In this document: positions 1 through 64,000 of the stretch, one piece after another | How positions within the stretch are numbered: position 1 is the stretch's first letter | How the letters are laid out: each line of letters opens with the position of its first letter | NCBI RefSeq assembly: GCF_039655775.1 | Contig: NZ_JBBYXJ010000001.1 | Coordinates: forward strand, 2,255,501 to 2,319,500 | DNA: 64,000 bases | Direction of reading: 5' to 3' | DNA from: Iodidimonas sp. SYSU 1G8 | GTDB lineage: Bacteria > Pseudomonadota > Alphaproteobacteria > SMXS01 | The notes under the pieces: model-generated | What the model was told of the DNA's origin: nothing | The model's input: only the letters and a program-made list of their open reading frames with translations | The model's database searches: none | Translations under genes and position numbers: made by a program

Positions 1-333
1 CAGCGTCGAGCGGGTCTTGCCCGAGAACCGGGCCATGTAGCGCTCGTGGCCAAGCGACAGGTCGACGAAGCAGCGATTGTAGAGCGCCGGCACATAACAG
101 ATGTAGCCGTCGCGCGTCGCCAGCGGCGCCGGATCCCCGGCCACGGGCTGCGAGCGCCAGAGATAGCCGGCGCAGGCGCTCGGCAGCGGCTCGGCCGGCG
201 TCCCCGGCAGGCCAGGCGCCCGGTCGAGAAAGGAGCCGCCGCGCACCAGCATGGTCAGCACCGGCGAGATCAGTTTCACGTCCCCCACCCGGAAAGGGAA
301 GCGGACCTGCTGGATGCGCCAGTCGTCGTTCAC
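1..333 (-). CDS. FemAB/CelD-like GNAT acetyltransferase (partial, runs off left edge)
   Basis: An open minus-strand frame runs from about 351 through base 1 without a stop. The translation contains NDDWRIQQVRFPF near the start and HERYMARFSGKTRSTL at the window edge. The second segment resembles the basic patch before the core of Acetyltransf_6 (CelD/BcsL/FemAB-like) proteins, which acylate amino or sugar groups during polysaccharide work. I chose GTG at 333 because AGGA lies 8 bases upstream; TTG at 351 is an alternative. The gene follows the polysaccharide deacetylase on the same strand about 30 bases later, which fits a surface-glycan role. Only about 110 N-terminal residues are visible, so the family call is moderate. 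Confidence 0.6.
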   Translation of the reverse strand, partial: MNDDWRIQQVRFPFRVGDVKLISPVLTMLVRGGSFLDRAPGLPGTPAEPLPSACAGYLWRSQPVAGDPAPLATRDGYICYVPALYNRCFVDLSLGHERYMARFSGKTRSTL

Positions 334-364
334 CAGCGGCTTCCTGCTCAAGGACGGAGCGCGT

Positions 365-1315
365 TCACTGATAGAGCCGGCTGACCAGCTGCTCGACCAT
401 GCGGGCGCCGGTACGCACCGCGTTCGAACGGATGGGTAGGGCTTGCGGCGCCTCGGATAGCACCAGATCGGCGAAGCCTCGGGTCACGATGCCCTGCTCG
501 CGCGCCCCGCCCAGAAAATGGCAGAGTTGTCCAAAGCGGTTGACCACCACCGGATCCGGCCTCGTGCGCGCGGGATTCATAAGCTCGAAGCCGTGCGACA
601 CCAGCACGGCGGTCGCCCGGCCCGCGACCTTGGCTGTCTTGAGCACCGCCGACATTTCGTTGAACGAAACGGCGCAGAGCTGCATGGGCCGCACATGGCC
701 GGGGCGGTCGGAGAAATGGGTGACGGGGACTTCCCATATTCCGTCCACCTGGACAGCCGTTTCGAGTGGCTGGTTGAAATCGAGTGCGCAGTCCGAGCTC
801 ATATGGGCGAGATTGTAACTGGTATCGAAGACGAGGCCGCAGCGCGCCAGCGCCCGCAGGGTCGCACGATCGGCGCCGTAATTGCCGGCCCGGAACGCGA
901 CGATGTCGCCGACGCCGCAACGCGCCATCGCATCCAGGCCGATCTCGATCATGGCGGCCTGATCATCCTCGTCGAACTGGTGCATGTTGCGGCCCGTGCG
1001 GCCGCCGAAGGGATTGCCATCCCAGACACCGACCCATTCGGGATGCAGGTGCAACTGCACTTCGTGCCCGCCACCGCGGACCATGTCGACGGTGCGGGCC
1101 AGGAACTCGTCACCGAGCACGGCCGTATGCAGCGCCTCGATGAAGAACACGCCCTTAAGCCCGTGCGCGTTGAGGGCCTCGATCTGATAGCCAATGCCGT
1201 GCGCGCCATGCCGATGACGGCCGAGAATGCAGCGGGCGTAATTGTCGCGCGCGGCCTCGAGGTCGGTGCCGGCCGGCCAGAATTCCGTGTCCACGGTGAT
1301 GAGCACATCGAGCAT
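365..1315 (-). CDS. Polysaccharide deacetylase family protein
   Basis: The 316-residue product starts MLDVLITVDTEFWP, in which the TVDTE segment is the metal-binding/catalytic Asp motif of NodB-type carbohydrate esterases. A second motif, GHEVQLHLHPEW, supplies the two His ligands. The family removes N- or O-acetyl groups from polysaccharides. No signal peptide is evident, so it may act on cytoplasmic glycan precursors. ATG at 1315 was preferred to an upstream ATG at 1381 because GGGAG sits 7 bases ahead of it and the conserved domain begins at once. It precedes a putative acetyltransferase on the same strand, probably co-transcribed. Confidence 0.8.
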   Translation of the reverse strand: MLDVLITVDTEFWPAGTDLEAARDNYARCILGRHRHGAHGIGYQIEALNAHGLKGVFFIEALHTAVLGDEFLARTVDMVRGGGHEVQLHLHPEWVGVWDGNPFGGRTGRNMHQFDEDDQAAMIEIGLDAMARCGVGDIVAFRAGNYGADRATLRALARCGLVFDTSYNLAHMSSDCALDFNQPLETAVQVDGIWEVPVTHFSDRPGHVRPMQLCAVSFNEMSAVLKTAKVAGRATAVLVSHGFELMNPARTRPDPVVVNRFGQLCHFLGGAREQGIVTRGFADLVLSEAPQALPIRSNAVRTGARMVEQLVSRLYQ

Positions 1316-1408
1316 CCAGGCGCTCCCGCTTGTCGGCGCAAGCTGATTGTAAGGGCGCCGGAGCCATGCATTATAGTGCATGGGGAAGACACGGATAGGG
1401 GAGGAAAA

Positions 1409-2062
1409 ATGGACGGCGTGAATCTCAGCGTATTCGGCACGACCGTGGGCCTGGCCTTCATCATGGTGGGCCTGGGCATTCTATATGCGTATCGCCGCAT
1501 CCTGCCCTATGTGAAGGCGCCCGAGGCCCAGCCCCACAAGCCGCCGGCCATGATGATCGGCATCTTCGGCAACTTCATGAAGGGTTGCTATGCGTGCCTG
1601 ACCGTGGGCGTGGCGCTGATCGTGGCTGCCAATGTGTTCGGCCCCGGCATTCCGCTGGCGCGCGGCCTGTCGCAGGTGCCCGTCACCCTGTACTACGCGG
1701 CGGCGCTGGGGTTGCTGTTGGTGCTCCTGACCTACAACGTGCTGCACCACCGGGTGCGCGCGGCGGTGGAGAATTTCGGCAACGAGGACAAGACGGCCGA
1801 CCGGATCGCCCGGGTCCACGCCAATTACACCGAATATGTCCCCACCGGGCTGGGATTGCTGATCGCGCTGGAATGGTCCGGCGCGCCGACGGCCATGGTG
1901 CATTTCGGCGGCGCCCTGTTCACCCTGGCGCGCTACCTGCACGCCTGGGGTTACAGCAGGCATGAGATGGCCAGTTTCGGCCGCATCGTCGGCATCCAGT
2001 CGACGCTGCTGGCGCTGAGCTACATGGTGGTTGCCTCCGCCTACTTCATCCTGATTTCTTAA
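1409..2062 (+). CDS. MAPEG family membrane protein
   Basis: The 217-residue, strongly hydrophobic protein starts MDGVNLSVFGTTVG, with GGGGAGG 4 bases upstream. The C-terminal half has the MAPEG core: a helix around EYVPTGLGLLIALEW, then HFGGALFTLARYLHAWGY, where R and HAWGY are typical of this glutathione-linked membrane family. An extra N-terminal portion with two or three membrane segments makes it longer than the usual 130-residue family member; compare the shorter paralogue at 25273-25668. It lies 11 bases upstream of a glutathione transferase gene, so a shared role in glutathione-dependent detoxification or conjugation is likely. The substrate is unknown. Confidence 0.8.
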   Translation: MDGVNLSVFGTTVGLAFIMVGLGILYAYRRILPYVKAPEAQPHKPPAMMIGIFGNFMKGCYACLTVGVALIVAANVFGPGIPLARGLSQVPVTLYYAAALGLLLVLLTYNVLHHRVRAAVENFGNEDKTADRIARVHANYTEYVPTGLGLLIALEWSGAPTAMVHFGGALFTLARYLHAWGYSRHEMASFGRIVGIQSTLLALSYMVVASAYFILIS

Positions 2063-2073
2063 GGACCGGACCG

Positions 2074-2811
2074 ATGATCGACCTGTATTACTTTCCGACG
2101 CCGAATACCTGGAAGGTCAGTATCTTCCTCGAGGAGACCGGCCTGCCCTACAAGATCATCCCGATCAACATCATGGTCGGCCAGCAATTCGAGCCCGACT
2201 TCCTGAAGGTAAGCCCCAACAACCGGGTGCCCGCCATCGTCGATCACGACGTGACCGGTCCGGAAGGCCAGCCCCTGTCGATCTTCGAATCCGGCGCGAT
2301 CCTGATCCATCTGGCGGAGAAGACCGGCAAGTACCTGCCGGCCGATCCCTACAAGCGCGCCAAGGTGCTCGAATGGGTGATGTGGCAGATGGGCGGGATG
2401 GGCCCCATGGGCGGCCAGGCCAATCATTTCCGCGCCTATGCGCCGGAGAAGCTGGAGTATGCCATCAACCGCTACACCAACGAAGTGGCGCGGCTGTGGG
2501 GCCTGCTGGACGACCAGCTGGAAGACCGGGAATGGATCGCCAACGACGAGTATTCCATCGCCGACATGGCCTGCTGGGGCTGGATCACGCTACACGAGTT
2601 GCAGGGCCAGGACCTGAACGACACGCCGCACCTGAAGCGCTGGTTCGAGGCCATGGGCGAGCGGCCCGCAGTCAAGCGCGCCTATGCGCTCGGACGCGAG
2701 ATCGCCGCCACGCCAGGCAAGATTTCCGATGAAGCCAAGAACCTGCTCTACGGCCAGACACGCGAGCAGTTGCTGGCGCGCAAGGCCGCCAAACGGGCGG
2801 CAAAGGGCTGA
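2074..2811 (+). CDS. Glutathione S-transferase, nu-class-like (YfcG/YghU type)
   Basis: The 245-residue protein has an N-terminal thioredoxin fold (about residues 1-87) starting MIDLYYFPTPNTWKVSIFLEE and containing VPAIVDHD and the FESGAILIHLAE glutathione-binding segment. An all-helical C-terminal domain with MGGMGPMGGQANHF follows, a hallmark of the YfcG/YghU (Ure2-like) group. These enzymes bind two glutathiones and have disulfide reductase or peroxidase activity. The extra basic tail (ARKAAKRAAKG) is unusual. AAGGA precedes the ATG by 8 bases. It is probably co-transcribed with the MAPEG gene upstream and ends 6 bases from the convergent P450 gene. Confidence 0.9.
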   Translation: MIDLYYFPTPNTWKVSIFLEETGLPYKIIPINIMVGQQFEPDFLKVSPNNRVPAIVDHDVTGPEGQPLSIFESGAILIHLAEKTGKYLPADPYKRAKVLEWVMWQMGGMGPMGGQANHFRAYAPEKLEYAINRYTNEVARLWGLLDDQLEDREWIANDEYSIADMACWGWITLHELQGQDLNDTPHLKRWFEAMGERPAVKRAYALGREIAATPGKISDEAKNLLYGQTREQLLARKAAKRAAKG

Positions 2812-2817
2812 CGGGTC

Positions 2818-4095
2818 TTACCTCTTCCTGAAGGTGATCGGCAGCTCGCGCAGCTGGTGCAGGAAGATGCTCGGCTCGTGGGTCTGTTCCGCCAGCGGGC
2901 GGGCCAGCTGGATGTCGTCCATGCGGTCGAGCATGATCTCGAACGCCGACTGAATCTCGCGCCGGGCGAGCATGGCGCCCGGACAGAAATGGGCGCCCAT
3001 GCCGAAGGCAATCTGGGCGCCCGCGTTCTTGCGGGTCACGTCGAAGGTCTCGCCGTCGTCGAACTTGTCCTCATCCCGGTTGGCCGAGCCATAGGCCATG
3101 AAGATGATCGTGCCCTTTGGAATGGTGGTGTCGCTGAGCTCGACATCCTGGGTCGCCTGACGGAACAGGCCGAGAATGGGCGTCTCGTAGCGCAGTGTCT
3201 CCTCGACGAAATTCTTCACCAATGACCGGTCGGCGCGCAGACGCGCCATCTGCTCGGGGTTTTTCAGCAGGTTCCACAGGGCGTGGGAAATGGCGCTGGT
3301 CGTCGTCTCGTTCCCGCCGGTGATCAGCTGATGCATCATGTTCTGCAGTTCGTGCATGGACATGGGCTCTTCGCCGTCGAAGCGGGTGTTCACCAGCACG
3401 GACATGATGTCGTTGCGCGGGTTCTTCCGGCGATCCTCGAACACATCATAGAAGAAGTGTTGCGCGTCCAGTTCGACCCAGGCGCACTGCACGATCTCGT
3501 CGTCGGTCGCCATTAGGCCGCCGGGCATCAGCATGGCGTCGGACCAGGACTTGAGGCGCTGGTACTGGTCGCGCGGCAGACCGAGCTGGTCGGCGATCAC
3601 CTTGCAGGGCAGCGGCACGCAGAAATCGCGGACGAATTCGCACTCGCCCTGGTCGATGAAGGCGTCGATCAGCTCGTGGACCATCTGGTCCACATAAGGC
3701 TTCATCTCGTTGACGCGGCTGGCCGTGAAGGTACGGTCGATATACTGGCGCCAGCGATTATGGGCCGGGGGGTCGGTCCGCTGCAGCACCTGCACATGCG
3801 CCCAGCCATAGGTGGACAGGATCTTCTCGTGTTGCGCGTGCGCCTCCTGCTGCTTGCCGCGCGACGAATGGGTCATGTCGGAGGTGAACAGTTCCGGATG
3901 CTTCTTGATGAAGCGGATGTCATCGTACTTCGTGACATAGAACATGCCGGTTTGCGGGCTCTGGTACACGGGGCACTGAGCGCGCATGGTCTGGTAATAG
4001 GGATAGGGGCAGCCCTGCACCTTGGGATCGAGGACGTTGAAGCCTTCGATGGGCAGGCCGCCCGTGGCGGTCGGTTTCTCGGCAAGCGTGCTCAT
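2818..4095 (-). CDS. Cytochrome P450 (soluble bacterial type), copy 1
   Basis: The 425-residue soluble P450 has the I-helix oxygen-activation motif ITGGNETTTS, the ExxR motif in EETLRYETPI, and the haem loop FGMGAHFCPG with the thiolate Cys at 371. It starts MSTLAEKPTATGG. The reading frame stays open to 4335, but family conservation begins only near LDPKVQGCPYPYYQTM, so ATG at 4095 is preferred. It is a close paralogue of the P450 at 5080-6339, sharing many blocks such as FVEETLR and the C-terminal ELPI.FRKR. No ferredoxin or ferredoxin reductase gene is adjacent, so electron partners must be encoded elsewhere. The substrate is unknown; context suggests a hydrophobic carbon source. Confidence 0.95.
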   Translation of the reverse strand: MSTLAEKPTATGGLPIEGFNVLDPKVQGCPYPYYQTMRAQCPVYQSPQTGMFYVTKYDDIRFIKKHPELFTSDMTHSSRGKQQEAHAQHEKILSTYGWAHVQVLQRTDPPAHNRWRQYIDRTFTASRVNEMKPYVDQMVHELIDAFIDQGECEFVRDFCVPLPCKVIADQLGLPRDQYQRLKSWSDAMLMPGGLMATDDEIVQCAWVELDAQHFFYDVFEDRRKNPRNDIMSVLVNTRFDGEEPMSMHELQNMMHQLITGGNETTTSAISHALWNLLKNPEQMARLRADRSLVKNFVEETLRYETPILGLFRQATQDVELSDTTIPKGTIIFMAYGSANRDEDKFDDGETFDVTRKNAGAQIAFGMGAHFCPGAMLARREIQSAFEIMLDRMDDIQLARPLAEQTHEPSIFLHQLRELPITFRKR

Positions 4096-4166
4096 GGCGG
4101 TCCCCGTTCTTCCCCGTGAATTTTCCCGCCGATCTTTACATTCGGGCGTGACGGCTTCAAGCCCGC

Positions 4167-4613
4167 TTACGCGAGCAGCCGGGGATCGAACGCGAATGAC
4201 CGGCTGACCGGCGACGGCAACAGAGGAGCCAGCGGGTGCCGCACGTTCAGGATCAGGTTGGCGGCTTCCGGCACCAGAACGGAGGGGACCCGTGCCAGCG
4301 GCGAGCGCGCCTCGGCGATCCAGCGATCGCCCCATGCCCTGCTCTCAGGCACCTCCAGCGGCTCGGCGGGGCCGTCCTCGACGGCTGCCTCCAGCCGCGC
4401 GAGATCGACCCGCATCAACACGTAGTCGAGCGGCAGAAGATCCGGCGGTAGATCGAAATGCACCAGCACCTCCAGCACGGGCAGCGCTGCTTCCTGTGAC
4501 AGATAGACCACGGCATGGCCGGGCGAGTGCCAGCGACCGCCGCGGCGCCGCGCTCCCTCGCCGGAAAGGTCCGCCCATGGCCGGCGCGCCAACCGCCAGC
4601 CGGTCAGCGGCAT
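4167..4613 (-). CDS. RES-domain toxin (NAD+-degrading type)
   Basis: The 148-residue protein has the RES signature: an early Arg in GWRLARRPWADLSGEGA, the core GGRWHSPGHAVVYLSQ followed by ALPVLEVLVHF, and a C-terminal ILNVRHP segment. Characterised family members (MbcT, ParT) deplete NAD+ or modify metabolic enzymes with an ADP-ribosyltransferase-like fold. Its ATG overlaps the antitoxin stop by one base (TGATG), the translationally coupled antitoxin-first order typical of this family. It lies between two P450 paralogues. Confidence 0.85.
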   Translation of the reverse strand: MPLTGWRLARRPWADLSGEGARRRGGRWHSPGHAVVYLSQEAALPVLEVLVHFDLPPDLLPLDYVLMRVDLARLEAAVEDGPAEPLEVPESRAWGDRWIAEARSPLARVPSVLVPEAANLILNVRHPLAPLLPSPVSRSFAFDPRLLA

Positions 4614-5020
4614 CAGGCGGCGAGGCCTTGATCGATGCGGTAAAGCAGATCGTCAACGAGCCGGGCGCCTTCTTCCGTATCGAGCAACGCCATGGGTGCC
4701 TGATCGCCCAGCGGCCGCGTCGGACGCTCCAGCCAGCGGCGGGCCTGATCGCCGCCGCCGAACGTATCCACAGCCCGCCGCCAGATACGGAAGAAACGGG
4801 CAACACGGTCGGACTGGGCAGGACTGAACTGGCCGCCCTGCCGGCTGTGGGACAGGGTCCGAGCGGGAATAATGCCGAAGGCGGCAAGATCGCCGATGGT
4901 CAGGCCGAGCGTCTCGGCCGCGGCGGTCACGGTTTCGAAAGGCAGCCCGACGCGAATCTGCTCGATCAACGCCAGCCGGTCGGCTGGCTGTTCGGAGAAT
5001 CCGCTGAATGAGCCGGACAT
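4613..5020 (-). CDS. Xre/MbcA/ParS-type antitoxin (DUF2384 C-terminal domain)
   Basis: The 135-residue protein starts MSGSFSGFSEQPADR. It has an N-terminal Xre-like helical region (VTAAAETLGLTIGDLAAFG) and a C-terminal toxin-binding domain in which PMALLDTEEGARLVDDLL is the recognisable MbcA/ParS segment. Family members neutralise the RES toxin and repress their own promoter. A perfect -10 and a short inverted repeat lie just upstream, consistent with autoregulation. The frame is open far upstream (to 5905), but that part only shadows the P450 gene. ATG at 5020 gives the usual family length. Confidence 0.85.
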   Translation of the reverse strand: MSGSFSGFSEQPADRLALIEQIRVGLPFETVTAAAETLGLTIGDLAAFGIIPARTLSHSRQGGQFSPAQSDRVARFFRIWRRAVDTFGGGDQARRWLERPTRPLGDQAPMALLDTEEGARLVDDLLYRIDQGLAA

Positions 5021-5047
5021 GACAAAAATCCTTCGGCAATCTGCCTC

Positions 5048-5068
5048 ATTATATACGGCATATTGCCG
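5048..5068 (-). promoter_or_regulatory. Putative promoter and operator of the RES toxin-antitoxin pair
   Basis: On the minus strand a perfect TATAAT (5048-5053) lies 28 bases ahead of the antitoxin ATG. Overlapping its upstream side is the inverted repeat CGGCA-ATA-TGCCG (5056-5068). A further TTGCCG half-like element lies between -10 and start. No good -35 at 16-18 bases is seen; a TTGACT at 5078-5083 is spaced too far (24 bases). The repeat over the promoter fits the negative autoregulation known for these antitoxins. Confidence 0.55.
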
Positions 5069-5079
5069 CGCCGCGCAAG

Positions 5080-6339
5080 TCAACGCTTGCGGAAGCGGAT
5101 CGGCAGTTCCTTCAGCTGGTGCAGGAAGACGCTGCGCTGATGGGTTTCGTCCGGCATGGGCCGAGCGAGCTCGATATCGTCCAGCCGGTCGAGCAGCGCG
5201 GTGAACGTGCTGAGGATCTCCTGCCGCGCCAGCATGGCGCCGGGGCAGAAATGGGCGCCCATCCCGAAAGCGATCTGCGCGCCCGCGTTCTTGCGCGTGA
5301 TGTCGAAGGTCTCGCCGTCGCCGAACTTGTCCTCGTCGCGGTTCGCCGCCGCATAGGTCAGCACCACGAGCGAATCCTTGGGGATGGGCGCGCCGCTTAC
5401 CTCGACGTCGCGGGTGGTCTTGCGGGCAAGACCAAGAACGGGCGTCTCGAAGCGCAGCGTTTCCTCGACGAAATTCTTGAGCAATGAGCGGTCGGCGCGC
5501 AGCCGCGCCATCTGGTCCGGGAACTTCAGCAGGTTCCAGAGCGCGTGGGAGATGGCGCTGGTGGTGGTTTCGTTGCCGCCGGTCAGCAACTGGTTCATCA
5601 GGTTTTGCAACTCGTGCATGCTGAGCGGCGGCTCGCCGCCCATGTCGGTGTGGATCAGCGCCGACATGATGTCGCCCTTGGGCGCGCGTCGCCGGTCCTC
5701 GAACACCTTGTAGAAGTAGTGCTGGGATTCGACCACCAGATGGGCGCACTCGATCACCCGCTCGTCCGGGCACGTCGGGCTGCCGGGCTCGAGCATGGCG
5801 TCGGACCAGGCTTTCAGCTTCCAGAAATTGTCGCGGTCGACGCCGAGCTGGTCGGCGATCACCTTGCACGGCAGCGGAATGGCGAACTGGCTGACGAAGT
5901 CGCATTCCCCGTCACCGATCCAGGAATCGATCAGCTCGGCGACCATGCTGTCGATATAGGGTGTCATCTCGCGGACGCGGCTGGCGGTGAAGGTGCGGTC
6001 GATCAGGCTACGCCAACGGTCATGGGATGGCGGGTCCGTCCGCTGCAAGGTCTGGACATTGTCCCAGCCATAGGTCTGCAGGATGCGGTCATGCTCCTTG
6101 TGCACCTCGCGCCGGCCGCGTTCCTGCAGGGTGATGTTGGAGGTGAAGTCCTGGTGATTCTTCTTGATCGCCCGGATGTCGTCGTAACGGGTGACCAGAT
6201 ACGTACCCGTCTCGGGCATCCGGTACACGGGACACTCGGCGCGCAGCCGCTGGAAGAACTCATAGGGACAGGCATGCACCTGCGGGTCGAGCAGGCTGTA
6301 TTCCTCGAGCGGCCGGACGCCGTCCTCGCGCGTTGACAT
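5080..6339 (-). CDS. Cytochrome P450 (soluble bacterial type), copy 2
   Basis: The 419-residue P450 starts MSTREDGVRPLEEYSLLDPQ, with GGGGAG 8 bases upstream of the ATG. It contains LTGGNETTTS (I helix), EETLRFETPV (ExxR) and FGMGAHFCPG with the haem-ligand Cys at 365. It is clearly paralogous to the P450 at 2818-4095; both share NAGAQIAFGMGAHFCPG, differing mostly in the N-terminal substrate-recognition parts. It may be the first P450 read from the NTF2-like/MFS block upstream. No redox partner genes adjoin it. Hydroxylation of a hydrophobic substrate is the family expectation; the actual substrate is unknown. Confidence 0.95.
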   Translation of the reverse strand: MSTREDGVRPLEEYSLLDPQVHACPYEFFQRLRAECPVYRMPETGTYLVTRYDDIRAIKKNHQDFTSNITLQERGRREVHKEHDRILQTYGWDNVQTLQRTDPPSHDRWRSLIDRTFTASRVREMTPYIDSMVAELIDSWIGDGECDFVSQFAIPLPCKVIADQLGVDRDNFWKLKAWSDAMLEPGSPTCPDERVIECAHLVVESQHYFYKVFEDRRRAPKGDIMSALIHTDMGGEPPLSMHELQNLMNQLLTGGNETTTSAISHALWNLLKFPDQMARLRADRSLLKNFVEETLRFETPVLGLARKTTRDVEVSGAPIPKDSLVVLTYAAANRDEDKFGDGETFDITRKNAGAQIAFGMGAHFCPGAMLARQEILSTFTALLDRLDDIELARPMPDETHQRSVFLHQLKELPIRFRKR

Positions 6340-6416
6340 TGGTCAGTCTCCCCATTCCGACCGGGCCAGTATGCATGGCCCGGCGGAACGGGGAAACAGG
6401 TGTATATCGCCCCGGG

Positions 6417-7787
6417 TCAGTAGCCCTGGGTCAACTCGCGCTCGTCCGCCTCCATCATGCTGCGGGCATAGTGCTTGCGGCACAGGGCGAGGCAGGTGAC
6501 GCCGATGATGCCGCACAGGGACGACAGAGTGACCAGCGACCAGCGGACACCATCATCGCCGGTGAAGATGTGGTCGTTGAACATGGCCGCCAGCACCGGG
6601 CCGAACGCCATGCCGCCGGAAACGACCAGCATGTAGAACGCGGCGACCTGCGCGCGCATGGGCGGCGGCGTGATCACGGGCAAGGCGCCATAGGCCAGGC
6701 CGAAGGGCGCGTTCACGAAGAACAGCGCGGGCGCGTAGAGGACGAACGCCCAGGTCGCGTTGGGCATCACCTGGATCAGGACGATGGAGGGAATGGTCAG
6801 GGCGCCGCCGATCATACCGGCGAGGATGTTGCCGTCCTTGCGGCCGCGACGGGTGAAGTAGCCGGCCTGCATGCCGGCCCAGACCGCGCCGGCCGGGCCC
6901 GCGATCAGGAAGATCCAGCCGAATATCTGCGAGGCAGCGGCGGCTTCCATGCCATGCACGCGGGTAAAGAAGGACACGGTCCAGAACACGAAGGCGAAAC
7001 CGGCCAATGCCAGGGAGAGGAACCCGACATGGTGGTAGAACATGGTCTGCCAGTTGTGCTTGTAGAACGCGACGATCTCGCGCACCGGCACGCCCTTCGG
7101 CGCCACGCTCGGGGTGGTGCCCATGGCGGCGAGGTTCCGGCGGACCGGCTCGCGGATCATCATGATCAGCAGCACGACGAGGAAGCCGGGCACGCCGACG
7201 ACGATGAAGGTGAGCTGCCAGGGGCGCAGCTCGCCCACGAGAGGCAGTTCGTTGCCGGTCGCCAGATCCTGCATCAGGCCGAGCGCCGCGCCGCCGATGA
7301 TGAAGGCGATGGCCGAGCCCATGATCGCGCCGGTCTGGAACACGCTGAGCGCCAGGGGAATCTTGTCGCGGGGGAACATGTCGCCGACCATGGAATTGGT
7401 CGCGGGCGAGAGCACGGCCTCGCCGACACCGACGCCGATGCGGGCCATGAAGATCAGCACATAGCTGCGCGTCAGGCCGCACGCGACGGTCATCAGACTC
7501 CAGACGAACACGCCGGCCGCGATCAGCCACTTCCGGTTATAGGTGTCGGCCATGCGCGCCAGCGGCAAACCCGCGATGGCGTAGAAGATCGCGAAACCGC
7601 TGTAGAGCCAGCTGATTTCGGTATCGGAGAGGTTCATGTCGTCCTTCATGGGCTGAAGGACGATCGCGATGACCTGTCGGTCGATATACGAGATCATCGC
7701 CGCGACCACCAGAATGGCGACCACGAACCATGCATAGAGCGGTTTGGGGTACGGTGCCTTCACCGGCGCATCGTTGGATTCAGCCAC
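6417..7787 (-). CDS. MFS transporter, spinster-like
   Basis: The 456-residue protein has about 12 membrane segments. It starts with GTG (MAESNDAPVKAPYPKPLYAWFV), supported by AAGGAG 5 bases upstream. TM1 contains SYIDRQVIAIVLQPMKDDM and the TM2-3 loop LARMADTYNRKWLI, matching the spinster-like MFS branch (an Asp-Arg pair in TM1 and the D-R motif A loop). Such proteins are common beside catabolic gene sets in Sphingomonadales and are expected to move organic anions or lipophilic molecules across the inner membrane. It lies on the P450 strand, downstream of three NTF2-like genes. Confidence 0.9.
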   Translation of the reverse strand: MAESNDAPVKAPYPKPLYAWFVVAILVVAAMISYIDRQVIAIVLQPMKDDMNLSDTEISWLYSGFAIFYAIAGLPLARMADTYNRKWLIAAGVFVWSLMTVACGLTRSYVLIFMARIGVGVGEAVLSPATNSMVGDMFPRDKIPLALSVFQTGAIMGSAIAFIIGGAALGLMQDLATGNELPLVGELRPWQLTFIVVGVPGFLVVLLIMMIREPVRRNLAAMGTTPSVAPKGVPVREIVAFYKHNWQTMFYHHVGFLSLALAGFAFVFWTVSFFTRVHGMEAAAASQIFGWIFLIAGPAGAVWAGMQAGYFTRRGRKDGNILAGMIGGALTIPSIVLIQVMPNATWAFVLYAPALFFVNAPFGLAYGALPVITPPPMRAQVAAFYMLVVSGGMAFGPVLAAMFNDHIFTGDDGVRWSLVTLSSLCGIIGVTCLALCRKHYARSMMEADERELTQGY

Positions 7788-7880
7788 GTCGTCTCCTTCG
7801 CTTCCCCTGGAACTTCCCGGCCGGGATCATAGCAAAGGAATCTCCATCAACATTGTTTGTTTGCAGGAAAACGCAGCGAA

Positions 7881-8507
7881 TCAGCCGTAGAACGCGCGCC
7901 TGTGGTACAAGAAGTCTTCACGGTTCTGCTGCATGCGGATTTCCTGCGGAATGGCATGGAAGCCCTGCGATGAGGGCGATTCAATGCGCTGCCAGTCGGT
8001 CAGGCCGGTGCGGTTGGTGATCTTCCAGACATTGTCGCGCTTTTCCATCCGGTCCATGTAGCGCCCGCCGACCCAGACATCCATTTCCGTATCGTACGCG
8101 GTGGGCGATGCCAGCGGATCAGCCTTGGGGCGCAGCCGGTGATAGGCGGTGAAGTAGGCCTCGGTATAGGCGACGGTCCCGCCGGCCTCGACCTCGATGA
8201 AGATGTTGCCGAGCTGGTGGTGGGTGCGCGTGTGGGTCGCGAGCACGCCCAGCGCGTAGGCGACGAAATCACCCGGCGCGCCCGGCGCGGAGGGCCGCGA
8301 CGGGTCCGAGGATGGGCCGATGAAACCGTGCCGATGCTGCGAGCCGGGATGAAACAAGCTGCGCAGCAATTCCTCGTCGCGGTGATCGATGGCGCGGCAA
8401 TAGGTCATCATCACTTCGGCGCAGGCCTGCTTGTCCAGCAGCAGCTGCAGATGCGGATCGGCGACGGCGGGCACGCGTCCGGCCTGCAGCATGTGGTCGA
8501 TGGTCAT
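7881..8507 (-). CDS. NTF2/SnoaL-like family protein 1
   Basis: The 208-residue protein has the N-terminal SnoaL_4-type segment LLLDKQACAEVMMTYCRAIDHRDEELLRSLFHPGSQHRH. A cone-shaped NTF2 fold follows, including IFIEVEAGGTVAYTEAYF, GGRYMDRMEKRDNVWKITNRTGLTDWQ. The fold houses small enzymes (isomerases, cyclases, hydratases, dehydratases) as well as non-catalytic binders. The Tyr/His/Asp side chains in the pocket region could be catalytic, but this cannot be assigned. GGGGAAACGCC precedes the ATG. It is a paralogue of the two genes upstream and of the one at 23853. Confidence 0.85.
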   Translation of the reverse strand: MTIDHMLQAGRVPAVADPHLQLLLDKQACAEVMMTYCRAIDHRDEELLRSLFHPGSQHRHGFIGPSSDPSRPSAPGAPGDFVAYALGVLATHTRTHHQLGNIFIEVEAGGTVAYTEAYFTAYHRLRPKADPLASPTAYDTEMDVWVGGRYMDRMEKRDNVWKITNRTGLTDWQRIESPSSQGFHAIPQEIRMQQNREDFLYHRRAFYG

Positions 8508-8527
8508 GGCGTTTCCCCGTTACGAAT

Positions 8528-9052
8528 TTAATCGGCCGCGCCCAGCGTGCGCGCCTGGTACAGCAGGTCATGCGGCTTGCGCTTTCCCGCGAGGCGGCTG
8601 CGCGCCGGATCGGTACGCCAGTCGGCGCCGGGCTCGATCCGGCTCCAGTCGCTGAGGCAGGTGCGGTGCTTGATGCGCCATTCCCCGCCCCGGCGCTCGT
8701 ACCTGTCGATATAACGACCCACCGCCAAGTGGTCGTGAGACACGCCGCCGACCGGATAGGAATAGTAGCCGGTCCAGTGCACTTCCCCGGTGGCCGTGTC
8801 GCCATCGAGATCGATCAGGATATTGGTGTTGTCATGGTGCACGGCCGTCCATCCGGAGAGCAGCCCCATCACCCAGTCCACGTAGTCGGGCGCGCTGCCG
8901 ACGAAGGCGCCGTGATCGTCGGTACCGTCAGGCCAGTAGACCGATTCCAGCAGCTCCCGGTCGAGGCGATCGCAGGCGCGGGAATAGCGATAGGACAGCT
9001 CGGTGATCGCCTGCTTGTCCAGGAGCGCCTCGATCCGCGCGTCACGGTTCAC
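8528..9052 (-). CDS. NTF2/SnoaL-like family protein 2
   Basis: The 174-residue protein starts with GTG (MNRDARIEALLDKQAITELSYRYSRACDRLDRELLESVYWPDGTDDHGAF). The GTG overlaps the stop of the upstream paralogue by 4 bases (GTGA), implying translational coupling. It keeps the NTF2-like fold pattern, including NILIDLDGDTATGEVHWTGYY, then GRYIDRYERRGGEWRIKHRTCLSDWS. Catalytic residues cannot be assigned with certainty; the DRLD and DDHG residues line the pocket in related SnoaL-like proteins. It is probably part of a three-gene run of paralogues feeding into the MFS/P450 block. Confidence 0.85.
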   Translation of the reverse strand: MNRDARIEALLDKQAITELSYRYSRACDRLDRELLESVYWPDGTDDHGAFVGSAPDYVDWVMGLLSGWTAVHHDNTNILIDLDGDTATGEVHWTGYYSYPVGGVSHDHLAVGRYIDRYERRGGEWRIKHRTCLSDWSRIEPGADWRTDPARSRLAGKRKPHDLLYQARTLGAAD

Positions 9053-9585
9053 CGGCCGTCTCCCAGGTCGGCGACCATCGCGTAGATGGGATCATCGGGA
9101 TGTTTGCCGCCGATCTTGGCCGCCGGCATGGTCCACATGACGCGGTCTGACGGCGCGTCGAAACGCTCGAAATCGGCGACACCGGTTCGGCTGATGATCT
9201 TCCAGACACCGTCGCGGCGCTCGAGCCGGTCCAGGTAGCGGCCGCCGGTGAAGAAATCCTCCTCGGCGCCAGTCTTGTCGTCGACACGGCGGTGATGGGC
9301 CCAGAAATGGCATTCGGACACGGCCCTGTCGCCATCCAGTTCGATCATCACGTTGCTGATCATGTGCTTGCAGGCCTTGAGAGGCCGGCAGATGGCGATC
9401 GCCCGGTCGACGAAATCCCATGACAATCCCTCGAACATGCCGTGATTGTGCCGCGAGTCCGGATGAAAGCACGAGCGCAGCGCCGCCTCGTCCGCCCGGT
9501 CGCAGCCGCGCGCGTAGCGATACAGCACTTCGGCAATGTCCTGCTTGTCCGCGAGCGCCAGCAGGCGCGCGTTCGTATCGGTCAT
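9049..9585 (-). CDS. NTF2/SnoaL-like family protein 3
   Basis: The 178-residue protein starts MTDTNARLLALADKQDIAEVLYRYARGCDRADEAALRSCFHPDSRHNHG. GGGAG lies 7 bases before ATG 9585; an upstream in-frame start at 9648 would add 21 unconserved residues and overlap the terminator of the next gene. The fold signature continues with NVMIELDGDRAVSECHFWAHHRR and GRYLDRLERRDGVWKIISRTGVADFERF. It is the first of three minus-strand NTF2-like genes and probably heads the transcript running toward the P450s. The function is not assignable beyond the fold. Confidence 0.85.
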   Translation of the reverse strand: MTDTNARLLALADKQDIAEVLYRYARGCDRADEAALRSCFHPDSRHNHGMFEGLSWDFVDRAIAICRPLKACKHMISNVMIELDGDRAVSECHFWAHHRRVDDKTGAEEDFFTGGRYLDRLERRDGVWKIISRTGVADFERFDAPSDRVMWTMPAAKIGGKHPDDPIYAMVADLGDGR

Positions 9586-9644
9586 GAGGTTTCTCCCGTT
9601 TCCCCAGGAACCGAGGATACCCGGCACCGGATGCACTGCAAGCA

Positions 9645-9680
9645 CCAAAGAAACGGGCGCCGGCGTCGCGGCCGGCGCCC
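9645..9680 (-). terminator. Intrinsic terminator after TonB receptor 1
   Basis: On the minus strand a 10-bp GC-rich stem GGGCGCCGGC/GCCGGCGCCC (9671-9680 with 9655-9664) encloses CGCGAC. A T-rich run (GTTTCTTTGG) follows. It begins 17 bases after the stop of the receptor gene and separates it from the NTF2-like genes. Confidence 0.8.
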
Positions 9681-9696
9681 GGGGAAAGAACCGCTT

Positions 9697-12459
9697 CTAG
9701 AAGTCGGCGGTCAGGGTGATGCCATAGGTGCGCGGACGGGTCGCGTGCTCGAAGGCGAACAGGAAAGCCACCGGCGTCGAGCTGAGGCGCTCCACGTCGT
9801 TGGTGAGATTCTTGCCCCAGAGCGAGACCTTGTACATGCCGCTGGGCGATTCCCAGTTGATCGCGGCATCGACCAGCAGCATGGCCCGGCGGTCGAGGCG
9901 GCCGACGCTCTGGTTGCGGGTCATGGCGGAGGTGTAGTTGACGTTGGAGCCGATACTGAGATTGCCCATGTCGCCAATGGGAAAGTCGTAGGTGAAGCCC
10001 AGATTGGCGATCACCTTCGGCGCGCTGCCGATATCCAGGTCGCTGTAGTCGGCATCGACGAGATATTCGCCGATGGCGGTCAGCGTGACATCGCCGCAGA
10101 CCGCGCGGCCGCTGGCGGGCACGGCCGTGGCTTCAGGACCGTCGAGGTCGGCGCAAAAGCGGGTGTACTTGATGTCGTTGTAACCGATGTTGCCGGTCAG
10201 GGTCAGGCCATCGACAGGAATGGCCGTCACCTCCAGTTCGATACCGTAGGAGCGGGCATCGGCGGCGTTGGTGGTAAAGGTCTCCTGCCCGCTGGGCGTG
10301 GCGGCGGGGCGGATGATCTGCCGCTGCAATCCCTTGTACTTGGAATAATACACGTTGGCGTTGACGCGCAGGGCGCGGTCGAACCAGTCGCTCTTGATGC
10401 CGCCCTCGAAATTGTCCACCCGCTCCTCGCCATAGGGCGAGGCAAAGGTGAGTTCGGTCGCCGCGTTGTTGACGAAGCCGCCGGACTTGAAGGCACGCTG
10501 CCAGAACGCGAACAGCAGAATATCGTCGTTGAGCTGATAGTTCAGGCCGACGCGCGGAGCGAAATTGTCCCACGTGTCCTCGATGGGGCCGAACAACAGG
10601 GAGCCGGGACCCGTAGGAAACCGGCTGAAGTCCGAGTCACCCGGAATACCCTGCGAGATGATGTCGGTGATCGGGGTGCCGAAGACCTTGTACTTCTTTT
10701 CCCAGGAATAGCGGATGCCGGCGATCAGGCTCAACGCAGGCGTGACGTGATACTCGCCCTGAATATAGGCGGCCCAGGTCTTGCGATCCTGGCCATTGGT
10801 GCCGAAGCTCTGGAGCGGATTGTCGATGGTGAACGGGCCGATATTGGGCGTGTAGAGCTTCTGGCCGACCTGATATTGGTCCCACAGGTAGAACACGCCG
10901 ACGATCATGTCGAAGGTGTCGGAGAAGTCCGACACGAAGTGGAATTCGGTCTGGTAGGTCTTGTAGTCCTCGAAACGCACCGACGAGAACAGATCCACAT
11001 TGGTGCCGTCCGTGTCCGTGTAGATCGCGCTGCGCTGCTTGGCGTAATTGGCCGTCAGCGAGAAGGTGCCGAAGCTGGTGGTGTAATCGGCATTCATGGT
11101 CACGTTGTAGCTGTTGAGGTCGTTGGCGTTGGGCGAGAAGTTCCAGCCGGTGACGTGCGGGTCGCTGCCGTCGCCCGGCTCGCCCGTGCCACCATCGCCG
11201 AACGGATTGCGCGACAGGCCGCTGGTCGGGTAGAGCGCCTCGAAAAAGCTGGTGTTGCAGTTGAAGGCGGCCGGCGTGCCCGTGGCGCCGCAGAAGGGAT
11301 TCGACGGGGTCCGGGGATCGTACAGGGCGTTGAGGGCGGGCGAGCCGTCGCCCCGTTCGCGGATGATCTCGCCGGTGACTGTCACGTCGAGCGCGTCGTT
11401 GGGCGTGAAGCGGACGCTCGGGCGGAAATACACATACTGGTCGCCGCCGAGGCGCGTACCCTTCAAATCCTCGTCGATATGGCTGACCACGGGCGTGAAT
11501 GGCGCGGAATCGATGATCACCCCGTCATTCTTGTAATAGCCGCTGAACTTCAGGAACTGCGACGCCATCCGGAAGGCGACCTTGTCCTCGACGATTGGCA
11601 TGTTGCCGACGAGGCCGACGATGAACGATCCCGCGTTGGCGACCTGCAGGCTGGCCTTGCCGCCGAACTCGGTCATCTCCGGCTTCTGGGTGCGGACCAC
11701 GATGGCGCCGGCGAAGGCATTGCGGCCGTAGATGGTGCCTTGAGGACCGCGGGTGATCTCGACCGCTTCCACGTCCAGCATGTTGGACAGCGCCCAGGCA
11801 TTGCGCGCCTGGTAGACGCCGTCGATGAACACCGCCGAGTGGGGATCGTCGAAACTTTCGATGCCGCCGGTGGCGATGCCGCGGATGGTGAAGGCGGCCG
11901 CATGCTGGAAAAGGCCCACATGCTGCAGCTGGACGCTGGGCGCGGCCTTGTTGAGGTCCTCGAGATCGGTGGCGAACTTGCGCTCGAGCGCGGCGCCGGA
12001 AAACGCCGAGACCGGCAGCGGCACCGATTGCTGGGATTCCTCCTTTTTCTGTGCCTGGACGGTGACCTGCTCGACCTGCGAGCGCTGGCTGAAAATGCTG
12101 CCGCTGCGCTCGGCCAGCGCCGAGGCCACCGCCGCGCCCGCCGTACCGATCCGGGCGGTGCCCGAGACCTGCCTGCCGGCGACGGTGCCGGTGTAGGGCA
12201 ACGCCGTGCCGGCAGGCAGCGGCGTGTCGGTCACGATGAAATAGGTGCCGCCCTCGCAGCGGTCGCCGGGCCGTTTCCGGCTTTCGCAATCGGCCTTGCC
12301 CAGAACCGGCACCCGTTCGCCCGAAGGCAGGACAACGGCGCCATCCCGCAAATCGCCCGGCGGAAATCCGGTATCAAAACCAGTCACATGGGCAAAGGCA
12401 GCGGAACTCCAGAGCGCGGCCAGAAAGGCCGCGCCGAGTCTCGAAAATCCACGTTTCAT
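9697..12459 (-). CDS. TonB-dependent receptor 1 (with extended N-terminus)
   Basis: The 920-residue outer-membrane receptor has a signal peptide (to about AAFA, residue 23). A roughly 95-residue extra segment, with two Cys at about 58 and 68, comes before the FSQR block (about 123-126). The TonB-box-like VEQVTVQAQKKEE (about 129-141) follows, then a plug with RGIATGGIESFDDPH and RGPQGTIYGRNAFAGAI, and a beta-barrel ending TYGITLTADF with terminal Phe. GGGGAG lies 9 bases before the ATG. Paralogues 2-5 have only 20-25 residues between signal and FSQR, so the N-terminal insert is unusual; it does not look like a standard STN domain. Energised uptake of a bulky substrate is expected. Confidence 0.9.
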   Translation of the reverse strand: MKRGFSRLGAAFLAALWSSAAFAHVTGFDTGFPPGDLRDGAVVLPSGERVPVLGKADCESRKRPGDRCEGGTYFIVTDTPLPAGTALPYTGTVAGRQVSGTARIGTAGAAVASALAERSGSIFSQRSQVEQVTVQAQKKEESQQSVPLPVSAFSGAALERKFATDLEDLNKAAPSVQLQHVGLFQHAAAFTIRGIATGGIESFDDPHSAVFIDGVYQARNAWALSNMLDVEAVEITRGPQGTIYGRNAFAGAIVVRTQKPEMTEFGGKASLQVANAGSFIVGLVGNMPIVEDKVAFRMASQFLKFSGYYKNDGVIIDSAPFTPVVSHIDEDLKGTRLGGDQYVYFRPSVRFTPNDALDVTVTGEIIRERGDGSPALNALYDPRTPSNPFCGATGTPAAFNCNTSFFEALYPTSGLSRNPFGDGGTGEPGDGSDPHVTGWNFSPNANDLNSYNVTMNADYTTSFGTFSLTANYAKQRSAIYTDTDGTNVDLFSSVRFEDYKTYQTEFHFVSDFSDTFDMIVGVFYLWDQYQVGQKLYTPNIGPFTIDNPLQSFGTNGQDRKTWAAYIQGEYHVTPALSLIAGIRYSWEKKYKVFGTPITDIISQGIPGDSDFSRFPTGPGSLLFGPIEDTWDNFAPRVGLNYQLNDDILLFAFWQRAFKSGGFVNNAATELTFASPYGEERVDNFEGGIKSDWFDRALRVNANVYYSKYKGLQRQIIRPAATPSGQETFTTNAADARSYGIELEVTAIPVDGLTLTGNIGYNDIKYTRFCADLDGPEATAVPASGRAVCGDVTLTAIGEYLVDADYSDLDIGSAPKVIANLGFTYDFPIGDMGNLSIGSNVNYTSAMTRNQSVGRLDRRAMLLVDAAINWESPSGMYKVSLWGKNLTNDVERLSSTPVAFLFAFEHATRPRTYGITLTADF

Positions 12460-12610
12460 GACAGATGTCTCCCCTAAAGCGGGACCATCTCTCCCTTGAC
12501 CGTCCCGCGTGCTACAGCTTGACGACTCCCCAAAACGCGAAAATTGTCACACGTTCCTCAAAGGCGCGCCAATCAAAAATCAGCGCGTTCGACTTTTTCT
12601 TGGCCGGGAC

Positions 12611-12641
12611 AGAAAAAGGCGCCGGTGTTGCCACCGGCGCC
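12611..12641 (-). terminator. Intrinsic terminator after TonB receptor 2
   Basis: On the minus strand the stem GGCGCCGGTG/CACCGGCGCC (12632-12641 with 12618-12627) is capped by the tetraloop GCAA and followed by TTTTTCT. It lies about 50 bases beyond the receptor stop. Confidence 0.9.
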
Positions 12642-12693
12642 CTTTCAGGAAAGGCCGGATCAGGCTCAGATCCGGCCGCCCCTCCCCTCTTGT

Positions 12694-15243
12694 CTAGAAG
12701 TCCGCGGTCAGCGTGATGCCGTAGGTCCGGGGACGGGTGGCCTGCTCGAACGAGAACAGGAACGCCACCGGGGTGACCGACAGACGCTGGATGTCGTTGG
12801 TCAGGTTCTTGCCCCAGACCGAGACACGGTACTTGCTGTTCGGTGATTCCCAGCTGATCTGGGCATCGACCAGCAGCATGGAACGGCGGTCCGACCGAGG
12901 CAGGAACACGCCCGAGGTCGCCATCTTCGAGGTATAGCTGAAGCTGTTGCCGATGCTGATATTCCCCATGTCTCCGATCGGGAAGTCATAGGTCCAGCCC
13001 AGGTTGGCGATCAGCTTGGGCGCGAAGCCCAGCTTGAGGTCACTGAAATCGGTGAACGCGATCCAAGTACCGTTCGGCAACTGAGTGGAGCCGGGGCCAC
13101 AAAGGTCGCGGCCGTTAGCCGGGGTCGCGAATGGTTCCGGGCCGTCCAGATCGGCGCAGTAGTTGGTGTACTTGATGTCGTTGTAGGCCATGTTGGCGTT
13201 GATGGTCAGACCATCGGTCGGAATCAGGACCATTTCCAGCTCGACACCGTAGGCGCGGGCGTCGGCATTGTTGGAGATGAACGTCTCCTGGCCGGACGGG
13301 TTGTTGGCCGGGCGGATGACCTGGCGCTGCAGGCCCTTCAGCTTCTGATAGTAGATGTTACCGTTGAACTGCAGCCGGCTGTCGAACCATTCGGTCTTGA
13401 AGCCGCCTTCGAAGTTGTCGATCAACTCTTCGCCATAGGGCGAGCCGACGAAGGTGGTGTAGGCCGAGGCGTTGTTGACGAAGCCGCCCGACTTGTAGGC
13501 ACGCTGCCAGAAGGCGAACAGCATCACGTCGTCGTTGACCTTGTAGTTCAGGCCGACGCGGGGGGCGAAATTGTCCCAGGTGTCGCCGTCCGGATTGGAC
13601 CAGAAGGCATAGCAAGGATTGGCGGTCGTGCCCAATGAGCCGACAGGCGAACAGTCAGGCGCGCTGGAGTTGGTCGGGAACCGCGTCCAGTCGGAGTTCG
13701 GGTCGAGGCCTTGGTTGACGACCGAATTGTTCGGGGCCGAGAAGATGTTGTACTTTTTCTCCCACGAATAGCGGACACCGGCGACGGCGCTCAACTGGTC
13801 GGTGATGTGCAGCTCGAACTGGGCATAGGCCGCCCAGGTCTTGCGGTCCTGGCCGTTCTGGAAATAGGACATCAGCGGATTGTCGTAGGTGAAGCGGCCA
13901 ATGTTCGGAGTCCACAGAATCTGGCCCAGCTGATAGCTGTCATACAGGTAGAACAGGCCGGCGATCAGGTCGATGGTCTCGGAGAAGTCCGACACGAAGT
14001 GGGTTTCGAACTGATAGGTTTCGTAGGTCTGGAACCGGGTCGACGCGAAGAAGTCGATGTTGGTGCCGTCCGTGTCGGTATTGATCGCGTCGCGCTGGTG
14101 CTGGTAGTTCGCCAGGAAGCTGAACGTACCGAAATTGGTGGTGTAGTCGGCGTTCAGCGTCGCGGTATAGCTGTTCAGGTCGGAATTGTTGTACGGCAGA
14201 TTGTAGCCGACCTCGTAAGGATCGTTATTCTTGTCCTTGGGAATTCCCAGTTCGGCGTCGCCGAAGTAGTTCTTGGTCAACCCGGGATAAAGCACTTCCA
14301 TCAGGCTGGTGTTGCAGTTGTAGGCCGTGGGCGTGCCGACGCCGCCGCATAGCGGGTTGGAGGGCGTGCGCGGGTCGTAGGATGGATTGAGCGATATGGT
14401 GCCATCACCGCGCTGGCGAATGAACTCGGTGGTCAGCGTGACGTCGAGCGCATCGTTCGGCGTGAACCGGAAACTGGGCCGGAAATAGACGAACTTGTTG
14501 CCCTGGATCCGGGTTCCCTTCAGGTCTTCGTCGACGGTCTGGGTGATGGGATCGTAGCCGTCGTTCTTGTAGAAGCCGTTGTCCTTGTAGAACTGGCTGG
14601 CAAGTCGCATGGCGAACTTGTCTTGCACGACCGGAATGTTGCCGATCAGACTGACGACCAGCTTGCCGGGATTGCCGTATTGCAGGCTCGCCTTGCCGCT
14701 GTACTCGCTGGTATCCGGCCTGTTGGTGGTCAGCGTGATGGCGCCCGAATAGGCGTTTCGGCCGTAGATGGTGCCCTGCGGGCCGCGCAGCATTTCCACC
14801 GACTCCACGTCGAGCAGGTTTGCCACCGCCCACGCGTTGCGCGGCTGATAGACGCCGTCGATGAAGATGGCCACATGCGGGTCGTCGAAGCTTTCGATGC
14901 CCGACGTGCCGATGCCGCGGACGGTGAACGAGGATGCGTTGTGGAACAGGCCCACGGTCTGCAACTGGACCGACGGCGCCAGCTTGTTCAGGTCCTCGAG
15001 GTTTACCGCGAACTTGCGCTCGATGGCGTCGCTGGAGAACGCCGTCACCGGGATCGGCACTTCCTGAACCGACTCCTCTTTCTTCTGGGCCGAGGAAATG
15101 ACGGTTTCGATGCCGCCGCGCTGCGAGAACAGGCTGCCGCTTTGACCACCGGAGTCCGCCGGCGGATTATCCTGTGCGAAGGCGCCGGTCGCCGCCATGG
15201 CGAACGCAGACGCCGATATAAAAAACGCGAGCCGATGTCTCAT
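12694..15243 (-). CDS. TonB-dependent receptor 2
   Basis: The 849-residue outer-membrane receptor has signal peptide MRHRLAFFISASAFAMAATG..AFAQ, the block GSLFSQRGGIETVISSAQKKEE (FSQR motif plus TonB-box region), plug motifs RGIGTSGIESFDDPH and RGPQGTIYGRNAYSGAI, and a barrel ending TYGITLTADF. GGGGAGG lies 7 bases before the ATG. Loop Cys pairs (NPLCGG...YNCNTS; NYCADLDGPE...DLCG) are shared with all four paralogues. It has its own leader of more than 200 bases and its own terminator, so it is likely monocistronic. It is closest in its N-terminal signature to receptors 3 and 4. Confidence 0.93.
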   Translation of the reverse strand: MRHRLAFFISASAFAMAATGAFAQDNPPADSGGQSGSLFSQRGGIETVISSAQKKEESVQEVPIPVTAFSSDAIERKFAVNLEDLNKLAPSVQLQTVGLFHNASSFTVRGIGTSGIESFDDPHVAIFIDGVYQPRNAWAVANLLDVESVEMLRGPQGTIYGRNAYSGAITLTTNRPDTSEYSGKASLQYGNPGKLVVSLIGNIPVVQDKFAMRLASQFYKDNGFYKNDGYDPITQTVDEDLKGTRIQGNKFVYFRPSFRFTPNDALDVTLTTEFIRQRGDGTISLNPSYDPRTPSNPLCGGVGTPTAYNCNTSLMEVLYPGLTKNYFGDAELGIPKDKNNDPYEVGYNLPYNNSDLNSYTATLNADYTTNFGTFSFLANYQHQRDAINTDTDGTNIDFFASTRFQTYETYQFETHFVSDFSETIDLIAGLFYLYDSYQLGQILWTPNIGRFTYDNPLMSYFQNGQDRKTWAAYAQFELHITDQLSAVAGVRYSWEKKYNIFSAPNNSVVNQGLDPNSDWTRFPTNSSAPDCSPVGSLGTTANPCYAFWSNPDGDTWDNFAPRVGLNYKVNDDVMLFAFWQRAYKSGGFVNNASAYTTFVGSPYGEELIDNFEGGFKTEWFDSRLQFNGNIYYQKLKGLQRQVIRPANNPSGQETFISNNADARAYGVELEMVLIPTDGLTINANMAYNDIKYTNYCADLDGPEPFATPANGRDLCGPGSTQLPNGTWIAFTDFSDLKLGFAPKLIANLGWTYDFPIGDMGNISIGNSFSYTSKMATSGVFLPRSDRRSMLLVDAQISWESPNSKYRVSVWGKNLTNDIQRLSVTPVAFLFSFEQATRPRTYGITLTADF

Positions 15244-15351
15244 TCTTCAACCTCCCCGTTTTTGGTTGCGCCAGACTCCCCCGAACCTGGGCGCGGTTAT
15301 GCTTGTCGCTTGGCCGATGGAGCGACTCTGCCACAGCCGCGCCATTTACAG

Positions 15352-15372
15352 CAATAAAAACAAACATCATGG
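15352..15372. promoter_or_regulatory. AT-rich candidate regulatory element upstream of TonB receptor 2
   Basis: The + strand shows CAATAAAAACAAACATCATG followed by G in an otherwise GC-rich leader, 109-129 bases upstream of the receptor 2 start. A similar string, CAATACAAACATGATG, lies 106-121 bases upstream of receptor 3 (18123-18138). The same position and sequence suggest a shared operator or promoter element; its binding protein is unknown. Confidence 0.35.
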
Positions 15373-15410
15373 TTTAAAACAGACAGACGTCATTTTATTG
15401 CCGACTGGCA

Positions 15411-15442
15411 AAGAAAAAGCGCCGGCGTTGCCGCCGGCGCTT
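15411..15442 (-). terminator. Intrinsic terminator after TonB receptor 3
   Basis: On the minus strand an 11-bp stem AAGCGCCGGCG/CGCCGGCGCTT (15432-15442 with 15417-15427) with a GCAA tetraloop is followed by TTTTTCTTTG. It lies 38 bases after the receptor stop. Confidence 0.9.
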
Positions 15443-15479
15443 CTCCACACAAGGGCCCGAAAGCCGCCTGTTCCGCGAT

Positions 15480-18017
15480 CTAGAAGTCGGCGGTCATGGT
15501 GATGCCGTAGGTACGCGGCTGGGTGCCCTGCTCGAAGGCGAACAGCGAGGACACGGGAGTCACGCTGAGACGTTCGATGTCGTTATTCAGGTTCTTGCCC
15601 CAGATCGACACACGGTACTTGCTGTCCGGCGACTCCCAGCTGATCTGGGCGTCGAGCAGGAGCAGCGGGCGACGGTCGGTGCGCGGGTTGATCGGCACGG
15701 CCGTCACGGCCATCTTGGAGGTGTAACCGGCGCTGGCGCCCAGGCTGATGTTGCCCATGTCCCCGATGGGGAAATCATAGGTGAAGCCCAAATTGGCGAT
15801 CACTTTCGGGGCGAAAGCCAGCGGCAGGTCCGAATAGTCGGCCTCGACCAGATACTGGGTGATGGCCTGGCCACCGATCACGGCCGGCACCGCGGTGGTG
15901 CTGCCGCAAACGGCGCGGCCGCTGGCGGGAACCGGCGTGTTTTCCGGGCCGTCCAGATCGGCGCAGTAATTGGTGTACTTGATGTTGTTGTAGCCGATAT
16001 TGGCGTTCAGCGTCAGACCGTCGACCGGTACCGCGACCAGTTCGAGCTCGAAGCCGTAGGAGCGGGCATCGGCCGAGTTGCTGATGTAGGTTTCCTGGCC
16101 CGACAGGTTGTTGGCGGGGCGGATGATCTGGCGCTGCAGACCCTTCAGCTTCTGATAGTAGATGTTACCGTTCAACTGCAGACGGCTATCGAGCCATTCG
16201 GTCTTGAAGCCTCCTTCGAAATTGTCGATCAGTTCTTCGCCGAAGGGATCGTTGAAGGTGGTGATGGTCGCGGCGTTGTTGACGAAACCGCCCGACTTGT
16301 AGGCGCGCTGCCAGAAGGCGAACAGCAGGATATCGTCGGTGACCTTGTAGTTCAGGCCGACGCGGGGCGCGAAATTATCCCAGCTGTCTTCCTGCGGGCC
16401 GAAGAATACCGAGTTCGGGCCGATGGGGAACTTGCTCCAGTCGGAGTTGGGATCGAGCCCCTGGCTGGCGACCGACGTGTTCGGCACCGCGAAGATGTCG
16501 TACTTCTTTTCCCAGGAATAACGCACACCGGCGACGGCGCTGAGCTGGTCGGTGACGTGATATTCGAACTGCGTATACGCAGCCCAGGTCTTGCGGTCCT
16601 GGCCGTTCTGGAAATAGGACATGCGGCCTTCGTTCAGCACGAAGGGCGCCTGGCCCGGCGTCCAGAGGATCTGGCCGACATGGTACTGATCCCACAGGTA
16701 GAAGACACCGGCGATCATGTCGATGGTTTCGGAGAAGTCCGACACGAAATGCGCTTCGAACTGGTAGGTCTTGTAGTCTTCGAAGCGGCCCGAGGAGAAG
16801 ATGTCCTGGTTGGTGCCGTCCGTGTCGGTCAGGATGACGCTGCGCTGCCAGCCGTAGTTGCCGGTGAAGCTGAACGTGCCGAAATCGGTGGTGTAGTCGG
16901 CGTTCATGGTCAGGTTGTAGCTGTTCAGGTCGCTGTCGTTACCGGCCGGCAGGTTGTAGCCGACGCGGAACGGATCGCTGCCATCTCCCTTGTCGCCGGT
17001 AAGACCGTCGCCGAAGGGATTCACCGAGAGACCGTTCGGCGGATAGAGGGCCTCGAACACGCTCTTGTTGCAGTTGAACCCGACCGACGTGTACGCACCG
17101 CCGCAATTGCCGTTGGACGGCGTGCGCGGATCGTACTGGGCGTTCAGCGACACCGTGCCGTCGCCGCGCTGACGGATGACTTCGCCGGTAATGGTGACAT
17201 CGAGCGCGTCATTGGGCGTGAAACGGAAGCTGGGCCGGAAGTAGACATACTTGTTGCCCTGGATGCGCTGGCCTTCCAGTTCAGGATCGATGTGAGTGAT
17301 GGTCTGACCGCCGACCACGCCATCAACCACGATGCCGTTGTTCCGGTAAAAGCCATCATCCTTGTAGAACTGGGTGGCGAGGCGCATGGCGAACTTGTCC
17401 TCGACGACCGGCAGATTGCCGACGAGGCTGACGATCAGCTTGCCCGGATTACCGTATTGCAAGCTGGCCTTGCCGGCGTATTCGCTGGTGTCCGGCTTCT
17501 TGGTCCGCAGCGTGATGGCACCTGAATAGGCGTTGCGGCCATAGATCGTGCCCTGAGGACCGCGCAGCATTTCCACCGCTTCAATGTCGAGCAGGTTCGA
17601 CAGCGCCCAGGCGTTACGAGCCTGGTACACGCCGTCAATGAACAGCGCGGTATGGGGATCGTCGAAGCTTTCGATGCCTGACGTGCCGATGCCTCGGATG
17701 GTGAACGCCGAGGCGTTGTGGAACAGGCCGACATGCTGCAACTGGACAGCCGGGGCGGCCTTGTTCAGGTCTTCCAGGTTGACGGCGAACTTGCGTTCGA
17801 TCGCCTCGCCCGAGAAGGCCGTGACGGGGACCGGCACTTCCTGAACGGATTCTTCGCGCTTTTGCGCCTGCGAGACGACGGTTTCGATGCCGCCGCGCTG
17901 GGAGAACAGGCTGGTGTTTTCCTGCTTCTCCGCCGGTGCGGCATCCTGTGCGATCGCTGAACCACCCATCATGGCCAAGGCCATGGCGAGCGGCACGATC
18001 GGTTTGCTTCGTGACAT
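15480..18017 (-). CDS. TonB-dependent receptor 3
   Basis: The 845-residue receptor starts MSRSKPIVPLAMALAMMGG with the signal ending AIAQ. ATG at 18017 is preceded by GGGAGG at 7 bases; a start at 18044 would prepend nine residues and cover this site. It has NTSLFSQRGGIETVVSQAQKREE, plug motifs RGIGTSGIESFDDPH and RGPQGTIYGRNAYSGAI, and terminal TYGITMTADF. Loop Cys pairs are in NGNCGGAY...FNCNKS and NYCADLDGPE...AVCG. With receptors 2 and 4 it forms the inner subgroup, which carries IETV where receptors 1 and 5 carry VEQVTV or IEQVTV. Substrate unknown. Confidence 0.93.
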   Translation of the reverse strand: MSRSKPIVPLAMALAMMGGSAIAQDAAPAEKQENTSLFSQRGGIETVVSQAQKREESVQEVPVPVTAFSGEAIERKFAVNLEDLNKAAPAVQLQHVGLFHNASAFTIRGIGTSGIESFDDPHTALFIDGVYQARNAWALSNLLDIEAVEMLRGPQGTIYGRNAYSGAITLRTKKPDTSEYAGKASLQYGNPGKLIVSLVGNLPVVEDKFAMRLATQFYKDDGFYRNNGIVVDGVVGGQTITHIDPELEGQRIQGNKYVYFRPSFRFTPNDALDVTITGEVIRQRGDGTVSLNAQYDPRTPSNGNCGGAYTSVGFNCNKSVFEALYPPNGLSVNPFGDGLTGDKGDGSDPFRVGYNLPAGNDSDLNSYNLTMNADYTTDFGTFSFTGNYGWQRSVILTDTDGTNQDIFSSGRFEDYKTYQFEAHFVSDFSETIDMIAGVFYLWDQYHVGQILWTPGQAPFVLNEGRMSYFQNGQDRKTWAAYTQFEYHVTDQLSAVAGVRYSWEKKYDIFAVPNTSVASQGLDPNSDWSKFPIGPNSVFFGPQEDSWDNFAPRVGLNYKVTDDILLFAFWQRAYKSGGFVNNAATITTFNDPFGEELIDNFEGGFKTEWLDSRLQLNGNIYYQKLKGLQRQIIRPANNLSGQETYISNSADARSYGFELELVAVPVDGLTLNANIGYNNIKYTNYCADLDGPENTPVPASGRAVCGSTTAVPAVIGGQAITQYLVEADYSDLPLAFAPKVIANLGFTYDFPIGDMGNISLGASAGYTSKMAVTAVPINPRTDRRPLLLLDAQISWESPDSKYRVSIWGKNLNNDIERLSVTPVSSLFAFEQGTQPRTYGITMTADF

Positions 18018-18122
18018 TGAGCAACCTCCCTTGCTGCGCGGCAAGCGGGCTTCTCATGTCCCTGCCTGCCGAGATTATTATTTTTGAGCGGCGGGACATT
18101 CACATATCGCGATCTAGTTTTT

Positions 18123-18138
18123 CAATACAAACATGATG
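18123..18138. promoter_or_regulatory. AT-rich candidate regulatory element upstream of TonB receptor 3
   Basis: CAATACAAACATGATG on the + strand lies 106-121 bases upstream of the receptor 3 start. It closely resembles the element at 15352-15372. A second partial copy, GCAAACATGATC, lies at 18178-18189, about 160 bases upstream. The whole 18085-18190 stretch is markedly AT-rich. Confidence 0.35.
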
Positions 18139-18194
18139 AACTTTTTTAGTCTTATTGGATTGTTTTTATACTCCGGTGCAAACATGATCGGACG

Positions 18195-18222
18195 CAAAAA
18201 CGCCGGCGTTTCCGCCGGCGTT
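18195..18222 (-). terminator. Intrinsic terminator after TonB receptor 4
   Basis: On the minus strand a 10-bp stem AACGCCGGCG/CGCCGGCGTT (18213-18222 with 18199-18208) with a GAAA tetraloop is followed by TTTTTGCG. It lies about 50 bases after the receptor stop. Confidence 0.9.
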
Positions 18223-18273
18223 AAAGACGTAGGGGAAGGACCTTAGCGGCCCTTCCCCGATGAAGCTCAAGTC

Positions 18274-20835
18274 TTAGAAGTCGGCCGTCAGGGTGATGCC
18301 ATAGGTCCGCGGACGAGTGCCCTGCTCGAAGGCGAACAGGTTCGACACGGGGGTCATCGACAGACGTTCGATCTCGTTGGTCAGGTTCTTACCCCACACA
18401 GAGACGCGGTACATGCTGTTCGGCGATTCCCAGCTGATCTGGGCGTCGATCAGCAGCATGGAGCGGCGGTCGGCGCGCGGCAGATCCGCGTTGCCGGCGA
18501 CGACCATCTTCGACGTGTAACCGAAGCTCTGGCCGATGCTCATGTTGCCCATGTCCCCGATCGGGAAGTCATAGGTCCAACCCAGGTTGGCGATCAGCTT
18601 CGGCGCGAAGGTGAGCGCGGTATCCTTGTAGTTGGTGGCGACGATCCAGCTGTTGTTGGGAAGCTGGGTGCGATCGCCGCAGACTTCGCGACCGCTGGCC
18701 GGGTTCTGGGTCGGCTCGGGGCCGTCCAGATCGGCGCAGTAGCTGGTGTACTTGATGTTGTTGTAGGCCATGTTGGCGTTGATGGTCAGACCATCGGTCG
18801 GAATCAGCACCATTTCCAGTTCGACGCCATAGGAGCGGGCATCGGCGGCGTTGGTGATGAAGGTTTCCTGGCCCGTGGTGTTGTTGGCCGGGCGGATGAC
18901 CTGACGCTGCAGGCCCTTCAGCTTCTGGTAGTAGATGTTACCGTTGAACTGCAGCCGGCTGTCGAACCATTCGGTCTTGAAGCCGCCTTCGAAATTGTCG
19001 ATCAGCTCTTCACCGAAGGGCTGCACGAAGGTGCTGTATTCGGAGGCGTTGTTGACGAAGCCGCCCGACTTGTAGGCGCGCTGCCAGAAAGCGAACAGCA
19101 TCACGTCGTCGTTGACCTTGTAGTTCAGGCCGACGCGGGGCGCGAAATTGTCCCAGCTGTTGTCGACCGGACCCCAGTAGGCGACGCAAGGCGCGGCGGC
19201 GGTACCCTTGGTGCCGATGGGGCTGCAGAAATTGCTGGGATCGCCGATCGGGAACTTGGACCAGTCGGAATTCGGGTCGAGGCCCTGGTTCCGGACGGTG
19301 TTGTTCGGCACGGAATAGACGTTGAACTTCTTTTCCCACGAATAGCGGATACCGGCGACGGCGCTCAGCTGATCGGTGAAGTGCCATTCCATCTGGGCGT
19401 AGGCGGCCCAGGTCTTGCGCTCCTGGCCATTCTGGAATTCGGCCATGCCGGGATTGTCATAGGTGAAGTCGCCGATGCCCGGCGTCCACAGCAGCTGACC
19501 CAGCTGGTAGGTGTCGTACAGGTAGAACAGACCGGCGATCAGGTCGATGGTATCCGAGAAGTCGGACACGAAGTGGGTTTCGAACTGATAGGTCTCGTAA
19601 TCCTCGAAACGGGTCGAGGCGAAGAAGTTGAGGTTGGTGCCGTCCGTGTCGGTGTTGATGACCGAACGCTGCCAGGCGTAGTTGCCGAGGAAGCTGAACG
19701 TACCGAAGTCGGTGGTGTAGGCGGCGTTCAAGGTCGCCATGTAGCTGTTCAGGTCGCTGTTATTGTACGGCAAGCTGTAGCCCACACGGTACGGATCGGC
19801 GTCCTTGTCGCGGTCGATGCCCAGACGGCCATCGCCGAAATAGTTCTGGTTCAGGCCCGGATACAGCACTTCGAACAGGCTGGTGTTGCAGTTATAGGCC
19901 GTCGGCGTACCGACCGTACCAGCACCGCCGCAATTGGTGTTGGCGGGCGTACGCGGATCGTAGGACGGATTCAGCGACAGGGTGCCGTCGCCGCGCTGAC
20001 GGATGAACTCGGTGGTCAGCGTGATGTCGAGCGCGTCGTTCGGCGTCAGGCGGAAGCTGGGGCGGAAGTAGACGTACTTGTTGCCCTGCAGCCGCTGGCC
20101 TTCCAGATCGGGATCGATGCTGGTAATGGTCTGGCCGCCGACGACACCTTCGACGATGACGCCATCGTTCCGGTAGAAGCCGTCATCCTTGTAGAACTGC
20201 GTGGCCAGACGCATGGCGAACTTGTCTTCCACGATCGGCAGGTTGCCGACCAGGCTGACGATCAGCTTGCCCGGGTTGCCGTATTGCAGGCTCGCCTTGC
20301 CGCTGTATTCGCTGGTGTCCGGCTTCATCGTGGTCAGCGTGATGGCGCCCGAATAGGCGTTGCGGCCGTAGATGGTGCCCTGCGGACCGCGGAGCATTTC
20401 CACCGTCTCGACGTCGAGCAGATTGCCCAGCGCCCAGGCGTTACGCGGCTGGTAGACGCCGTCGATGAACACGGCGACGTGAGGATCGTCGAAGCTCTCG
20501 ACGCCCGACGTGCCGATGCCGCGAACGGTGAAGGACGACGAACCATGGAACAGGCCGACCGACTGAAGCTGGACCGACGGGGCCAGCTTGTTCAGGTCTT
20601 CCAGGTTGACGGCGAACCGGCGCTCGATCGCCTCGCTGGAGAACGCGGTCACGGGCAGCGGAACTTCCTGAACCGATTCCTCTTTCTTCTGGGCCGAGGA
20701 AATGACGGTTTCGATACCGCCGCGCTGAGAGAACAGGCTGTTATTTTCCGCAGGCGCCGCGTCCTGCGCGTGTGCGGTGCCGGCGGCCATGGCCGTGGCG
20801 ATCGCCAATGAGATGACTGGAATGGTTTTCTTCAC
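18274..20835 (-). CDS. TonB-dependent receptor 4
   Basis: The 853-residue receptor is best started at GTG 20835 (MKKTIPVISLAIATAMAAG..AHAQ), with GGGGAG 5 bases upstream; the longer frame to 20955 adds 40 non-signal residues. It has NSLFSQRGGIETVISSAQKKEE, plug RGIGTSGVESFDDPH and RGPQGTIYGRNAYSGAI, and barrel end TYGITLTADF. Loop Cys pairs are in NTNCGGAG...YNCNTS and SYCADLDGPE...EVCG. It is most like receptor 2 over long stretches (for example GGFKTEWFDSRLQFNGNIYY), suggesting recent duplication. It has its own leader and terminator. Confidence 0.93.
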   Translation of the reverse strand: MKKTIPVISLAIATAMAAGTAHAQDAAPAENNSLFSQRGGIETVISSAQKKEESVQEVPLPVTAFSSEAIERRFAVNLEDLNKLAPSVQLQSVGLFHGSSSFTVRGIGTSGVESFDDPHVAVFIDGVYQPRNAWALGNLLDVETVEMLRGPQGTIYGRNAYSGAITLTTMKPDTSEYSGKASLQYGNPGKLIVSLVGNLPIVEDKFAMRLATQFYKDDGFYRNDGVIVEGVVGGQTITSIDPDLEGQRLQGNKYVYFRPSFRLTPNDALDITLTTEFIRQRGDGTLSLNPSYDPRTPANTNCGGAGTVGTPTAYNCNTSLFEVLYPGLNQNYFGDGRLGIDRDKDADPYRVGYSLPYNNSDLNSYMATLNAAYTTDFGTFSFLGNYAWQRSVINTDTDGTNLNFFASTRFEDYETYQFETHFVSDFSDTIDLIAGLFYLYDTYQLGQLLWTPGIGDFTYDNPGMAEFQNGQERKTWAAYAQMEWHFTDQLSAVAGIRYSWEKKFNVYSVPNNTVRNQGLDPNSDWSKFPIGDPSNFCSPIGTKGTAAAPCVAYWGPVDNSWDNFAPRVGLNYKVNDDVMLFAFWQRAYKSGGFVNNASEYSTFVQPFGEELIDNFEGGFKTEWFDSRLQFNGNIYYQKLKGLQRQVIRPANNTTGQETFITNAADARSYGVELEMVLIPTDGLTINANMAYNNIKYTSYCADLDGPEPTQNPASGREVCGDRTQLPNNSWIVATNYKDTALTFAPKLIANLGWTYDFPIGDMGNMSIGQSFGYTSKMVVAGNADLPRADRRSMLLIDAQISWESPNSMYRVSVWGKNLTNEIERLSMTPVSNLFAFEQGTRPRTYGITLTADF

Positions 20836-21045
20836 GAGCACTCCCCTGTTGTTGCCGACGGGAGAGTCGTGTAGCGAGCCCCCCAGTCGCGTATCGATCG
20901 TTTGTTTTTTTGATTCGTTGATCTGGATTTCTACACTCGGGTCTAATGTCGGCAAAACATTATTCGTCTACACAGCTTTTAATAAGCAGTGTTGGTTGAA
21001 AAGCGTTGCAGTTCTGCAACAGCCCTTCGCCCGCGCCAGACCCAT

Positions 21046-21073
21046 AAAAAAGGGCCGGCGTTTCCGCCGGCCC
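21046..21073 (-). terminator. Intrinsic terminator after TonB receptor 5
   Basis: On the minus strand a 9-bp stem GGGCCGGCG/CGCCGGCCC (21065-21073 with 21052-21060) with a GAAA tetraloop is followed by TTTTTTATG. It lies 31 bases after the receptor stop. Confidence 0.9.
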
Positions 21074-21103
21074 GAGGAGTCGTGAAGATCGTGTGACCGG
21101 GTT

Positions 21104-23614
21104 CTAGAAGTCGGCCGTCATGGTGACGCCGTAGGTCCGCGGCCGGGTCGCGTGCTCGAACGTGAACAGCTGCGAGACCGGGGTCGAGCTCAGACGCTCG
21201 ATCTCGTTGGTCAGGTTCTTGCCCCAGACGGACACGCGGTACTGGCCGTTCGGTGCCTCCCAGTTCAGCGACGCATCGACCAGCAGCATGGAGCGGCGGT
21301 CGGTGCGCGGCGCGTTCTGGACCTGGGTCGCCATCTTCGAGGTGTAGCCCAGGTTGGTGCCGAAGCTGAGGTTACCCATGTTCCCGATGGGGAAATCGTA
21401 GGTGAAGCCCAGATTGGCGGTGAACCGCGGCGCATAGTTGAGACGCAGGTCCGAGTAGTCCACGTCGACGATGAAGCCGGCCGGGGTCAGCTCGACCGCG
21501 CCGCAGGGCGTCCGGCCGCTGGCCGGCGTCGCGGTGGTTTCCGGGCCGTCCAGATCGGCGCAGAAGCTGGTATATTTGATGTTGTTGTAGCCGAGGTTGC
21601 CGTTGATGGTCAGACCGTCGGTGGGAATGACCGATACTTCCAGCTCGACGCCATAGGCGCGGGCGTCCGCGGCATTGGTGGTGAAGGTTTCCTGGCCGCT
21701 GGGAATGTTGGCCGGACGGATGATCTGGCGCTGCAGGCCGGTGTGATCCTGATAGTAGGCGTTCACATTGACGCGCAGGGCACGGTCGAACCATTCGCTC
21801 TTCATGCCGATTTCGTAATTGTCGATCCGCTCCTGGCCGTAGGGCGATTCGAACGTGTTCTGGGTCGCGGCGTTGTTGACGAAACCGCCGGACTTGAACG
21901 CGCGCTGCCAGAAGGCGAACAGCAGGATGTCATCGGTGGCCTGGAAGTTCAGGCCGACGCGCGGCGCGAAGCTGTCCCAGGTGTCCTCGATGGGGCCAAG
22001 ACGCAGCGAGTTCGGACCCGTGGGGTATTCGCTGAAGTCCACGCCCGCCGGAATACCCTGCGCCGCGATGGTGGTGATCGGCGTGCCGAAGACGTTGTAC
22101 TTCTTTTCCCACGAATAGCGCACACCGGCGACCGCGCTCAGACGGTCGGTGAAGTGATATTCGCCCTGGACATACGCGGCCCAGGTCTTGCGGTCCTGAC
22201 CGTTGGTGCCGAAGCTGAGGCCCGGATTGTCGGGCGTGAACTCGCCGATGCCCGGCGTGTAGAGGATCTGGCCGACCTGATACTGGTCCTTCAGGTAGAA
22301 GAAGCCGGCGATCACATCGACCGTGTCCGAGAAGTCCGAGACGAAGTTGAACTCGGTCTGGAACGTCTTGTAATCCTCGTAGCGGACCGAGCTGAACAGA
22401 TCGACATTGGTGCCGTCCGTGTCGGTGCCGATCTCGCTGCCCTGCTTCGCGTAGTTGGTCGTCAGGTTGAACGTACCGAAGTCGACATTGTAGGACGCGT
22501 TGGCGGTGAAGTTGTAGCTGTTCACGTCCGTGTTGTCGTTGCGCAGGTTCCGGCCGATCACATAGGGATCGCTGCCGTCGCCCTTCTCGCCGATCGTGCC
22601 ATCGCCGAAGGGATTCTTGGCGAGACCGTCCGGCGGATACAGCGCCTCGAACACGCTGGTGTTGCAGTTGAAGGCCGTCGGCGTGCCGACCGTGCTCGGA
22701 CCACCGCAATTGCCATTGCTGGGCGTGCGCGGGTCGAACAGACCGTTGATCGCCACGGTGCCGTCGCCGCGCTGGCGGATGATCTCGCCCTGGAAGGTGA
22801 CGTCGAGCGAGTCATTGGGCGTGAAGCGCAGGCTAGGACGGAAGTAGACGTACTTGTCGCCGCCGTGGCGCGTGCCGGCCAGATCCTCGTCGATGGTGTC
22901 GGTGACCGGATCGTAGCCGCTGTTCTTCCAGAAACCGCCGAACTTGTAGAACTGGGACGCCATGCGGAACGCCACCTTGTCCTCGACGATCGGCACGTTG
23001 CCGACCAGGCCGACGACCAGCTTGCCCGCATTGGCGATCTCGAGGCTCGCCTTCCCGCCATAGTCGACCATGTCCGGCTTGTTGGTGCGGACCGCCACGG
23101 CGCCGGCATAGGCGTTACGGCCGTACAGCGTGCCCTGTGGGCCACGCATGATTTCGACCGCCTCGATATCCAGCATGTTGGACAGCGCCCAGGCGTTGCG
23201 CGCCTGGTAGACGTTGTCGATGAAGACGGCGACGTGCGGGTCGTCGAAGCTTTCGATGCCCGAGGTCGCGATGCCACGGATGGTGAACGCGGCCGCGTGG
23301 TGGAACAGGCCCACATGCGACAGCTGTACCGCCGGCACCGAATTGTTGAGATCTTCCAGATTGACCGCGAACTTGCGCTCGAGCGCCACGCCGGACAGCG
23401 CGGTGACGGGCAGCGGCACGGACTGTTCGGATTCAGCGCGCTTTTGCGACTGGACCGTGACCTGCTCGATCTGGCCGCGCTGGCTGAAGATGCTGCCGCT
23501 CTGGCCTTCGGCCGGCGGCGCGGCCGGAGCCGCCGTGTCCTGCGCCCACGCGCTGCCCATGCACAGGGCAGTCGCCGACGCAGCAAGCATGAGTACTCGC
23601 CTATGATGTTTCAC
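21104..23614 (-). CDS. TonB-dependent receptor 5
   Basis: The 836-residue receptor is started at GTG 23614 (MKHHRRVLMLAASATALCMG..AWAQ), which has AAGGGG upstream; ATG 23659 is an alternative adding 15 residues before the signal. It has SGSIFSQRGQIEQVTVQSQKRAE, plug RGIATSGIESFDDPH and RGPQGTLYGRNAYAGAV, and barrel end TYGVTMTADF. Loop Cys pairs are in NGNCGGPS...FNCNTS and SFCADLDGPE...TPCG. In its TonB-box region and plug (NKPDMVDYGGKASLEIANAG) it groups with receptor 1 at the other end of the array rather than with its neighbour. It is the first receptor of the array in the direction of transcription. Confidence 0.93.
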   Translation of the reverse strand: MKHHRRVLMLAASATALCMGSAWAQDTAAPAAPPAEGQSGSIFSQRGQIEQVTVQSQKRAESEQSVPLPVTALSGVALERKFAVNLEDLNNSVPAVQLSHVGLFHHAAAFTIRGIATSGIESFDDPHVAVFIDNVYQARNAWALSNMLDIEAVEIMRGPQGTLYGRNAYAGAVAVRTNKPDMVDYGGKASLEIANAGKLVVGLVGNVPIVEDKVAFRMASQFYKFGGFWKNSGYDPVTDTIDEDLAGTRHGGDKYVYFRPSLRFTPNDSLDVTFQGEIIRQRGDGTVAINGLFDPRTPSNGNCGGPSTVGTPTAFNCNTSVFEALYPPDGLAKNPFGDGTIGEKGDGSDPYVIGRNLRNDNTDVNSYNFTANASYNVDFGTFNLTTNYAKQGSEIGTDTDGTNVDLFSSVRYEDYKTFQTEFNFVSDFSDTVDVIAGFFYLKDQYQVGQILYTPGIGEFTPDNPGLSFGTNGQDRKTWAAYVQGEYHFTDRLSAVAGVRYSWEKKYNVFGTPITTIAAQGIPAGVDFSEYPTGPNSLRLGPIEDTWDSFAPRVGLNFQATDDILLFAFWQRAFKSGGFVNNAATQNTFESPYGQERIDNYEIGMKSEWFDRALRVNVNAYYQDHTGLQRQIIRPANIPSGQETFTTNAADARAYGVELEVSVIPTDGLTINGNLGYNNIKYTSFCADLDGPETTATPASGRTPCGAVELTPAGFIVDVDYSDLRLNYAPRFTANLGFTYDFPIGNMGNLSFGTNLGYTSKMATQVQNAPRTDRRSMLLVDASLNWEAPNGQYRVSVWGKNLTNEIERLSSTPVSQLFTFEHATRPRTYGVTMTADF

Positions 23615-23852
23615 TGTGTATCCCCTTCGGAATCCCGCCAGGCGGGTTCTTCGTTTCATCCCGTCGCAGGCCTGGATTTTCGATCCTGGGCTTTTACCTT
23701 CTGGTCCTGAGACACAGGCGGTTTAGCACCGCGATGTTACCGAAGTCCAAGATAAAAAATATTCTCCAACGCTTTTTTTGTTTTCTTTGCGCGGTCTCCC
23801 CCAGCAGGCTAGGCTTCGGCCACGTCGACCGGGACTATTAGGGGAGGGAACC

Positions 23853-24362
23853 ATGTCCGACGCCGCGCAACGCGCACTGGACCACATCGAAATCTATTCG
23901 ACCATGAGCCGCTATTGCCACGGCGTGGATCGCTGCGACCTGGCCGTGCTGAAATCGACCTTCTGGCCGGATGCCACCTGCAATTACAGCGACCAGGAAC
24001 TGGACGCAATGACCTGGGCCGAGAACTGCGTGGCCGGGATCAGCCAGATGGAACGCACCATGCACACCATCGGCAATCACCTCATCGAGGTCGATGGCGA
24101 CAAGGCGACGGGCGAAACCTATTGCCTGGCCTATCACCTGCTCAAGAACGCCGAGGGTGTCCTGACGGACATGCTCGTGGGCGGCCGCTATCTCGACCAC
24201 TTCGAGAAGCGCGGCGGTGAATGGAAGATCAAGAGTCGCTTCTACGTGATGGACTGGAACCACAACATTCCGTCCACCGGCAACTGGACCACCGGATTGC
24301 TGGGCGGCCTGAACCGGGGCGCGCGTTCGCCCAACGACCATTACGACCGCATCTTCGGCTGA
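23853..24362 (+). CDS. NTF2/SnoaL-like family protein 4
   Basis: The 169-residue protein starts MSDAAQRALDHIEIYSTMSRYCHGVDRCDLAVLKSTFWPDATCNYSD, with GGGAGG 4 bases ahead of the ATG. It is a paralogue of the three genes at 7.9-9.6 kb, with the shared pattern IEVDGDKATGETY and GGRYLDHFEKRGGEWKIKSRFYVMDWNH. It heads a compact plus-strand operon (small membrane protein, flavin reductase-like protein, MAPEG protein) divergent from the receptor array. NTF2-like proteins of this class are small isomerases or dehydratases, or binders; the actual role is not assignable. Confidence 0.87.
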   Translation: MSDAAQRALDHIEIYSTMSRYCHGVDRCDLAVLKSTFWPDATCNYSDQELDAMTWAENCVAGISQMERTMHTIGNHLIEVDGDKATGETYCLAYHLLKNAEGVLTDMLVGGRYLDHFEKRGGEWKIKSRFYVMDWNHNIPSTGNWTTGLLGGLNRGARSPNDHYDRIFG

Positions 24363-24366
24363 TCCC

Positions 24367-24618
24367 ATGGACATGATCGACTGGTACGCCTGGCGCATCA
24401 TCATTGGGCTGGGCTGCATGTGGCTGGGCGGCGGCATCTTCATCGTGAAGGGATTGCCTCGGCAGCTGAAGCGTGGCCCACAACCGACGGCGCCGAAGGG
24501 CACGCCCGAGGCGTTCGGCCTCTTCTGGCTGGATCAGTACTGCTATATCGGCCTGACGCTGCTGATCGGCGGCGCGGCGCTGGCGGCGTACAGCCTGATC
24601 ACCGGACAGGGCGCGTAA
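24367..24618 (+). CDS. Small two-helix membrane protein
   Basis: The 83-residue protein starts MDMIDWYAWRIIIGLGCMWLGGGIFIVKG and ends GLTLLIGGAALAAYSLITGQGA. It has two hydrophobic segments separated by a basic, Pro-rich cytoplasmic-type loop (LPRQLKRGPQPTAPKG). It starts 5 bases after the NTF2-like gene and ends 5 bases before the flavin-reductase-like gene, so co-translation is likely. I do not recognise the family. It could be a small membrane partner of the neighbouring enzymes. Confidence 0.7.
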   Translation: MDMIDWYAWRIIIGLGCMWLGGGIFIVKGLPRQLKRGPQPTAPKGTPEAFGLFWLDQYCYIGLTLLIGGAALAAYSLITGQGA

Positions 24619-24622
24619 TCCC

Positions 24623-25276
24623 ATGGAGTTCGATTTCCGGACCATGGAGCGGATGGACCGCTACAAGCTGATGGTCTCGTCCATCGTGCCCCGGCCCATC
24701 GCCCTCGTCACCACCATCAGCAAGGATGGCATCGTCAACGCGGCGCCGTTCAGCTTCTTCAACGCCGTGAGCGCCGAGCCGCCGCTGGTGGTGCTGGGGC
24801 TCGAGGTGACAGACTACGCGCCGCGCAAGGACACCGGCGACAACATCCGCGATACCGGCGAGTTCGTCGTCAGCCTGGTCAGCGAGTCCATCGCGCAGAA
24901 CATGAACCTGTGCGCCATGGATTTCCCGGCGGAGGAAGACGAACTGGCCGAGACCGGCCTGACGGCCATGCCCAGCACGCTGGTCACGCCGCCATGGATC
25001 AAGGAATCGCCAGTCAGCTTCGAGTGCAAGCGCATGACCACCATGGAAGTCGGCACCGGCAACCGGGTGGTGATCGGCGAGGTGCTCTACATGCACATCG
25101 ACGACGCGTTCGTCGACAAGGACAAACTCTACGTGGACGCACCCGCCATGCAGCTGATCGGGCGCATGCACGGACGTGGCTGGTACGTGAAAACAGGGGA
25201 CGCGTTCGACATGCCGCGCATCGACTACAGAGTGTGGGCGGCGGAACGGGACAAGAAGCGGAGCGAACGGGGATGA
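24623..25276 (+). CDS. Flavin reductase-like (FMN-binding split barrel) protein
   Basis: The 217-residue protein starts MEFDFRTMERMDRYKLMVSSIVPRPIALVTTISKDGIVNAAPFSFFNAVS, the N-terminal signature of the DIM6/NTAB flavin reductase family. The SSIVPRPIALVTT segment binds FMN phosphate. NTGEFVVSLVSE-like residues and SFECKR follow. Such proteins supply reduced flavin to monooxygenases or act as small FMN enzymes. It is the third gene of the operon and overlaps the next gene by 4 bases (ATGA). No flavin-dependent monooxygenase lies nearby. Confidence 0.85.
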   Translation: MEFDFRTMERMDRYKLMVSSIVPRPIALVTTISKDGIVNAAPFSFFNAVSAEPPLVVLGLEVTDYAPRKDTGDNIRDTGEFVVSLVSESIAQNMNLCAMDFPAEEDELAETGLTAMPSTLVTPPWIKESPVSFECKRMTTMEVGTGNRVVIGEVLYMHIDDAFVDKDKLYVDAPAMQLIGRMHGRGWYVKTGDAFDMPRIDYRVWAAERDKKRSERG

Positions 25277-25668
25277 ACACGGGAGCCATACCGGCGACGA
25301 TGCTCTATGCGGGCATCATGGGGCTGCTGGCGGTCGCGCTGGCCACCCAGGTGCTGTGGGCGCGCATCAACGCCAAGAAATTGCCCGACTGGAAACCGGA
25401 CACCACCATGCGCGTGCAGGCGAACTTCGTCGAGAACGTGCCGCTGGCGCTGATTCTGCTGTACCTGCTGGAAGCCGGCGGCGCGCCGACCGTCATGGTC
25501 CACGTGCTGGGCGCGGCGCTGGTGATCGCCCGCCTGCTGCATGCCTGGGGCTACAGCGGCAATCCCGGCGCGACCTATCCTCGGCTGATCGGCGCGCAGA
25601 CGACCTTCCTGCTGCTGTCGATCATGGGCTTCGGCCTGATCTATCTGGCGCTGGCGCCGCGCCTCTAG
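25273..25668 (+). CDS. MAPEG family membrane protein (short form)
   Basis: The 131-residue protein has four predicted membrane helices. It starts MNTGAIPATMLYAGIMGLLAVALATQVLWARINAKK and contains MRVQANFVENVPLALILLYLLE, with the ANxxEN-type segment, and VIARLLHAWGYSG, both diagnostic of MAPEG. This is the usual family length. Its ATG overlaps the flavin-reductase stop by 4 bases. It is the second MAPEG protein in the window (see 1409-2062), flanking the receptor/P450 region on the opposite side. It may handle glutathione-linked conjugation or reduction of a lipophilic intermediate. Confidence 0.87.
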   Translation: MNTGAIPATMLYAGIMGLLAVALATQVLWARINAKKLPDWKPDTTMRVQANFVENVPLALILLYLLEAGGAPTVMVHVLGAALVIARLLHAWGYSGNPGATYPRLIGAQTTFLLLSIMGFGLIYLALAPRL

Positions 25669-25690
25669 ACGAGCGGCTATCGCGGAAATG

Positions 25691-25724
25691 AAAAGGGCGC
25701 GACCCTCGCGGGCCGCGCCCTTTT
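25691..25724. terminator. Bidirectional intrinsic terminator
   Basis: An 11-bp stem AAAAGGGCGCG/CGCGCCCTTTT (25691-25701 with 25714-25724) carries A and T runs on its two flanks. It sits between the convergent ends of the MAPEG gene (25668) and the enoyl-CoA hydratase gene (25745), so it can serve both strands. Confidence 0.85.
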
Positions 25725-25744
25725 TCAGATCGAATGGCGGCTGC

Positions 25745-26524
25745 TTACCGGCCCTTCCAGTTGGGCTTGCGCTTTTCCGAGAACGCCTTGGGACCTTCGA
25801 TGAAGTCCTCGCTGTCGCGCATCTTCTGGGTCATGGGATAGACCGTATCGATGGCCTCTTCCAGGGTCGGCGCGTCGAAGCCCTTATAGACCGCTTCCTT
25901 GGTGGCACGGACCGACAAGGGCGAGGCCTCGAGGATTTCGGCGGCCCAGCGACGGGCGACGGCCATCAGCTCGTCATGAGGCGCGACCTCGTTGACGAAG
26001 CCCATGCGCAGGCCGTCCTCGGCGCTCATGCGCTTGCCGGTGAGCATCATGCCCATGGCCTGCTTCAGCGGCATGGTGCGCGGCAGGCGGTGCACGCCAC
26101 CGGCGCCGGCCATCAGTCCGACCCGCACTTCCGGTAGCGCGAACACGGCCTTTTCGGACGCCACGATGATGTCGCAGGCCAGCGCGATCTCGAAGCCGCC
26201 GCCCATGGCGACGCCGTTGACGGCCGCGATGACCGGCTTGAACAAGTCGAAGCGCGAGGTGATGCCGCCGAAGCCGGTATCGACCTTCCAGCGCTTGCCG
26301 CCGGCGGCCTGATACTTCAGGTCGTTGCCGGCCGAGAAGGCCCGGTCGCCCGCGCCTGTGACGATGGCGACCCACAGGTCGTCGTCGGCCGCGAACTCGT
26401 TGAACGCCGTCTGCATTTCCTCGTGCATGGGCGAATGGCAGGCATTCATGACATCCGGACGGTTCAGGGTCAGGATGAACAGGTTGCCGTCGCGTTCGGT
26501 CTTGATGAATTCATAGTTGGACAT
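25745..26524 (-). CDS. Enoyl-CoA hydratase/isomerase family protein 1
   Basis: The 259-residue crotonase-fold protein starts MSNYEFIKTERDGNLFILTLNRPDVMNACHSPMHEEMQ. It has the oxyanion-hole segments AFSAGNDLKYQ and NGVAMGGGFEIALACD, and PEVRVGLMAGAGGVHRLPR, where the catalytic Glu is replaced by Ala/Gly-type residues near the second acidic position. The first (VPEVR-type) Glu is kept in LPEVRVG. ATG 26524 is chosen; the frame extends to 26860 without family similarity. It is divergent from the second hydratase gene. Hydration or isomerisation of an unsaturated acyl-CoA is expected. Confidence 0.88.
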   Translation of the reverse strand: MSNYEFIKTERDGNLFILTLNRPDVMNACHSPMHEEMQTAFNEFAADDDLWVAIVTGAGDRAFSAGNDLKYQAAGGKRWKVDTGFGGITSRFDLFKPVIAAVNGVAMGGGFEIALACDIIVASEKAVFALPEVRVGLMAGAGGVHRLPRTMPLKQAMGMMLTGKRMSAEDGLRMGFVNEVAPHDELMAVARRWAAEILEASPLSVRATKEAVYKGFDAPTLEEAIDTVYPMTQKMRDSEDFIEGPKAFSEKRKPNWKGR

Positions 26525-26639
26525 GCACGCTACCCCGTTGCGAGATCTGGTGCCGCGCCGCCGATTTTTCCTTGCGGAGGGGGGCGAAATGCCCTTTGTT
26601 GACGCGGCCTGAATAGAGTTTCCCGGGGAGATAAAGCAC

Positions 26640-27437
26640 ATGAAGAACGGCAAGGTCAAACTGGATATCGCGGACAACATCGCGGTCCTTACCCTGAATG
26701 ATCCGGTGGCGCTCAACGCCGTTTCCATGGGCGTTCTCGAGGATCTGATCGAGGCGCTGACCGTGATCGAGGACAAGAACAGCGGCGTGCGGTGCCTGAT
26801 CTTCACCGGCGAAGGCCGCGGCTTCTGCGCCGGGGCCAATCTGGGTGGCGGCATCTCCAAGGAGCCGGGTTCATCGGACAGCGACGCCGGCGACGTGCTG
26901 GAACGCTTCTATCACCCCATTCTGAAGCGCCTGCGCGACCTGCCCTTCCCCATGATCACCGCCGTCAACGGCGTCGCCGCCGGCGTCGGCATGAGCTTCG
27001 CGCTGATGGGCGACATGATCCTGGCGGCCCGGTCAGCCTACTTCCTGCAGGCGTTCCGCCGTATCGGCCTGGTGCCGGATGGCGGCTCGACCTATCTGCT
27101 GCCGCGCCTCGTCGGGCTCGCCCGCGCCAAGGAACTGTCGCTGATGGCCGAGAAGCTGCCCGCCGAAAAGGCGCTGGAATGGGGCCTGATCAACCGCGTG
27201 TATGACGACGCCGCGCTGATGGACGAGGCACGCAAGCTGGCGAGCGAGCTGGCCAACGGTCCGACCGTGGCGCTGGGCCTGATCCGCAAGCTGTACTGGA
27301 ACAGCCCGCTCAATACCTATGACGACCAGCTCGATCTGGAACGCCAGAGCCAGAAGATCGCCGGCCGCACCGAGGATTTCGGCGAAGGCGTCAAGGCGTT
27401 CTTCGACAAGCGCCCCGCCCAGTTCAGGGGCAAGTAG
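26640..27437 (+). CDS. Enoyl-CoA hydratase/isomerase family protein 2 (PaaG-like)
   Basis: The 265-residue crotonase-fold protein starts MKNGKVKLDIADNIAVLTLNDPVALNAVS, with GGGGAG ahead of the ATG. It has oxyanion segments GFCAGANLGGG and NGVAAGVGMSFALMGD. FRRIGLVPDGGSTYLLPRLVG places an Asp where hydratases have Glu, as in PaaG-type isomerases and delta-3,delta-2-enoyl-CoA isomerases. An isomerase role is therefore more likely than a hydratase role. It is followed 5 bases later by a CaiB-type CoA-transferase gene, pointing to CoA-thioester catabolism. Confidence 0.88.
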   Translation: MKNGKVKLDIADNIAVLTLNDPVALNAVSMGVLEDLIEALTVIEDKNSGVRCLIFTGEGRGFCAGANLGGGISKEPGSSDSDAGDVLERFYHPILKRLRDLPFPMITAVNGVAAGVGMSFALMGDMILAARSAYFLQAFRRIGLVPDGGSTYLLPRLVGLARAKELSLMAEKLPAEKALEWGLINRVYDDAALMDEARKLASELANGPTVALGLIRKLYWNSPLNTYDDQLDLERQSQKIAGRTEDFGEGVKAFFDKRPAQFRGK

Positions 27438-27442
27438 TCCCG

Positions 27443-28591
27443 ATGGTGGACGGGCCGCTTTCCGGTCTTCTCGTCATCGACCTGACCCGCGTGCTGGCAG
27501 GCCCGTACTGCACCATGGTGCTGGCCGATCTGGGCGCGCGGGTAATCAAGGTGGAGACGCCGGGCACCGGCGACGACAGCCGGCACATCGGCCCGTTCAT
27601 CGAGGACAAGTCGGCCTATTTCATGTCGCTGAACCGCGGCAAGGAGAGCATCGCGCTCGACCTCAAGGCCGACGGTGATCGCGCCATCTTCGATGACCTC
27701 CTCGCCCGCGCCGACATCCTGGTGGAGAACTACCGGCCCGGCGTGATGGAAAAGCTGGGCTATGGCTGGGAGGCTCTGCACGCGCGCTTTCCCCGCCTGA
27801 TCTATGCCGCCGCGTCGGGCTTCGGCCACACTGGCCCGTACAAGACGCGGCCGGCCTATGACATGGTCGTTCAGGGCATGGGCGGCATCATGAGCATCAC
27901 CGGTCACCCGGGCGGGCCGCCGACCCGCGTCGGCAGCTCGGTGGGCGACATCACCGCCGGTCTGTTCGCCACCATCGGCATCAACGCCGCCCTCTATCAC
28001 CGGACGGCGACGGGCGAGGGCATGAAGATCGACGTGGCCATGCTGGACTGCCAGATCGCCATCCTGGAAAACGCCATCGCCCGCTACGCGGCGACGGGCA
28101 CCGCGCCCGGCCCGCTGGGCGCGCGGCATCCGTCGATCACACCCTTCGCCGCCTATCAGGCCCGGGACGGCTACATCATCATCGCCGCCGGCAACAACGG
28201 CCTGTTCGAAAAACTCTGCGGCGTGCTGGGCCGGCCCGACCTGATGGCCGATGCGGATTTCGCCAGCAACGACAGACGGACCCAGAACGTGGACCGGCTG
28301 GCGCACGAGATGGAACTCACGCTGCGGCACGAGACCGTCGCCCACTGGATGGCGGCGCTGGAGGCGGCGGGCGTGCCCTGCGGCCCCATCAACGATGTCG
28401 CGCAGGCGCTTCACGACCCGCACGTGCGGGCGCGCAACATGGTGGTGACCATCGACGACCCGGTGACGGGCCCGCTGGAGATCGCCGGCAACCCGATCAA
28501 GCTGTCGGCGTTCGCGGATCCGAACACACGTGGCGCGGTGCCCGATCTGGATGGCGGCCGGGACGCCATCCTGGCATGGCTGGGCCGCTAG
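27443..28591 (+). CDS. CaiB/BaiF family (class III) CoA-transferase
   Basis: The 382-residue protein starts MVDGPLSGLLVIDLTRVLAGPYCTMVLADLGARVIKVETPG, the typical N-terminus of family III CoA-transferases. It also has KESIALDLK, DILVENYRPGVMEKLG, GFGHTGPY and the active-site region DMVVQGMGGIMSITG. These enzymes transfer CoA between carboxylic acids through a covalent Asp-anhydride intermediate, activating a substrate acid without ATP. It is in one operon with the PaaG-like protein, 5 bases upstream. Substrate not determinable. Confidence 0.92.
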   Translation: MVDGPLSGLLVIDLTRVLAGPYCTMVLADLGARVIKVETPGTGDDSRHIGPFIEDKSAYFMSLNRGKESIALDLKADGDRAIFDDLLARADILVENYRPGVMEKLGYGWEALHARFPRLIYAAASGFGHTGPYKTRPAYDMVVQGMGGIMSITGHPGGPPTRVGSSVGDITAGLFATIGINAALYHRTATGEGMKIDVAMLDCQIAILENAIARYAATGTAPGPLGARHPSITPFAAYQARDGYIIIAAGNNGLFEKLCGVLGRPDLMADADFASNDRRTQNVDRLAHEMELTLRHETVAHWMAALEAAGVPCGPINDVAQALHDPHVRARNMVVTIDDPVTGPLEIAGNPIKLSAFADPNTRGAVPDLDGGRDAILAWLGR

Positions 28592-28665
28592 ACCAGCGGC
28601 TGCCGCAAGGCAAATGTCACAATCGTGCGGTGGTTGACGCGGGTGTTCTGTGATACCACCGAACC

Positions 28666-30081
28666 ATGAGCAGCCAGTCCCTCATGATCCCGCCCCAGAC
28701 GCGGGAGACCTTGCTGAACCGGACCCTGGTCCGCCTGCGCCGGGCCTGGAAGGATGTGCGCGCCGGCGCCGCGTCGCTGGTTGAAAGCGGCGATATCGGC
28801 GCCGATCTGCCCCCGGGGAAACTGGAGACGGTCCGCCGCCAGATCGCCGACTGCATCAACGGACCCGGCGGCGAGTTCGCCGCTCGCGCCCGGGCGGCCG
28901 AGCTGGGCAGGCTCTACCTCTCCTTCAACGACACCGGACGAAAGCGTTTCCTCACGCTGCTGGCGGAACGCTTCGCCACCGAGGAGCATGCGCTGAGCCT
29001 GGCGGCGGCGCTGTGGCGCGACGCCGCCACGGCGCCCGAGAGGCTGCAGGCCGAACGCGCCCTGAAAGAAGCGCTGATGCCGCCGCGCCTGCGCCTGCTG
29101 CGCCAGTTCAATGCCCTGCCCGAAGGCGTCAAGTTCCTGGTCGACCTGCGCGCCGACCTGCTCGGCATCCGCGATCCGTCGCCGCAGCTGGCGGCGCTGG
29201 ACGACGATCTGCGCGAGCTGCTGGTGTCATGGTTCGATCTGGGGTTCCTCGATCTGCGCCAGATCACCTGGCAATCGCCGGCGGCACTGCTGGAGAAGCT
29301 GATCGCCTATGAGGCGGTACACGAGATCCGGTCGTGGGACGATCTGCGCAACCGCCTCGAATCGGACCGGCGCTGCTTCGCCCTGTTCCATCCGCGCATG
29401 CCCGACGAGCCGCTGGCCTTCGTCGAGGTCGCTCTGGTGAAAGGCCTGGCCGGCGACGTGCAGGTGCTGCTCGACCGCACCGCCAGGGTCGATGATGCGC
29501 CGGGCGCCGACACGGCCATCTTCTATTCCATTTCAAACACCCAGCGCGGCCTGCAGGGCGTGAGCTTCGGCGAGCATCTGATCAAGAAGGCCGCCGAGGC
29601 TCTGTCTCACGACGTGCCCCGGCTGAAGCAGTTCGCCACCCTGTCGCCCGTGCCCGGCTTTCGCCGCTGGCTGGAGCGCGTCGCGGCCGAGCACGCGGCC
29701 ACGCTTTTCCAGCCCGGCGATGCCGAGCGTTTCGCCACGTTGCAATCATCGACCTTTGGCGAGATGGCGGACACCCCGGACCTGCGCGATTTCGTCCACC
29801 GCATGGCCGCCTGGTACTTCAGGCAGCGCAACCCGCAAGGCCTGCCCATCGATCCGGTCGCCCGCTTTCATCTGCGCAACGGCGCACGCCTAGAGCGTCT
29901 GAACTGGCCCGCCGACCGGTCGGCCAACGGCTGGAAGCAATCCTGGGGCCTGATGGTCAACTATCTTTATGATCTCCAGCGGGTCGAAACCAATCATGAG
30001 AGCTATGTACGCGACGGAACTGTGGTAGTGTCGCGCCCGTTGAGGGAGCTGACACAGCGAACGCACCAACTGGGGTCCTAG
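28666..30081 (+). CDS. Malonyl-CoA decarboxylase
   Basis: The 471-residue protein matches the malonyl-CoA decarboxylase family over its length. It has a helical N-terminal domain (about residues 1-165) and a GNAT-like catalytic domain with CFALFHPRMPDEPLAFVEVALVKG, IFYSISNTQRGLQGVSFGEHLIK and the C-terminal FHLRNGARLERLNWPADRSANGWKQSWGLMVNYLY. The reaction converts malonyl-CoA to acetyl-CoA and CO2. It lies 74 bases downstream of the CaiB gene and may belong to the same catabolic unit or have its own promoter. It suggests that malonyl-CoA or a malonate-like acid is an intermediate or a regulated pool. Confidence 0.93.
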   Translation: MSSQSLMIPPQTRETLLNRTLVRLRRAWKDVRAGAASLVESGDIGADLPPGKLETVRRQIADCINGPGGEFAARARAAELGRLYLSFNDTGRKRFLTLLAERFATEEHALSLAAALWRDAATAPERLQAERALKEALMPPRLRLLRQFNALPEGVKFLVDLRADLLGIRDPSPQLAALDDDLRELLVSWFDLGFLDLRQITWQSPAALLEKLIAYEAVHEIRSWDDLRNRLESDRRCFALFHPRMPDEPLAFVEVALVKGLAGDVQVLLDRTARVDDAPGADTAIFYSISNTQRGLQGVSFGEHLIKKAAEALSHDVPRLKQFATLSPVPGFRRWLERVAAEHAATLFQPGDAERFATLQSSTFGEMADTPDLRDFVHRMAAWYFRQRNPQGLPIDPVARFHLRNGARLERLNWPADRSANGWKQSWGLMVNYLYDLQRVETNHESYVRDGTVVVSRPLRELTQRTHQLGS

Positions 30082-30171
30082 GGTCATTGCGGGTAAGCAA
30101 CTTATCCGCCATGGCAAAATCGACGGGCCTTCGGCCTAGGTGTACTTGCTGTTTGTAAGATTCCATTGGAT

Positions 30172-30186
30172 GTGCAAAAGTTGCAC
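30172..30186. promoter_or_regulatory. Short inverted repeat upstream of small lipoprotein
   Basis: GTGCAA-AAG-TTGCAC is a perfect 6-bp inverted repeat, 38 bases upstream of the lipoprotein ATG. It is well placed to be an operator overlapping the promoter. No clear -35/-10 pair could be fixed around it. Confidence 0.35.
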
Positions 30187-30223
30187 GTCCTATAGCCGTC
30201 TCTGGGAAGAGGAGTAAAATCGA

Positions 30224-30481
30224 ATGAAAGGGATGTGGAAAATCGTTCTGCCGTCCGCAGTAATGCTGATGGCGCTTTCCGCTTGCGACCAGTCCAAGGA
30301 AGAAACCACGGTAGTCCCGGCTGAGCCGGCTGCCGAGGCCCCCGTGGAGCCGACCCCCGAAGCCGCACCGATGGAGCCCGCCGTTGAAGCTCCGGTCGAA
30401 GCCCCGGTTGACGGCACCGTGCCGCCGGCCGAAGGCGCTGCGCCTGCCGAGGAAATGAAGGAAGGCGCGCCCGCCGAGTAA
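30224..30481 (+). CDS. Small acidic/Pro-rich lipoprotein
   Basis: The 85-residue protein starts MKGMWKIVLPSAVMLMALSAC with lipobox LSAC, lipidated Cys 21. Asp follows directly (CDQS), the residue that in the E. coli Lol rule favours inner-membrane retention. The mature part is nearly all Glu, Pro, Ala, Val in APVE/PTPEAAP-like repeats and is probably disordered. AGGAG lies 9 bases before the ATG. A strong terminator follows, so it is likely monocistronic. No known family recognised; a spacer or envelope-tether role is only a guess. Confidence 0.8.
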   Translation: MKGMWKIVLPSAVMLMALSACDQSKEETTVVPAEPAAEAPVEPTPEAAPMEPAVEAPVEAPVDGTVPPAEGAAPAEEMKEGAPAE

Positions 30482-30503
30482 CGGGCAGCTTCTTGAGTTT
30501 TGG

Positions 30504-30536
30504 AAAGGGCTTCCGGGGCAACCCGGGGGCCCTTTT
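30504..30536 (+). terminator. Intrinsic terminator after the small lipoprotein
   Basis: A 14-bp stem (30504-30517 with 30522-30535, two G-U wobbles) has a GCAA tetraloop, and its T run (TTTTC) follows on the plus strand. It begins 22 bases after the lipoprotein stop. Confidence 0.9.
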
Positions 30537-30557
30537 CGCTTGCACGGGAACGTCTCC

Positions 30558-31199
30558 ATGACACAGCCGCTGCCATCCGGGGCCGTGCGCCTGACGCTGG
30601 CCGGCCTTGCCGGGCTGATCTGGATAACCCTGATCCTGCGGTTCTATCTGACCCTGTCGCTTGTCGTGGACGGGGGCGGCACGATCACCGACGCGCTCGT
30701 CGTCTACTTCAGCTACTTTACCATCCTGACCAATCTGCTGACGGCCCTGGTGCTCAGCGCCTGGGTGCTGAAGCCACATGACTCCGTCTGGCTGACGCGA
30801 TCGGGCGTGCGGGCCGCCGTCGTCGTCTATATGAGCGTGGTCGGCATGGTCTATGCCCTGCTGCTTCGGGATCTGTGGGCACCGACCGGGCTGACCAAGT
30901 TCTGCGATGTCATCCTGCACGACGCCATGCCGGTGCTCTACCTGATGTGCTGGCTTGCCTGGGCGCCCAAGGGTACTCTCCGATGGCGCCACGCGGCCCT
31001 CTGGCTGTGCTATCCCGCGGCATATTTCCTGTACTCGCTGGTGCGCGGCGCGGTAACCGGCGTCTACCCCTATCCGTTCATCGATCTGTCCAAACTCGGC
31101 GCGGCCGGGGTCGCCGCCAACGCCGTCCTGCTGCTGGCGGCATTCTGGTCGCTGGGGTTGATGGTGGTCGCGATCGATCGCTGGCGCGCCCGACGCTGA
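30558..31199 (+). CDS. Pr6Pr-like integral membrane protein
   Basis: The 213-residue protein has about six membrane helices. It starts MTQPLPSGAVRLTLAGLAGLIWITLILRFYL and includes YFSYFTILTNLLTALVL, DVILHDAMPVLYLMCWL and YPFIDLSKLG, all characteristic of the Pr6Pr (FAR-17a/AIG1-like) membrane family. The conserved TxLTN and HD residues are present; eukaryotic relatives hydrolyse fatty-acid esters of hydroxy fatty acids using Thr and His, but the bacterial role is unproven. ATG 30558 is chosen over 30540 because family similarity starts immediately. Confidence 0.75.
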   Translation: MTQPLPSGAVRLTLAGLAGLIWITLILRFYLTLSLVVDGGGTITDALVVYFSYFTILTNLLTALVLSAWVLKPHDSVWLTRSGVRAAVVVYMSVVGMVYALLLRDLWAPTGLTKFCDVILHDAMPVLYLMCWLAWAPKGTLRWRHAALWLCYPAAYFLYSLVRGAVTGVYPYPFIDLSKLGAAGVAANAVLLLAAFWSLGLMVVAIDRWRARR

Positions 31200-31569
31200 C
31201 GGCAAGCAGCCGGCAGCCAGAGCGACCATCCCATCGCAGGCTGCCGGCGCGCCGATCCTGTGGGACTGACTCCCATGCCGGTCGAGGCCATGGTCAGGCG
31301 GAGTTGCGAGGACGGAACCGTTCAGCAGCGACGCGGTCCCTGAGGTGCAATCCGGCGCCCTCCACCACGGATCGTGATGGGCCCTTCGCCGGGGTAGCAC
31401 CGATATCCCCCTGCCATCGGACGGACGATATCCCATGCCCACGGCGCCTCGTATCCCGCGAACGCGGGAGAGCGTGCATGGCAACAGACAAACCAGGCAT
31501 AAGGTTTTACCCTGTGCGCCTGCCCGCCGGGATCGGGCACTGGACGAGGTGACGAAAGGGTCTGTGGGG
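31200..31569. other. 370-base intergenic stretch with a hairpin
   Basis: No convincing gene is seen here. Directly after the Pr6Pr-like gene a 10-bp inverted repeat GCCGGCAGCC/GGCTGCCGGC (31209-31218 with 31239-31248) could form a hairpin with a 20-base loop but lacks a T run, so at most it is a weak transcription or mRNA-end signal. The rest carries frames with no family-like composition. The promoter of the histidine kinase should lie in its right half, but no clear -35/-10 pair was found. Confidence 0.5.
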
Positions 31570-33720
31570 GTGAATTTCTGGGTTCCGAGCCGTCTGATGC
31601 TGGCCGCGCTTCTTGTCTGCGTGACCGCGTCGGCGCTCACTCTGTGGATGGCGCTCGACCAGCCCCGACTGGGCCTGGTGCTGCGTCCCGATACGGAACG
31701 CGACAGCGTGCGAATCGAGCGGGTCGATCCCCGCGGCCCGGCCAGGGACCTGACGGCACCGGCCGATCTGGTGGCGCTCGCCGGCGCGGATGGACGGCGG
31801 CTCACGCTGCGGCCCGACGATGTGGTCGAGGAGTCGGATTATTTCGACAGCTATGACCGGATCGCGGCGTTTCAGGTCCGGCAATCGGCACTGAACGACA
31901 TTCTGCACCAGCCCGAACTGACGCTGGAGGCGCGCGCGCCGGACGGCACTGCGGCGACGGTCACCGTCTCCCCCGCGCCGCGCCTGCCGGTGCACCTGCC
32001 CCCGCCCTTTTGGGTGCAGCTTTTCGTCGGCGCCGGCGCCTTTCTGATCAGCGCCTGGGTCTGGGCGCTGCGGCGCGAAGACTGGGGCGCCCGCATGCTC
32101 GTGGCGGCAGGGCTTGCGATCATGCTGTCGTCCTTCTCGGCGGCCATCTACAGCACCCGCGAGCTGGCGATGGACGGCGACCTCCACCGCGTCCTGTCGG
32201 CGCTCAACCATTTGGGATCGCTCGGCTTCGGCTGCGCCATGATCGCGCTGTTCCTGCTCTATCCAAGACAACTGGTGCGCCCGGCGCTGCTGTGGCCGCT
32301 GCCCGTCATCGTCGCCACCTGGCTGGCGGCGGACATCTCGCGGCTGGCGCCGGACCCGGCGACCGGCAGCCAGCTGCCGACGCTGATCGAGATGCTGCTG
32401 ATCGTGATCTGCATCGGCCTGCAATGGCGCGCGACGCGAGGCGACCCGCGCGGGCGCGCGGCGCTGCGCTGGCTGGGACTGGCGGTGATCATCGGCGCGG
32501 GCGCCTTCGTCGCCACCATCATCACACCTGTGCTGATCGGCGGGCTGCCGCCCCTATCGCAAGGCTATGCCTTCCTGTTCTTCCTGCTGATCCATGCGGG
32601 CGTCGCGCTGGGCGTCAGCCGCTACCGGCTGTTCGAGCTGGACGAATGGGCGTTCCGCATCCTGTATTATACCGGCGCCCTGCTGCTGCTGCTGGCGCTG
32701 GACGCGGCGCTGATCTTCGCGCTGCATCTGGAGCCGGGTCCGTCCTTCGGCCTGGCGCTGCTGGCCGTCGCCTTCGGCTATCTGCCGCTGCGCGACGGGC
32801 TATGGCGCTGGGCGGTGGCGCGCCGCAAGCTGGGCGAGGACGAGTTGTTCCGGTCCATCGTCGATGTCGCCTTCGCGGCCACCGAGCAGGAGCGCGCCGC
32901 CCGCTGGCGCGGCCTGCTGACCCGGCTGTTCGATCCGCTCGAAATGCTGCCCGCGCCCGAGCCGGTCGCCACGGTCGATGTGCGCCAGGAAGGGCTGGAG
33001 CTCGCCCTTCCCGCCATGGCCGACGCCCCGGCGCTGATCCTGCGCTGTCCCTGGGGCGGACGCGGCCTGTTCGGTCCGTCCCACCTGGCGCTGGCCCGGC
33101 AGCTGACGACGCTGATGGCCCGGATCGAGCAGGGCCGCGATGCCTATGACCGGGGCGCCAGCGAGGAAAGGCGCCGAATCGCCGCCGACCTGCATGACGA
33201 CGTGGGCGCGCGCCTGCTGACCAGCCTGCACCGGGACGGCCTGGACGACACCCGCGAGACCCTGCGCGACGTGCTCACCGACATCCGGGCCATCGCGTCG
33301 GGACTTACCGGCGACCGCAAGCCACTGGCCGCCGTGGCCGCCGATCTGCGCCATGAAACCGGCCAGCGCCTCGACGGCGCCGGCCTCGACATGGAATGGC
33401 GCGCGAGCGGCATCGAGGATGGCGTGCTACTCGACTATCCCGTTTACCGCAACCTGATCGCCAGCCACCGCGAGATGCTCAGCAACGCCATCCGCCATGC
33501 GCGCGCCAGCCGGGTCAGCGTCGAGCTGTCCCGGGCGAACGGCATGCTGTCGCTGGTGGTTGAAGATGACGGCATCGGCCTCGATCCGGACGCCCGGCGA
33601 GGCAACGGGCTCGCCAACCTGTCCCGGCGAATCGCGGGCCTCGGCGGCGAGATCGCGTTTCCGTCCTGCGACAGCGGCACCCGGATCATGCTGAGCCTGC
33701 CGCTGGAGCAAAGCGCATGA
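31570..33720 (+). CDS. NarL-family sensor histidine kinase with PDZ-like periplasmic domain and multi-TM region
   Basis: The roughly 716-residue kinase has a first TM (MLAALLVCVTASALTLWMA), then a PDZ-like periplasmic domain (LGLVLRPDTERDSVRIERVDPRGPA... about residues 30-125). Seven or eight membrane helices follow. The kinase part holds a HisKA_3 H-box EERRRIAADLHDDVGARLL and a HATPase with SNAIRHARAS, DDGIGLDP and RRGNGLANL. The start is uncertain: GTG 31570 or 31564 follow AAAGGG, and the frame is open from 31435. Its stop overlaps the response regulator start by 4 bases. Signal unknown. Confidence 0.88.
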   Translation: MNFWVPSRLMLAALLVCVTASALTLWMALDQPRLGLVLRPDTERDSVRIERVDPRGPARDLTAPADLVALAGADGRRLTLRPDDVVEESDYFDSYDRIAAFQVRQSALNDILHQPELTLEARAPDGTAATVTVSPAPRLPVHLPPPFWVQLFVGAGAFLISAWVWALRREDWGARMLVAAGLAIMLSSFSAAIYSTRELAMDGDLHRVLSALNHLGSLGFGCAMIALFLLYPRQLVRPALLWPLPVIVATWLAADISRLAPDPATGSQLPTLIEMLLIVICIGLQWRATRGDPRGRAALRWLGLAVIIGAGAFVATIITPVLIGGLPPLSQGYAFLFFLLIHAGVALGVSRYRLFELDEWAFRILYYTGALLLLLALDAALIFALHLEPGPSFGLALLAVAFGYLPLRDGLWRWAVARRKLGEDELFRSIVDVAFAATEQERAARWRGLLTRLFDPLEMLPAPEPVATVDVRQEGLELALPAMADAPALILRCPWGGRGLFGPSHLALARQLTTLMARIEQGRDAYDRGASEERRRIAADLHDDVGARLLTSLHRDGLDDTRETLRDVLTDIRAIASGLTGDRKPLAAVAADLRHETGQRLDGAGLDMEWRASGIEDGVLLDYPVYRNLIASHREMLSNAIRHARASRVSVELSRANGMLSLVVEDDGIGLDPDARRGNGLANLSRRIAGLGGEIAFPSCDSGTRIMLSLPLEQSA

Positions 33721-34370
33721 CCGCCCGCCGCGCCCTGGTGGTGGAAGATCTTGCCGCCACCCGCCACTGGCTGACCGCGCTGGTCGCCGAACTGTTCCCC
33801 GGCATGGCCATCACCGCCGTGGGCGACCTGGCCGCCGGCCTGGCCGCGGTCGAGGCGATACCGCCGGGCAGCGACGTGCTCGCGGTCGCCCTGGTCGATC
33901 TGGGGCTGCCCGATGGATCGGGCATCGACCTGATCCGTGTCCTCGCCGAACGCCATCCGCGCGCCCTGCCCATCGTCACCACCATCTATGATGATGACGG
34001 GCACCTGTTCGAGGCCATCGCCGCCGGCGCGCAGGGCTATCTGCTGAAAAGCGAGACGCCCGAAGCACTCAAGCGCACCCTGCGCCGCATCGAGCAGGGC
34101 GAGCCGCCGCTGTCGCCCTCCATCGCCCGCCGGATGATGGCGCATTTCCGCAAGCCGGCGCCGCCGGCCATGGCAGAAGTCGCGCTGACGCCGCGCGAGA
34201 CAGAGGTGCTGACCTGCCTTGGCCTGGGCATGCGCATCCGGGATGCCGCGCGCGAGCTGTCGATCAGCGACCACACCGTGGGCGACCATGTGAAGGCCAT
34301 CTACCGCAAGCTGAACATCGCCACCCGCGCCGAGGCCGCTGTCGAGGCGGTGCGGCGCGGCCTGGTCTGA
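33717..34370 (+). CDS. NarL/FixJ-type response regulator
   Basis: The 217-residue regulator has a receiver domain with acidic residues E10/D11, phospho-acceptor D61 in ALVDLGLPDGSG, and the YLLKSETP lysine. A C-terminal LuxR-type HTH contains LTPRETEVLTCLGLGMRIRDAARELSISDHTVGDHVKAIYRKL. ATGA overlap with the kinase upstream makes this a cognate pair. Targets are unknown; the membrane protein gene 4 bases downstream may be one of the co-regulated genes. Confidence 0.93.
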   Translation: MTARRALVVEDLAATRHWLTALVAELFPGMAITAVGDLAAGLAAVEAIPPGSDVLAVALVDLGLPDGSGIDLIRVLAERHPRALPIVTTIYDDDGHLFEAIAAGAQGYLLKSETPEALKRTLRRIEQGEPPLSPSIARRMMAHFRKPAPPAMAEVALTPRETEVLTCLGLGMRIRDAARELSISDHTVGDHVKAIYRKLNIATRAEAAVEAVRRGLV

Positions 34371-34374
34371 GGGC

Positions 34375-35043
34375 GTGGGCCCGCTCGGCTACATCCGCAG
34401 CCATCCCTTCTCGACCATGGCGCTGTGCAACATCGTCGGCGATTTCTGCTATCTGGGCTTCGCCTTCGACTCGGATGCCGCCGTCAGCCTGCCCAAGCTG
34501 GCGGGCGCGCTGTTCACCATGCTGGCCCACACCATCCTGCTGGCGTTCGGCGACGATCAGGCGCGCACCATCGCGGGCGAAAAGGGCGCGCTGTCGGCGG
34601 CGGTCCTGAAACTCCGGGCGGGCGCGCAGCGCCTCTTGAGCCGGCTGCCCGACATCGCCGCCAAATGGGCGCGGGTGAAGCCGGTGGGCGTCTCGTTCTC
34701 GCTGCTGACGCTGAACGGCGCCGGGCTGCTGCTGGACGCCGCCGCGCACGGCACGGGAAACCTGTGGGCACACGGTTCGCAGATCGCGCTCGGCGCGCTG
34801 ATCGTCGCCGGATGCGCCTGCTTTGCCGCGGCGGACTTCGTGCACGGCCAGCGCGCGGCCGACATCCTGACCAAGCTGGCCCCATCGGCGCTGACGTTGG
34901 CGTCGGCGGCGAGCTGGGTGCTGGCCGCCGCGACGCTCAATCCGTTCCTGATCGTCTCCGTGGGCGCCTTCGCCGTCTCGAACCTGGCGGGCTTCTTCAC
35001 CCGCATCGACAAGAGCGGCGCGCCGCACGGCCGAGGCGATTAG
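34375..35043 (+). CDS. Integral membrane protein, unknown function
   Basis: The 222-residue protein starts with GTG 4 bases after the response regulator stop ([40 protein letters not shown]). About six hydrophobic segments can be seen, with a cytoplasmic stretch [24 protein letters not shown] in the middle. Family not recognised. Co-transcription with the two-component system suggests it assists or is controlled by it. It ends 4 bases inside the convergent folE stop. Confidence 0.7.
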
Positions 35044-35672
35044 CCGCCCCGGATCATGGTCAGGAATTCTTGCCGGGTCGCCGGGTCGGTCCGGAAACAG
35101 CCCAGCATGGAACTGGTCACCATGGCGACGCCGCGCTTGTTGACGCCCCGCGTCGTCATGCACTGATGCGCCGCCTCGACCACGACGGCGACACCGCGCG
35201 GGCGCAGCACGTCGTTGATCGCCTGGGCGATCTGGGAGGTCATCTTTTCCTGGATCTGCAAACGCTTGGCGTAGACATCGACCACCCGCGCCAGCTTGCT
35301 GATCCCCACCACGCGCCGCTCCGGCACGTAGGCGACATGCGCCTTGCCGATGATCTGCACCATGTGATGCTCGCAGTGACTGCCGAACTCGATGTCGCGC
35401 AGAACGACCATCTCGTCATAGCCCTCGGTTTCCTCGAAGGTGCGCTCGAGGATCTGCACCGGGTCCTGATCGTAGCCGGAAAAGAATTCATCATAGGAGC
35501 GCACCACCCGGTCGGGCGTGCCGAGCAGGCCTTCACGGTTGGGATCGTCGCCCGTATAGGCGAGCAGGGTGCGTACGGCGGCTTCCGCCTCCTCCCTGCT
35601 GGGACGCGCGGCCAGCACCGGGGCGCTTTCCACATCGAGGGAACGGGCGAGAGACGGAGGCATGGCGTTCAT
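35040..35672 (-). CDS. folE: GTP cyclohydrolase I
   Basis: The 210-residue FolE converts GTP to 7,8-dihydroneopterin triphosphate, the first step to folate and tetrahydropterins. The zinc-binding segments [11 protein letters not shown] and HQCMTTRGV are intact, with [28 protein letters not shown] between them. ATG 35672 is preferred to ATG 35663 because AGGAG lies 7 bases upstream of it. It is divergent from the haemoglobin fusion gene; the 161-base gap holds both promoters but none could be assigned confidently. Confidence 0.96.
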
Positions 35673-35833
35673 GAAATATCTCCTGACAAGTACTTCATCC
35701 TCTACGCAGCCACCGCGCCCACTGGATCAGTACCCGGATACCGATTGACACGCGCACGCCTCGCGCTGTTCCGCGCCGGGAAAGCGGCCTATGTCAGGTC
35801 TCACTGCATAGGGCGATCAACAGGGAACGGTGC

Positions 35834-36496
35834 ATGACCACGACAATGGACGAAGCCGGCCTCGCGGTTCTGGTGGAGCGCTTTTATGGCAAGGTGCGGC
35901 AGGACGATCTGATCGGCCCGGTGTTCAACCGCGCCGTCGACGACTGGCCGCATCACTTCACGACGCTGACGCGCTTCTGGTCGTCGGTGATGTTCACCAC
36001 CGGCCGCTACAAGGGCAATCCCGTCGCCGCGCATGTGCGCCACGCCCGCGAGATCACGCCCGTCATGTTCGAGCGCTGGCTTTCGCTGTGGGGCGAGACG
36101 ACAACCGAGATGTTTTCCGCCGAAGAGGCCAAGGTGCTGCAGGAAAAGGCCGCCCGGATCGCCGAGAGCCTGAAGCTGGCCATCGGCTTTCATCTGGGCG
36201 AGCCGACGGTGACCGGCCCCCGCGCACGGCCCGCGCCCTACCGCTCCACCCCAATCTTCGACCAGGACACCCTGCCCCCCGGTCTGCGCCGCGATCACCG
36301 CACCAAGGCAGGCACATCGGGCGTGATCCGGGTGCTGGAGGGCGCGCTTACCCTGCACTTCACCGATCCGCCCCGCGCCCTCCCGCTCGAAGCCGGCCAA
36401 TCCGCCACCGCCGCCCCGGGCGAAACCCACTGGATCGAGATCACCGGCCCCATGCGCATGCAGGTGGATTTCCACGACAGCGAGCCGCCCGTGTGA
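35834..36496 (+). CDS. Group III truncated haemoglobin fused to a DUF1971 (TehB/YeaR-like) domain
   Basis: The 220-residue fusion protein has residues about 1-130 as a group III truncated globin (VERFYGKVRQDDLIGPVFNRAVDDWPHHF, FTTGRYKGNP, HVRHAREITPVMFERWL with the proximal His). Residues about 135-218 are a DUF1971 beta-barrel (YRSTPIFDQDTLPPGLRRDHRTKAGTSGVIRVLEGALTLHF ... HWIEITGPMRMQVDFHD). DUF1971 proteins include nitrate/NO-induced YeaR and the tellurite-linked TehB partner. A combined role in NO or oxidative chemistry is plausible. AGGGAA precedes the ATG. The frame is continuous, so the fusion is real in this sequence. Confidence 0.87.
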   Translation: MTTTMDEAGLAVLVERFYGKVRQDDLIGPVFNRAVDDWPHHFTTLTRFWSSVMFTTGRYKGNPVAAHVRHAREITPVMFERWLSLWGETTTEMFSAEEAKVLQEKAARIAESLKLAIGFHLGEPTVTGPRARPAPYRSTPIFDQDTLPPGLRRDHRTKAGTSGVIRVLEGALTLHFTDPPRALPLEAGQSATAAPGETHWIEITGPMRMQVDFHDSEPPV

Positions 36497-36544
36497 GCGG
36501 AAGCCGGGCCGCGAAAAGACGTAACCCAAAAAACTCCATAAACG

Positions 36545-37792
36545 TCAGCGCAGCACGTCCTGCAATTCTGGATGCCGGTTGAACTGCGCCTTGGCAAACG
36601 GACAGAGCGGGATGATGGCGAACACTTCGCGCCGTGCGTCATCGACTGCCTGGCGCACCAGCCGCTCGCCGATCCTCCGCCCCCGGAGGGCGTCAGGCAC
36701 ATCTGTATGATCGATGATGACGAGCGTTTCGCTGGCACGGCTATAGGTCATCTCCGCCTCGATACCGTCGACGACCATGTAGTAACGACCCTTGGAAGGC
36801 CCATCCTCCCGCTGGACGGCCCCGTCTGGCAGCGGCGCCGTGGATGCGGTCGACGCCGAGTCCGGCGGGCGCACAGTGGCGGGGCGGCCCAGCCCGCATT
36901 CCAGCATATCGCGATCCCACCGCCCAAGATCGGCGGCCGCCTCGTAAGTCGTTTTGAGAAAGGCCAGCAAAGCAGCATCGCCATCCTGCGCCGACTGAAC
37001 TGCTTCGTACGGCAGAATGAATTCCGACAGACCTTCGTGCCAGAACGCGGCATCGGGCTGCATCGGCGCGGATCGATATCCTGCCGGGGCAGGATAGGCG
37101 TAGGCATAGAAGGCCGGATAATCGATGCCGCCACCGCCCGGCCAGAAGCCCGCGGACGAAACCTCGCGATCATAGGCTTCTTGCGCCACGTCGTCAGGTA
37201 ACGCCGGAACGCCGCCGCCGTGGAGCGGCGCACGGCGTCCGGAAAATCGGGTGACGGCCATATCGAAACTGCCCCAGAACAGATGAACGGGGCTGCATTT
37301 GCCAAGAAAGGAGGTTCGGAATGTCTTGAACACCCGATCGACCGCCATCAGCGCCTGATGAAATCGCCGAACGGCCTCGCGATCATAGGGGCGGTCGCGA
37401 TGATCCTCGATGAATGGCACCGGGTTCGGCACCTCGTTCGGTTGCCCGTCGAAACGGGGGGTGCCGCCGAGTTCGGCGACAAGGTGGCTCAGACCGGCGT
37501 GAAATTCCGCGACCGTCATTGGAAGCAGAGGAAACGAAGCCGTTCGACCGTCACCGCTCGTGCCAACAACCTGATGATCATGAAAGTCGAACAGGATTTC
37601 GACGCCGGGTCCATCGGGGATCAGCGAAGAAGTCAATCCCCGGGGCGTGACATAGAAAGTGGCATGCCAGGAATGATTGACCCAAGGCGTGTGCGCCAGC
37701 CGGTACTTGCCGGCCACCTGCAGATAGAGATGCAAGGCGGAACATGTATCGCGCCAACCGGGATAATCGAGGCTAGGCCAATGGTTGCTCAT
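36545..37792 (-). CDS. DUF5996 protein fused to a C-terminal GNAT (YjdJ-type) domain
   Basis: The 415-residue protein has an N-terminal region of about 310 residues matching DUF5996 (WPSLDYPGWRDTCSALHLYLQVAGKYRLAHTPWVNHSWHATFYVTPRG ... HLFWGSFDMAVTRFSGR ... AFWHEGLSEFILPYEAV). Residues about 325-415 are a small GNAT domain (GRYYMVVDGIEAEMTYSRAS, VPDALRGRRIGERLVRQAVDDARRE, IIPLCPFAKAQFNRHPELQDVLR). The acetyl-CoA loop R-G-x-x-I-G is present; the usual HPEW has become HPEL. Neither part has an assigned substrate. Confidence 0.8.
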   Translation of the reverse strand: MSNHWPSLDYPGWRDTCSALHLYLQVAGKYRLAHTPWVNHSWHATFYVTPRGLTSSLIPDGPGVEILFDFHDHQVVGTSGDGRTASFPLLPMTVAEFHAGLSHLVAELGGTPRFDGQPNEVPNPVPFIEDHRDRPYDREAVRRFHQALMAVDRVFKTFRTSFLGKCSPVHLFWGSFDMAVTRFSGRRAPLHGGGVPALPDDVAQEAYDREVSSAGFWPGGGGIDYPAFYAYAYPAPAGYRSAPMQPDAAFWHEGLSEFILPYEAVQSAQDGDAALLAFLKTTYEAAADLGRWDRDMLECGLGRPATVRPPDSASTASTAPLPDGAVQREDGPSKGRYYMVVDGIEAEMTYSRASETLVIIDHTDVPDALRGRRIGERLVRQAVDDARREVFAIIPLCPFAKAQFNRHPELQDVLR

Positions 37793-37918
37793 TTCCGCTC
37801 CTTCGCGCCCGCATGCGATTTATTGACGTCAGGGTGGCTTGTTCAGCCTGCCGGTCTGATCTGCCGAGAGCTAGTCCTGTCAGCCGCTACGCTGTGTCGC
37901 GGGAAGCCGAACGACACG

Positions 37919-38821
37919 TCACTCGGGCAACCGCGCGGAGTCCGCGTCTTTCGGCATGTGATCGAAGGACGCGATCAACATGTCCGTCAGGACACGGATC
38001 TTCCTCGAGCGGAACGGGCTTGGCGGACGGACGACATAGACACCTGCGGGCGGCGGCGGAAAACGCGTCAGGACGGGGACGAGCGCTCCCGAAGCGATAT
38101 GATGGTTGATCAGACCATCAGGAACACGCGCAATACCCAGACCCGCGATCGCCGCGTCCACCAGGGCAACACCGTTATCGGCCTTGAAACGCCCATTGGG
38201 GCGAAGCGTGATGACTTTGTCCCCATCCATGAACTGCCAGGGCTCGGTGCCCTGCATGAGAGCTTCATGGCTGAGAAGGTCGTCCAGGGTCTCGGGAGAA
38301 CCGCGCGCGTTTATATAGCTCGGACTGGCGACGCATTTTCCGAAGATCGGGCCTATCCGCTTTGCGATCAGATAGGAATCTTCCAGCGTTCCGACCCGAA
38401 TCCCGCAATCGAATCCCTCCGCGATAAGATCAACGAAACGGTCCGTGTAGCAGGTATGAATGTGGAGCCTGGGATGAAGCAACGCCATCTGAGCCAGCAC
38501 GGGCGCGAAATGAGTTGGTCCGAAAGAAAGCGGCGCGGCCACCCGCAAGCGGCCATGCAGGTCGCCGGCGGGAAGCATGGTCTCCCTGGCCTCGTCGATT
38601 TCCGCGAACGCCCGCGCAGCGTGGTCTCGAAACGTTTCCCCGGCTTCGGTAAGGGCAGCACCGCGGGTTGTTCTTGCCACCAGCTGGACGCCGAGCTCTT
38701 CCTCGAGGCGGACCAGGCGTCTGCTTACGATCGACTTCGACAGGTTGAGCCGACGCGCGGCGGGCGAAACGCCTCCTGCGTCGGCCACTTCCACGAAGAT
38801 GCGTAACGCCTCGATATCCAC
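37919..38821 (-). CDS. LysR-family transcriptional regulator
   Basis: The 300-residue regulator starts with GTG (MDIEALRIFVEVADAGGVSPAARRLNLSKSIVSRRLVRLEEELGVQLVARTTR), a winged HTH of the LTTR class. The substrate-binding domain follows (LRVAAPLSFGPTHFAPVLAQ ... FDCGIRVGTLEDSYLIAKRIGP). It is divergent from the isochorismatase-like gene, the classic arrangement in which the LTTR controls its neighbour. A GGCAA-CGT-TTGCC repeat in the 143-base gap is a candidate binding site. Confidence 0.92.
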   Translation of the reverse strand: MDIEALRIFVEVADAGGVSPAARRLNLSKSIVSRRLVRLEEELGVQLVARTTRGAALTEAGETFRDHAARAFAEIDEARETMLPAGDLHGRLRVAAPLSFGPTHFAPVLAQMALLHPRLHIHTCYTDRFVDLIAEGFDCGIRVGTLEDSYLIAKRIGPIFGKCVASPSYINARGSPETLDDLLSHEALMQGTEPWQFMDGDKVITLRPNGRFKADNGVALVDAAIAGLGIARVPDGLINHHIASGALVPVLTRFPPPPAGVYVVRPPSPFRSRKIRVLTDMLIASFDHMPKDADSARLPE

Positions 38822-38886
38822 TTAGCGTTCCCTGATGCGCGACACAGTATGCCACCTGAGGAAGCTACCGCATCACGCGCCGTAAT

Positions 38887-38899
38887 GGCAACGTTTGCC
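38887..38899. promoter_or_regulatory. Candidate LysR-type operator
   Basis: GGCAA-CGT-TTGCC is a perfect dyad centred at 38893, 72 bases from the isochorismatase-like start and 72 bases from the LysR start. The position, between the divergent genes, fits the recognition site of a LysR-type regulator. Confidence 0.45.
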
Positions 38900-38964
38900 G
38901 AAGTAACGCCCTGTTGGCGGGCGTCTCTCACAATCATCTGGCTTGCTAGAATCGGAGCATTGTC

Positions 38965-39618
38965 ATGGCATTACGCAATGGGCTCAGTTCGCTTCTTCGT
39001 CCCGAGGATTCGGTGCTCGTTCTCATCGACCACCAACCCTATCAGCTTGCAAACTTGAACAGCCACGACCCGCAGGCCGTGGTCAACAACACCACGGCCC
39101 TCGCCAAGGTCGCGAAGGTGTTCGGGGTGCCCACCATTCTCACCAGCGTGATCGCTGCCCGTGGCGGCGTCATCTTCCCACATATCACCGAGGTCTTTCC
39201 GGAACAGGAAGTGATCGATCGAACCTTCATCAACACCTGGCAGGACGAGAAGGTCGTCGACGCGGTGAAGGCAACCGGACGCAAGCAGCTCATTATCGCC
39301 GGCCTCTGGACCGAGATCTGCGTCGCCATGCCCGCGATCCAGGCGGCGGGCGAGGGCTGGGACGTGACGGTCATTACGGATGCGTCGGGAGGCACGTCCG
39401 TCGAGGCGCATGAAGTGGCTATTCAGCGCATGATCGCGGCCGGCATCAACATGATGACCTGGCTGGCCCTGGCATCCGAATGGCAGCGCGACTGGGCGCG
39501 CGGCGAAACCGCGACCGATCTGAACGATGCCCTCAAATATCACATCGGCGGCAGCGCTATTGCCTATCTGTGGGAGCAGCAGCTGCTCAACACGCCGGTG
39601 CCGGCTGCGGCGGGCTGA
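38965..39618 (+). CDS. Isochorismatase-family cysteine hydrolase (YcaC-like)
   Basis: The 217-residue protein has the catalytic Asp in VLVLIDHQPYQ (D22) and the nucleophilic Cys in IIAGLWTEICVAMPAI, the isochorismatase-like triad pattern. RGGVIFPHITEVFPEQEVIDRTFINTW resembles YcaC-type hydrolases of unknown substrate. GGAG precedes the ATG. It is the first gene of a plus-strand set with pirin and a quinone-oxidoreductase-like gene, controlled presumably by the divergent LysR gene. Confidence 0.9.
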   Translation: MALRNGLSSLLRPEDSVLVLIDHQPYQLANLNSHDPQAVVNNTTALAKVAKVFGVPTILTSVIAARGGVIFPHITEVFPEQEVIDRTFINTWQDEKVVDAVKATGRKQLIIAGLWTEICVAMPAIQAAGEGWDVTVITDASGGTSVEAHEVAIQRMIAAGINMMTWLALASEWQRDWARGETATDLNDALKYHIGGSAIAYLWEQQLLNTPVPAAAG

Positions 39619-39687
39619 TTCGCGCATAGTCGGCCGACCCGCTGGCATTCATCGAGGCGTGATCCGCGCCGATCAGGAGGGAGCAGC

Positions 39688-40581
39688 ATGATTGAAATGG
39701 TCATAGAGCAGCGCCGCCGGGACCTTGGCGGCGGCCTGGCCGTCGGGCGCGTCCTGCCATTCATGAGGCGACGCATGGTCGGCCCGTTCATATTCTTCGA
39801 CCATATGGGGCCGATGGACCTCGCTCCCGGCATCGACCGCACCGTCGACGTCCGGCCGCATCCGCATATCGGTCTGTCGACCGTGACCTATCTGTTCGCC
39901 GGCGAGATCATGCATCGCGACAGCCTCGGCTATGCGCAGCCGGTCCGGCCAAAGCAGGTCAACTGGATGACCGCGGGCAGCGGCATCACGCACAGCGAGC
40001 GCTTCGAGCGCGCGCGGGCGGAGGGCGACCATGTTCACGGGATCCAGGCATGGGTCGCCTTGCCGGAGGGGATGGAGGAAACCTCGCCGTCCTTCTCCCA
40101 TCATTCCGGCGGCGACCTGCCGCAATGGAATGACGCGGGCGTAACCGGCCATCTCATCGCAGGCACTGCTTATGGGCTGACGGCCGGCGCCAAGACGGAC
40201 TCGCCGCTGTTCTATGCGCATCTCGATGTGGCGCCCGGCGCAACCGCGGAAATTCCGGGCGGATACAAGGAGCGAGCCCTCTATATCGCGACGGGCGCCG
40301 TGGAGGCGGACGGCGAACGCCACGAGGCCGGCCGCCTGCTGGTGCTCGGTGCCGGCGCCTCGCACGTGCGGGCGGTGGACGCCGCGACGATCATGGTTCT
40401 CGGCGGCGAACCAGTCGGCGAGCGCTTCCTCTACTGGAACTTCGTGTCATCTTCGAAGGACAGGCTCGCCCAGGCGGCGACGGACTGGAAGGCGGGTCGG
40501 ATGAAACTGCCGGACGCCGATGACGCGGAGTTTATCCCGCTGCCCGACGACCCGGCGCCGCCGGCGCCGGCCATGTCCTGA
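39688..40581 (+). CDS. Pirin family protein
   Basis: The 297-residue two-cupin protein has the pirin signature [26 protein letters not shown], whose His and Glu residues bind iron. [29 protein letters not shown] and the C-terminal cupin [22 protein letters not shown] follow. Bacterial pirins act as redox-sensing regulators or quercetinase-like dioxygenases. AGGAGG precedes the ATG. It belongs to the redox-stress cluster with the isochorismatase-like and quinone-oxidoreductase-like genes. Confidence 0.93.
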
Positions 40582-40626
40582 AGGCCAACCGGTTGCCACG
40601 GCCCATGGCATCCCTCCCTATGGTTC

Positions 40627-40639
40627 GATGAATTTCATC
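40627..40639. promoter_or_regulatory. Palindrome upstream of the quinone-oxidoreductase-like gene
   Basis: GATGAA-T-TTCATC is a perfect dyad 25 bases upstream of the ATG at 40664, in the 82-base gap after pirin. It could be an operator for a separate promoter; no -35/-10 pair was secure. Confidence 0.3.
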
Positions 40640-40663
40640 AGGCCGCCTAGACAAAGGAACGTC

Positions 40664-41665
40664 ATGACCAGCACCATGAAAGCGATCGTCCTCAGCAAAT
40701 TCGGTGGCTTCGATGCTTTCGAGATGCGCGATGTTGCCGTTCCGGCCGTCGGCCCGCGGCAGGTTCGCGTGCGGGTTCACGCCTCCGCCATCAATCCGCT
40801 CGACTATCAGATCCGACGCGGCGACTACGCCGACCACGTACCCCTCCCCGCCATCATCGGTCACGACGTTTCCGGCGTCGTGGAGGAAAAAGGGGCGAAT
40901 GTGAGCGAGTTCGACATAGGCGACGAGGTCTACTACACACCAAGGATATTCGATGGCCCGGGTTCGTACGCCGAACAGCACGTTGCCGATGTCGATCTTG
41001 TCGCCCGCAAACCTCGCAACATTACCCATTTGGAGGCCGCCAGCCTGACACTGGTCGGGGGGACGGTCTGGGAGGCCTTGGTAACCCGCGCCCAGCTTGC
41101 CGTTCACGAGACAATTCTCATCCATGGCGGTGCCGGCGGCGTGGGCACGGTGGCCATCCAGCTTGCCAGGGCGATGGGAGCGCGGGTGATCACGACGGCA
41201 CGCCGCAGTAATCACGAGTTCGTGCGCTCGCTCGGCGCGGACGAGGTCATTGATCACACCTCCGAAGACTATGTCCCGGTCGTGGGCGAACTGACGCGCG
41301 GGCAAGGGGTGAACGTCGTATTCGATACGGTCGGCGGCGACACCCTGACCAGAAGCGCGCTGGCCCTCGCGGACGGCGGACGGCTGGTCAGCATCGTTGA
41401 CATCGCACAGCCGCAGAACCTGATCGAAGCATGGGGAAGGAACGCCGCCTACCATTTCGTGTTCACCCGTCAGAATCGAGGCAAGCTCGACGCGCTGACA
41501 AGTCTTGTCGAACGAGGCCTGATCAAGCCGGTGATTGGCGCGGTGCTTCCTCTGGCTCGCATCGGCGAAGCGCATGAACTGCTCGAAGGCGGCAGCTCCC
41601 GTGGACTTCGGGGCAAGGTGGTGATCGACGTCGCGGGCCAGACTGTCGAGCTTCCCGCGGGATGA
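40664..41665 (+). CDS. Zinc-free MDR alcohol dehydrogenase / NADPH:quinone oxidoreductase-like
   Basis: The 333-residue medium-chain dehydrogenase starts [31 protein letters not shown], with AAAGGAA before the ATG. The Rossmann segment [28 protein letters not shown] binds NADPH. Catalytic zinc-ligand Cys/His of alcohol dehydrogenases are absent, as in the quinone oxidoreductase branch. It reduces quinones or enones and fits a defence role with the upstream pirin and isochorismatase-like genes. The frame extends to 40520 without similarity, so ATG 40664 was chosen. Confidence 0.92.
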
Positions 41666-41881
41666 TCAATCCATCGATGCGCTGCCGGGATATTCCCGCG
41701 ACACCATCCCTTCGGGAAGGCCTGGCAAGGCAGGGAACGGCGGCAATCGCGGACTGATATCCTGAAGCACACCGATTCCACGTTAGGCCCATCGTAAGGC
41801 CTGGTGGCGCCTCAAATGCCGCCGGGAAAACCACGCCAGTTCCGATAGAGCCGCCGTTTTCGTCCGTGCCAGGATTTGTAA

Positions 41882-41958
41882 TGGCGCGCCCGGAGAGATT
41901 CGAACTCCCGACCCCCAGATTCGTAGTCTGGTGCTCTATCCAGCTGAGCTACGGGCGC
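41882..41958 (-). tRNA. tRNA-Arg (anticodon ACG)
   Basis: On the minus strand a complete 77-base cloverleaf, including encoded CCA, begins GCGCCCGTAGCTCAG. The anticodon stem-loop CCAGACTACGAATCTGG carries ACG. The T arm GGGAGTTCGAATCTCTC is followed by CGGGCGC-G-CCA pairing with the 5' end. The ACG anticodon is read as inosine-CG after deamination and decodes CGU/CGC/CGA. Confidence 0.97.
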
Positions 41959-41997
41959 CAAGCGAAGGGAGTGCCTTCGCGGGTCATCAGGCGGCGG

Positions 41998-42026
41998 AAC
42001 CTACTCAAATCGATCCGGCATTGCAA
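41998..42026 (-). promoter_or_regulatory. Putative promoter of tRNA-Arg(ACG)
   Basis: On the minus strand TTGCAA (42021-42026) and TAGGTT (41998-42003) are separated by 17 bases. The tRNA 5' end lies about 40 bases downstream. The match is partial but the spacing is ideal. Confidence 0.45.
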
Positions 42027-42203
42027 GCCGCATGACACGCTTTGTTGCGATTGATCGTCGCGCCCCTTGCGGCCGCCTTCATGGCCGCTGACATCCTGGA
42101 GAGGAAAACAGGGACATACCCATCATGCGGGCGGGAAAGCTTGTGGCGGCAGGGCCGAATGCCTAAGATCGCCGGCATCGTCAATTATCCCCAAGCCGTG
42201 TCC

Positions 42204-43211
42204 ATGCCCGCTCCGATGAGCCGCTGCCTGGTGGTTCTGTCCACCCTGTTTCTCGCGAACTGCTCGTCCCAGGATGTGGCATGGCCCAATCTGGCGGATG
42301 TCCCGCCGGTTCTGAAGACCGATGCGGCCGCGACGGCCACGCCGCCCGCGCCGCCGACGCCGAGCGTCGCGCAGGCCGACGGCGTCCTGGACAAGGCAAG
42401 CACCGGCACCGCCGCGCTCGCCTCGCGCCTGGCGCAGCACGAAAGCCGGCTGACGATGCTGAAGACCGATCTGGCCCGCCAGGCCGCCGCCGTCACCAGC
42501 GCCGTGGATGCCGGGCGCGGCGCCGATCCGGATCTGTGGGGCAAGGTGCAGGCGGATATTTCCGGGCTGAACCAGGACATCGACACGCTGCGCGAGGTGC
42601 GCGCCGACGTGGCCGACGACGCGGCGGCCGGCGCCGGTATCGTCAGCGATCTGCGTCCCCTGACCCAGGCGCCGGACCTCGATGCCGCCAGCGCCGAGCG
42701 CACCGCCGCGGCCTCGGAGGCGATCAACGCCGTGCTGGCCCGGCTGGGCACGCTGGACCGGGAGATCACCGACTCACTCGCCGAGTACGAACGCTTGAGC
42801 GGCAGCCAGGCCGCGCGGCTGGAAGGCCCGGCCATGAGCCGCCCGGTGGTGGAGCCGGCGCCCGAGCCCGCGCCAGCGAAACGCCCGGCCCTGCGCAAGC
42901 CGCGCCCAAAGCCGCAGGCCGAAGCCGCCGCGCCGCAGGACAGCGGCGACCGGTTCAAGGGCCGCCAGCCGCTGGTGACCTTGACCTTCGACGACCCCAA
43001 CCTGGATTTCGAGACACGGCTGCGCGGTCTGATCGACAAGGTCCGGGCGCAATATCCCGACATCGCCTTCGACGTGGAAAATCTGGGCGCGGCGCCCGAG
43101 CAGCTCCAGAAGGTGCGCGCCATGCTGAAATCGCTGGATATTCCGCTGGCGCTGTACAACGCGCCGGTGCCGGCGAACGGCACGCCGTCGATCAAGCTCT
43201 ATCCGCGCTGA
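42204..43211 (+). CDS. Putative outer-membrane lipoprotein, unknown function
   Basis: The roughly 335-residue protein is best started at ATG 42204 or 42216 (MPAPMSRCLVVLSTLFLANC), with lipobox LANC and Cys 20 followed by Ser-Ser, a favourable outer-membrane signal. A Pro/Ala-rich linker and an alpha-helical, coiled-coil-prone region (LASRLAQHESRLTMLKTDLARQAAAV ... ERLSGSQAARLEG) follow. A Pro/Lys-rich stretch (PAPEPAPAKRPALRKPRPKPQ) and a compact C-terminal domain (PLVTLTFDDPNLDFETRLRGLIDKVRAQYPDIAFDVENLG ... SIKLYPR) complete it. Family not recognised; the end domain resembles OmpA-type alpha/beta folds in pattern only. Its 3' end overlaps the convergent peptidase gene by 13 bases. Confidence 0.75.
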   Translation: MPAPMSRCLVVLSTLFLANCSSQDVAWPNLADVPPVLKTDAAATATPPAPPTPSVAQADGVLDKASTGTAALASRLAQHESRLTMLKTDLARQAAAVTSAVDAGRGADPDLWGKVQADISGLNQDIDTLREVRADVADDAAAGAGIVSDLRPLTQAPDLDAASAERTAAASEAINAVLARLGTLDREITDSLAEYERLSGSQAARLEGPAMSRPVVEPAPEPAPAKRPALRKPRPKPQAEAAAPQDSGDRFKGRQPLVTLTFDDPNLDFETRLRGLIDKVRAQYPDIAFDVENLGAAPEQLQKVRAMLKSLDIPLALYNAPVPANGTPSIKLYPR

Positions 43212-44206
43212 TCGCGCCGCCAGTCGCGGTAGCCCGGCTTGTCGCCGAGGCTGTCCGCCTCGTAGACCGCCCGGCCGATGGCGCGGGCGAGACAATCGGC
43301 CGCCAGGGCGCCGATCCGCGCCAGCAGCAGCGGCGTCACCGCCATGGCGCGCGATCCGGTGGAGACGGCGAACACCGTGTCGCCATCGAACGGCGTGTGC
43401 GCCGGTCGAACGGCCCGGGCGATTCCATCCTGCGCCATCATGGCGACCCGCTTGAGTTGCCCCTTGCCCAGCGCCACATTGGTCGCCACCGCCGCGATCA
43501 CCGTGTTGGTGACCGGCGGCGCGGCGGCGGGAAATCCCGACGGCATCGTGTCCGGCATGCACGCGGGTCCCCGCTGGCCGCCCATCTCGTCGGCCAGCTC
43601 GAACGGCCAGCTCCACAGCGCGCCGCTGCCCGGCATCACCGCCTCGCCCCAGGGGTTGGCGCCGACGATGGCGCCGACCTGAACGCCATCGGCGTCGAAG
43701 GCCGAGGCGCTGCCGAGCCCGCCCTTCAGCGATCCGGCCTTGGCGCCGACACCGGCCCCCGCATTGCCCAGGGAGAAATCCCGCGACGCGGCCTCGCAGG
43801 CGGCGCGGCCCAGCGCGGCATAGGGACTGGCCTCGCCCCACTCCTTGTCGCCGCCATTGTTCAGATCGAACAGGATGGCGGCGGGAACGACCGGAATGGC
43901 GCGCGGTCCCATCGGCAGGCCGATGCCGCGCGCCGACAGCCAGCCGGTGACGCCGTCCGCGGCGGCGAGACCGAACACCGACCCGCCGCTGAGCACCAGC
44001 GCGTGAAACGCCTCGACCAGCGTGTCCGCCGCCAGCGCCTCGGTATCGCGCGTGCCCGGGCCGCCGCCCCGGACATCGACGGCCATGGCGGCGGGCGCGC
44101 GCGGCAACAGCACCGTGGTGCCGGTGCGCGCCCGCCAGTCCTCGGCGTTGCCGACGAGCAGGCCGTCCAGATCGGTGATGAGATTGCGCGGTCCAGGCAC
44201 TATCAT
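43199..44206 (-). CDS. P1 family (S58, DmpA-like) peptidase
   Basis: The 335-residue protein contains GPRNLITDLDGLLVGNAED, DVRGGGPGTRDTEAL, LSGGSVFGLAAADGV, and SLGNAGAGVGAKAGSLKGGLGSAS, followed by ANPWGEA, matching the P1/DmpA family. These are autoprocessing aminopeptidases in which a Ser (here in the later half) becomes the N-terminal nucleophile. Some hydrolyse D-amino-acid amides or beta-peptides. No signal peptide is seen. It is convergent with the lipoprotein gene and divergent from gamma-glutamyltransferase. Confidence 0.9.
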   Translation of the reverse strand: MIVPGPRNLITDLDGLLVGNAEDWRARTGTTVLLPRAPAAMAVDVRGGGPGTRDTEALAADTLVEAFHALVLSGGSVFGLAAADGVTGWLSARGIGLPMGPRAIPVVPAAILFDLNNGGDKEWGEASPYAALGRAACEAASRDFSLGNAGAGVGAKAGSLKGGLGSASAFDADGVQVGAIVGANPWGEAVMPGSGALWSWPFELADEMGGQRGPACMPDTMPSGFPAAAPPVTNTVIAAVATNVALGKGQLKRVAMMAQDGIARAVRPAHTPFDGDTVFAVSTGSRAMAVTPLLLARIGALAADCLARAIGRAVYEADSLGDKPGYRDWRRDQRG

Positions 44207-44250
44207 GGCGCTACCGTACCGTCGCCCTTCCCTACCGGCAAAGGACTATC

Positions 44251-45975
44251 ATGGCTCCGCGCTTCCTGCTGATCGGCATTCTCACCCTGTGGCCCATGGC
44301 GGCATTCGCCGAAGCCCCGGTGGAGACGCCCCGCGCGGCGGTGACGGCGTCGCGCCAGATGGTGGCGACCGCCAACCCGCACGCGACCGATGCCGGCGTC
44401 GACATCCTGCGGCGCGGCGGCTCGGCCGTGGACGCGGCCATCGCGGTGCAGATGGTGCTCACCCTGGTGGAGCCGCAATCGTCGGGCATTGGCGGCGGCG
44501 CCTTCATGCTGCTGCACGATGCCGAACAGGGCGGCCTGACCGCCTATGACGGGCGCGAGACGGCCCCGGCCAAGGTGGACGACACCCTGTTCCTGGGGCC
44601 GGACGGTCAGCCGCGCGACAAGGACGAGGCCATGCCCGGCGGTCAGTCGGCCGGCGCGCCCGGCGTGGTGCGCATGCTGGCCATGGCGCACAAGGAGCAT
44701 GGCAAGCTGCCCTGGGCCGACCTGTTCCAGCCGGCCATCGCGCTGGCCCGCGACGGATTCATTGTCTCGCCGCGCCTGCAGTACCTGATTTCGACCGACA
44801 AGCACCTGAAGAAATTCCCCGCGACGCTGGCCTATTTCTTCAACGCCAAGGGCGAGGCGCTGCCAGCGGGCACCCTGCTGAAGAATCCGGCGCTGGCGGA
44901 CACGCTGGAGCGCATCGCGCGCGATCCCGAGGCGTTCTACACAGGTGAGATCGCCGCCGACATCGCCCGCGCCGTCCAGACCGCGCCGATCAATCCGGGC
45001 ACGCTGAGCGAAGCGGACATCGCCAGTTACACGCCGCTGAAGCGCGAGGCGGTCTGCGCGCCCTACCGCGTCTGGAATATCTGCAGCATGTCGCCGCCCT
45101 CGTCCGGCGGCATCGCGGTGATCCAGATCGTGCGGCTGCTGGAGGACCTGAACATCGCGGGCGCCAAGCCGGCCAGCCCGGAGGCGATCAACCTGTTCGT
45201 CGAAGCGTCGCGCCTCGCCTATGCCGACCGCGCCAAATGGCTGGGCGATCCGGATTTCGTCGCCGTGCCGGTCGCCGGCCTGCTCGACGACAACTATCTG
45301 ACGGCGCGCAGCGCGCTGATCGCGCCCGGCACGGTGATGGAGGATGCGCCCGCCGGCGATCCGCCCGGCGCGCCGCAGGCATTTCGTTCGATCGAGCCGG
45401 GGGAAATCCCCGCGACCACCCATTATTCCATCGTCGATCAATGGGGAAACACGGTCGCCATGACGTCCAGCGTGGAAGCGGCTTTCGGCAACCGGATCCT
45501 GGTGCGTGGCTTCCTGCTGAACAACCAGCTCACCGATTTCAGCTTCGCGCCCATGGATGGCGGCGCGCCGGCGGCGAACCGGGTCGAGCCCGGCAAGCGG
45601 CCGCTCAGTTCCATGTCGCCGACCATCGTGTTCGACGCTGAAGATCGTCCGGTGCTGACGATCGGATCGCCGGGCGGACCGCTGATCATCGGCTTCGTCG
45701 CCAAGACGCTGATCGGGGTGCTGGACTGGAACCTGTCCGTGCAAGACGCCATCGAGCTGCCCAATCTGGCCTTCTTCAACGGCAAGCTGTTTCTGGAACG
45801 CGGCAGCGCCGCGCTGGCCGCCGTCCCGCGGCTGACGGCCATGGGCTACGCGCCGCAGGAAGCACCATTGGTCAGCGGCCTGCACGGCATCGCGATCCGC
45901 TATGGCGCGGACGGCGGTCGGACCCTGGAAGGCGGCGCCGATCCGCGCCGAGAAGGCACCGCGGCGGGCGACTAG
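44251..45975 (+). CDS. ggt: Gamma-glutamyltransferase
   Basis: The 574-residue periplasmic enzyme has signal peptide MAPRFLLIGILTLWPMAAFA. It has the substrate-pocket segments GGSAVDAAIAVQMVLTLVEPQSSGIGGGAFML and YDGRETAPAKVD, the autocleavage site ATTHYSIVDQWGNTVAMTSS with the Thr nucleophile in TTHYS, and LSSMSPTIVFD with GSPGGPLII. It hydrolyses or transfers the gamma-glutamyl group of glutathione and its conjugates. It fits the glutathione/MAPEG/GST theme elsewhere in the window, though distant. Its TAG stop shares CTAG with the convergent ParA-type gene. Confidence 0.95.
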   Translation: MAPRFLLIGILTLWPMAAFAEAPVETPRAAVTASRQMVATANPHATDAGVDILRRGGSAVDAAIAVQMVLTLVEPQSSGIGGGAFMLLHDAEQGGLTAYDGRETAPAKVDDTLFLGPDGQPRDKDEAMPGGQSAGAPGVVRMLAMAHKEHGKLPWADLFQPAIALARDGFIVSPRLQYLISTDKHLKKFPATLAYFFNAKGEALPAGTLLKNPALADTLERIARDPEAFYTGEIAADIARAVQTAPINPGTLSEADIASYTPLKREAVCAPYRVWNICSMSPPSSGGIAVIQIVRLLEDLNIAGAKPASPEAINLFVEASRLAYADRAKWLGDPDFVAVPVAGLLDDNYLTARSALIAPGTVMEDAPAGDPPGAPQAFRSIEPGEIPATTHYSIVDQWGNTVAMTSSVEAAFGNRILVRGFLLNNQLTDFSFAPMDGGAPAANRVEPGKRPLSSMSPTIVFDAEDRPVLTIGSPGGPLIIGFVAKTLIGVLDWNLSVQDAIELPNLAFFNGKLFLERGSAALAAVPRLTAMGYAPQEAPLVSGLHGIAIRYGADGGRTLEGGADPRREGTAAGD

Positions 45976-46604
45976 AGCGCCGCCAGCACCTCGGCGGCAA
46001 GGGCGCGGATTTCGTCGGCGGCGACACTGGAAGGCTGTGATTCGGTCACGCCCTTGCCGTCCAGCAGGCTGGCCGCGAACGCCATCCGGTTGCCGAGAGC
46101 GGCATCGGCCAGCGGCACGTTCTCCTTGGTCAGCGACACGCGCAGTTCATCGGCCATCTTGCCGCGCGGCGGCACCCGGTTCAGCACCAGCAGAACGCGG
46201 GACTTCTCGCGCTCGGCCATCTGCAGGGTGGTGCGCATGGCCCACATATCCATGGGGCTGAGCTGGACCGGGACGATCACCAGGTCCGCCTCGCGGATGG
46301 CCAGACGAGCCGCCGTTTCCGCATGGGGCGGACTGTCGATCAGGATGATGTCGGCCTCGCCTTTTGCCCGGAAGATTTCCGACGAGGCTTTCCAGCCCTC
46401 GAAACTGGCGAAGGTCAGGCCAGCGGTCTTGCCGACGAGGCGCTGGCGCATCTCGAACCACGCGGTCAGGCTTTTTTGGGGGTCGACGTCGAACAGCGCG
46501 ACCTTGTGGCCCATGCCAGAAAGCGCCACGCCGAGATGCGCGGCCAGGGTGGTCTTCCCGGCGCCGCCTTTCTGCTGCGCCACGGCGACTGTCTTGGCGG
46601 CCAT
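45972..46604 (-). CDS. Orphan ParA-family ATPase
   Basis: The 210-residue protein starts MAAKTVAVAQQKGGAGKTTLAAHLGVAL, a deviant Walker A with the ParA/MinD signature Lys (K12) and P-loop K17. Walker A' and B-type segments VALFDVDPQKSLTAWFEMR and IILIDSPPHAETAARLA follow, with VPVQLSPMDMWA. AAGGA lies 6 bases before the ATG. No ParB-like gene or parS repeat array is adjacent, so it is an orphan. Orphan ParA-like proteins position cell-division, chemotaxis or polysaccharide complexes; the target here is unknown. Confidence 0.9.
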   Translation of the reverse strand: MAAKTVAVAQQKGGAGKTTLAAHLGVALSGMGHKVALFDVDPQKSLTAWFEMRQRLVGKTAGLTFASFEGWKASSEIFRAKGEADIILIDSPPHAETAARLAIREADLVIVPVQLSPMDMWAMRTTLQMAEREKSRVLLVLNRVPPRGKMADELRVSLTKENVPLADAALGNRMAFAASLLDGKGVTESQPSSVAADEIRALAAEVLAAL

Positions 46605-46643
46605 CAATAGTCCTTCGTCAATGATCAGGCATGAACTCTAGAA

Positions 46644-46672
46644 AGTTTCATGTTGCAATGCAACATGAAACT
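46644..46672. repeat. Perfect 29-base inverted repeat between ParA-like and kinase genes
   Basis: The 14-bp arms AGTTTCATGTTGCA and TGCAACATGAAACT flank one central A. The repeat ends on the first base of the histidine kinase stop and lies 40-68 bases upstream of the ParA-like ATG. It could be an operator for the ParA-like promoter or, as RNA on the minus strand, a weak AU-rich terminator followed by TTTC. See the related palindrome at 48134-48149. Confidence 0.7.
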
Positions 46673-48069
46673 CAGACGGCATGCTGCAAGGCAACATGGC
46701 CGCTACGCGGCAGGACCAGCCGAAAGACCGTGCCGCCCGGATCCGAGCGCGCCAGGAGGATATCGCCGCCATGGGCATGCATGATCTCCTGAACATTCAC
46801 CAGGCCGAGGCCCGCGCCATGCTTGTGGGTCGTGCTCTTGAACGGCTTGAACAAATTGTCGCGCGCATGGGCCGGCAGACCCGGCCCCGTATCGCACACT
46901 TCGATGACGGTTTCGGCGCCCGAATGATGGGCGCGGAGGATGATCTCGCCGAAACTGTCGCCGATCGCCTCGCCAGCGTTGCGGATCAGGTTCTGGAGAG
47001 CCCGGAACAGATGCTCCGGATCGGCCTCCACCTCCATATGCGGCGCGATATGATTGAGGAACATGGGGCTCGTCTCATCGGATAGGCCGACCGCGTGGGC
47101 GACCTCGTCCGCCAGCGGACGCAGCTCGAACAGGACGACGCGCGGCTGCAGCGCCTGGGGGCGGCCGAATTTGAGCGTATCCGAGCAGATCTCGATGGCC
47201 CGGTCGATCGCCCGCATCAGGGTGAGCGACAGGCTGCGCACGCCGGGATCGTCGCTGCGGGACAGGCGGTTCGACACCAGTCGGGCCGTCGCCAGGATGT
47301 TGCGCAGATCGTGGTTCACCTTGGCCACCGCCTCGCCCAGGCTGGCCAGCCCTTTCTGCTGGGCGAGCGCGTGACGCAGATGATCCTCCATCTCGTGCAG
47401 GACACGCTGCAAGGTGCCGATTTCGTCGCGACGGTCCGACACGGGCATCACGCGGCGCGCATCCTCGGGCGCGTCGCTGAAGCGCACCATGTTGGCCGCC
47501 AGCTCCTGCATGGGCCGAACGAACAGGCGGAACAGGCTGATGTAGATAAGGCCGGCGGTGAACAGCGAGATCAGCAGCGACAGCAACAGCAGGCCGCGGG
47601 CATGAGCCAGCATGGCCGTTCTGAGCGGCGCCTCGTCGACCATGATCGAGACATACTCGCCGCCGTTCTGTTTGGCCGGCGCGATTACCCGAACCGTGCC
47701 GGCCGATCCCGACACCATGGTCCGCCAGGCATCCCGCGCCAGCAACAGCGGCACGGATCCGCGCAAATCATAGGTTCTGGCGGCCGCCAGCGGATCGTGA
47801 TCGCCGAGGACGAGGCTGCGTTTATCGTCGCGGGTGAGCATGACGCCCGTTACAGAGGCATTGGCCAACAGCTCATCGCGCAGCGCCGGCGAGACCGCGC
47901 CATCGGGCGCGGCCTCGAGCGCGAGGCTCGCCAGCTGCGCCGCCGCCAGGCGTTCCTCGAGCCACGTGATCCGGAATTGCGCCACCGACGGCACGAGGAT
48001 CATCACCTCGGCCAGCATGACGAATGAAATGGTCAGCACCAACAGCCGTGCCGACAGACTGTTAAACAT
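46672..48069 (-). CDS. HAMP-domain sensor histidine kinase (orphan)
   Basis: The 465-residue kinase starts MFNSLSARLLVLTISFVMLAEVMILV at ATG 48069, preceded by GGGAG at 6 bases. It has two membrane helices flanking a roughly 150-residue periplasmic sensor region, then HAMP (LFVRPMQELAANMVRFSDAPED). The H-box is KVNHDLRNILATARLVSNRL. The HATPase has NLIRNAGEAIGD, VCDTGPGLPAHARDNLFKPFKST and HGAGLGLVNVQEIMHAHGGDI. No response regulator adjoins it. The DHDLRN-type H-box is found in several alphaproteobacterial kinases. Signal unknown. Confidence 0.93.
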   Translation of the reverse strand: MFNSLSARLLVLTISFVMLAEVMILVPSVAQFRITWLEERLAAAQLASLALEAAPDGAVSPALRDELLANASVTGVMLTRDDKRSLVLGDHDPLAAARTYDLRGSVPLLLARDAWRTMVSGSAGTVRVIAPAKQNGGEYVSIMVDEAPLRTAMLAHARGLLLLSLLISLFTAGLIYISLFRLFVRPMQELAANMVRFSDAPEDARRVMPVSDRRDEIGTLQRVLHEMEDHLRHALAQQKGLASLGEAVAKVNHDLRNILATARLVSNRLSRSDDPGVRSLSLTLMRAIDRAIEICSDTLKFGRPQALQPRVVLFELRPLADEVAHAVGLSDETSPMFLNHIAPHMEVEADPEHLFRALQNLIRNAGEAIGDSFGEIILRAHHSGAETVIEVCDTGPGLPAHARDNLFKPFKSTTHKHGAGLGLVNVQEIMHAHGGDILLARSDPGGTVFRLVLPRSGHVALQHAV

Positions 48070-48133
48070 GCGGAGCTCCCATAGCTTCGCTATCCCCCTC
48101 GACTTGTTATACGACAACAGACTTTCCCTGGGA

Positions 48134-48149
48134 TCATGCAATTGCATGA
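48134..48149. repeat. Perfect 16-base palindrome upstream of the histidine kinase
   Basis: TCATGCAATTGCATGA is a perfect palindrome centred about 72 bases upstream of the kinase ATG and about 50 bases upstream of the rpmH -35. It shares the CATG and TGCAA/TTGCA elements of the repeat at 46644-46672. A minus-strand TATAAC (48106-48111) lies between it and the kinase start and may be the kinase -10, placing the palindrome in activator position. Confidence 0.6.
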
Positions 48150-48198
48150 AATGCTGGAAATGCGTCGCCGCGGCATGGAAGCCGGGCCCACCCGGGAA

Positions 48199-48227
48199 TT
48201 GACTCGGCTCGGGGCAGCGCTTATACA
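48199..48227 (+). promoter_or_regulatory. Promoter of rpmH-rnpA
   Basis: TTGACT (48199-48204) and TATACA (48222-48227) are separated by exactly 17 bases and lie 41 bases upstream of the rpmH ATG. This is the best sigma-70-type promoter seen in the window, as expected for a ribosomal protein operon. Confidence 0.85.
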
Positions 48228-48268
48228 GCCCGCTTCCAATTCGGCACCGGCCGACGAACGGAGATGAC

Positions 48269-48403
48269 ATGAAACGTACTTATCAACCTTCCAAGCTGGT
48301 CCGCGCCCGTCGGCACGGTTTCCGCGCCCGCATGGCCACCGTCGGCGGCCGTCTTGTCCTGAAGGCGCGCCGCGCCCGCGGACGCAAGCGTCTTTCCGCT
48401 TAA
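48269..48403 (+). CDS. rpmH: 50S ribosomal protein L34
   Basis: The 44-residue, highly basic protein is [29 protein letters not shown]... ending RKRLSA, a complete L34. GGAG precedes the ATG (spacing 5). It is a component of the large ribosomal subunit and the first gene of the conserved rpmH-rnpA-yidD-yidC-yihA block. It was too short for a general ORF search but its identity is certain. Confidence 0.98.
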
Positions 48404-48410
48404 GCCGCCC

Positions 48411-48435
48411 GGCCGGCCCGTATCGCCGGCCTTTT
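48411..48435 (+). promoter_or_regulatory. rpmH-rnpA intercistronic hairpin (attenuator-like)
   Basis: The 7-bp stem GGCCGGC/GCCGGCC (48411-48417 with 48425-48431) with a 7-base loop is followed by TTTTC, 7 bases after the rpmH stop and 4 bases before rnpA starts. It has the form of a partial terminator. Such an element would let L34 be made in excess over the RNase P protein. Confidence 0.6.
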
Positions 48436-48439
48436 CGGG

Positions 48440-48820
48440 ATGGCTGAAACGCACGAGAATATCGTCCCGCTGGACCGCCTGAGGCGGCGGGGCGATTTTC
48501 TGCGCGTGGCGCGGGTGGGCACCAAATGGGTCGCGCCCGGCCTGATCCTGCAGGCCGCCACGCGCCAGAATGCCGAGCCCGGCGGTCCGATCCGCATCGG
48601 CTTCACCGTCAGCCGCAAGGTCGGCGGCTCGGTCGAGCGCAACAGGGCGCGCCGCCGCCTGCGCGAGGCCGCGCGGCTGGTGATCCCGGCCAAGGGACGC
48701 CCGGCTATTGATTATGTGCTGATTGGCAGGCATACAACGCTGTCGCGCCCATGGGCCGACCTGATCCACGACCTCGAAACCGCCCTGAGCCGCATCCGGA
48801 TCGACGAGACCGCACGATGA
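48440..48820 (+). CDS. rnpA: Ribonuclease P protein component
   Basis: The 126-residue basic protein has [25 protein letters not shown] near the start and the RNR signature [27 protein letters not shown], the RNA-binding motif of the family. It assists the RNA subunit in 5' tRNA maturation. The stop overlaps yidD by ATGA, and the hairpin between rpmH and rnpA lies just upstream. Confidence 0.95.
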
Positions 48821-49095
48821 GAACGGCCTTAAGCTTCCTGCTGGCGCTGCCGATCAGGTTCTACCGGTATCTGATCTCGCCCATGCTGCCGCCAAGCTGC
48901 CGGTATTCACCTACCTGTTCCGCCTATGCGCTCGAGGCACTGAAAATTCACGGACCTTTCAAGGGATCCTGGCTTACCCTGCGCCGCCTGGCGCGCTGCC
49001 ATCCCTGGGGCGGCCATGGTCACGACCCCGTCCCCGCCGCACCGTGCCGCGGTCACCCTCCGTCCAACGCGCCAACCGGGAGCCAGCCGAGCTGA
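48817..49095 (+). CDS. yidD: Membrane protein insertion efficiency factor YidD
   Basis: The 92-residue protein starts [68 protein letters not shown], the full YidD signature with its conserved Cys (SCRYSPTCS and RCHP). It has an additional Pro-rich tail. It cooperates with YidC in membrane protein insertion. ATG overlaps the rnpA stop by 4 bases, and its stop overlaps yidC's ATG by one base. Confidence 0.95.
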
Positions 49096-50888
49096 TGCAG
49101 TCCGAAGACACCCGCAATCTCGTGCTCGCCATCGCCATCGTCCTCGCCATGATGATCGGCTACGAGCTGCTGTTCGCCAAACAGGTCGCGCCGCAACCCG
49201 ACGCGCGCACCCAGCAGAACATCGAGGCCGGCACCGGCCAGCCGGCCCAGCCTGGCGCCGCCCCCGCGCCCGGCACGGCCGCGACACCCGGCACGCCCGA
49301 TCTGAGCGTGCGCGAGGACCGCGCCACCGCGCTCAGCAGCGCGCCGCGCATCGCCATCAAGACGCCGCGCCTGAGCGGCTCGCTGCGTCTCAAGGGCGGC
49401 CGCATCGACGATCTGACCCTGCTGGGCTACCGTCAGACGGTGGAGAAGGATTCGCCGGACGTGGTGCTGCTGTCGCCCGGCCGCACGGAACACCCATATT
49501 TCGTCGATTTCCTCTGGCTCGACGCCGCCGGCCGCCCCGGCACGGCGCTGCCGAGTCCTGAGACAGAATGGCAGACCACGGCAACCACGCTGTCCCCGGG
49601 TAAGCCGGCGGTGCTGACATGGGACAACGGCCAAGGCCTGCTCTTCACCCGCACCTACAGCATCGACGAACACTACCTGATCACCGTCGATGAAGCCGTC
49701 GAGAACACGACCGGCGAGCCGGTCAGCCTGAAGCATTACGCGCTGGTCGACCGCGTGGGTATTCCGGAAAGCGCCCATTCCGCGCTGATCCACGAAGGCC
49801 CCATGGGCGTTCTGGCCAAGGACACGGGCGACAGCTCGCGCGACCTCAAGAACGACATCACCTACAAGAGCCTGAAGGAAGACGCGCTCGACGAGAACCG
49901 CACGTCGTCGCAGACCAGCTATGGCGGCACCACGGGCGGCTGGCTGGGCATCGCCGACAAATACTGGCTCGTCGCCCTGGTCCCGGACAACGCCGCGCCG
50001 TTCACCGGCACCTTCGCCTACAGCCTGGTCAATGGCAGGGACGTCTATCGCAGCGCCGCGGATTCCGCGGCGCGCACCGTGCCCGCGGGCGGCAAGATCG
50101 CCACCAAGACCCGGGTGTTCGCCGGCGCCAAGGAAAGCCGCCTGCTCGAGGCGTATGAGAACGAACAGGGCATCACCCTGTTCGACCGCGCCATCGACTG
50201 GGGCTGGATGCCCTTCCTGGCCAAGCCGGTCTTCTGGCTGCTGGAATGGCTGAAGACCTTCCTGGGCAATTTCGGCCTGGCGATCCTGGCGATCACGGTC
50301 CTGATCAAGCTGGCCTTCTTCACCCTGGCCAACAAGTCCTACATCGCCATGGGCAAGATGCGCAAGCTGACCCCCAAGATCACGGCCTTGCGCGAGCGCT
50401 ACAAGGACGATCCGACGAAGCAGCGCGAAGAGATGATGAAGCTGTACCAGACCGAGAAGGTGAATCCGGTCGCCGGCTGCCTGCCGATCCTGGTGCAGAT
50501 TCCGGTCTTCATCGCGCTTTACCAGGTGCTGATGGCCTCCATCGAGATGCGGCACGCGCCGTTCTATGGCTGGGTCAAGGACATGTCGGCGCACGATCCG
50601 CTGCTGGTCACCAACCTGTTTGGCCTCATTCCATGGACGCCGCCCAGCTTCCTCGCCATCGGCATCTGGACGCTGATCATGGGCGCGACCATGTACATCC
50701 AGCAGCAGCTGAACCCGCCGCCGCCGGATCCGATCCAGGCCAAGGTGTTCCAGTTCCTGCCGCTGCTGTTCATTTTCATGTTCGCCAGCTTCCCCGTGGG
50801 CCTGGTGATCTACTGGACCTGGAACAACATCCTCACCATCGCCCAGCAATGGGTGATCATGAAGCGCCACGGCGCGTTCAACGACTGA
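49095..50888 (+). CDS. yidC: Membrane protein insertase YidC
   Basis: The 597-residue insertase starts [27 protein letters not shown] (TM1). A low-complexity Ala/Pro linker and the large periplasmic P1 domain (about residues 80-360) follow. The conserved five-helix core at the C-terminus includes ILAITVLIKLAFFTLANKSYIAMGKMRKLTPK, GCLPILVQIPVFIALYQVL and QQWVIMKRHG. The TM2 region Lys (VLIKLAF; an Arg in many homologues) is the hydrophilic-groove residue. It is the central gene of the conserved block and overlaps yidD by one base. Confidence 0.97.
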   Translation: MQSEDTRNLVLAIAIVLAMMIGYELLFAKQVAPQPDARTQQNIEAGTGQPAQPGAAPAPGTAATPGTPDLSVREDRATALSSAPRIAIKTPRLSGSLRLKGGRIDDLTLLGYRQTVEKDSPDVVLLSPGRTEHPYFVDFLWLDAAGRPGTALPSPETEWQTTATTLSPGKPAVLTWDNGQGLLFTRTYSIDEHYLITVDEAVENTTGEPVSLKHYALVDRVGIPESAHSALIHEGPMGVLAKDTGDSSRDLKNDITYKSLKEDALDENRTSSQTSYGGTTGGWLGIADKYWLVALVPDNAAPFTGTFAYSLVNGRDVYRSAADSAARTVPAGGKIATKTRVFAGAKESRLLEAYENEQGITLFDRAIDWGWMPFLAKPVFWLLEWLKTFLGNFGLAILAITVLIKLAFFTLANKSYIAMGKMRKLTPKITALRERYKDDPTKQREEMMKLYQTEKVNPVAGCLPILVQIPVFIALYQVLMASIEMRHAPFYGWVKDMSAHDPLLVTNLFGLIPWTPPSFLAIGIWTLIMGATMYIQQQLNPPPPDPIQAKVFQFLPLLFIFMFASFPVGLVIYWTWNNILTIAQQWVIMKRHGAFND

Positions 50889-50889
50889 C

Positions 50890-51543
50890 GTGGACACGAT
50901 CGGCGACATCAGCGACGAGGAACGCCTGGAGCGGGGACGCCTGTTCTTCGCCCAGGAATGCACCTTCATGCTCGGCGTGGCTGGCCTGGGCCAGTTGCCC
51001 ACGCCCGGCCCCATCGAAATCGCCTTCGCGGGGCGCTCGAACGTGGGCAAGTCCAGCCTGCTGAACGCGCTCACCGGGCGCAAGGATCTGGCGCGCACGT
51101 CGAACACGCCGGGCCGCACCCAGCAGCTGAACTATTTCAGCATCCAGCATCCGCGCTACGGGTCGCTGTATCTGGTCGACCTGCCCGGCTATGGCTATGC
51201 CAAGGTGCCCAAGCCGCAGGTCGACGCCTGGATCCGGCTGCTGAAATCCTATCTGCGCGGTCGCCAGACACTGCGCCGCGCCATGCTGCTGATCGATTCG
51301 CGCCACGGCATCCTCGCCGCCGACCGCGAGATCATGACCATGCTGGACGACGCGGCCGTGTCCTATCAGGTGGTGCTGACCAAGATCGACAAGGCCAAGG
51401 GCGACCGGGCCGCGCTGATCGACCGCACGGAAACCGAAGCGCGCAAGCATGTCGCCGCCTTTCCCGAACTGGTGGTGACCAGCAGCGAGACCGGCGAAGG
51501 GATCCCCGAGCTGCGCGCCATTCTCGCCGGGCTGGCCGAATAG
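50890..51543 (+). CDS. yihA: Ribosome biogenesis GTP-binding protein YihA/EngB
   Basis: The 217-residue GTPase starts with GTG one base after the yidC stop. G1 is AGRSNVGKSS (residues about 47-56), G2 is the Thr in TSNTPGRTQ, G3 is DLPGYGYAKV, G4 is TKIDKAKGD and G5 TSSETGEG. It is needed for assembly of the large ribosomal subunit. Continuous with yidC, it completes the rpmH-to-yihA block characteristic of Alphaproteobacteria. Confidence 0.97.
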   Translation: MDTIGDISDEERLERGRLFFAQECTFMLGVAGLGQLPTPGPIEIAFAGRSNVGKSSLLNALTGRKDLARTSNTPGRTQQLNYFSIQHPRYGSLYLVDLPGYGYAKVPKPQVDAWIRLLKSYLRGRQTLRRAMLLIDSRHGILAADREIMTMLDDAAVSYQVVLTKIDKAKGDRAALIDRTETEARKHVAAFPELVVTSSETGEGIPELRAILAGLAE

Positions 51544-51550
51544 CGGCCAC

Positions 51551-51579
51551 TTCCGTCGCCTCCGGCAATCGGCTATAAA
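51551..51579 (+). promoter_or_regulatory. Possible argB promoter
   Basis: TATAAA (51574-51579) is a good -10, and a weak TTCCGT (51551-51556) is 17 bases upstream, with the argB ATG 25 bases beyond. It lies in the 60-base gap between yihA and argB. Confidence 0.35.
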
Positions 51580-51603
51580 CCGCCCCGGAATCGGGAGAGA
51601 ACC

Positions 51604-52506
51604 ATGTCGCAAATGCCCGCCGGATACAGCGAATTGCTGACCGCCACGACCCTGTCCGAGGCGCTGCCCTTCATGCGCAAATATGCGGGCGCGACCATCG
51701 TCATAAAGTATGGCGGCCACGCCATGGGCGATCGCACGCTGGCCGACGAGTTCGCCCGCGACATCGTGCTGATGAAGCAGGTGGGCATCAATCCCGTCGT
51801 GGTGCATGGCGGCGGCCCGCAGATCAAGCAGATGATGGACCGCCTGCGCATCGAGAGCGAGTTCGTCGATGGCCTGCGCGTGACCGACGCGGCGACCATG
51901 GAAATCGTCGAGATGGTCCTGTCGGGCCGGATCAACAAGGAGATCGTCGCCGCCATCAACCGGGCCGGCGGCAGCGCCGTGGGCCTGTCGGGCCGCGACT
52001 GCGACCTGCTGCGCGCGCGCAAGGTCACCCGCACCAAGCGCGACCCGGACAGCAACATCGAGCGCGTGCTCGACATGGGCTATGTGGGCGAGCCGGAATC
52101 GGTCAATCCGCACGTGCTCGACGTGCTGGCCCGCTCCGACCTCATCCCCGTCATCGCCCCGATCGGCTATGGCGACGAGGGCGAGACCTACAATGTGAAC
52201 GCCGACACCTTCGCCGGCGCCATCGCCGCCGCCGTCGGCGCCCGCCGCCTGCTGATGCTGACCGACGTCAAGGGCGTGCTGAACAAGGCCGGCGAGCTGA
52301 TGACCAACCTGTCGCCCGCCGACGTCAATGGCCTGATCGGCGACGGCACGGTGAGCGGCGGCATGATCCCCAAGGTCGAGACCTGCCTGAACGCCGTCCT
52401 CGGCGGCGTGGACGCGGCCGTCATCCTGGACGGACGGGTATCCCACGCGGTGCTGCTCGAGCTATTCACCGCCCACGGCGCCGGCACGCTGATCGGCAAG
52501 AGCTGA
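51604..52506 (+). CDS. argB: Acetylglutamate kinase
   Basis: The 300-residue kinase has [13 protein letters not shown] (phosphate-binding), [61 protein letters not shown] and the ATP-site segment [15 protein letters not shown]. It phosphorylates N-acetyl-L-glutamate in arginine synthesis. It carries an N-terminal extension ([26 protein letters not shown]) seen in arginine-sensitive, hexameric forms. GGGAGAGAACC precedes the ATG. It is downstream of yihA, a frequent alphaproteobacterial order. Confidence 0.97.
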
Positions 52507-52565
52507 CGCCGCACCGCCCGCAACGACGCACCGTGCAACAATCCCCGCGCCGCGTGGCAGCGGGG

Positions 52566-52594
52566 TTTACACGGGGTGCGGCTTTCCCTATTCT
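52566..52594 (+). promoter_or_regulatory. Promoter of tRNA-Arg(CCG)
   Basis: TTTACA (52566-52571) and TATTCT (52589-52594) are spaced by exactly 17 bases, and the tRNA 5' end lies 20 bases downstream. This fits a sigma-70-type promoter for the tRNA gene. Confidence 0.65.
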
Positions 52595-52614
52595 CCGCCG
52601 CGATCGAGACACCG

Positions 52615-52691
52615 GCACCCGTAGCTCAGCTGGATAGAGTGCTGCCCTCCGAAGGCAGAGGTCACAGGTTCGAATCCTGTCGGGTGCGCCA
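52615..52691 (+). tRNA. tRNA-Arg (anticodon CCG)
   Basis: The complete 77-base cloverleaf has 5' GCACCCG pairing with CGGGTGC, anticodon stem-loop CTGCCCTCCGAAGGCAG with CCG, T arm ACAGGTTCGAATCCTGT, discriminator G and encoded CCA. It decodes CGG. A TTTTT run just after it may end transcription. Confidence 0.97.
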
Positions 52692-52735
52692 TTTTTCCAG
52701 TGACGCTGGAAATTGGTCTACGCAAGGTTGGAAGA

Positions 52736-53173
52736 TCACCGCCCGGCGTGATCTGCGCAATCCACGTCGAGAGTTTGGCTAAGTTCGGCGAGGCTCACCG
52801 CCGCCAATCGCTTGACCAGCAATGCCTCGGCATCGCGCAGGGCATCATCGACCGCCGCATTGACAAGCCGCTCGACCGCGCAATCCGGATGTGAGTGCTC
52901 GTTGCCGATTGCAAATAGCCTGGGGCCGCCGACCGCGCGATAGACATCGAGCAGCGATACACGTTCCAGATCGCAGGCAATGACCCAGCCACCGCCATGC
53001 CCCTTGTCTGACCGGACGTAGCCCGCATCGCGCAACCCCGCCATCGTGCGACGAACCACGACCGGATTGGTCCGCAGCATCACGCCGATGGCTTCCGAGG
53101 TCATAGGTCCTTGATGACGCCCCATATGGAGCAAGACATGCAGCATTCGGGAGAGGCGGGTGTCGTTTCGCAT
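52736..53173 (-). CDS. Rrf2-family transcriptional regulator
   Basis: The 145-residue regulator starts [68 protein letters not shown], a winged HTH of the Rrf2 class. Its ligand region has a single Cys ([10 protein letters not shown]) rather than the three Cys that hold Fe-S in IscR/NsrR. ATG 53173 gives the usual start. It is divergent from the methyltransferase gene, and the 86-base gap carries a dyad ACTT-TAT-AAGT. Confidence 0.9.
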
Positions 53174-53200
53174 GGCTGATCTTTCGCATAGATCGCGCCA

Positions 53201-53236
53201 TTGGCAAGAACAGTCGATCATGATACTTTATAAGTT
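53201..53236 (+). promoter_or_regulatory. Promoter and candidate Rrf2 operator upstream of methyltransferase
   Basis: TTGGCA (53201-53206) and TACTTT (53224-53229) are spaced by 17 bases; TATAAG (53229-53234) is an alternative -10. Overlapping it is the dyad ACTT-TAT-AAGT (53225-53235), well placed for repression by the divergent Rrf2-type protein. Confidence 0.45.
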
Positions 53237-53259
53237 ACGTGATTCGAGAGGTCGAGGAA

Positions 53260-54039
53260 ATGCGGGAATTCGAAAGCCAAGATCACTGGGACAGAGCGGC
53301 CAGCCATTATCAGCGGACTGCGCACCCTTTCACCGCGCTCTTTGCGGAGGCGGCGCTCGCGCGCATCGACCTTTCGCCCCAGAGCTATGTCCTCGATGTA
53401 GCAGCCGGAACCGGCGCCCTCGCGCTGGCGGCGGCGCGCACCGGGGCACGGGTGCTGGCGACCGACTTCTCGCCCGGCATGGTGGCATGCATTGCCGCCC
53501 AGGGATGTCCAAACGTCGAGGCGCAGGTGATGGACGGACAGGCGCTTGACCTGCCCGACGCTCAGTTCGATGCCGTCTTTTCGATCTTCGGCGTCATCAT
53601 GTTCCCCGATTGGCGAAAGGGTCTCGCGGAGATGCTGCGGGTTACGCGGCCGGGCGGGCATGGCGTCGTCGCGACCTGGCAGAGCCGGGGCGCCGCGACC
53701 TTCCTGCTGCTGGGTGAAATCCGGCAGAAGCTGTTCCCTGATCGTACAGGTATGGCAATGCCTGAAGCCGTACACACCCTGAGCGATCCGGAAGATTTCG
53801 CCCGCGCCCTCATCGCTGCCGGCTATCGCGCGCCCCGGATCGAGGCGGTGACCCACGATTTTCTACTCGAGGTGGCGGCGCTTGACGCGCCTGATACTCT
53901 GTTCGGCATGTCGCCGGACTGGACGAGCCTGAACGACGTGGAAAAGGCGGCGGTGATTGCCGAGGTGCGAGACAGGGCCGGTGATCGTCTGGTCCTGCCC
54001 ATACCCTCGACCGCGCTCATTGGCGTGGCGGAACGATAA
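53260..54039 (+). CDS. Class I SAM-dependent methyltransferase
   Basis: The 259-residue methyltransferase has the SAM-binding motif I VLDVAAGTGALALAAARTGARV and motif II ATDFSPGMV. FDAVFSIFGVIMFPDWRKGLAEMLRVTRPGG is typical of Ubi/COQ5-like small-molecule methyltransferases. I prefer ATG 53260 (GAGG just ahead) to GTG 53239. Divergent pairing with the Rrf2-type regulator suggests control by it. The substrate is unknown. Confidence 0.87.
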   Translation: MREFESQDHWDRAASHYQRTAHPFTALFAEAALARIDLSPQSYVLDVAAGTGALALAAARTGARVLATDFSPGMVACIAAQGCPNVEAQVMDGQALDLPDAQFDAVFSIFGVIMFPDWRKGLAEMLRVTRPGGHGVVATWQSRGAATFLLLGEIRQKLFPDRTGMAMPEAVHTLSDPEDFARALIAAGYRAPRIEAVTHDFLLEVAALDAPDTLFGMSPDWTSLNDVEKAAVIAEVRDRAGDRLVLPIPSTALIGVAER

Positions 54040-54110
54040 GCTCCCCTTCCTCTGCGTAGCACGATCACCGCCAGCCGGCCGCAATGAATGCGCTTGTATC
54101 AGGCCCCGCC

Positions 54111-55454
54111 TCACCCCATCCGCCGCCGCAGATCGTGCACCGGGCCGAAGCGCACCAGCGCGGCGCCGATGAGGGGGAGCGCGACGATCCACAGGCGCAC
54201 GCCGGTGATGCCGAGCGGACTGGCGATGCTGAAGACGGCGCTGGCGGCAAGTCCGGCCGAGATCAGCAGCAGGCCGGCGATCAGGCGCCATCCGGGAATC
54301 GGTTTGTTTTCCCGTTCCAACACCTGACGGCTCGGGCGCTCGAAACGGGCGAACAGCAGGATCAGCGGCACCAGCGCGGCGATATAGAGCGCGAACCACA
54401 CCGGGCGGGCGAGCCACCAGGCTGGCGTGCCGGGCATCACCTCGAGCCCGACGCCGCCGAGCAGCCAGGCGCCGACCATGATCGCCACGAAGGCGGTCAG
54501 GTGCCACAGATAGATGGTCATGATCATGCCGTTGATCAGCACGACGCCCGTCCACAGCCGCAGATCATCCAGCAGCCGCCGCGCGGCGGGCTGAAGCGCC
54601 AGGGCGAAGCCGGTCTGGGCGATGCCCAGCGCCAGCAGCGCGACCGTCGGCGGCATGGAATTGCTGAGCGGCTCGCCCGGCACGCCGATCATGGCGACGG
54701 GATAAGGCCCGAGCGCCACCAGCAGCACCAGCGCGGCAAGGCCGCCCAGGCCCCAGAGCAGCGCCCGCGCGGGGCGCTCGAAGACGCCCTCGCTCCAGGC
54801 GTAGCCCAGCTGATGGACGGCCAGCCAGACGAAGGCGAAGTTGAGAAAGTTCACATAGGGCACGTGCAGGGCCAGCGTCGCCGCGTCGATGGCGACCGCG
54901 CCCGCGGCCAGCACCCAGAACGAGCCCAGTCCGAACCGGCGCCACAAGGCGGCGGTCCACGGCACCACGGCCGCGACCATGAGATAGACGGCGAGGAACC
55001 AGACCGGAATGAGCGCCAGCTGCGCCGCCAGCCGGACGATCTCCCGGTCCACGCCCATGACCGTGCCGAACAGAGCAAACAGCGTCCAGATCAGAAACAG
55101 CGGCAGCACCGGATTGACCAGCCGCTGCAGCCGGCCGGTGAACCATTCGGCATAGGTGCCGCCCGTGCGCCGGGTCGCCGCCCACGAAACGTAGTTGGAA
55201 AAGCCGCCGACCAGAAAGAAGATGGGCATCACCTGGAAGCCCCAGGTCAGCCACTGGGTCCATGGCACGATGCCGAGCAGATGGCCGCCCTGCACCGCGC
55301 CGTTCTCCATGTAGGGCGCCGCCACCAGCCAGTGGCCGATGACCACGGCAAGGATGGAGAAGGCGCGCAGGAAATCCACGTAGCGGTTGCGCTCGGGCGG
55401 CGCCTGCCGCGCCAGCGCCTCGGCGCGCGACCAGAGCGTGGGTTTGTCGGGCAT
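54111..55454 (-). CDS. Acyltransferase 3 family membrane protein
   Basis: The 447-residue protein starts MPDKPTLWSRAEALARQAPPERNRYVDFLRAFSILAVVIGHWLVAAPY. The RYVDFLRAF...H segment carries the family's membrane-embedded His. About ten to eleven TMs follow, and WFLAVYLM and FFLVGGFSNY are characteristic. Such enzymes O-acetylate sugars or transfer succinyl groups at the envelope. ATG 55454 is preferred; the frame extends to 55676 over the start region of the divergent glycosyltransferase fusion gene. Probable role in surface-glycan decoration near the glf fusion. Confidence 0.85.
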   Translation of the reverse strand: MPDKPTLWSRAEALARQAPPERNRYVDFLRAFSILAVVIGHWLVAAPYMENGAVQGGHLLGIVPWTQWLTWGFQVMPIFFLVGGFSNYVSWAATRRTGGTYAEWFTGRLQRLVNPVLPLFLIWTLFALFGTVMGVDREIVRLAAQLALIPVWFLAVYLMVAAVVPWTAALWRRFGLGSFWVLAAGAVAIDAATLALHVPYVNFLNFAFVWLAVHQLGYAWSEGVFERPARALLWGLGGLAALVLLVALGPYPVAMIGVPGEPLSNSMPPTVALLALGIAQTGFALALQPAARRLLDDLRLWTGVVLINGMIMTIYLWHLTAFVAIMVGAWLLGGVGLEVMPGTPAWWLARPVWFALYIAALVPLILLFARFERPSRQVLERENKPIPGWRLIAGLLLISAGLAASAVFSIASPLGITGVRLWIVALPLIGAALVRFGPVHDLRRRMG

Positions 55455-55674
55455 TGCGGTCACTCGGTCCTCGTCTTGATCGGCCAGCGCGAAGGGTAGC
55501 GCCTGTCCGTGCCGGATGCACGGCCCTTCCCCGATCATCCTTGGGCGAGGCCCCGGATGGCCGTTGTTTTCCCTGAGTTTTTCCTGCCCAGACCCGGCGG
55601 AACAAACTTCGGGGATGCGAGTTTTCTTGTTGCGCTGCCGCATAAGACAGCGTCCCTTCACAAGGAACAAGCGC

Positions 55675-58035
55675 ATGACGGACGCCTCTCTCGGGGTGAA
55701 TGCCCCTGCTTTGCCCGCTCACGGCCACGTCGCGGCCGATCTGCCGCTGTTGATCTGCTTCTCGCACTTGCGGTGGAACTTCGTGTTCCAGCGGCCGCAG
55801 CACATCATGACACGGCTCGCGAGAACCTATCAGGTGGTCTATTTCGAGGAGCCGGTATGGGTAAGCCGCGAGGCCGCGCCAGGGCTGAACTACCACCATT
55901 GCGCGGCGAGCGGCGTCACCGTGGTGACGCCGCGCCTGCCCGAGGGTGCCGCCCAGGTCGATGTCCTGCTGCGCGAGTTGCTGGACGGCCTGCTGGGCGA
56001 CCCGGCGCGGCGGCCGCCCGTGCTCTGGTATTACACGCCCATGATGCTCGACTTTTCGCGGCATGTGCCGGCCAGCCTCGTCGTGTATGATTGCATGGAC
56101 GAGCTGTCGAACTTCCGCTTCGCGGCATCCGATCTGGGCCAGCGCGAGTCCGATCTGCTGCGCCGCGCCGACGTGGTGTTTACCGGCGGCTACAGCCTGT
56201 ACGAGGCAAAACGGGACCGCCATGTGAACATCCATCCGTTTCCCAGCAGCGTCGACAAGGCGCATTTCGCCCAGGCGCGCGACCTGTCCGGCGAGGCCGC
56301 CGAGGACCAGCGCGGCATTCCGGGCCCAAGGCTCGGCTATTTCGGCGTCATCGACGAGCGGCTCGACCTCGCCTTGCTGGCCGCCCTGGCCGACGCGCGT
56401 CCGGACTGGTCGATCATCATGGTCGGCCCCGTCGTGAAGATCGATCCGGCCGAGCTGCCGCAGCGGCCGAACATCCACTATCTGGGCGGCAAGTCGTACG
56501 AGGCCCTGCCGGAATATCTCGCCGGCTGGGATGTGGCGCTGATGCCGTTCGCGATGAACGAAGCGACCCGCTTCATCAGTCCCACCAAGACGCCTGAATA
56601 CCTCGCCGGCGGCAAGCCGGTGGTCTCGACGCCCGTCTTCGACGTGGTGCGCCGCTATACGGACCTGCCGGCGGTTCATATCGCGGCGGATACGGGCGGC
56701 TTCATCGCCGCCTGCGACGCCGCGCTGGCCATGGCCGGCGGGCCCGGCGACTGGCTGAAGACCGTCGACGAGGATCTCGCCCATGTCTCGTGGGACGCCA
56801 CGGTGAACGACATGAGCCGGCTCATGGACGAGGCGGCGCTGTCGCAGGGAGACAGCGGACATCCCGCTGCACGACAGGGCCGGCGCAAGGTCGATTATCT
56901 GGTGGTCGGCGCCGGTTTCGCCGGTTCCGTCCTGGCCGAGCGGCTTGCCGCCGGGCTCGGCCGGAAGGTCATGGTCATCGACAAGCGTCCCCATGTCGGC
57001 GGCAACGCCTACGACCGGAAGGACGCGGCCGGCCTGCTGATCCATCAGTACGGCCCGCACATCTTCCACACCAATTCGGCGGACATCGTCCAGTACCTGT
57101 CCCGCTTCACCGAATGGCGCCCGTACGAGCACCGGGTGCTCGCGGCCTGCGACGGCACGCTGGTGCCGATCCCGATCAACCGCACCACGCTGAACGCGGT
57201 CTACGGGCTCGATCTGGCGGACGACGCGGCCGCCGCCGCCTTCCTCGCCGCGCGGGCCGAACCCCGGCTCCTGCGCACCTCCGAGGACGTGGTGATCGCC
57301 AGCGTCGGCCGCGACCTCTATGAGCGCTTCTTTCGCGGCTATACCCGCAAGCAGTGGGGCATGGACCCGTCGGAACTGGACAAGAGCGTCACCGCCCGGG
57401 TCCCGACCCGCACCAATACCGACGACCGCTACTTCACCGATGCGTTCCAGCAGATGCCGGCCGAGGGTTACACGCGCATGTTCGAGCGCATGCTCGATCA
57501 CGAGAACATCGAGGTCAGGCTGGGCACCAGTTATGCCGAGATCATCGGCGAGGTGGAGGCCGGCCACGTCATCTACACCGGCCCCATCGATGAATTCTTC
57601 GATTTCCGTTTCGGCAAGCTGCCATACCGGAGCCTGCGGTTCCGGCACGAGACGCTGGACCAGGAATGGCTGCAGCCGGTCGCCGTGGTGAACTATCCGG
57701 ACGAGGCCGTCGCCCATACCCGCGTGACGGAATACAAGCATTTGACCGGCCAGACCCATCCGCGCACCAGCATCACCTATGAATACCCGGCCGATGCCGG
57801 CGATCCCTATTACCCGATCCCGCGCCCAGAGAACCAGGCGCTGTTCAAACGCTACGAGGCGCTGGCGGCGGCGACGCCGGGCGTGACCTTTGTCGGCCGC
57901 CTTGGGACCTACAAATACTACAACATGGACCAGGTCGTCGGTCAGGCGCTGGCGACATTCCGGCGCATCGCGGCGAGGACGGCTTCGGCCGGTGGTCCCG
58001 CGCCCGGCGACGAAATGGCGGCGGCGGCCGAGTAG
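55675..58035 (+). CDS. glf: Fused glycosyltransferase / UDP-galactopyranose mutase
   Basis: The 786-residue fusion protein starts MTDASLGVNAPALPAHG at ATG 55675. Residues about 20-395 are a glycosyltransferase 4-like domain (LLICFSHLRWNFVFQRPQHIMTRLA, VVYDCMDELSNF, ISPTKTPEYLAGGKPVVSTP). Residues about 405-770 are UDP-galactopyranose mutase: YLVVGAGFAGSVLAERLA (FAD), GPHIFHTN, INRTTLNAVYG, RKQWGMDPSELDKSV and DDRYFTDAFQQMPAEGYT. The mutase converts UDP-galactopyranose to UDP-galactofuranose, which the transferase half could add to a glycan. The frame is open to 55516, but similarity begins at MTDASLG. Confidence 0.92.
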   Translation: MTDASLGVNAPALPAHGHVAADLPLLICFSHLRWNFVFQRPQHIMTRLARTYQVVYFEEPVWVSREAAPGLNYHHCAASGVTVVTPRLPEGAAQVDVLLRELLDGLLGDPARRPPVLWYYTPMMLDFSRHVPASLVVYDCMDELSNFRFAASDLGQRESDLLRRADVVFTGGYSLYEAKRDRHVNIHPFPSSVDKAHFAQARDLSGEAAEDQRGIPGPRLGYFGVIDERLDLALLAALADARPDWSIIMVGPVVKIDPAELPQRPNIHYLGGKSYEALPEYLAGWDVALMPFAMNEATRFISPTKTPEYLAGGKPVVSTPVFDVVRRYTDLPAVHIAADTGGFIAACDAALAMAGGPGDWLKTVDEDLAHVSWDATVNDMSRLMDEAALSQGDSGHPAARQGRRKVDYLVVGAGFAGSVLAERLAAGLGRKVMVIDKRPHVGGNAYDRKDAAGLLIHQYGPHIFHTNSADIVQYLSRFTEWRPYEHRVLAACDGTLVPIPINRTTLNAVYGLDLADDAAAAAFLAARAEPRLLRTSEDVVIASVGRDLYERFFRGYTRKQWGMDPSELDKSVTARVPTRTNTDDRYFTDAFQQMPAEGYTRMFERMLDHENIEVRLGTSYAEIIGEVEAGHVIYTGPIDEFFDFRFGKLPYRSLRFRHETLDQEWLQPVAVVNYPDEAVAHTRVTEYKHLTGQTHPRTSITYEYPADAGDPYYPIPRPENQALFKRYEALAAATPGVTFVGRLGTYKYYNMDQVVGQALATFRRIAARTASAGGPAPGDEMAAAAE

Positions 58036-58043
58036 CCGCCGCG

Positions 58044-59213
58044 ATGCCCGCCGCTGGCGGCACCACGCTGTTCCGGAGCTTCTTCCAGGGCGGCTTCGAA
58101 TGCTCGACGCACCGCCGCCTTGACGGGCGGCGGCTCGACGTCATCGCCGCCATCGGCCATGACCGCCATGCCCTCGAAGACTACAGGCAGCTTGCCGGCA
58201 TGGGGATCGAGACGGTCCGCGATGGCTTTCGCTGGCACCTGATCGAGCCATCGCCGGGACACCATGACTGGTCCAGCCTGATCCCCATGCTGCGCGCGGC
58301 GCGTCAGTCCGGCGTCCAGGTCATCTGGGATCTGCTGCACTATGGCTGGCCCGACGACATCGACATCTGGCGGCCCGCCTTCGTGTCGCGTTTCGCCGAC
58401 TTCGCGGGCGCGGCCGCGAAAATCGTGAAGTCGGAAAGCGACGGCGTTCCGTTCTATGCACCGATCAACGAAATCTCGTTCCTGTCCTGGGCCGGCGGCG
58501 ACGCCGGGTATCTCAATCCGTTCGCCAATGGCCGGGGTTTCGAGCTCAAGGTGCAGCTGGTGCGCGCGGCGCTGGCCGCCATGGACGCCATCCTGGCCGT
58601 GGACCCGAGGGCACGGTTCGTTCATTGCGACCCCGCCATCAACATCGTCGTCCACCCGACCCGTCCCGAAGAGCATGGCGCCGCCCGGGGACATCATGAG
58701 GCCCAGTTCCAGGCATGGGACATGATCGCTGGCCGGCTGTGGCCGCAACTGGGCGGCGCGCCCCGCTGCCTCGACATCATCGGGGTCAATTATTACCCCA
58801 ACAACCAGTGGATTCTCGGCGGCCCGACGATGCAGAGAGGCGACCCGCTGTACCGTCCGTTCCGCCACCTGGTCGCCGACATCCATGCCCGCTACCAGCG
58901 CCCGCTCTTCATCGCCGAAACCGGCACCGAAGGCGACGACAGATCCGGCTGGCTCTCCTACATGATCGAGGAAGCGCAGGCCGCCATGGCCATGGGCGTG
59001 CCTCTGGAAGGACTCTGTCTCTATCCCGTGGCGGACCACCCGGGATGGGATGACGACCGTCCGTGCCCGAACGGCCTGCTCGGCGCGTCGGTGTCGGCGG
59101 CCGGAAGGGAGGTCCACGCTCCACTGGCCGAGACCCTGAAAAGCCGGCTCGTGGCCGCCGCGCGGGGCGACGTCCCGGCCGCTGCAGGAACCGCTTCTGC
59201 GTCCGCGCGTTAG
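58044..59213 (+). CDS. TIM-barrel glycoside hydrolase (family 1-like, beta-glucosidase type)
   Basis: The 389-residue protein starts MPAAGGTTLFRSFFQGGFECSTHRRLDGRRLDVIAAIGHDRHALEDY. It has FRWHLIEPSPGHHDWSSL and the acid/base pair INEISFL, and the nucleophile Glu is probably in FIAETGTEGDD. It lies 8 bases after the glycosyltransferase-glf gene on the same strand, so it is likely co-transcribed. It probably trims or hydrolyses glycosides of the same pathway, perhaps galactofuranose-containing material. No signal peptide is evident. Family number uncertain (GH1-like). Confidence 0.82.
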   Translation: MPAAGGTTLFRSFFQGGFECSTHRRLDGRRLDVIAAIGHDRHALEDYRQLAGMGIETVRDGFRWHLIEPSPGHHDWSSLIPMLRAARQSGVQVIWDLLHYGWPDDIDIWRPAFVSRFADFAGAAAKIVKSESDGVPFYAPINEISFLSWAGGDAGYLNPFANGRGFELKVQLVRAALAAMDAILAVDPRARFVHCDPAINIVVHPTRPEEHGAARGHHEAQFQAWDMIAGRLWPQLGGAPRCLDIIGVNYYPNNQWILGGPTMQRGDPLYRPFRHLVADIHARYQRPLFIAETGTEGDDRSGWLSYMIEEAQAAMAMGVPLEGLCLYPVADHPGWDDDRPCPNGLLGASVSAAGREVHAPLAETLKSRLVAAARGDVPAAAGTASASAR

Positions 59214-59295
59214 GATATCGAACATTCATGGGTGGTTCAGACCGGAACCACCAACCTCACCCCGGCCAACAATCACTCAGGCACAGGAGGACGTG

Positions 59296-59607
59296 ATGAA
59301 GAAAACACTGATTGCCGCCGCCGCCGCGTTGCTGGCCATCACCAGCGCGCCGGCCATGGCGCAGAATGCCGACTACCGCCAGTACAAGCAGGACCAGCGG
59401 ATCGACCACGGCGTGCACAATGGTGAATTGACGCGCGGAGAAGCGCGCAATCTGTACCGCCAGCAGGACCGGATCGACCGCTACGAAGATCGTGCGTTGC
59501 GCGATGGCCGCCTTTCCTACCGCGAGCGTCAGAAACTCGACCGGAAGCAGGACCGCGCATCCGACCGGATTTATCGGAAGAAGCACAATGGCCGGGACTA
59601 TTGGTGA
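59296..59607 (+). CDS. Small exported Arg/Asp/Tyr-rich protein
   Basis: The 103-residue protein starts MKKTLIAAAAALLAITSAPAMAQ, a clear signal peptide. The mature part is a charged, helical repeat-like sequence: QYKQDQRIDHGVHNGELTRGEARNLYRQQDRIDRYEDRALRDGRLSYRERQKLDRKQDRASDRIYRKKH. Relatives of this composition occur widely as short periplasmic proteins with no known function. GGAGG lies 5 to 6 bases before the ATG. Nothing else can be said about its role. Confidence 0.82.
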   Translation: MKKTLIAAAAALLAITSAPAMAQNADYRQYKQDQRIDHGVHNGELTRGEARNLYRQQDRIDRYEDRALRDGRLSYRERQKLDRKQDRASDRIYRKKHNGRDYW

Positions 59608-59665
59608 CCGGGCTCACCAGAATTTCTCCGGCCATGGCGGGGCCATACGTCACGGGGAGAGTGCG

Positions 59666-59974
59666 ATGAGCCGCGTGAGCGTGTTTGCTCTTGCGGCCAT
59701 CGTCTCCCTGGTCGGCGGCACCGTCTGCGCGCAAGACGCCGATCCGGGCCGGCCGATGGGCTCGCCTCAAGGGACGCAGGCCTGCACGAACGATCCGGCG
59801 CTGATCAATGATGTCCGCGCCTACGATCCGGCCTGTGTCGAAGACACGCCGACGCTGAAGCCGAAAACGGAAGATGCCTTGCCGGCGCCCGAAATGGATA
59901 CGCCTGACTCGGACGCCGCGACGGTGGACCCGGCCTCCGGAACCTCGGACACGACCACGCCGGTCGGGCCATAA
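59666..59974 (+). CDS. Small exported protein, unknown
   Basis: The 102-residue protein starts MSRVSVFALAAIVSLVGGTVCAQ (signal peptide). The mature part has two Cys (ACTNDPALINDVRAYDPACVED) and a Ser/Thr/Pro/Asp-rich tail. GGGGAGAG precedes the ATG. No family recognised. A disulfide between the two Cys is plausible in the periplasm. Confidence 0.65.
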   Translation: MSRVSVFALAAIVSLVGGTVCAQDADPGRPMGSPQGTQACTNDPALINDVRAYDPACVEDTPTLKPKTEDALPAPEMDTPDSDAATVDPASGTSDTTTPVGP

Positions 59975-60238
59975 CCAGCCCAAGCGTCACGACAAGGAGC
60001 CCGAGCGCGAGGCGGACGTGGCGATCACTGCCGAATTCGGGCTCACGCCGCCGGTCGAGAACGCCGGTTTCAAGCGCACGTTGACATCTTGGCGCGTCGC
60101 CGCGATCACCATTGTCCTCGGCTTCATTATTTGATTTTGGTGCTGCAGATCATCGTGTAGCGCCAGCCGCCAAACACGGTCCGCCATTGCGGCGTTGGTG
60201 CTAGACTTTCCCCATCGTCAACCATGAGGAGACATTTC

Positions 60239-60664
60239 ATGAGCACGTTTGGTTCGGCCAAATGGCAGGGCGGCATCAAGGACGGCAAAGGCACCATCTC
60301 GACCAAGAGCGGCGCGCTGAGCGATTATCCCTATGGCTTTTCCAGCCGCTTCGAGGGCAAACCGGGCAGCAATCCGGAAGAGCTGATCGGCGCGGCCCAC
60401 GCCGCCTGCTTCACCATGGCGCTGTCGCTGATCCTGGGCGAGGCCGGCTTGACCGCCGACCGCATGGAAACCAGGGCGGACGTCACGCTGGTGAAGAAGG
60501 ATGACGGCTACGCCATCACCGCCGTGCATCTGAGCCTGACCGGCAAGGTGCCCGGCGCCGACAAGGCGACCTTCGAGGAGCTGGCCAGCAAGGCCAAGGC
60601 GGGCTGCCCCGTCTCCAAGCTGCTGAAGGCCGACATCACGCTAGACGTGACCCTGGAAGGCTGA
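60239..60664 (+). CDS. OsmC family protein
   Basis: The 141-residue protein starts MSTFGSAKWQGGIKDGKGTISTKSGALSDYPYGFSSRFEGKPGSNPEELIGAAHAACFTMAL, which carries the first catalytic Cys. AGCPVSKLLKADITLDVTLEG holds the second, the OsmC/Ohr-type pair. The gene is closest to the OsmC branch. It reduces organic hydroperoxides. AGGAG lies 7 bases before ATG 60239. It ends 6 bases from the convergent SDR gene. Confidence 0.92.
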   Translation: MSTFGSAKWQGGIKDGKGTISTKSGALSDYPYGFSSRFEGKPGSNPEELIGAAHAACFTMALSLILGEAGLTADRMETRADVTLVKKDDGYAITAVHLSLTGKVPGADKATFEELASKAKAGCPVSKLLKADITLDVTLEG

Positions 60665-60670
60665 GTCCGC

Positions 60671-61417
60671 TCAGGCGGTATAGCCGCCATCGGCGGTGAG
60701 TACCGAGCCGGTCACGAACGACGCCGCCGGGCTGGCGAGAAACAGCACGGCGGCGGCGATTTCCTCCGGTCTGCCATAACGGCCCAGCGCGTTGGCCGCG
60801 CGCTGGATATCGGCGAAATCGCCGATGGCGGGATTCATGTCGGTTTCCACCGCGCCCGGTTGAACCACGTTGACAGTGATGCCGCGCGGGCCCAGATCGC
60901 GCGCCGCGCCCTTGCTGTATCCCACGATGGCGGCCTTGGACGCCGCGTAATCGGCGACACCGGGGAAACCGGCGCGGGTCGCGGCGCCCGAGCCGATGCT
61001 GATGATCCGCCCGCCATCGCCCATGACACGCGACGCACAGCGGATCGCCGTGATCACACCCATGACGTTGACCGAGTACTGGCGCGTCAGCGCGTCCACG
61101 TCGGTATCCGGACTGTCGACCGGCCCGCCGATGAAACTGCCTGCGTTGTTCACCAGAATATCGAGGCGGCCAAAGGCTTGCATCACCTGCCCGATCAGGC
61201 TCTCGACCTGCGCCGTGTCGCCCTGATCCGCCCGGATCGCCATCGACCGGACGCCGCCGGCATGAAGTTCGGCCGCGAGCGCTTCGGCCTGGGCGGCCGA
61301 TGCCGAATAGCTGATCGCCACATCGGCGCCCGCGCCGGCCAGCGCGCGGGCCGTCGCCGCGCCGATGCCGCGCGCCGCCCCGGTCACCAGCGCGACCTTG
61401 CCCGACAGCAGACTCAT
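60671..61417 (-). CDS. SDR family oxidoreductase
   Basis: The 248-residue classical SDR has TGAARGIGAATARALAGAG (residues about 12-30, NAD(P)-binding), NNAGSF, the catalytic Ser in ISIGSG and Tyr-Lys in DYAASKAAIVGYSKG. It ends with GSVLTADGGYTA. The substrate is not determinable. ATGA overlap with the PQQ-type dehydrogenase upstream makes it the second gene of an operon. Confidence 0.93.
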   Translation of the reverse strand: MSLLSGKVALVTGAARGIGAATARALAGAGADVAISYSASAAQAEALAAELHAGGVRSMAIRADQGDTAQVESLIGQVMQAFGRLDILVNNAGSFIGGPVDSPDTDVDALTRQYSVNVMGVITAIRCASRVMGDGGRIISIGSGAATRAGFPGVADYAASKAAIVGYSKGAARDLGPRGITVNVVQPGAVETDMNPAIGDFADIQRAANALGRYGRPEEIAAAVLFLASPAASFVTGSVLTADGGYTA

Positions 61418-62547
61418 GCCGCCGGCTTCACGCGAATGAGCTTGCCGCCTTCGCCATCGGTCAGGATGTAGAGCAGACCGTCCGGCCCCGTGCGCACGTC
61501 GCGAATTCGCGCGCCCAGTTCCTCGAACATCACTTCTTCACGGGCGACCTTGCCATCCTTGATGTCGATGCGGTGGATGTTCTGCGCCGCCAGCGCCCCG
61601 ACGAACAGCGAGCCGTTCCACTGCGGAAAGGCATCGCCCCGGTACAGTGTCAGGCCGCAGGGCGCGATGGACGGCGTCCAGCCGACGATGGCGTTCTCGG
61701 TGCCCTTGAAGTCCTTGTAGGGCGTGATGACCGCGCCGGAATAATCGACGCCTCTGGTGGCCAGCGGCCAGCCATAGTTCTTGCCCTTTTCGATGATGTT
61801 GAGCTCGTCGCCGCCGCGCGGGCCGTGCTCATGGGCATAGACACGGCCGCTTTCGCCGTCATGAACGATGCCTTGGGCATTGCGGTGGCCATAGCTCCAG
61901 ATCTCGGGCAACGCGTCCTTGCGGCCGACGAAGGGATTATCCGCGGGAACGGTGCCGTCATCGTTGAGGCGAACGATCTTGCCGTAATGATTGTCCAGCT
62001 TTTGCGCCTGTTCGCGGTAGTTGAAGCCGTCGCCGCCGGTCACCAGCAAGGTGCCGTCGGGCAGGAACACCATGCGGCCGCCATAATGGACCGAGGTCTT
62101 GCGGGCCGGGGCACTCTCGAAGATCACCTTCAGATCCTTCAGCGCCGCGCCGTCGAGCCGCGCCCGCGCCACCCGCAGCGTGTTGCCGCCGTCGCCCGCG
62201 TGGGCATAGGAAAGATAGACCAGCTTGTTCTCGGCGAATTTCGGGTGCGGAATGGCCTCGAAAAGCCCGCCCTGGCCGGCGAACTCGACCGCCGGGACAC
62301 CGGAGAGGGGAGCCGAGACCTTGCCGCCGCGCACGATGTGGACCTGGCCTGTCAGTTCGGCGAGCAGCATGCTGCCATCGGGAAGGAAGGAAAGGCCCCA
62401 GGGATGGTCCAGGCCCTCGGCGACAGTCTCTGTCACATAGGGTTTTGCCTGCGCGGCCGAGGGCGCCGGAGCGGCAAGCAGAGCGTACAGCGCCAGCATT
62501 CCCGCGCCGCAGCCGGCGGCAAGCCGCCGGACCATCGCCTTTGTCAT
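61414..62547 (-). CDS. PQQ-dependent sugar dehydrogenase-like protein (soluble, YliI type)
   Basis: The 377-residue protein has signal peptide MTKAMVRRLAAGCGAGMLALYALLAAPAPSAAQA. It is a six-bladed beta-propeller of the soluble aldose dehydrogenase family, with LDHPWGLSFLPDGSMLLAELTGQVHIVRGGK, GRMVFLPDGTLLVTGGD, WSYGHRNAQGIVHD and HEHGPRGGDELNIIEKGKNYGWP. Catalytic His and PQQ-contacting Arg lie in the HEHGPRGGD segment. GGGAGG lies 6 bases before the ATG. PQQ biosynthesis genes are not in the window. Confidence 0.93.
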   Translation of the reverse strand: MTKAMVRRLAAGCGAGMLALYALLAAPAPSAAQAKPYVTETVAEGLDHPWGLSFLPDGSMLLAELTGQVHIVRGGKVSAPLSGVPAVEFAGQGGLFEAIPHPKFAENKLVYLSYAHAGDGGNTLRVARARLDGAALKDLKVIFESAPARKTSVHYGGRMVFLPDGTLLVTGGDGFNYREQAQKLDNHYGKIVRLNDDGTVPADNPFVGRKDALPEIWSYGHRNAQGIVHDGESGRVYAHEHGPRGGDELNIIEKGKNYGWPLATRGVDYSGAVITPYKDFKGTENAIVGWTPSIAPCGLTLYRGDAFPQWNGSLFVGALAAQNIHRIDIKDGKVAREEVMFEELGARIRDVRTGPDGLLYILTDGEGGKLIRVKPAA

Positions 62548-62622
62548 GGACTTCCTCCCGTCATATCCCCAAAGATGCGACTAACTTAGCGCGTAAAGCG
62601 CAAAAGGGAACTGGGGGATCAG

Positions 62623-63054
62623 ATGGGGAAAATGAAGCTCGTGCTGGCCTATGTGGCCGCGGTCATCGTCGCCGCGGTCCTGGGCGTGGCGGTCAACACG
62701 CAGTTCGTGGTCAACGGACTGAACGAACTGGGCGCGGGTATCGGGGCGCCCGAGCGCCTCGGCATCGCCGCCAACGACGTGATCGGCATGGGACCGGTCT
62801 ACGGCATGTTCCTTGGCGTCGCCCTGGTCATCGGGTTCCTGATTACCGCCCTGGTTCTGCGCCAGCTTCGCTGGCCGCGGGCGCTGGGCTATGCCATCGG
62901 CGGCGCCGCGGCCGTCGCGGCCATGCTGGCGATCATGAACGCGGTGCTGGGCATCACCATGGTCGCTGGCGCGCGCACGGCGGGCGGGTTTCTGGCGCAG
63001 TGCGCTGTCGGCGCCGTCGCCGGCTGGGTCTTCGCCCGGCTGAGCCGGCGCTGA
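62623..63054 (+). CDS. Small integral membrane protein, unknown
   Basis: The 143-residue protein has about four membrane segments and starts MGKMKLVLAYVAAVIVAAVLGVAVNTQFVVNGLNELGAG. It is rich in Ala/Val/Gly. GGGGG precedes the ATG. It is divergent from the PQQ-type dehydrogenase gene and ends 7 bases from the convergent MFS gene. No family recognised. Confidence 0.78.
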   Translation: MGKMKLVLAYVAAVIVAAVLGVAVNTQFVVNGLNELGAGIGAPERLGIAANDVIGMGPVYGMFLGVALVIGFLITALVLRQLRWPRALGYAIGGAAAVAAMLAIMNAVLGITMVAGARTAGGFLAQCAVGAVAGWVFARLSRR

Positions 63055-63061
63055 GGCAAGC

Positions 63062-64000
63062 TCAGTCTTCCTCTTCGGCCGACAGATCCCTGCCCTTGGT
63101 TTCCGGCATCAGCACCAGCCCGATTACGACGGTGGCAAGGGCGATGGTGACTGGATACCACAAGCCAAAATAGACATCGCCCGTCTGGGCTACCATGGCG
63201 AAGGACGTGGCCGGTAACAGGCCACCGAACCAGCCATTGCCGATGTGGTAGGGCAGCGACATGGCCGTGTAGCGGATGCGGGTGGGAAACAGCTCGACCA
63301 GCGCGGCCGCGATGGGACCGTAGACCATGGTCACGTACAGCATCAGCACCGTCAGGATGCCGATGATCCCCAGCACGCGGCCACCCAGCATGTCCCCCGC
63401 GCCCCGGATGCTCACGATGTCATCGTGCCCGGCCACCGGGTAACCCGATGCCGCGAGCGCGGCCGACAGATCCGTCTCGAAACGGGCGGCTCGCGCCGCG
63501 AGCGCCGGGCCGGACAGGACCGCCGCGTCATAGGCCTCCACCACGCGTCCGGCGATGACGATCCGCGCTCCTGTCTCGCCCTTGCTGTCGACGGTCTCAT
63601 AGGCGACCGACCCGCGCGCCAGCGCCGCCTTGGCGATATCGCAGGGGCTGGTGAAACGCGCCACGCCGGCCGGGTTGAACTGGAACGAGCAGGTATCGCG
63701 GTTCGTCACCATGGTCACCTGCACCTGCTGCTGCGCCTTGTGCAGCGCCGGATTGGCCAGGCGACTCATGCCCTCGAACAGGGGAAAGAACGTCATCCCC
63801 GCCAGCAGGCACCCGGCGAGAATGATCGACTTGCGCCCGATCCTGTCCGACAGGCTGCCGAACAGGATGAACCCGCCGGACCCCAGCACGAGCGCGCAGG
63901 CCAGCATGATATTGGCCGTCGAGGGATCGACACGCAGGATCGACTGCAGGAAGAACAGCGAATAGAACTGGCCCGTGTACCAGACCACGGCCTGCCCCGC
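63062..64000 (-). CDS. MFS transporter with large loop insertion (partial, runs off right edge)
   Basis: At least 312 C-terminal residues are present; the frame stays open through base 64000, so the N-terminal part lies outside. The visible part has helices (VVWYTGQFYSLFFLQSILRVD; GGFILFGSLSDRIGRKSIIL) followed by a roughly 120-residue soluble insertion (NPALHKAQQQVQVTMVTNRDTCSFQF ... DDIVSIRGAGD). The last helices (MVYGPIAAALVELFPTRIRYTAMSLPYHIGNGWFGG) contain the sugar-porter-like motif region. The SDRIGRK loop fits the MHS/ProP-like branch. The insertion has two Cys. Confidence 0.85.
   Translation of the reverse strand, partial: AGQAVVWYTGQFYSLFFLQSILRVDPSTANIMLACALVLGSGGFILFGSLSDRIGRKSIILAGCLLAGMTFFPLFEGMSRLANPALHKAQQQVQVTMVTNRDTCSFQFNPAGVARFTSPCDIAKAALARGSVAYETVDSKGETGARIVIAGRVVEAYDAAVLSGPALAARAARFETDLSAALAASGYPVAGHDDIVSIRGAGDMLGGRVLGIIGILTVLMLYVTMVYGPIAAALVELFPTRIRYTAMSLPYHIGNGWFGGLLPATSFAMVAQTGDVYFGLWYPVTIALATVVIGLVLMPETKGRDLSAEEED

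Follow-up and report, generated by a model that had tools for sequence, protein, structure and literature searches.

The locus raises the question of why five TonB-dependent receptors of one kind lie side by side, and what the copies are kept for. In the window, by which the whole analyzed stretch of 64,000 nucleotides is meant, five intact receptors follow one another head to tail on the minus strand at 9697-23614, and their open frames, listed from the first possible start, span 9697-23659. They are called A to E, following the direction of transcription. Receptor A (21104-23614), the first of the array, comprises 836 residues from a GTG at 23614 (open frame to 23659), B (18274-20835) comprises 853 residues from a GTG at about 20835, with the listed TTG start at 20955 lying within its leader, C (15480-18017) comprises 845 residues from an ATG at about 18017, D (12694-15243) comprises 849 residues, and E (9697-12459), the last, comprises 920 residues including an extra N-terminal domain. 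These lengths refer to starts that were chosen, by our own reading, for a ribosome-binding site and a signal peptide, the latter being assigned by eye. Plug and TonB-dependent beta-barrel domains exceeded the Pfam cut-offs in all five receptors, and pairwise identity ranged from 62 to 81%. An FSQR block, followed by a stretch which we take to be TonB-box-like, and a TADF C-terminal end were common to all of them. The reading frames are open, none of the five is broken by a frameshift, and the single TGA reported for D lies upstream of its ATG. The first-pass annotation had described five complete head-to-tail receptors of 836-920 residues with a shared FSQR block and TADF end, and both the frames and the Pfam domains bear this out.

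Every receptor is followed by a terminator-like hairpin of its own. GC-rich hairpins with a stem of 9-11 perfect pairs and a T-run were located at most 110 nt from the stop in 5/5 receptors, compared with 20 of 4000 random pieces of the window. On the minus strand they occupy 21044-21073 after A, approximately 18190-18220 after B, approximately 15408-15441 after C, approximately 12605-12641 after D, and 9646-9681 after E, before the SnoaL-like gene. With 11 receptors of relatives added, the same rule was positive in 15 of 16, the exception being that of the relative G009. A generic terminator scanner found no excess in the array region (13 sites versus 14.0 in shuffles) and, owing to a stricter T rule, listed only two of the five array terminators, namely the hairpins that follow A and E. 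The leaders of A to E (151-256 nt as cut) are mutually unalike and no closer than shuffled sequence, with a highest pairwise z of 2.0 in a comparison made without the relatives G001 and G009. The leader of A falls in a divergent region (23615-23850) between this receptor and a plus-strand SnoaL-like gene. Consensus sigma-70 promoters were uninformative, with one found and 3.2 expected by chance, and Rfam at gathering scores returned only two tRNAs in the window and no known RNA element in the leaders. The earlier description of an own leader and terminator for each receptor therefore holds, with hairpins in 5/5 and leaders that are mutually unalike. Judged from sequence, each copy looks like a separate transcription unit of leader, signal peptide, plug, barrel, and terminator. 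Expression of A to E that depends on the condition is something that this anatomy, with own terminators and unlike leaders, would only permit.

Arrays as such are not foreign to this genome, which has 3.92 Mb in two contigs and yielded 55 Plug and 55 barrel matches. Of the 55 receptors, 35 stand alone, and the rest fall into arrays of 5, 4, 4, 3, 2, and 2. The census of array size covered six genomes, namely this one and five relatives of the same family that are drafts of 20-140 contigs, and the longest array among the relatives held three receptors. Among 79 fetched loci of relatives, which are those kept of 142 relatives found in a species-genome collection and many of which are short, a single receptor was present in 68, a pair in 11, and three in none. 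Of the 11 pairs, that of L108 is a single broken gene, that of L045 extends past the end of its contig, and at least four belong to the same family. The array of five is the longest seen here, yet arrays are habitual in this genome. The statement that long arrays are rare is correct only in part, as the same genome has further arrays of 4, 4, 3, 2, and 2. In the open-licence PMC literature, tandem TonB-dependent receptor arrays were the topic of the title or abstract start in none of the matches listed.

A contrast with receptors that have partner genes had also been drawn, and it failed, as the array sits within a conserved catabolic cluster. The flanks were scanned as 15 frames between 518 and 30081, with a MAPEG-like frame at about 25274-25669 left out. 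On the side of receptor E, Pfam recognized three SnoaL-like proteins, an MFS transporter, two cytochrome P450s, a glutathione S-transferase, and a MAPEG protein. SnoaL_4-like proteins 3 (9049-9648, adjoining receptor E), 2 (8528-9052), and 1 (7881-8507), the MFS transporter (6417-7787), a candidate inner-membrane partner, and cytochrome P450 b (5080-6339) are encoded on the minus strand and were assigned by Pfam and synteny, in the case of P450 b also by PDB comparison. Pfam and synteny likewise assigned the glutathione S-transferase-like protein (2074-2811, plus strand). Cytochrome P450 a (2818-4335, minus strand) is about 65% identical to P450 b and its start is uncertain, as is that of the MAPEG-domain protein (518-2062, plus strand), whose domain lies at the C-terminal end of a long frame. 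On the side of receptor A, the window holds, all on the plus strand, SnoaL_4-like protein 4 (23778-24362, start uncertain), which is divergent from receptor A, a small conserved protein of 83 residues without a Pfam family (24367-24618), and, assigned by Pfam and synteny, a flavin-reductase-like protein (24623-25276), enoyl-CoA hydratase/isomerase 2 (26640-27437), a class III CoA-transferase (27443-28591), and malonyl-CoA decarboxylase (28666-30081). The other of the two crotonases recognized by Pfam on this side, enoyl-CoA hydratase/isomerase 1, is on the minus strand (25745-26860); its frame starts too early, and the domain comprises residues 124-370.

No regulator was recognized among the 15 flanking frames (518-30081). 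Outside the cluster, a LysR-type gene at 37919-38821 is the closest regulator observed. The neighboring genes would suggest that a hydrophobic compound is oxidized and then broken down in CoA-dependent steps, and the cluster probably degrades an oily one. The best PDB relative of P450 b was a construct named CYP125MRCA, presumably, by its name, an ancestral CYP125, followed by many others. CYP125 enzymes act on cholesterol. These relatives hint at sterol- or isoprenoid-like substrates and do not fix the substrate. A second array of four receptors in the genome also adjoins two P450s and an MFS transporter.

The cluster recurs in relatives with a different number of receptors. The synteny reading covered nine loci of seven genomes, in which the relatives are draft assemblies whose copy numbers may be too low. 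Cluster genes flank both sides of the receptor slot in four genus members, whose contiguous slots hold 2, 2, 2, and 3 receptors, as they do in two members from other genera, each with one receptor. Counted over contiguous slots, G001 and G009 have a single receptor, G002, G003, and G007 have two, G004 has three, and the present genome has five. The flanking genes of G002, G003, and G004 are identical in kind and order up to the contig ends, and G007 has the same flanks except for SnoaL protein 1, which was not detected. Two SnoaL-like genes follow the slot in G001, while G009 has one SnoaL-like gene after the slot, one P450, and two MFS genes; both genomes additionally carry a GMC oxidoreductase and an MMPL transporter. 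The assemblies of G005 and G006 break inside or at the slot. In G008 (91% complete), neither a slot receptor at E 1e-150 nor a close flavin reductase was found. Flanking proteins within the genus are 75-93% identical, and the MFS proteins 55-69% (in G005, which has two MFS genes, 67 and 76%). A look for the array in related genomes, as had been proposed, thus recovered the cluster with 1 to 5 receptors in contiguous slots. By gene order, the array appears to be an amplified receptor slot in a cluster much of which recurs in a small alphaproteobacterial family.

Phylogeny placed the five receptors together within their genome. In the tree of the 55 receptors of the genome, A to E formed one clade with full support, in line with the single subfamily that had been claimed, and did not scatter among unrelated receptor families. 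Closest to them in the genome are a single receptor and the array of four located at C1:1054-1065 kb. Within the clade, A grouped with E, moderately supported here and strongly in the barrel tree, and C grouped with B and D; sister genes are therefore not always neighbors. In the subfamily tree, A to E and the slot receptors of relatives made up one fully supported group; the G006 receptor, cut by a contig end, was left out of this tree, the alignments, and the dS analysis. The five did not form a group of their own there. B joined G004_1, D joined receptors of G003, G004, G007, and G002, and the A/E branch fell outside all receptors of other genus members. Receptors of other species are closer to B and D than A and E are, and several duplications therefore predate these species splits. 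The A/E branch is absent from the contiguous slots of other genus members, which may reflect either loss there or gain here.

Synonymous divergence agreed in part with this tree. In all ten pairs of A to E, dS was 0.54-0.91 and dN/dS 0.24-0.46, so that the copies are old and kept, and evolve under purifying selection. Like-to-like pairs across species, analyzed without G001 and G009, gave a dS of 0.45 for B and G004_1 and 0.40 for D and G003_1. At 0.53-0.74 by class, D and G004_3 were no closer than paralogues, which makes dS a loose basis for dating.

The distribution of the differences was read on a structural model of E, the one receptor of the five that was modeled, in which a plug lies inside a 22-strand barrel (mean pLDDT 79.1, strands assigned by ourselves). 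The structure alignment had 40 rows, comprising the 5 window receptors, 6 slot receptors of relatives, and 29 from other fetched loci. Among A to E, 62.7% of the columns in extracellular loops were variable, followed by 43.2, 42.9, and 42.5% in periplasmic turns, strands, and plug, respectively. Among B, C, and D, the loops reached 48.8%, and strands, periplasmic turns, and plug 25.5, 20.5, and 17.8%. In G007 the loops were not the most variable class, with 12.0% versus 14.3% in strands. Four of the ten window pairs (A-E, B-C, B-D, and C-D) had their highest dN/dS in loops, at 0.32-0.47 versus 0.11-0.19 in the plug, and the like-to-like pairs B-G004_1, D-G003_1, and D-G004_3 had a loop dN/dS of 0.13-0.23. 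Class averages gave no sign of positive selection in the loops, as dN/dS stayed below 1 for every class of sites in the 11 pairs tested. Loops usually vary most in receptors of this kind, and therefore loop bias alone does not prove new specificities. The loop-biased divergence would fit altered ligand contact on a conserved engine and also the usual looseness of loops.

Receptor E carries in addition a stretch folded as an N-terminal domain (12094-12390, minus strand), with about 90 residues from the predicted mature His and two conserved Cys. It was not found on the other 54 receptors of the genome. Six clear copies were identified, in E, in the last receptor of G002, and in four receptors of G001; all six begin with a His at the predicted cleavage site and share the two Cys. 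A seventh match, in G002, was weak (E 0.009). Among 385 sampled genomes of the class, with up to 13 candidates scored per genome and G002 by inference outside the sample, the domain occurred only in the genome of E (G000) and in G001, and so far it appears only in this alphaproteobacterial family. No Pfam family matched the domain of E and its G002 relative at E up to 10, and no PDB sequence matched the domain at the same limit. A model built from two sequences was small and beta-rich (pLDDT 80.6, pTM 0.69), for which Foldseek gave no match at E up to 0.001 and VIA-align no row at Z 5 or more among 825 chains compared. These absent matches do not show that the fold is new.

Signs of exchange between copies came from the relatives. 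In the receptor pair of G003 the plugs are nearly identical (dS 0.03), compared with 0.24 in strands and 0.22 in loops, and copies 2 and 3 of G004 showed a milder form of this, with 0.29 in the plug versus 0.43 in strands and 0.59 in loops. In the plug tree the G003 copies (identical rows) came together, as did the G004 copies in 94% of bootstrap trees; the barrel tree united each of these two sets in 10% of bootstrap trees, and the copies of G007 were joined in 26% (plug) and 0% (barrel). Both trees were built without G001 and G009 and have many open forks. Gene conversion is the natural reading, but an assembly chimera in the draft genome of G003 could look alike. A second sign of shuffling between copies is that in the last receptor of G002 a leader resembling the one of C (z 19.8) and an extra domain close to E's (50%) are joined to a body from the D clade. 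Recent gene conversion among the five receptors of the window was not seen, as no codon window in the ten pairs had a dS near zero (lowest 0.23). For the double leaders of G003_2, G007_2, and G004_3, a deleted receptor is a guess and tandem promoters are an equally good reading; no receptor remnants were found in them (best z 3.5, off the start region).

The explanation that we favor, and consider reasonably probable, is an amplified and diversified importer slot for one hydrophobic substrate class. One importer slot would have been amplified by old tandem duplication and then diversified. Energized by TonB, the receptors would carry a bulky hydrophobic substrate class over the outer membrane, the MFS protein would then move the substrate across the inner membrane, and the two P450s, followed by the CoA enzymes, would degrade it. 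Since the copies differ mainly in extracellular loops, they most likely recognize separate members of a single substrate class, or one and the same member at another affinity or under other conditions. That A to E take chemically related substrates, as had been suggested, is plausible, because the slot belongs to a single conserved catabolic cluster and the variation centers on the extracellular loops. For this slot we infer TonB dependence, the direction of transport, the substrate and its class, specificity, division of labor, separate regulation, and condition-dependent expression of A to E.

Phage escape, gene dosage, and neutral duplication are weaker rivals than the importer slot. The concentration of variation in extracellular loops, with the highest dN/dS (0.32-0.47) in the loops of A-E, B-C, B-D, and C-D, would also suit escape from phages or bacteriocins, in which one substrate is imported throughout and diverged exposed loops provide several antigenically different copies that keep uptake going. 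We regard this as unlikely, as no loop class averages a dN/dS above 1 and cross-species like-to-like pairs keep their loops (0.13-0.23), which argues against fast arms-race change. That extra copies just raise the amount of one importer would agree with a copy number that differs between species, but dosage arrays are expected to be recent or homogenized, and the copies are only 62-81% identical, with a dS of at least 0.54 and leaders that differ; dosage is in our judgment improbable. Ordinary duplicates without a special role would not surprise in a genome with 55 receptors and several other arrays. However, five intact genes with a dN/dS of 0.24-0.46 over a dS of 0.54-0.91 look selected to stay functional, and a neutral remnant has little to recommend it.

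More tentatively, the importer slot could be a diversifying repertoire, which is possible but falls short of probable. Copies would be born and lost by tandem duplication, gene conversion would keep the plugs alike as the barrels and loops diverge, and copies would swap N-terminal domains and leaders, so that the pathway gains changing entry gates, the last of which is marked in two species by an undescribed accessory domain. This is supported by the nearly identical plugs of G003 and the disagreement of plug and barrel trees in G003 and G004, not in G007, and by the G002 last receptor with its C-like leader, E-like domain, and D-clade body.

The array is more interesting as the variable slot of a fixed pathway than as an isolated array. 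Receptor-rich bacteria have dozens of TonB-dependent receptors without a known substrate, and a fixed pathway served by one to five receptors amounts to a natural experiment. Should all copies be tied to a single substrate class by the pathway, the differences between them would reveal the loops that set specificity. The slot is a testable case of outer-membrane uptake evolving by the copying and recombining of one gene. The five receptors side by side suggest that food uptake can be broadened or diversified in a bacterium through multiplication of one receptor gene.

Among known systems, the ferric-yersiniabactin receptor FyuA was the best solved relative by profile, in the plug region only, and the best fold match to the E model (TM 0.90 on target and 0.62 on query, 16% identity). 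FyuA is a siderophore receptor with different gene neighbors, and the shared fold says nothing about the substrate. SusC/RagA-type receptors differ, as TIGR04056 was listed for C only, with 47 bits against a cut-off of 368, and no SusD partner gene was present among the 15 flanking frames scanned. Ahead of its TonB-box region, E has an N-terminal domain of some 90 residues, a placement that recalls the transducing receptors FecA, FpvA, and FoxA (PMC11658791). Unlike these, E has no STN signaling domain (no Pfam match at E up to 10), and no FecI/FecR-type sigma/anti-sigma gene was found among the 15 flanking frames (518-30081). EdcT is a TonB-dependent receptor in a P450-containing estrogen cluster of Novosphingobium tardaugens, and its deletion slowed growth on estradiol (PMC7793797), which makes it a tested precedent for such a receptor. 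As described there, the edc cluster resembles the present one as a catabolic cluster of an alphaproteobacterium that is arranged in two divergent operons and encodes a receptor alongside a P450 and CoA-pathway enzymes; it differs in having one receptor, compared with five in the window array (PMC7793797). In contrast to edc, no edcB-type ring-cleavage dioxygenase or edcC-type (indolepyruvate) oxidoreductase family occurred among the 15 flanking frames (518-30081). The array is a variant of a known arrangement and not a new kind of system.

The combination of a P450 pair, receptors and an MFS transporter is found more than once in the genome of Iodidimonas sp. SYSU 1G8 (G000). A second array in the genome, comprising four TonB-dependent receptors, lies at G000:C2:667285-678283 (L023), and its neighbours are two P450s, one MFS transporter and two ABM-domain proteins; with the P450 pair and the MFS transporter located beside the receptors, the arrangement therefore recurs. 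Identities to the window proteins were 35-42% for the P450s and 37% for the MFS transporter. Another array of four receptors occurs at G000:C1:1054033-1065109 (L006) and is flanked by amidohydrolase and TENA/THI-4 genes as well as genes for an RND efflux pump and the associated fusion protein. Three receptors of the relative G004 (C1:701403-707221) are possibly the same array.

Among the relatives, the conserved catabolic cluster of G005 carries a duplicated MFS gene (L145 1879-4943), and its receptor slot is split across two contigs (L145 and L146). The leaders of the last slot receptors G003_2, G007_2 and G004_3 (L125, L127 and L126, respectively) each contain a pair of AT-rich, promoter-like blocks. 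One block of the G007_2 leader resembles the leader of window receptor C (z of 7.7 against shuffled sequence) and the other that of receptor D (5.4), and in G003_2 and G004_3 the likeness of the blocks to these leaders was uneven. The double blocks may be read either as tandem promoters or as the scar of a lost receptor.

An extra N-terminal domain of ~90 residues was present on six receptors from three genomes of the window's alphaproteobacterial family, including receptor E (window 12094-12390, minus strand), with further copies at L037 8931-9224 and at loci L140, L142, L143 and L144. It features a His at the N-terminus and two conserved Cys, and a Pfam search with it returned no known family. 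The bodies of receptor E and of a G002 receptor, which both carry the domain, fall in different clades. At L147 4939-10014, one extra-domain receptor of G001 adjoins a P450 that shares 50% identity with the window's P450 b. Loci L042 (record title Candidatus Kuenenia) and L038 and L040 (record title Rhizobium sp. Q54) encode receptors that cluster with those of the window's alphaproteobacterial family, and these titles may be misassigned.
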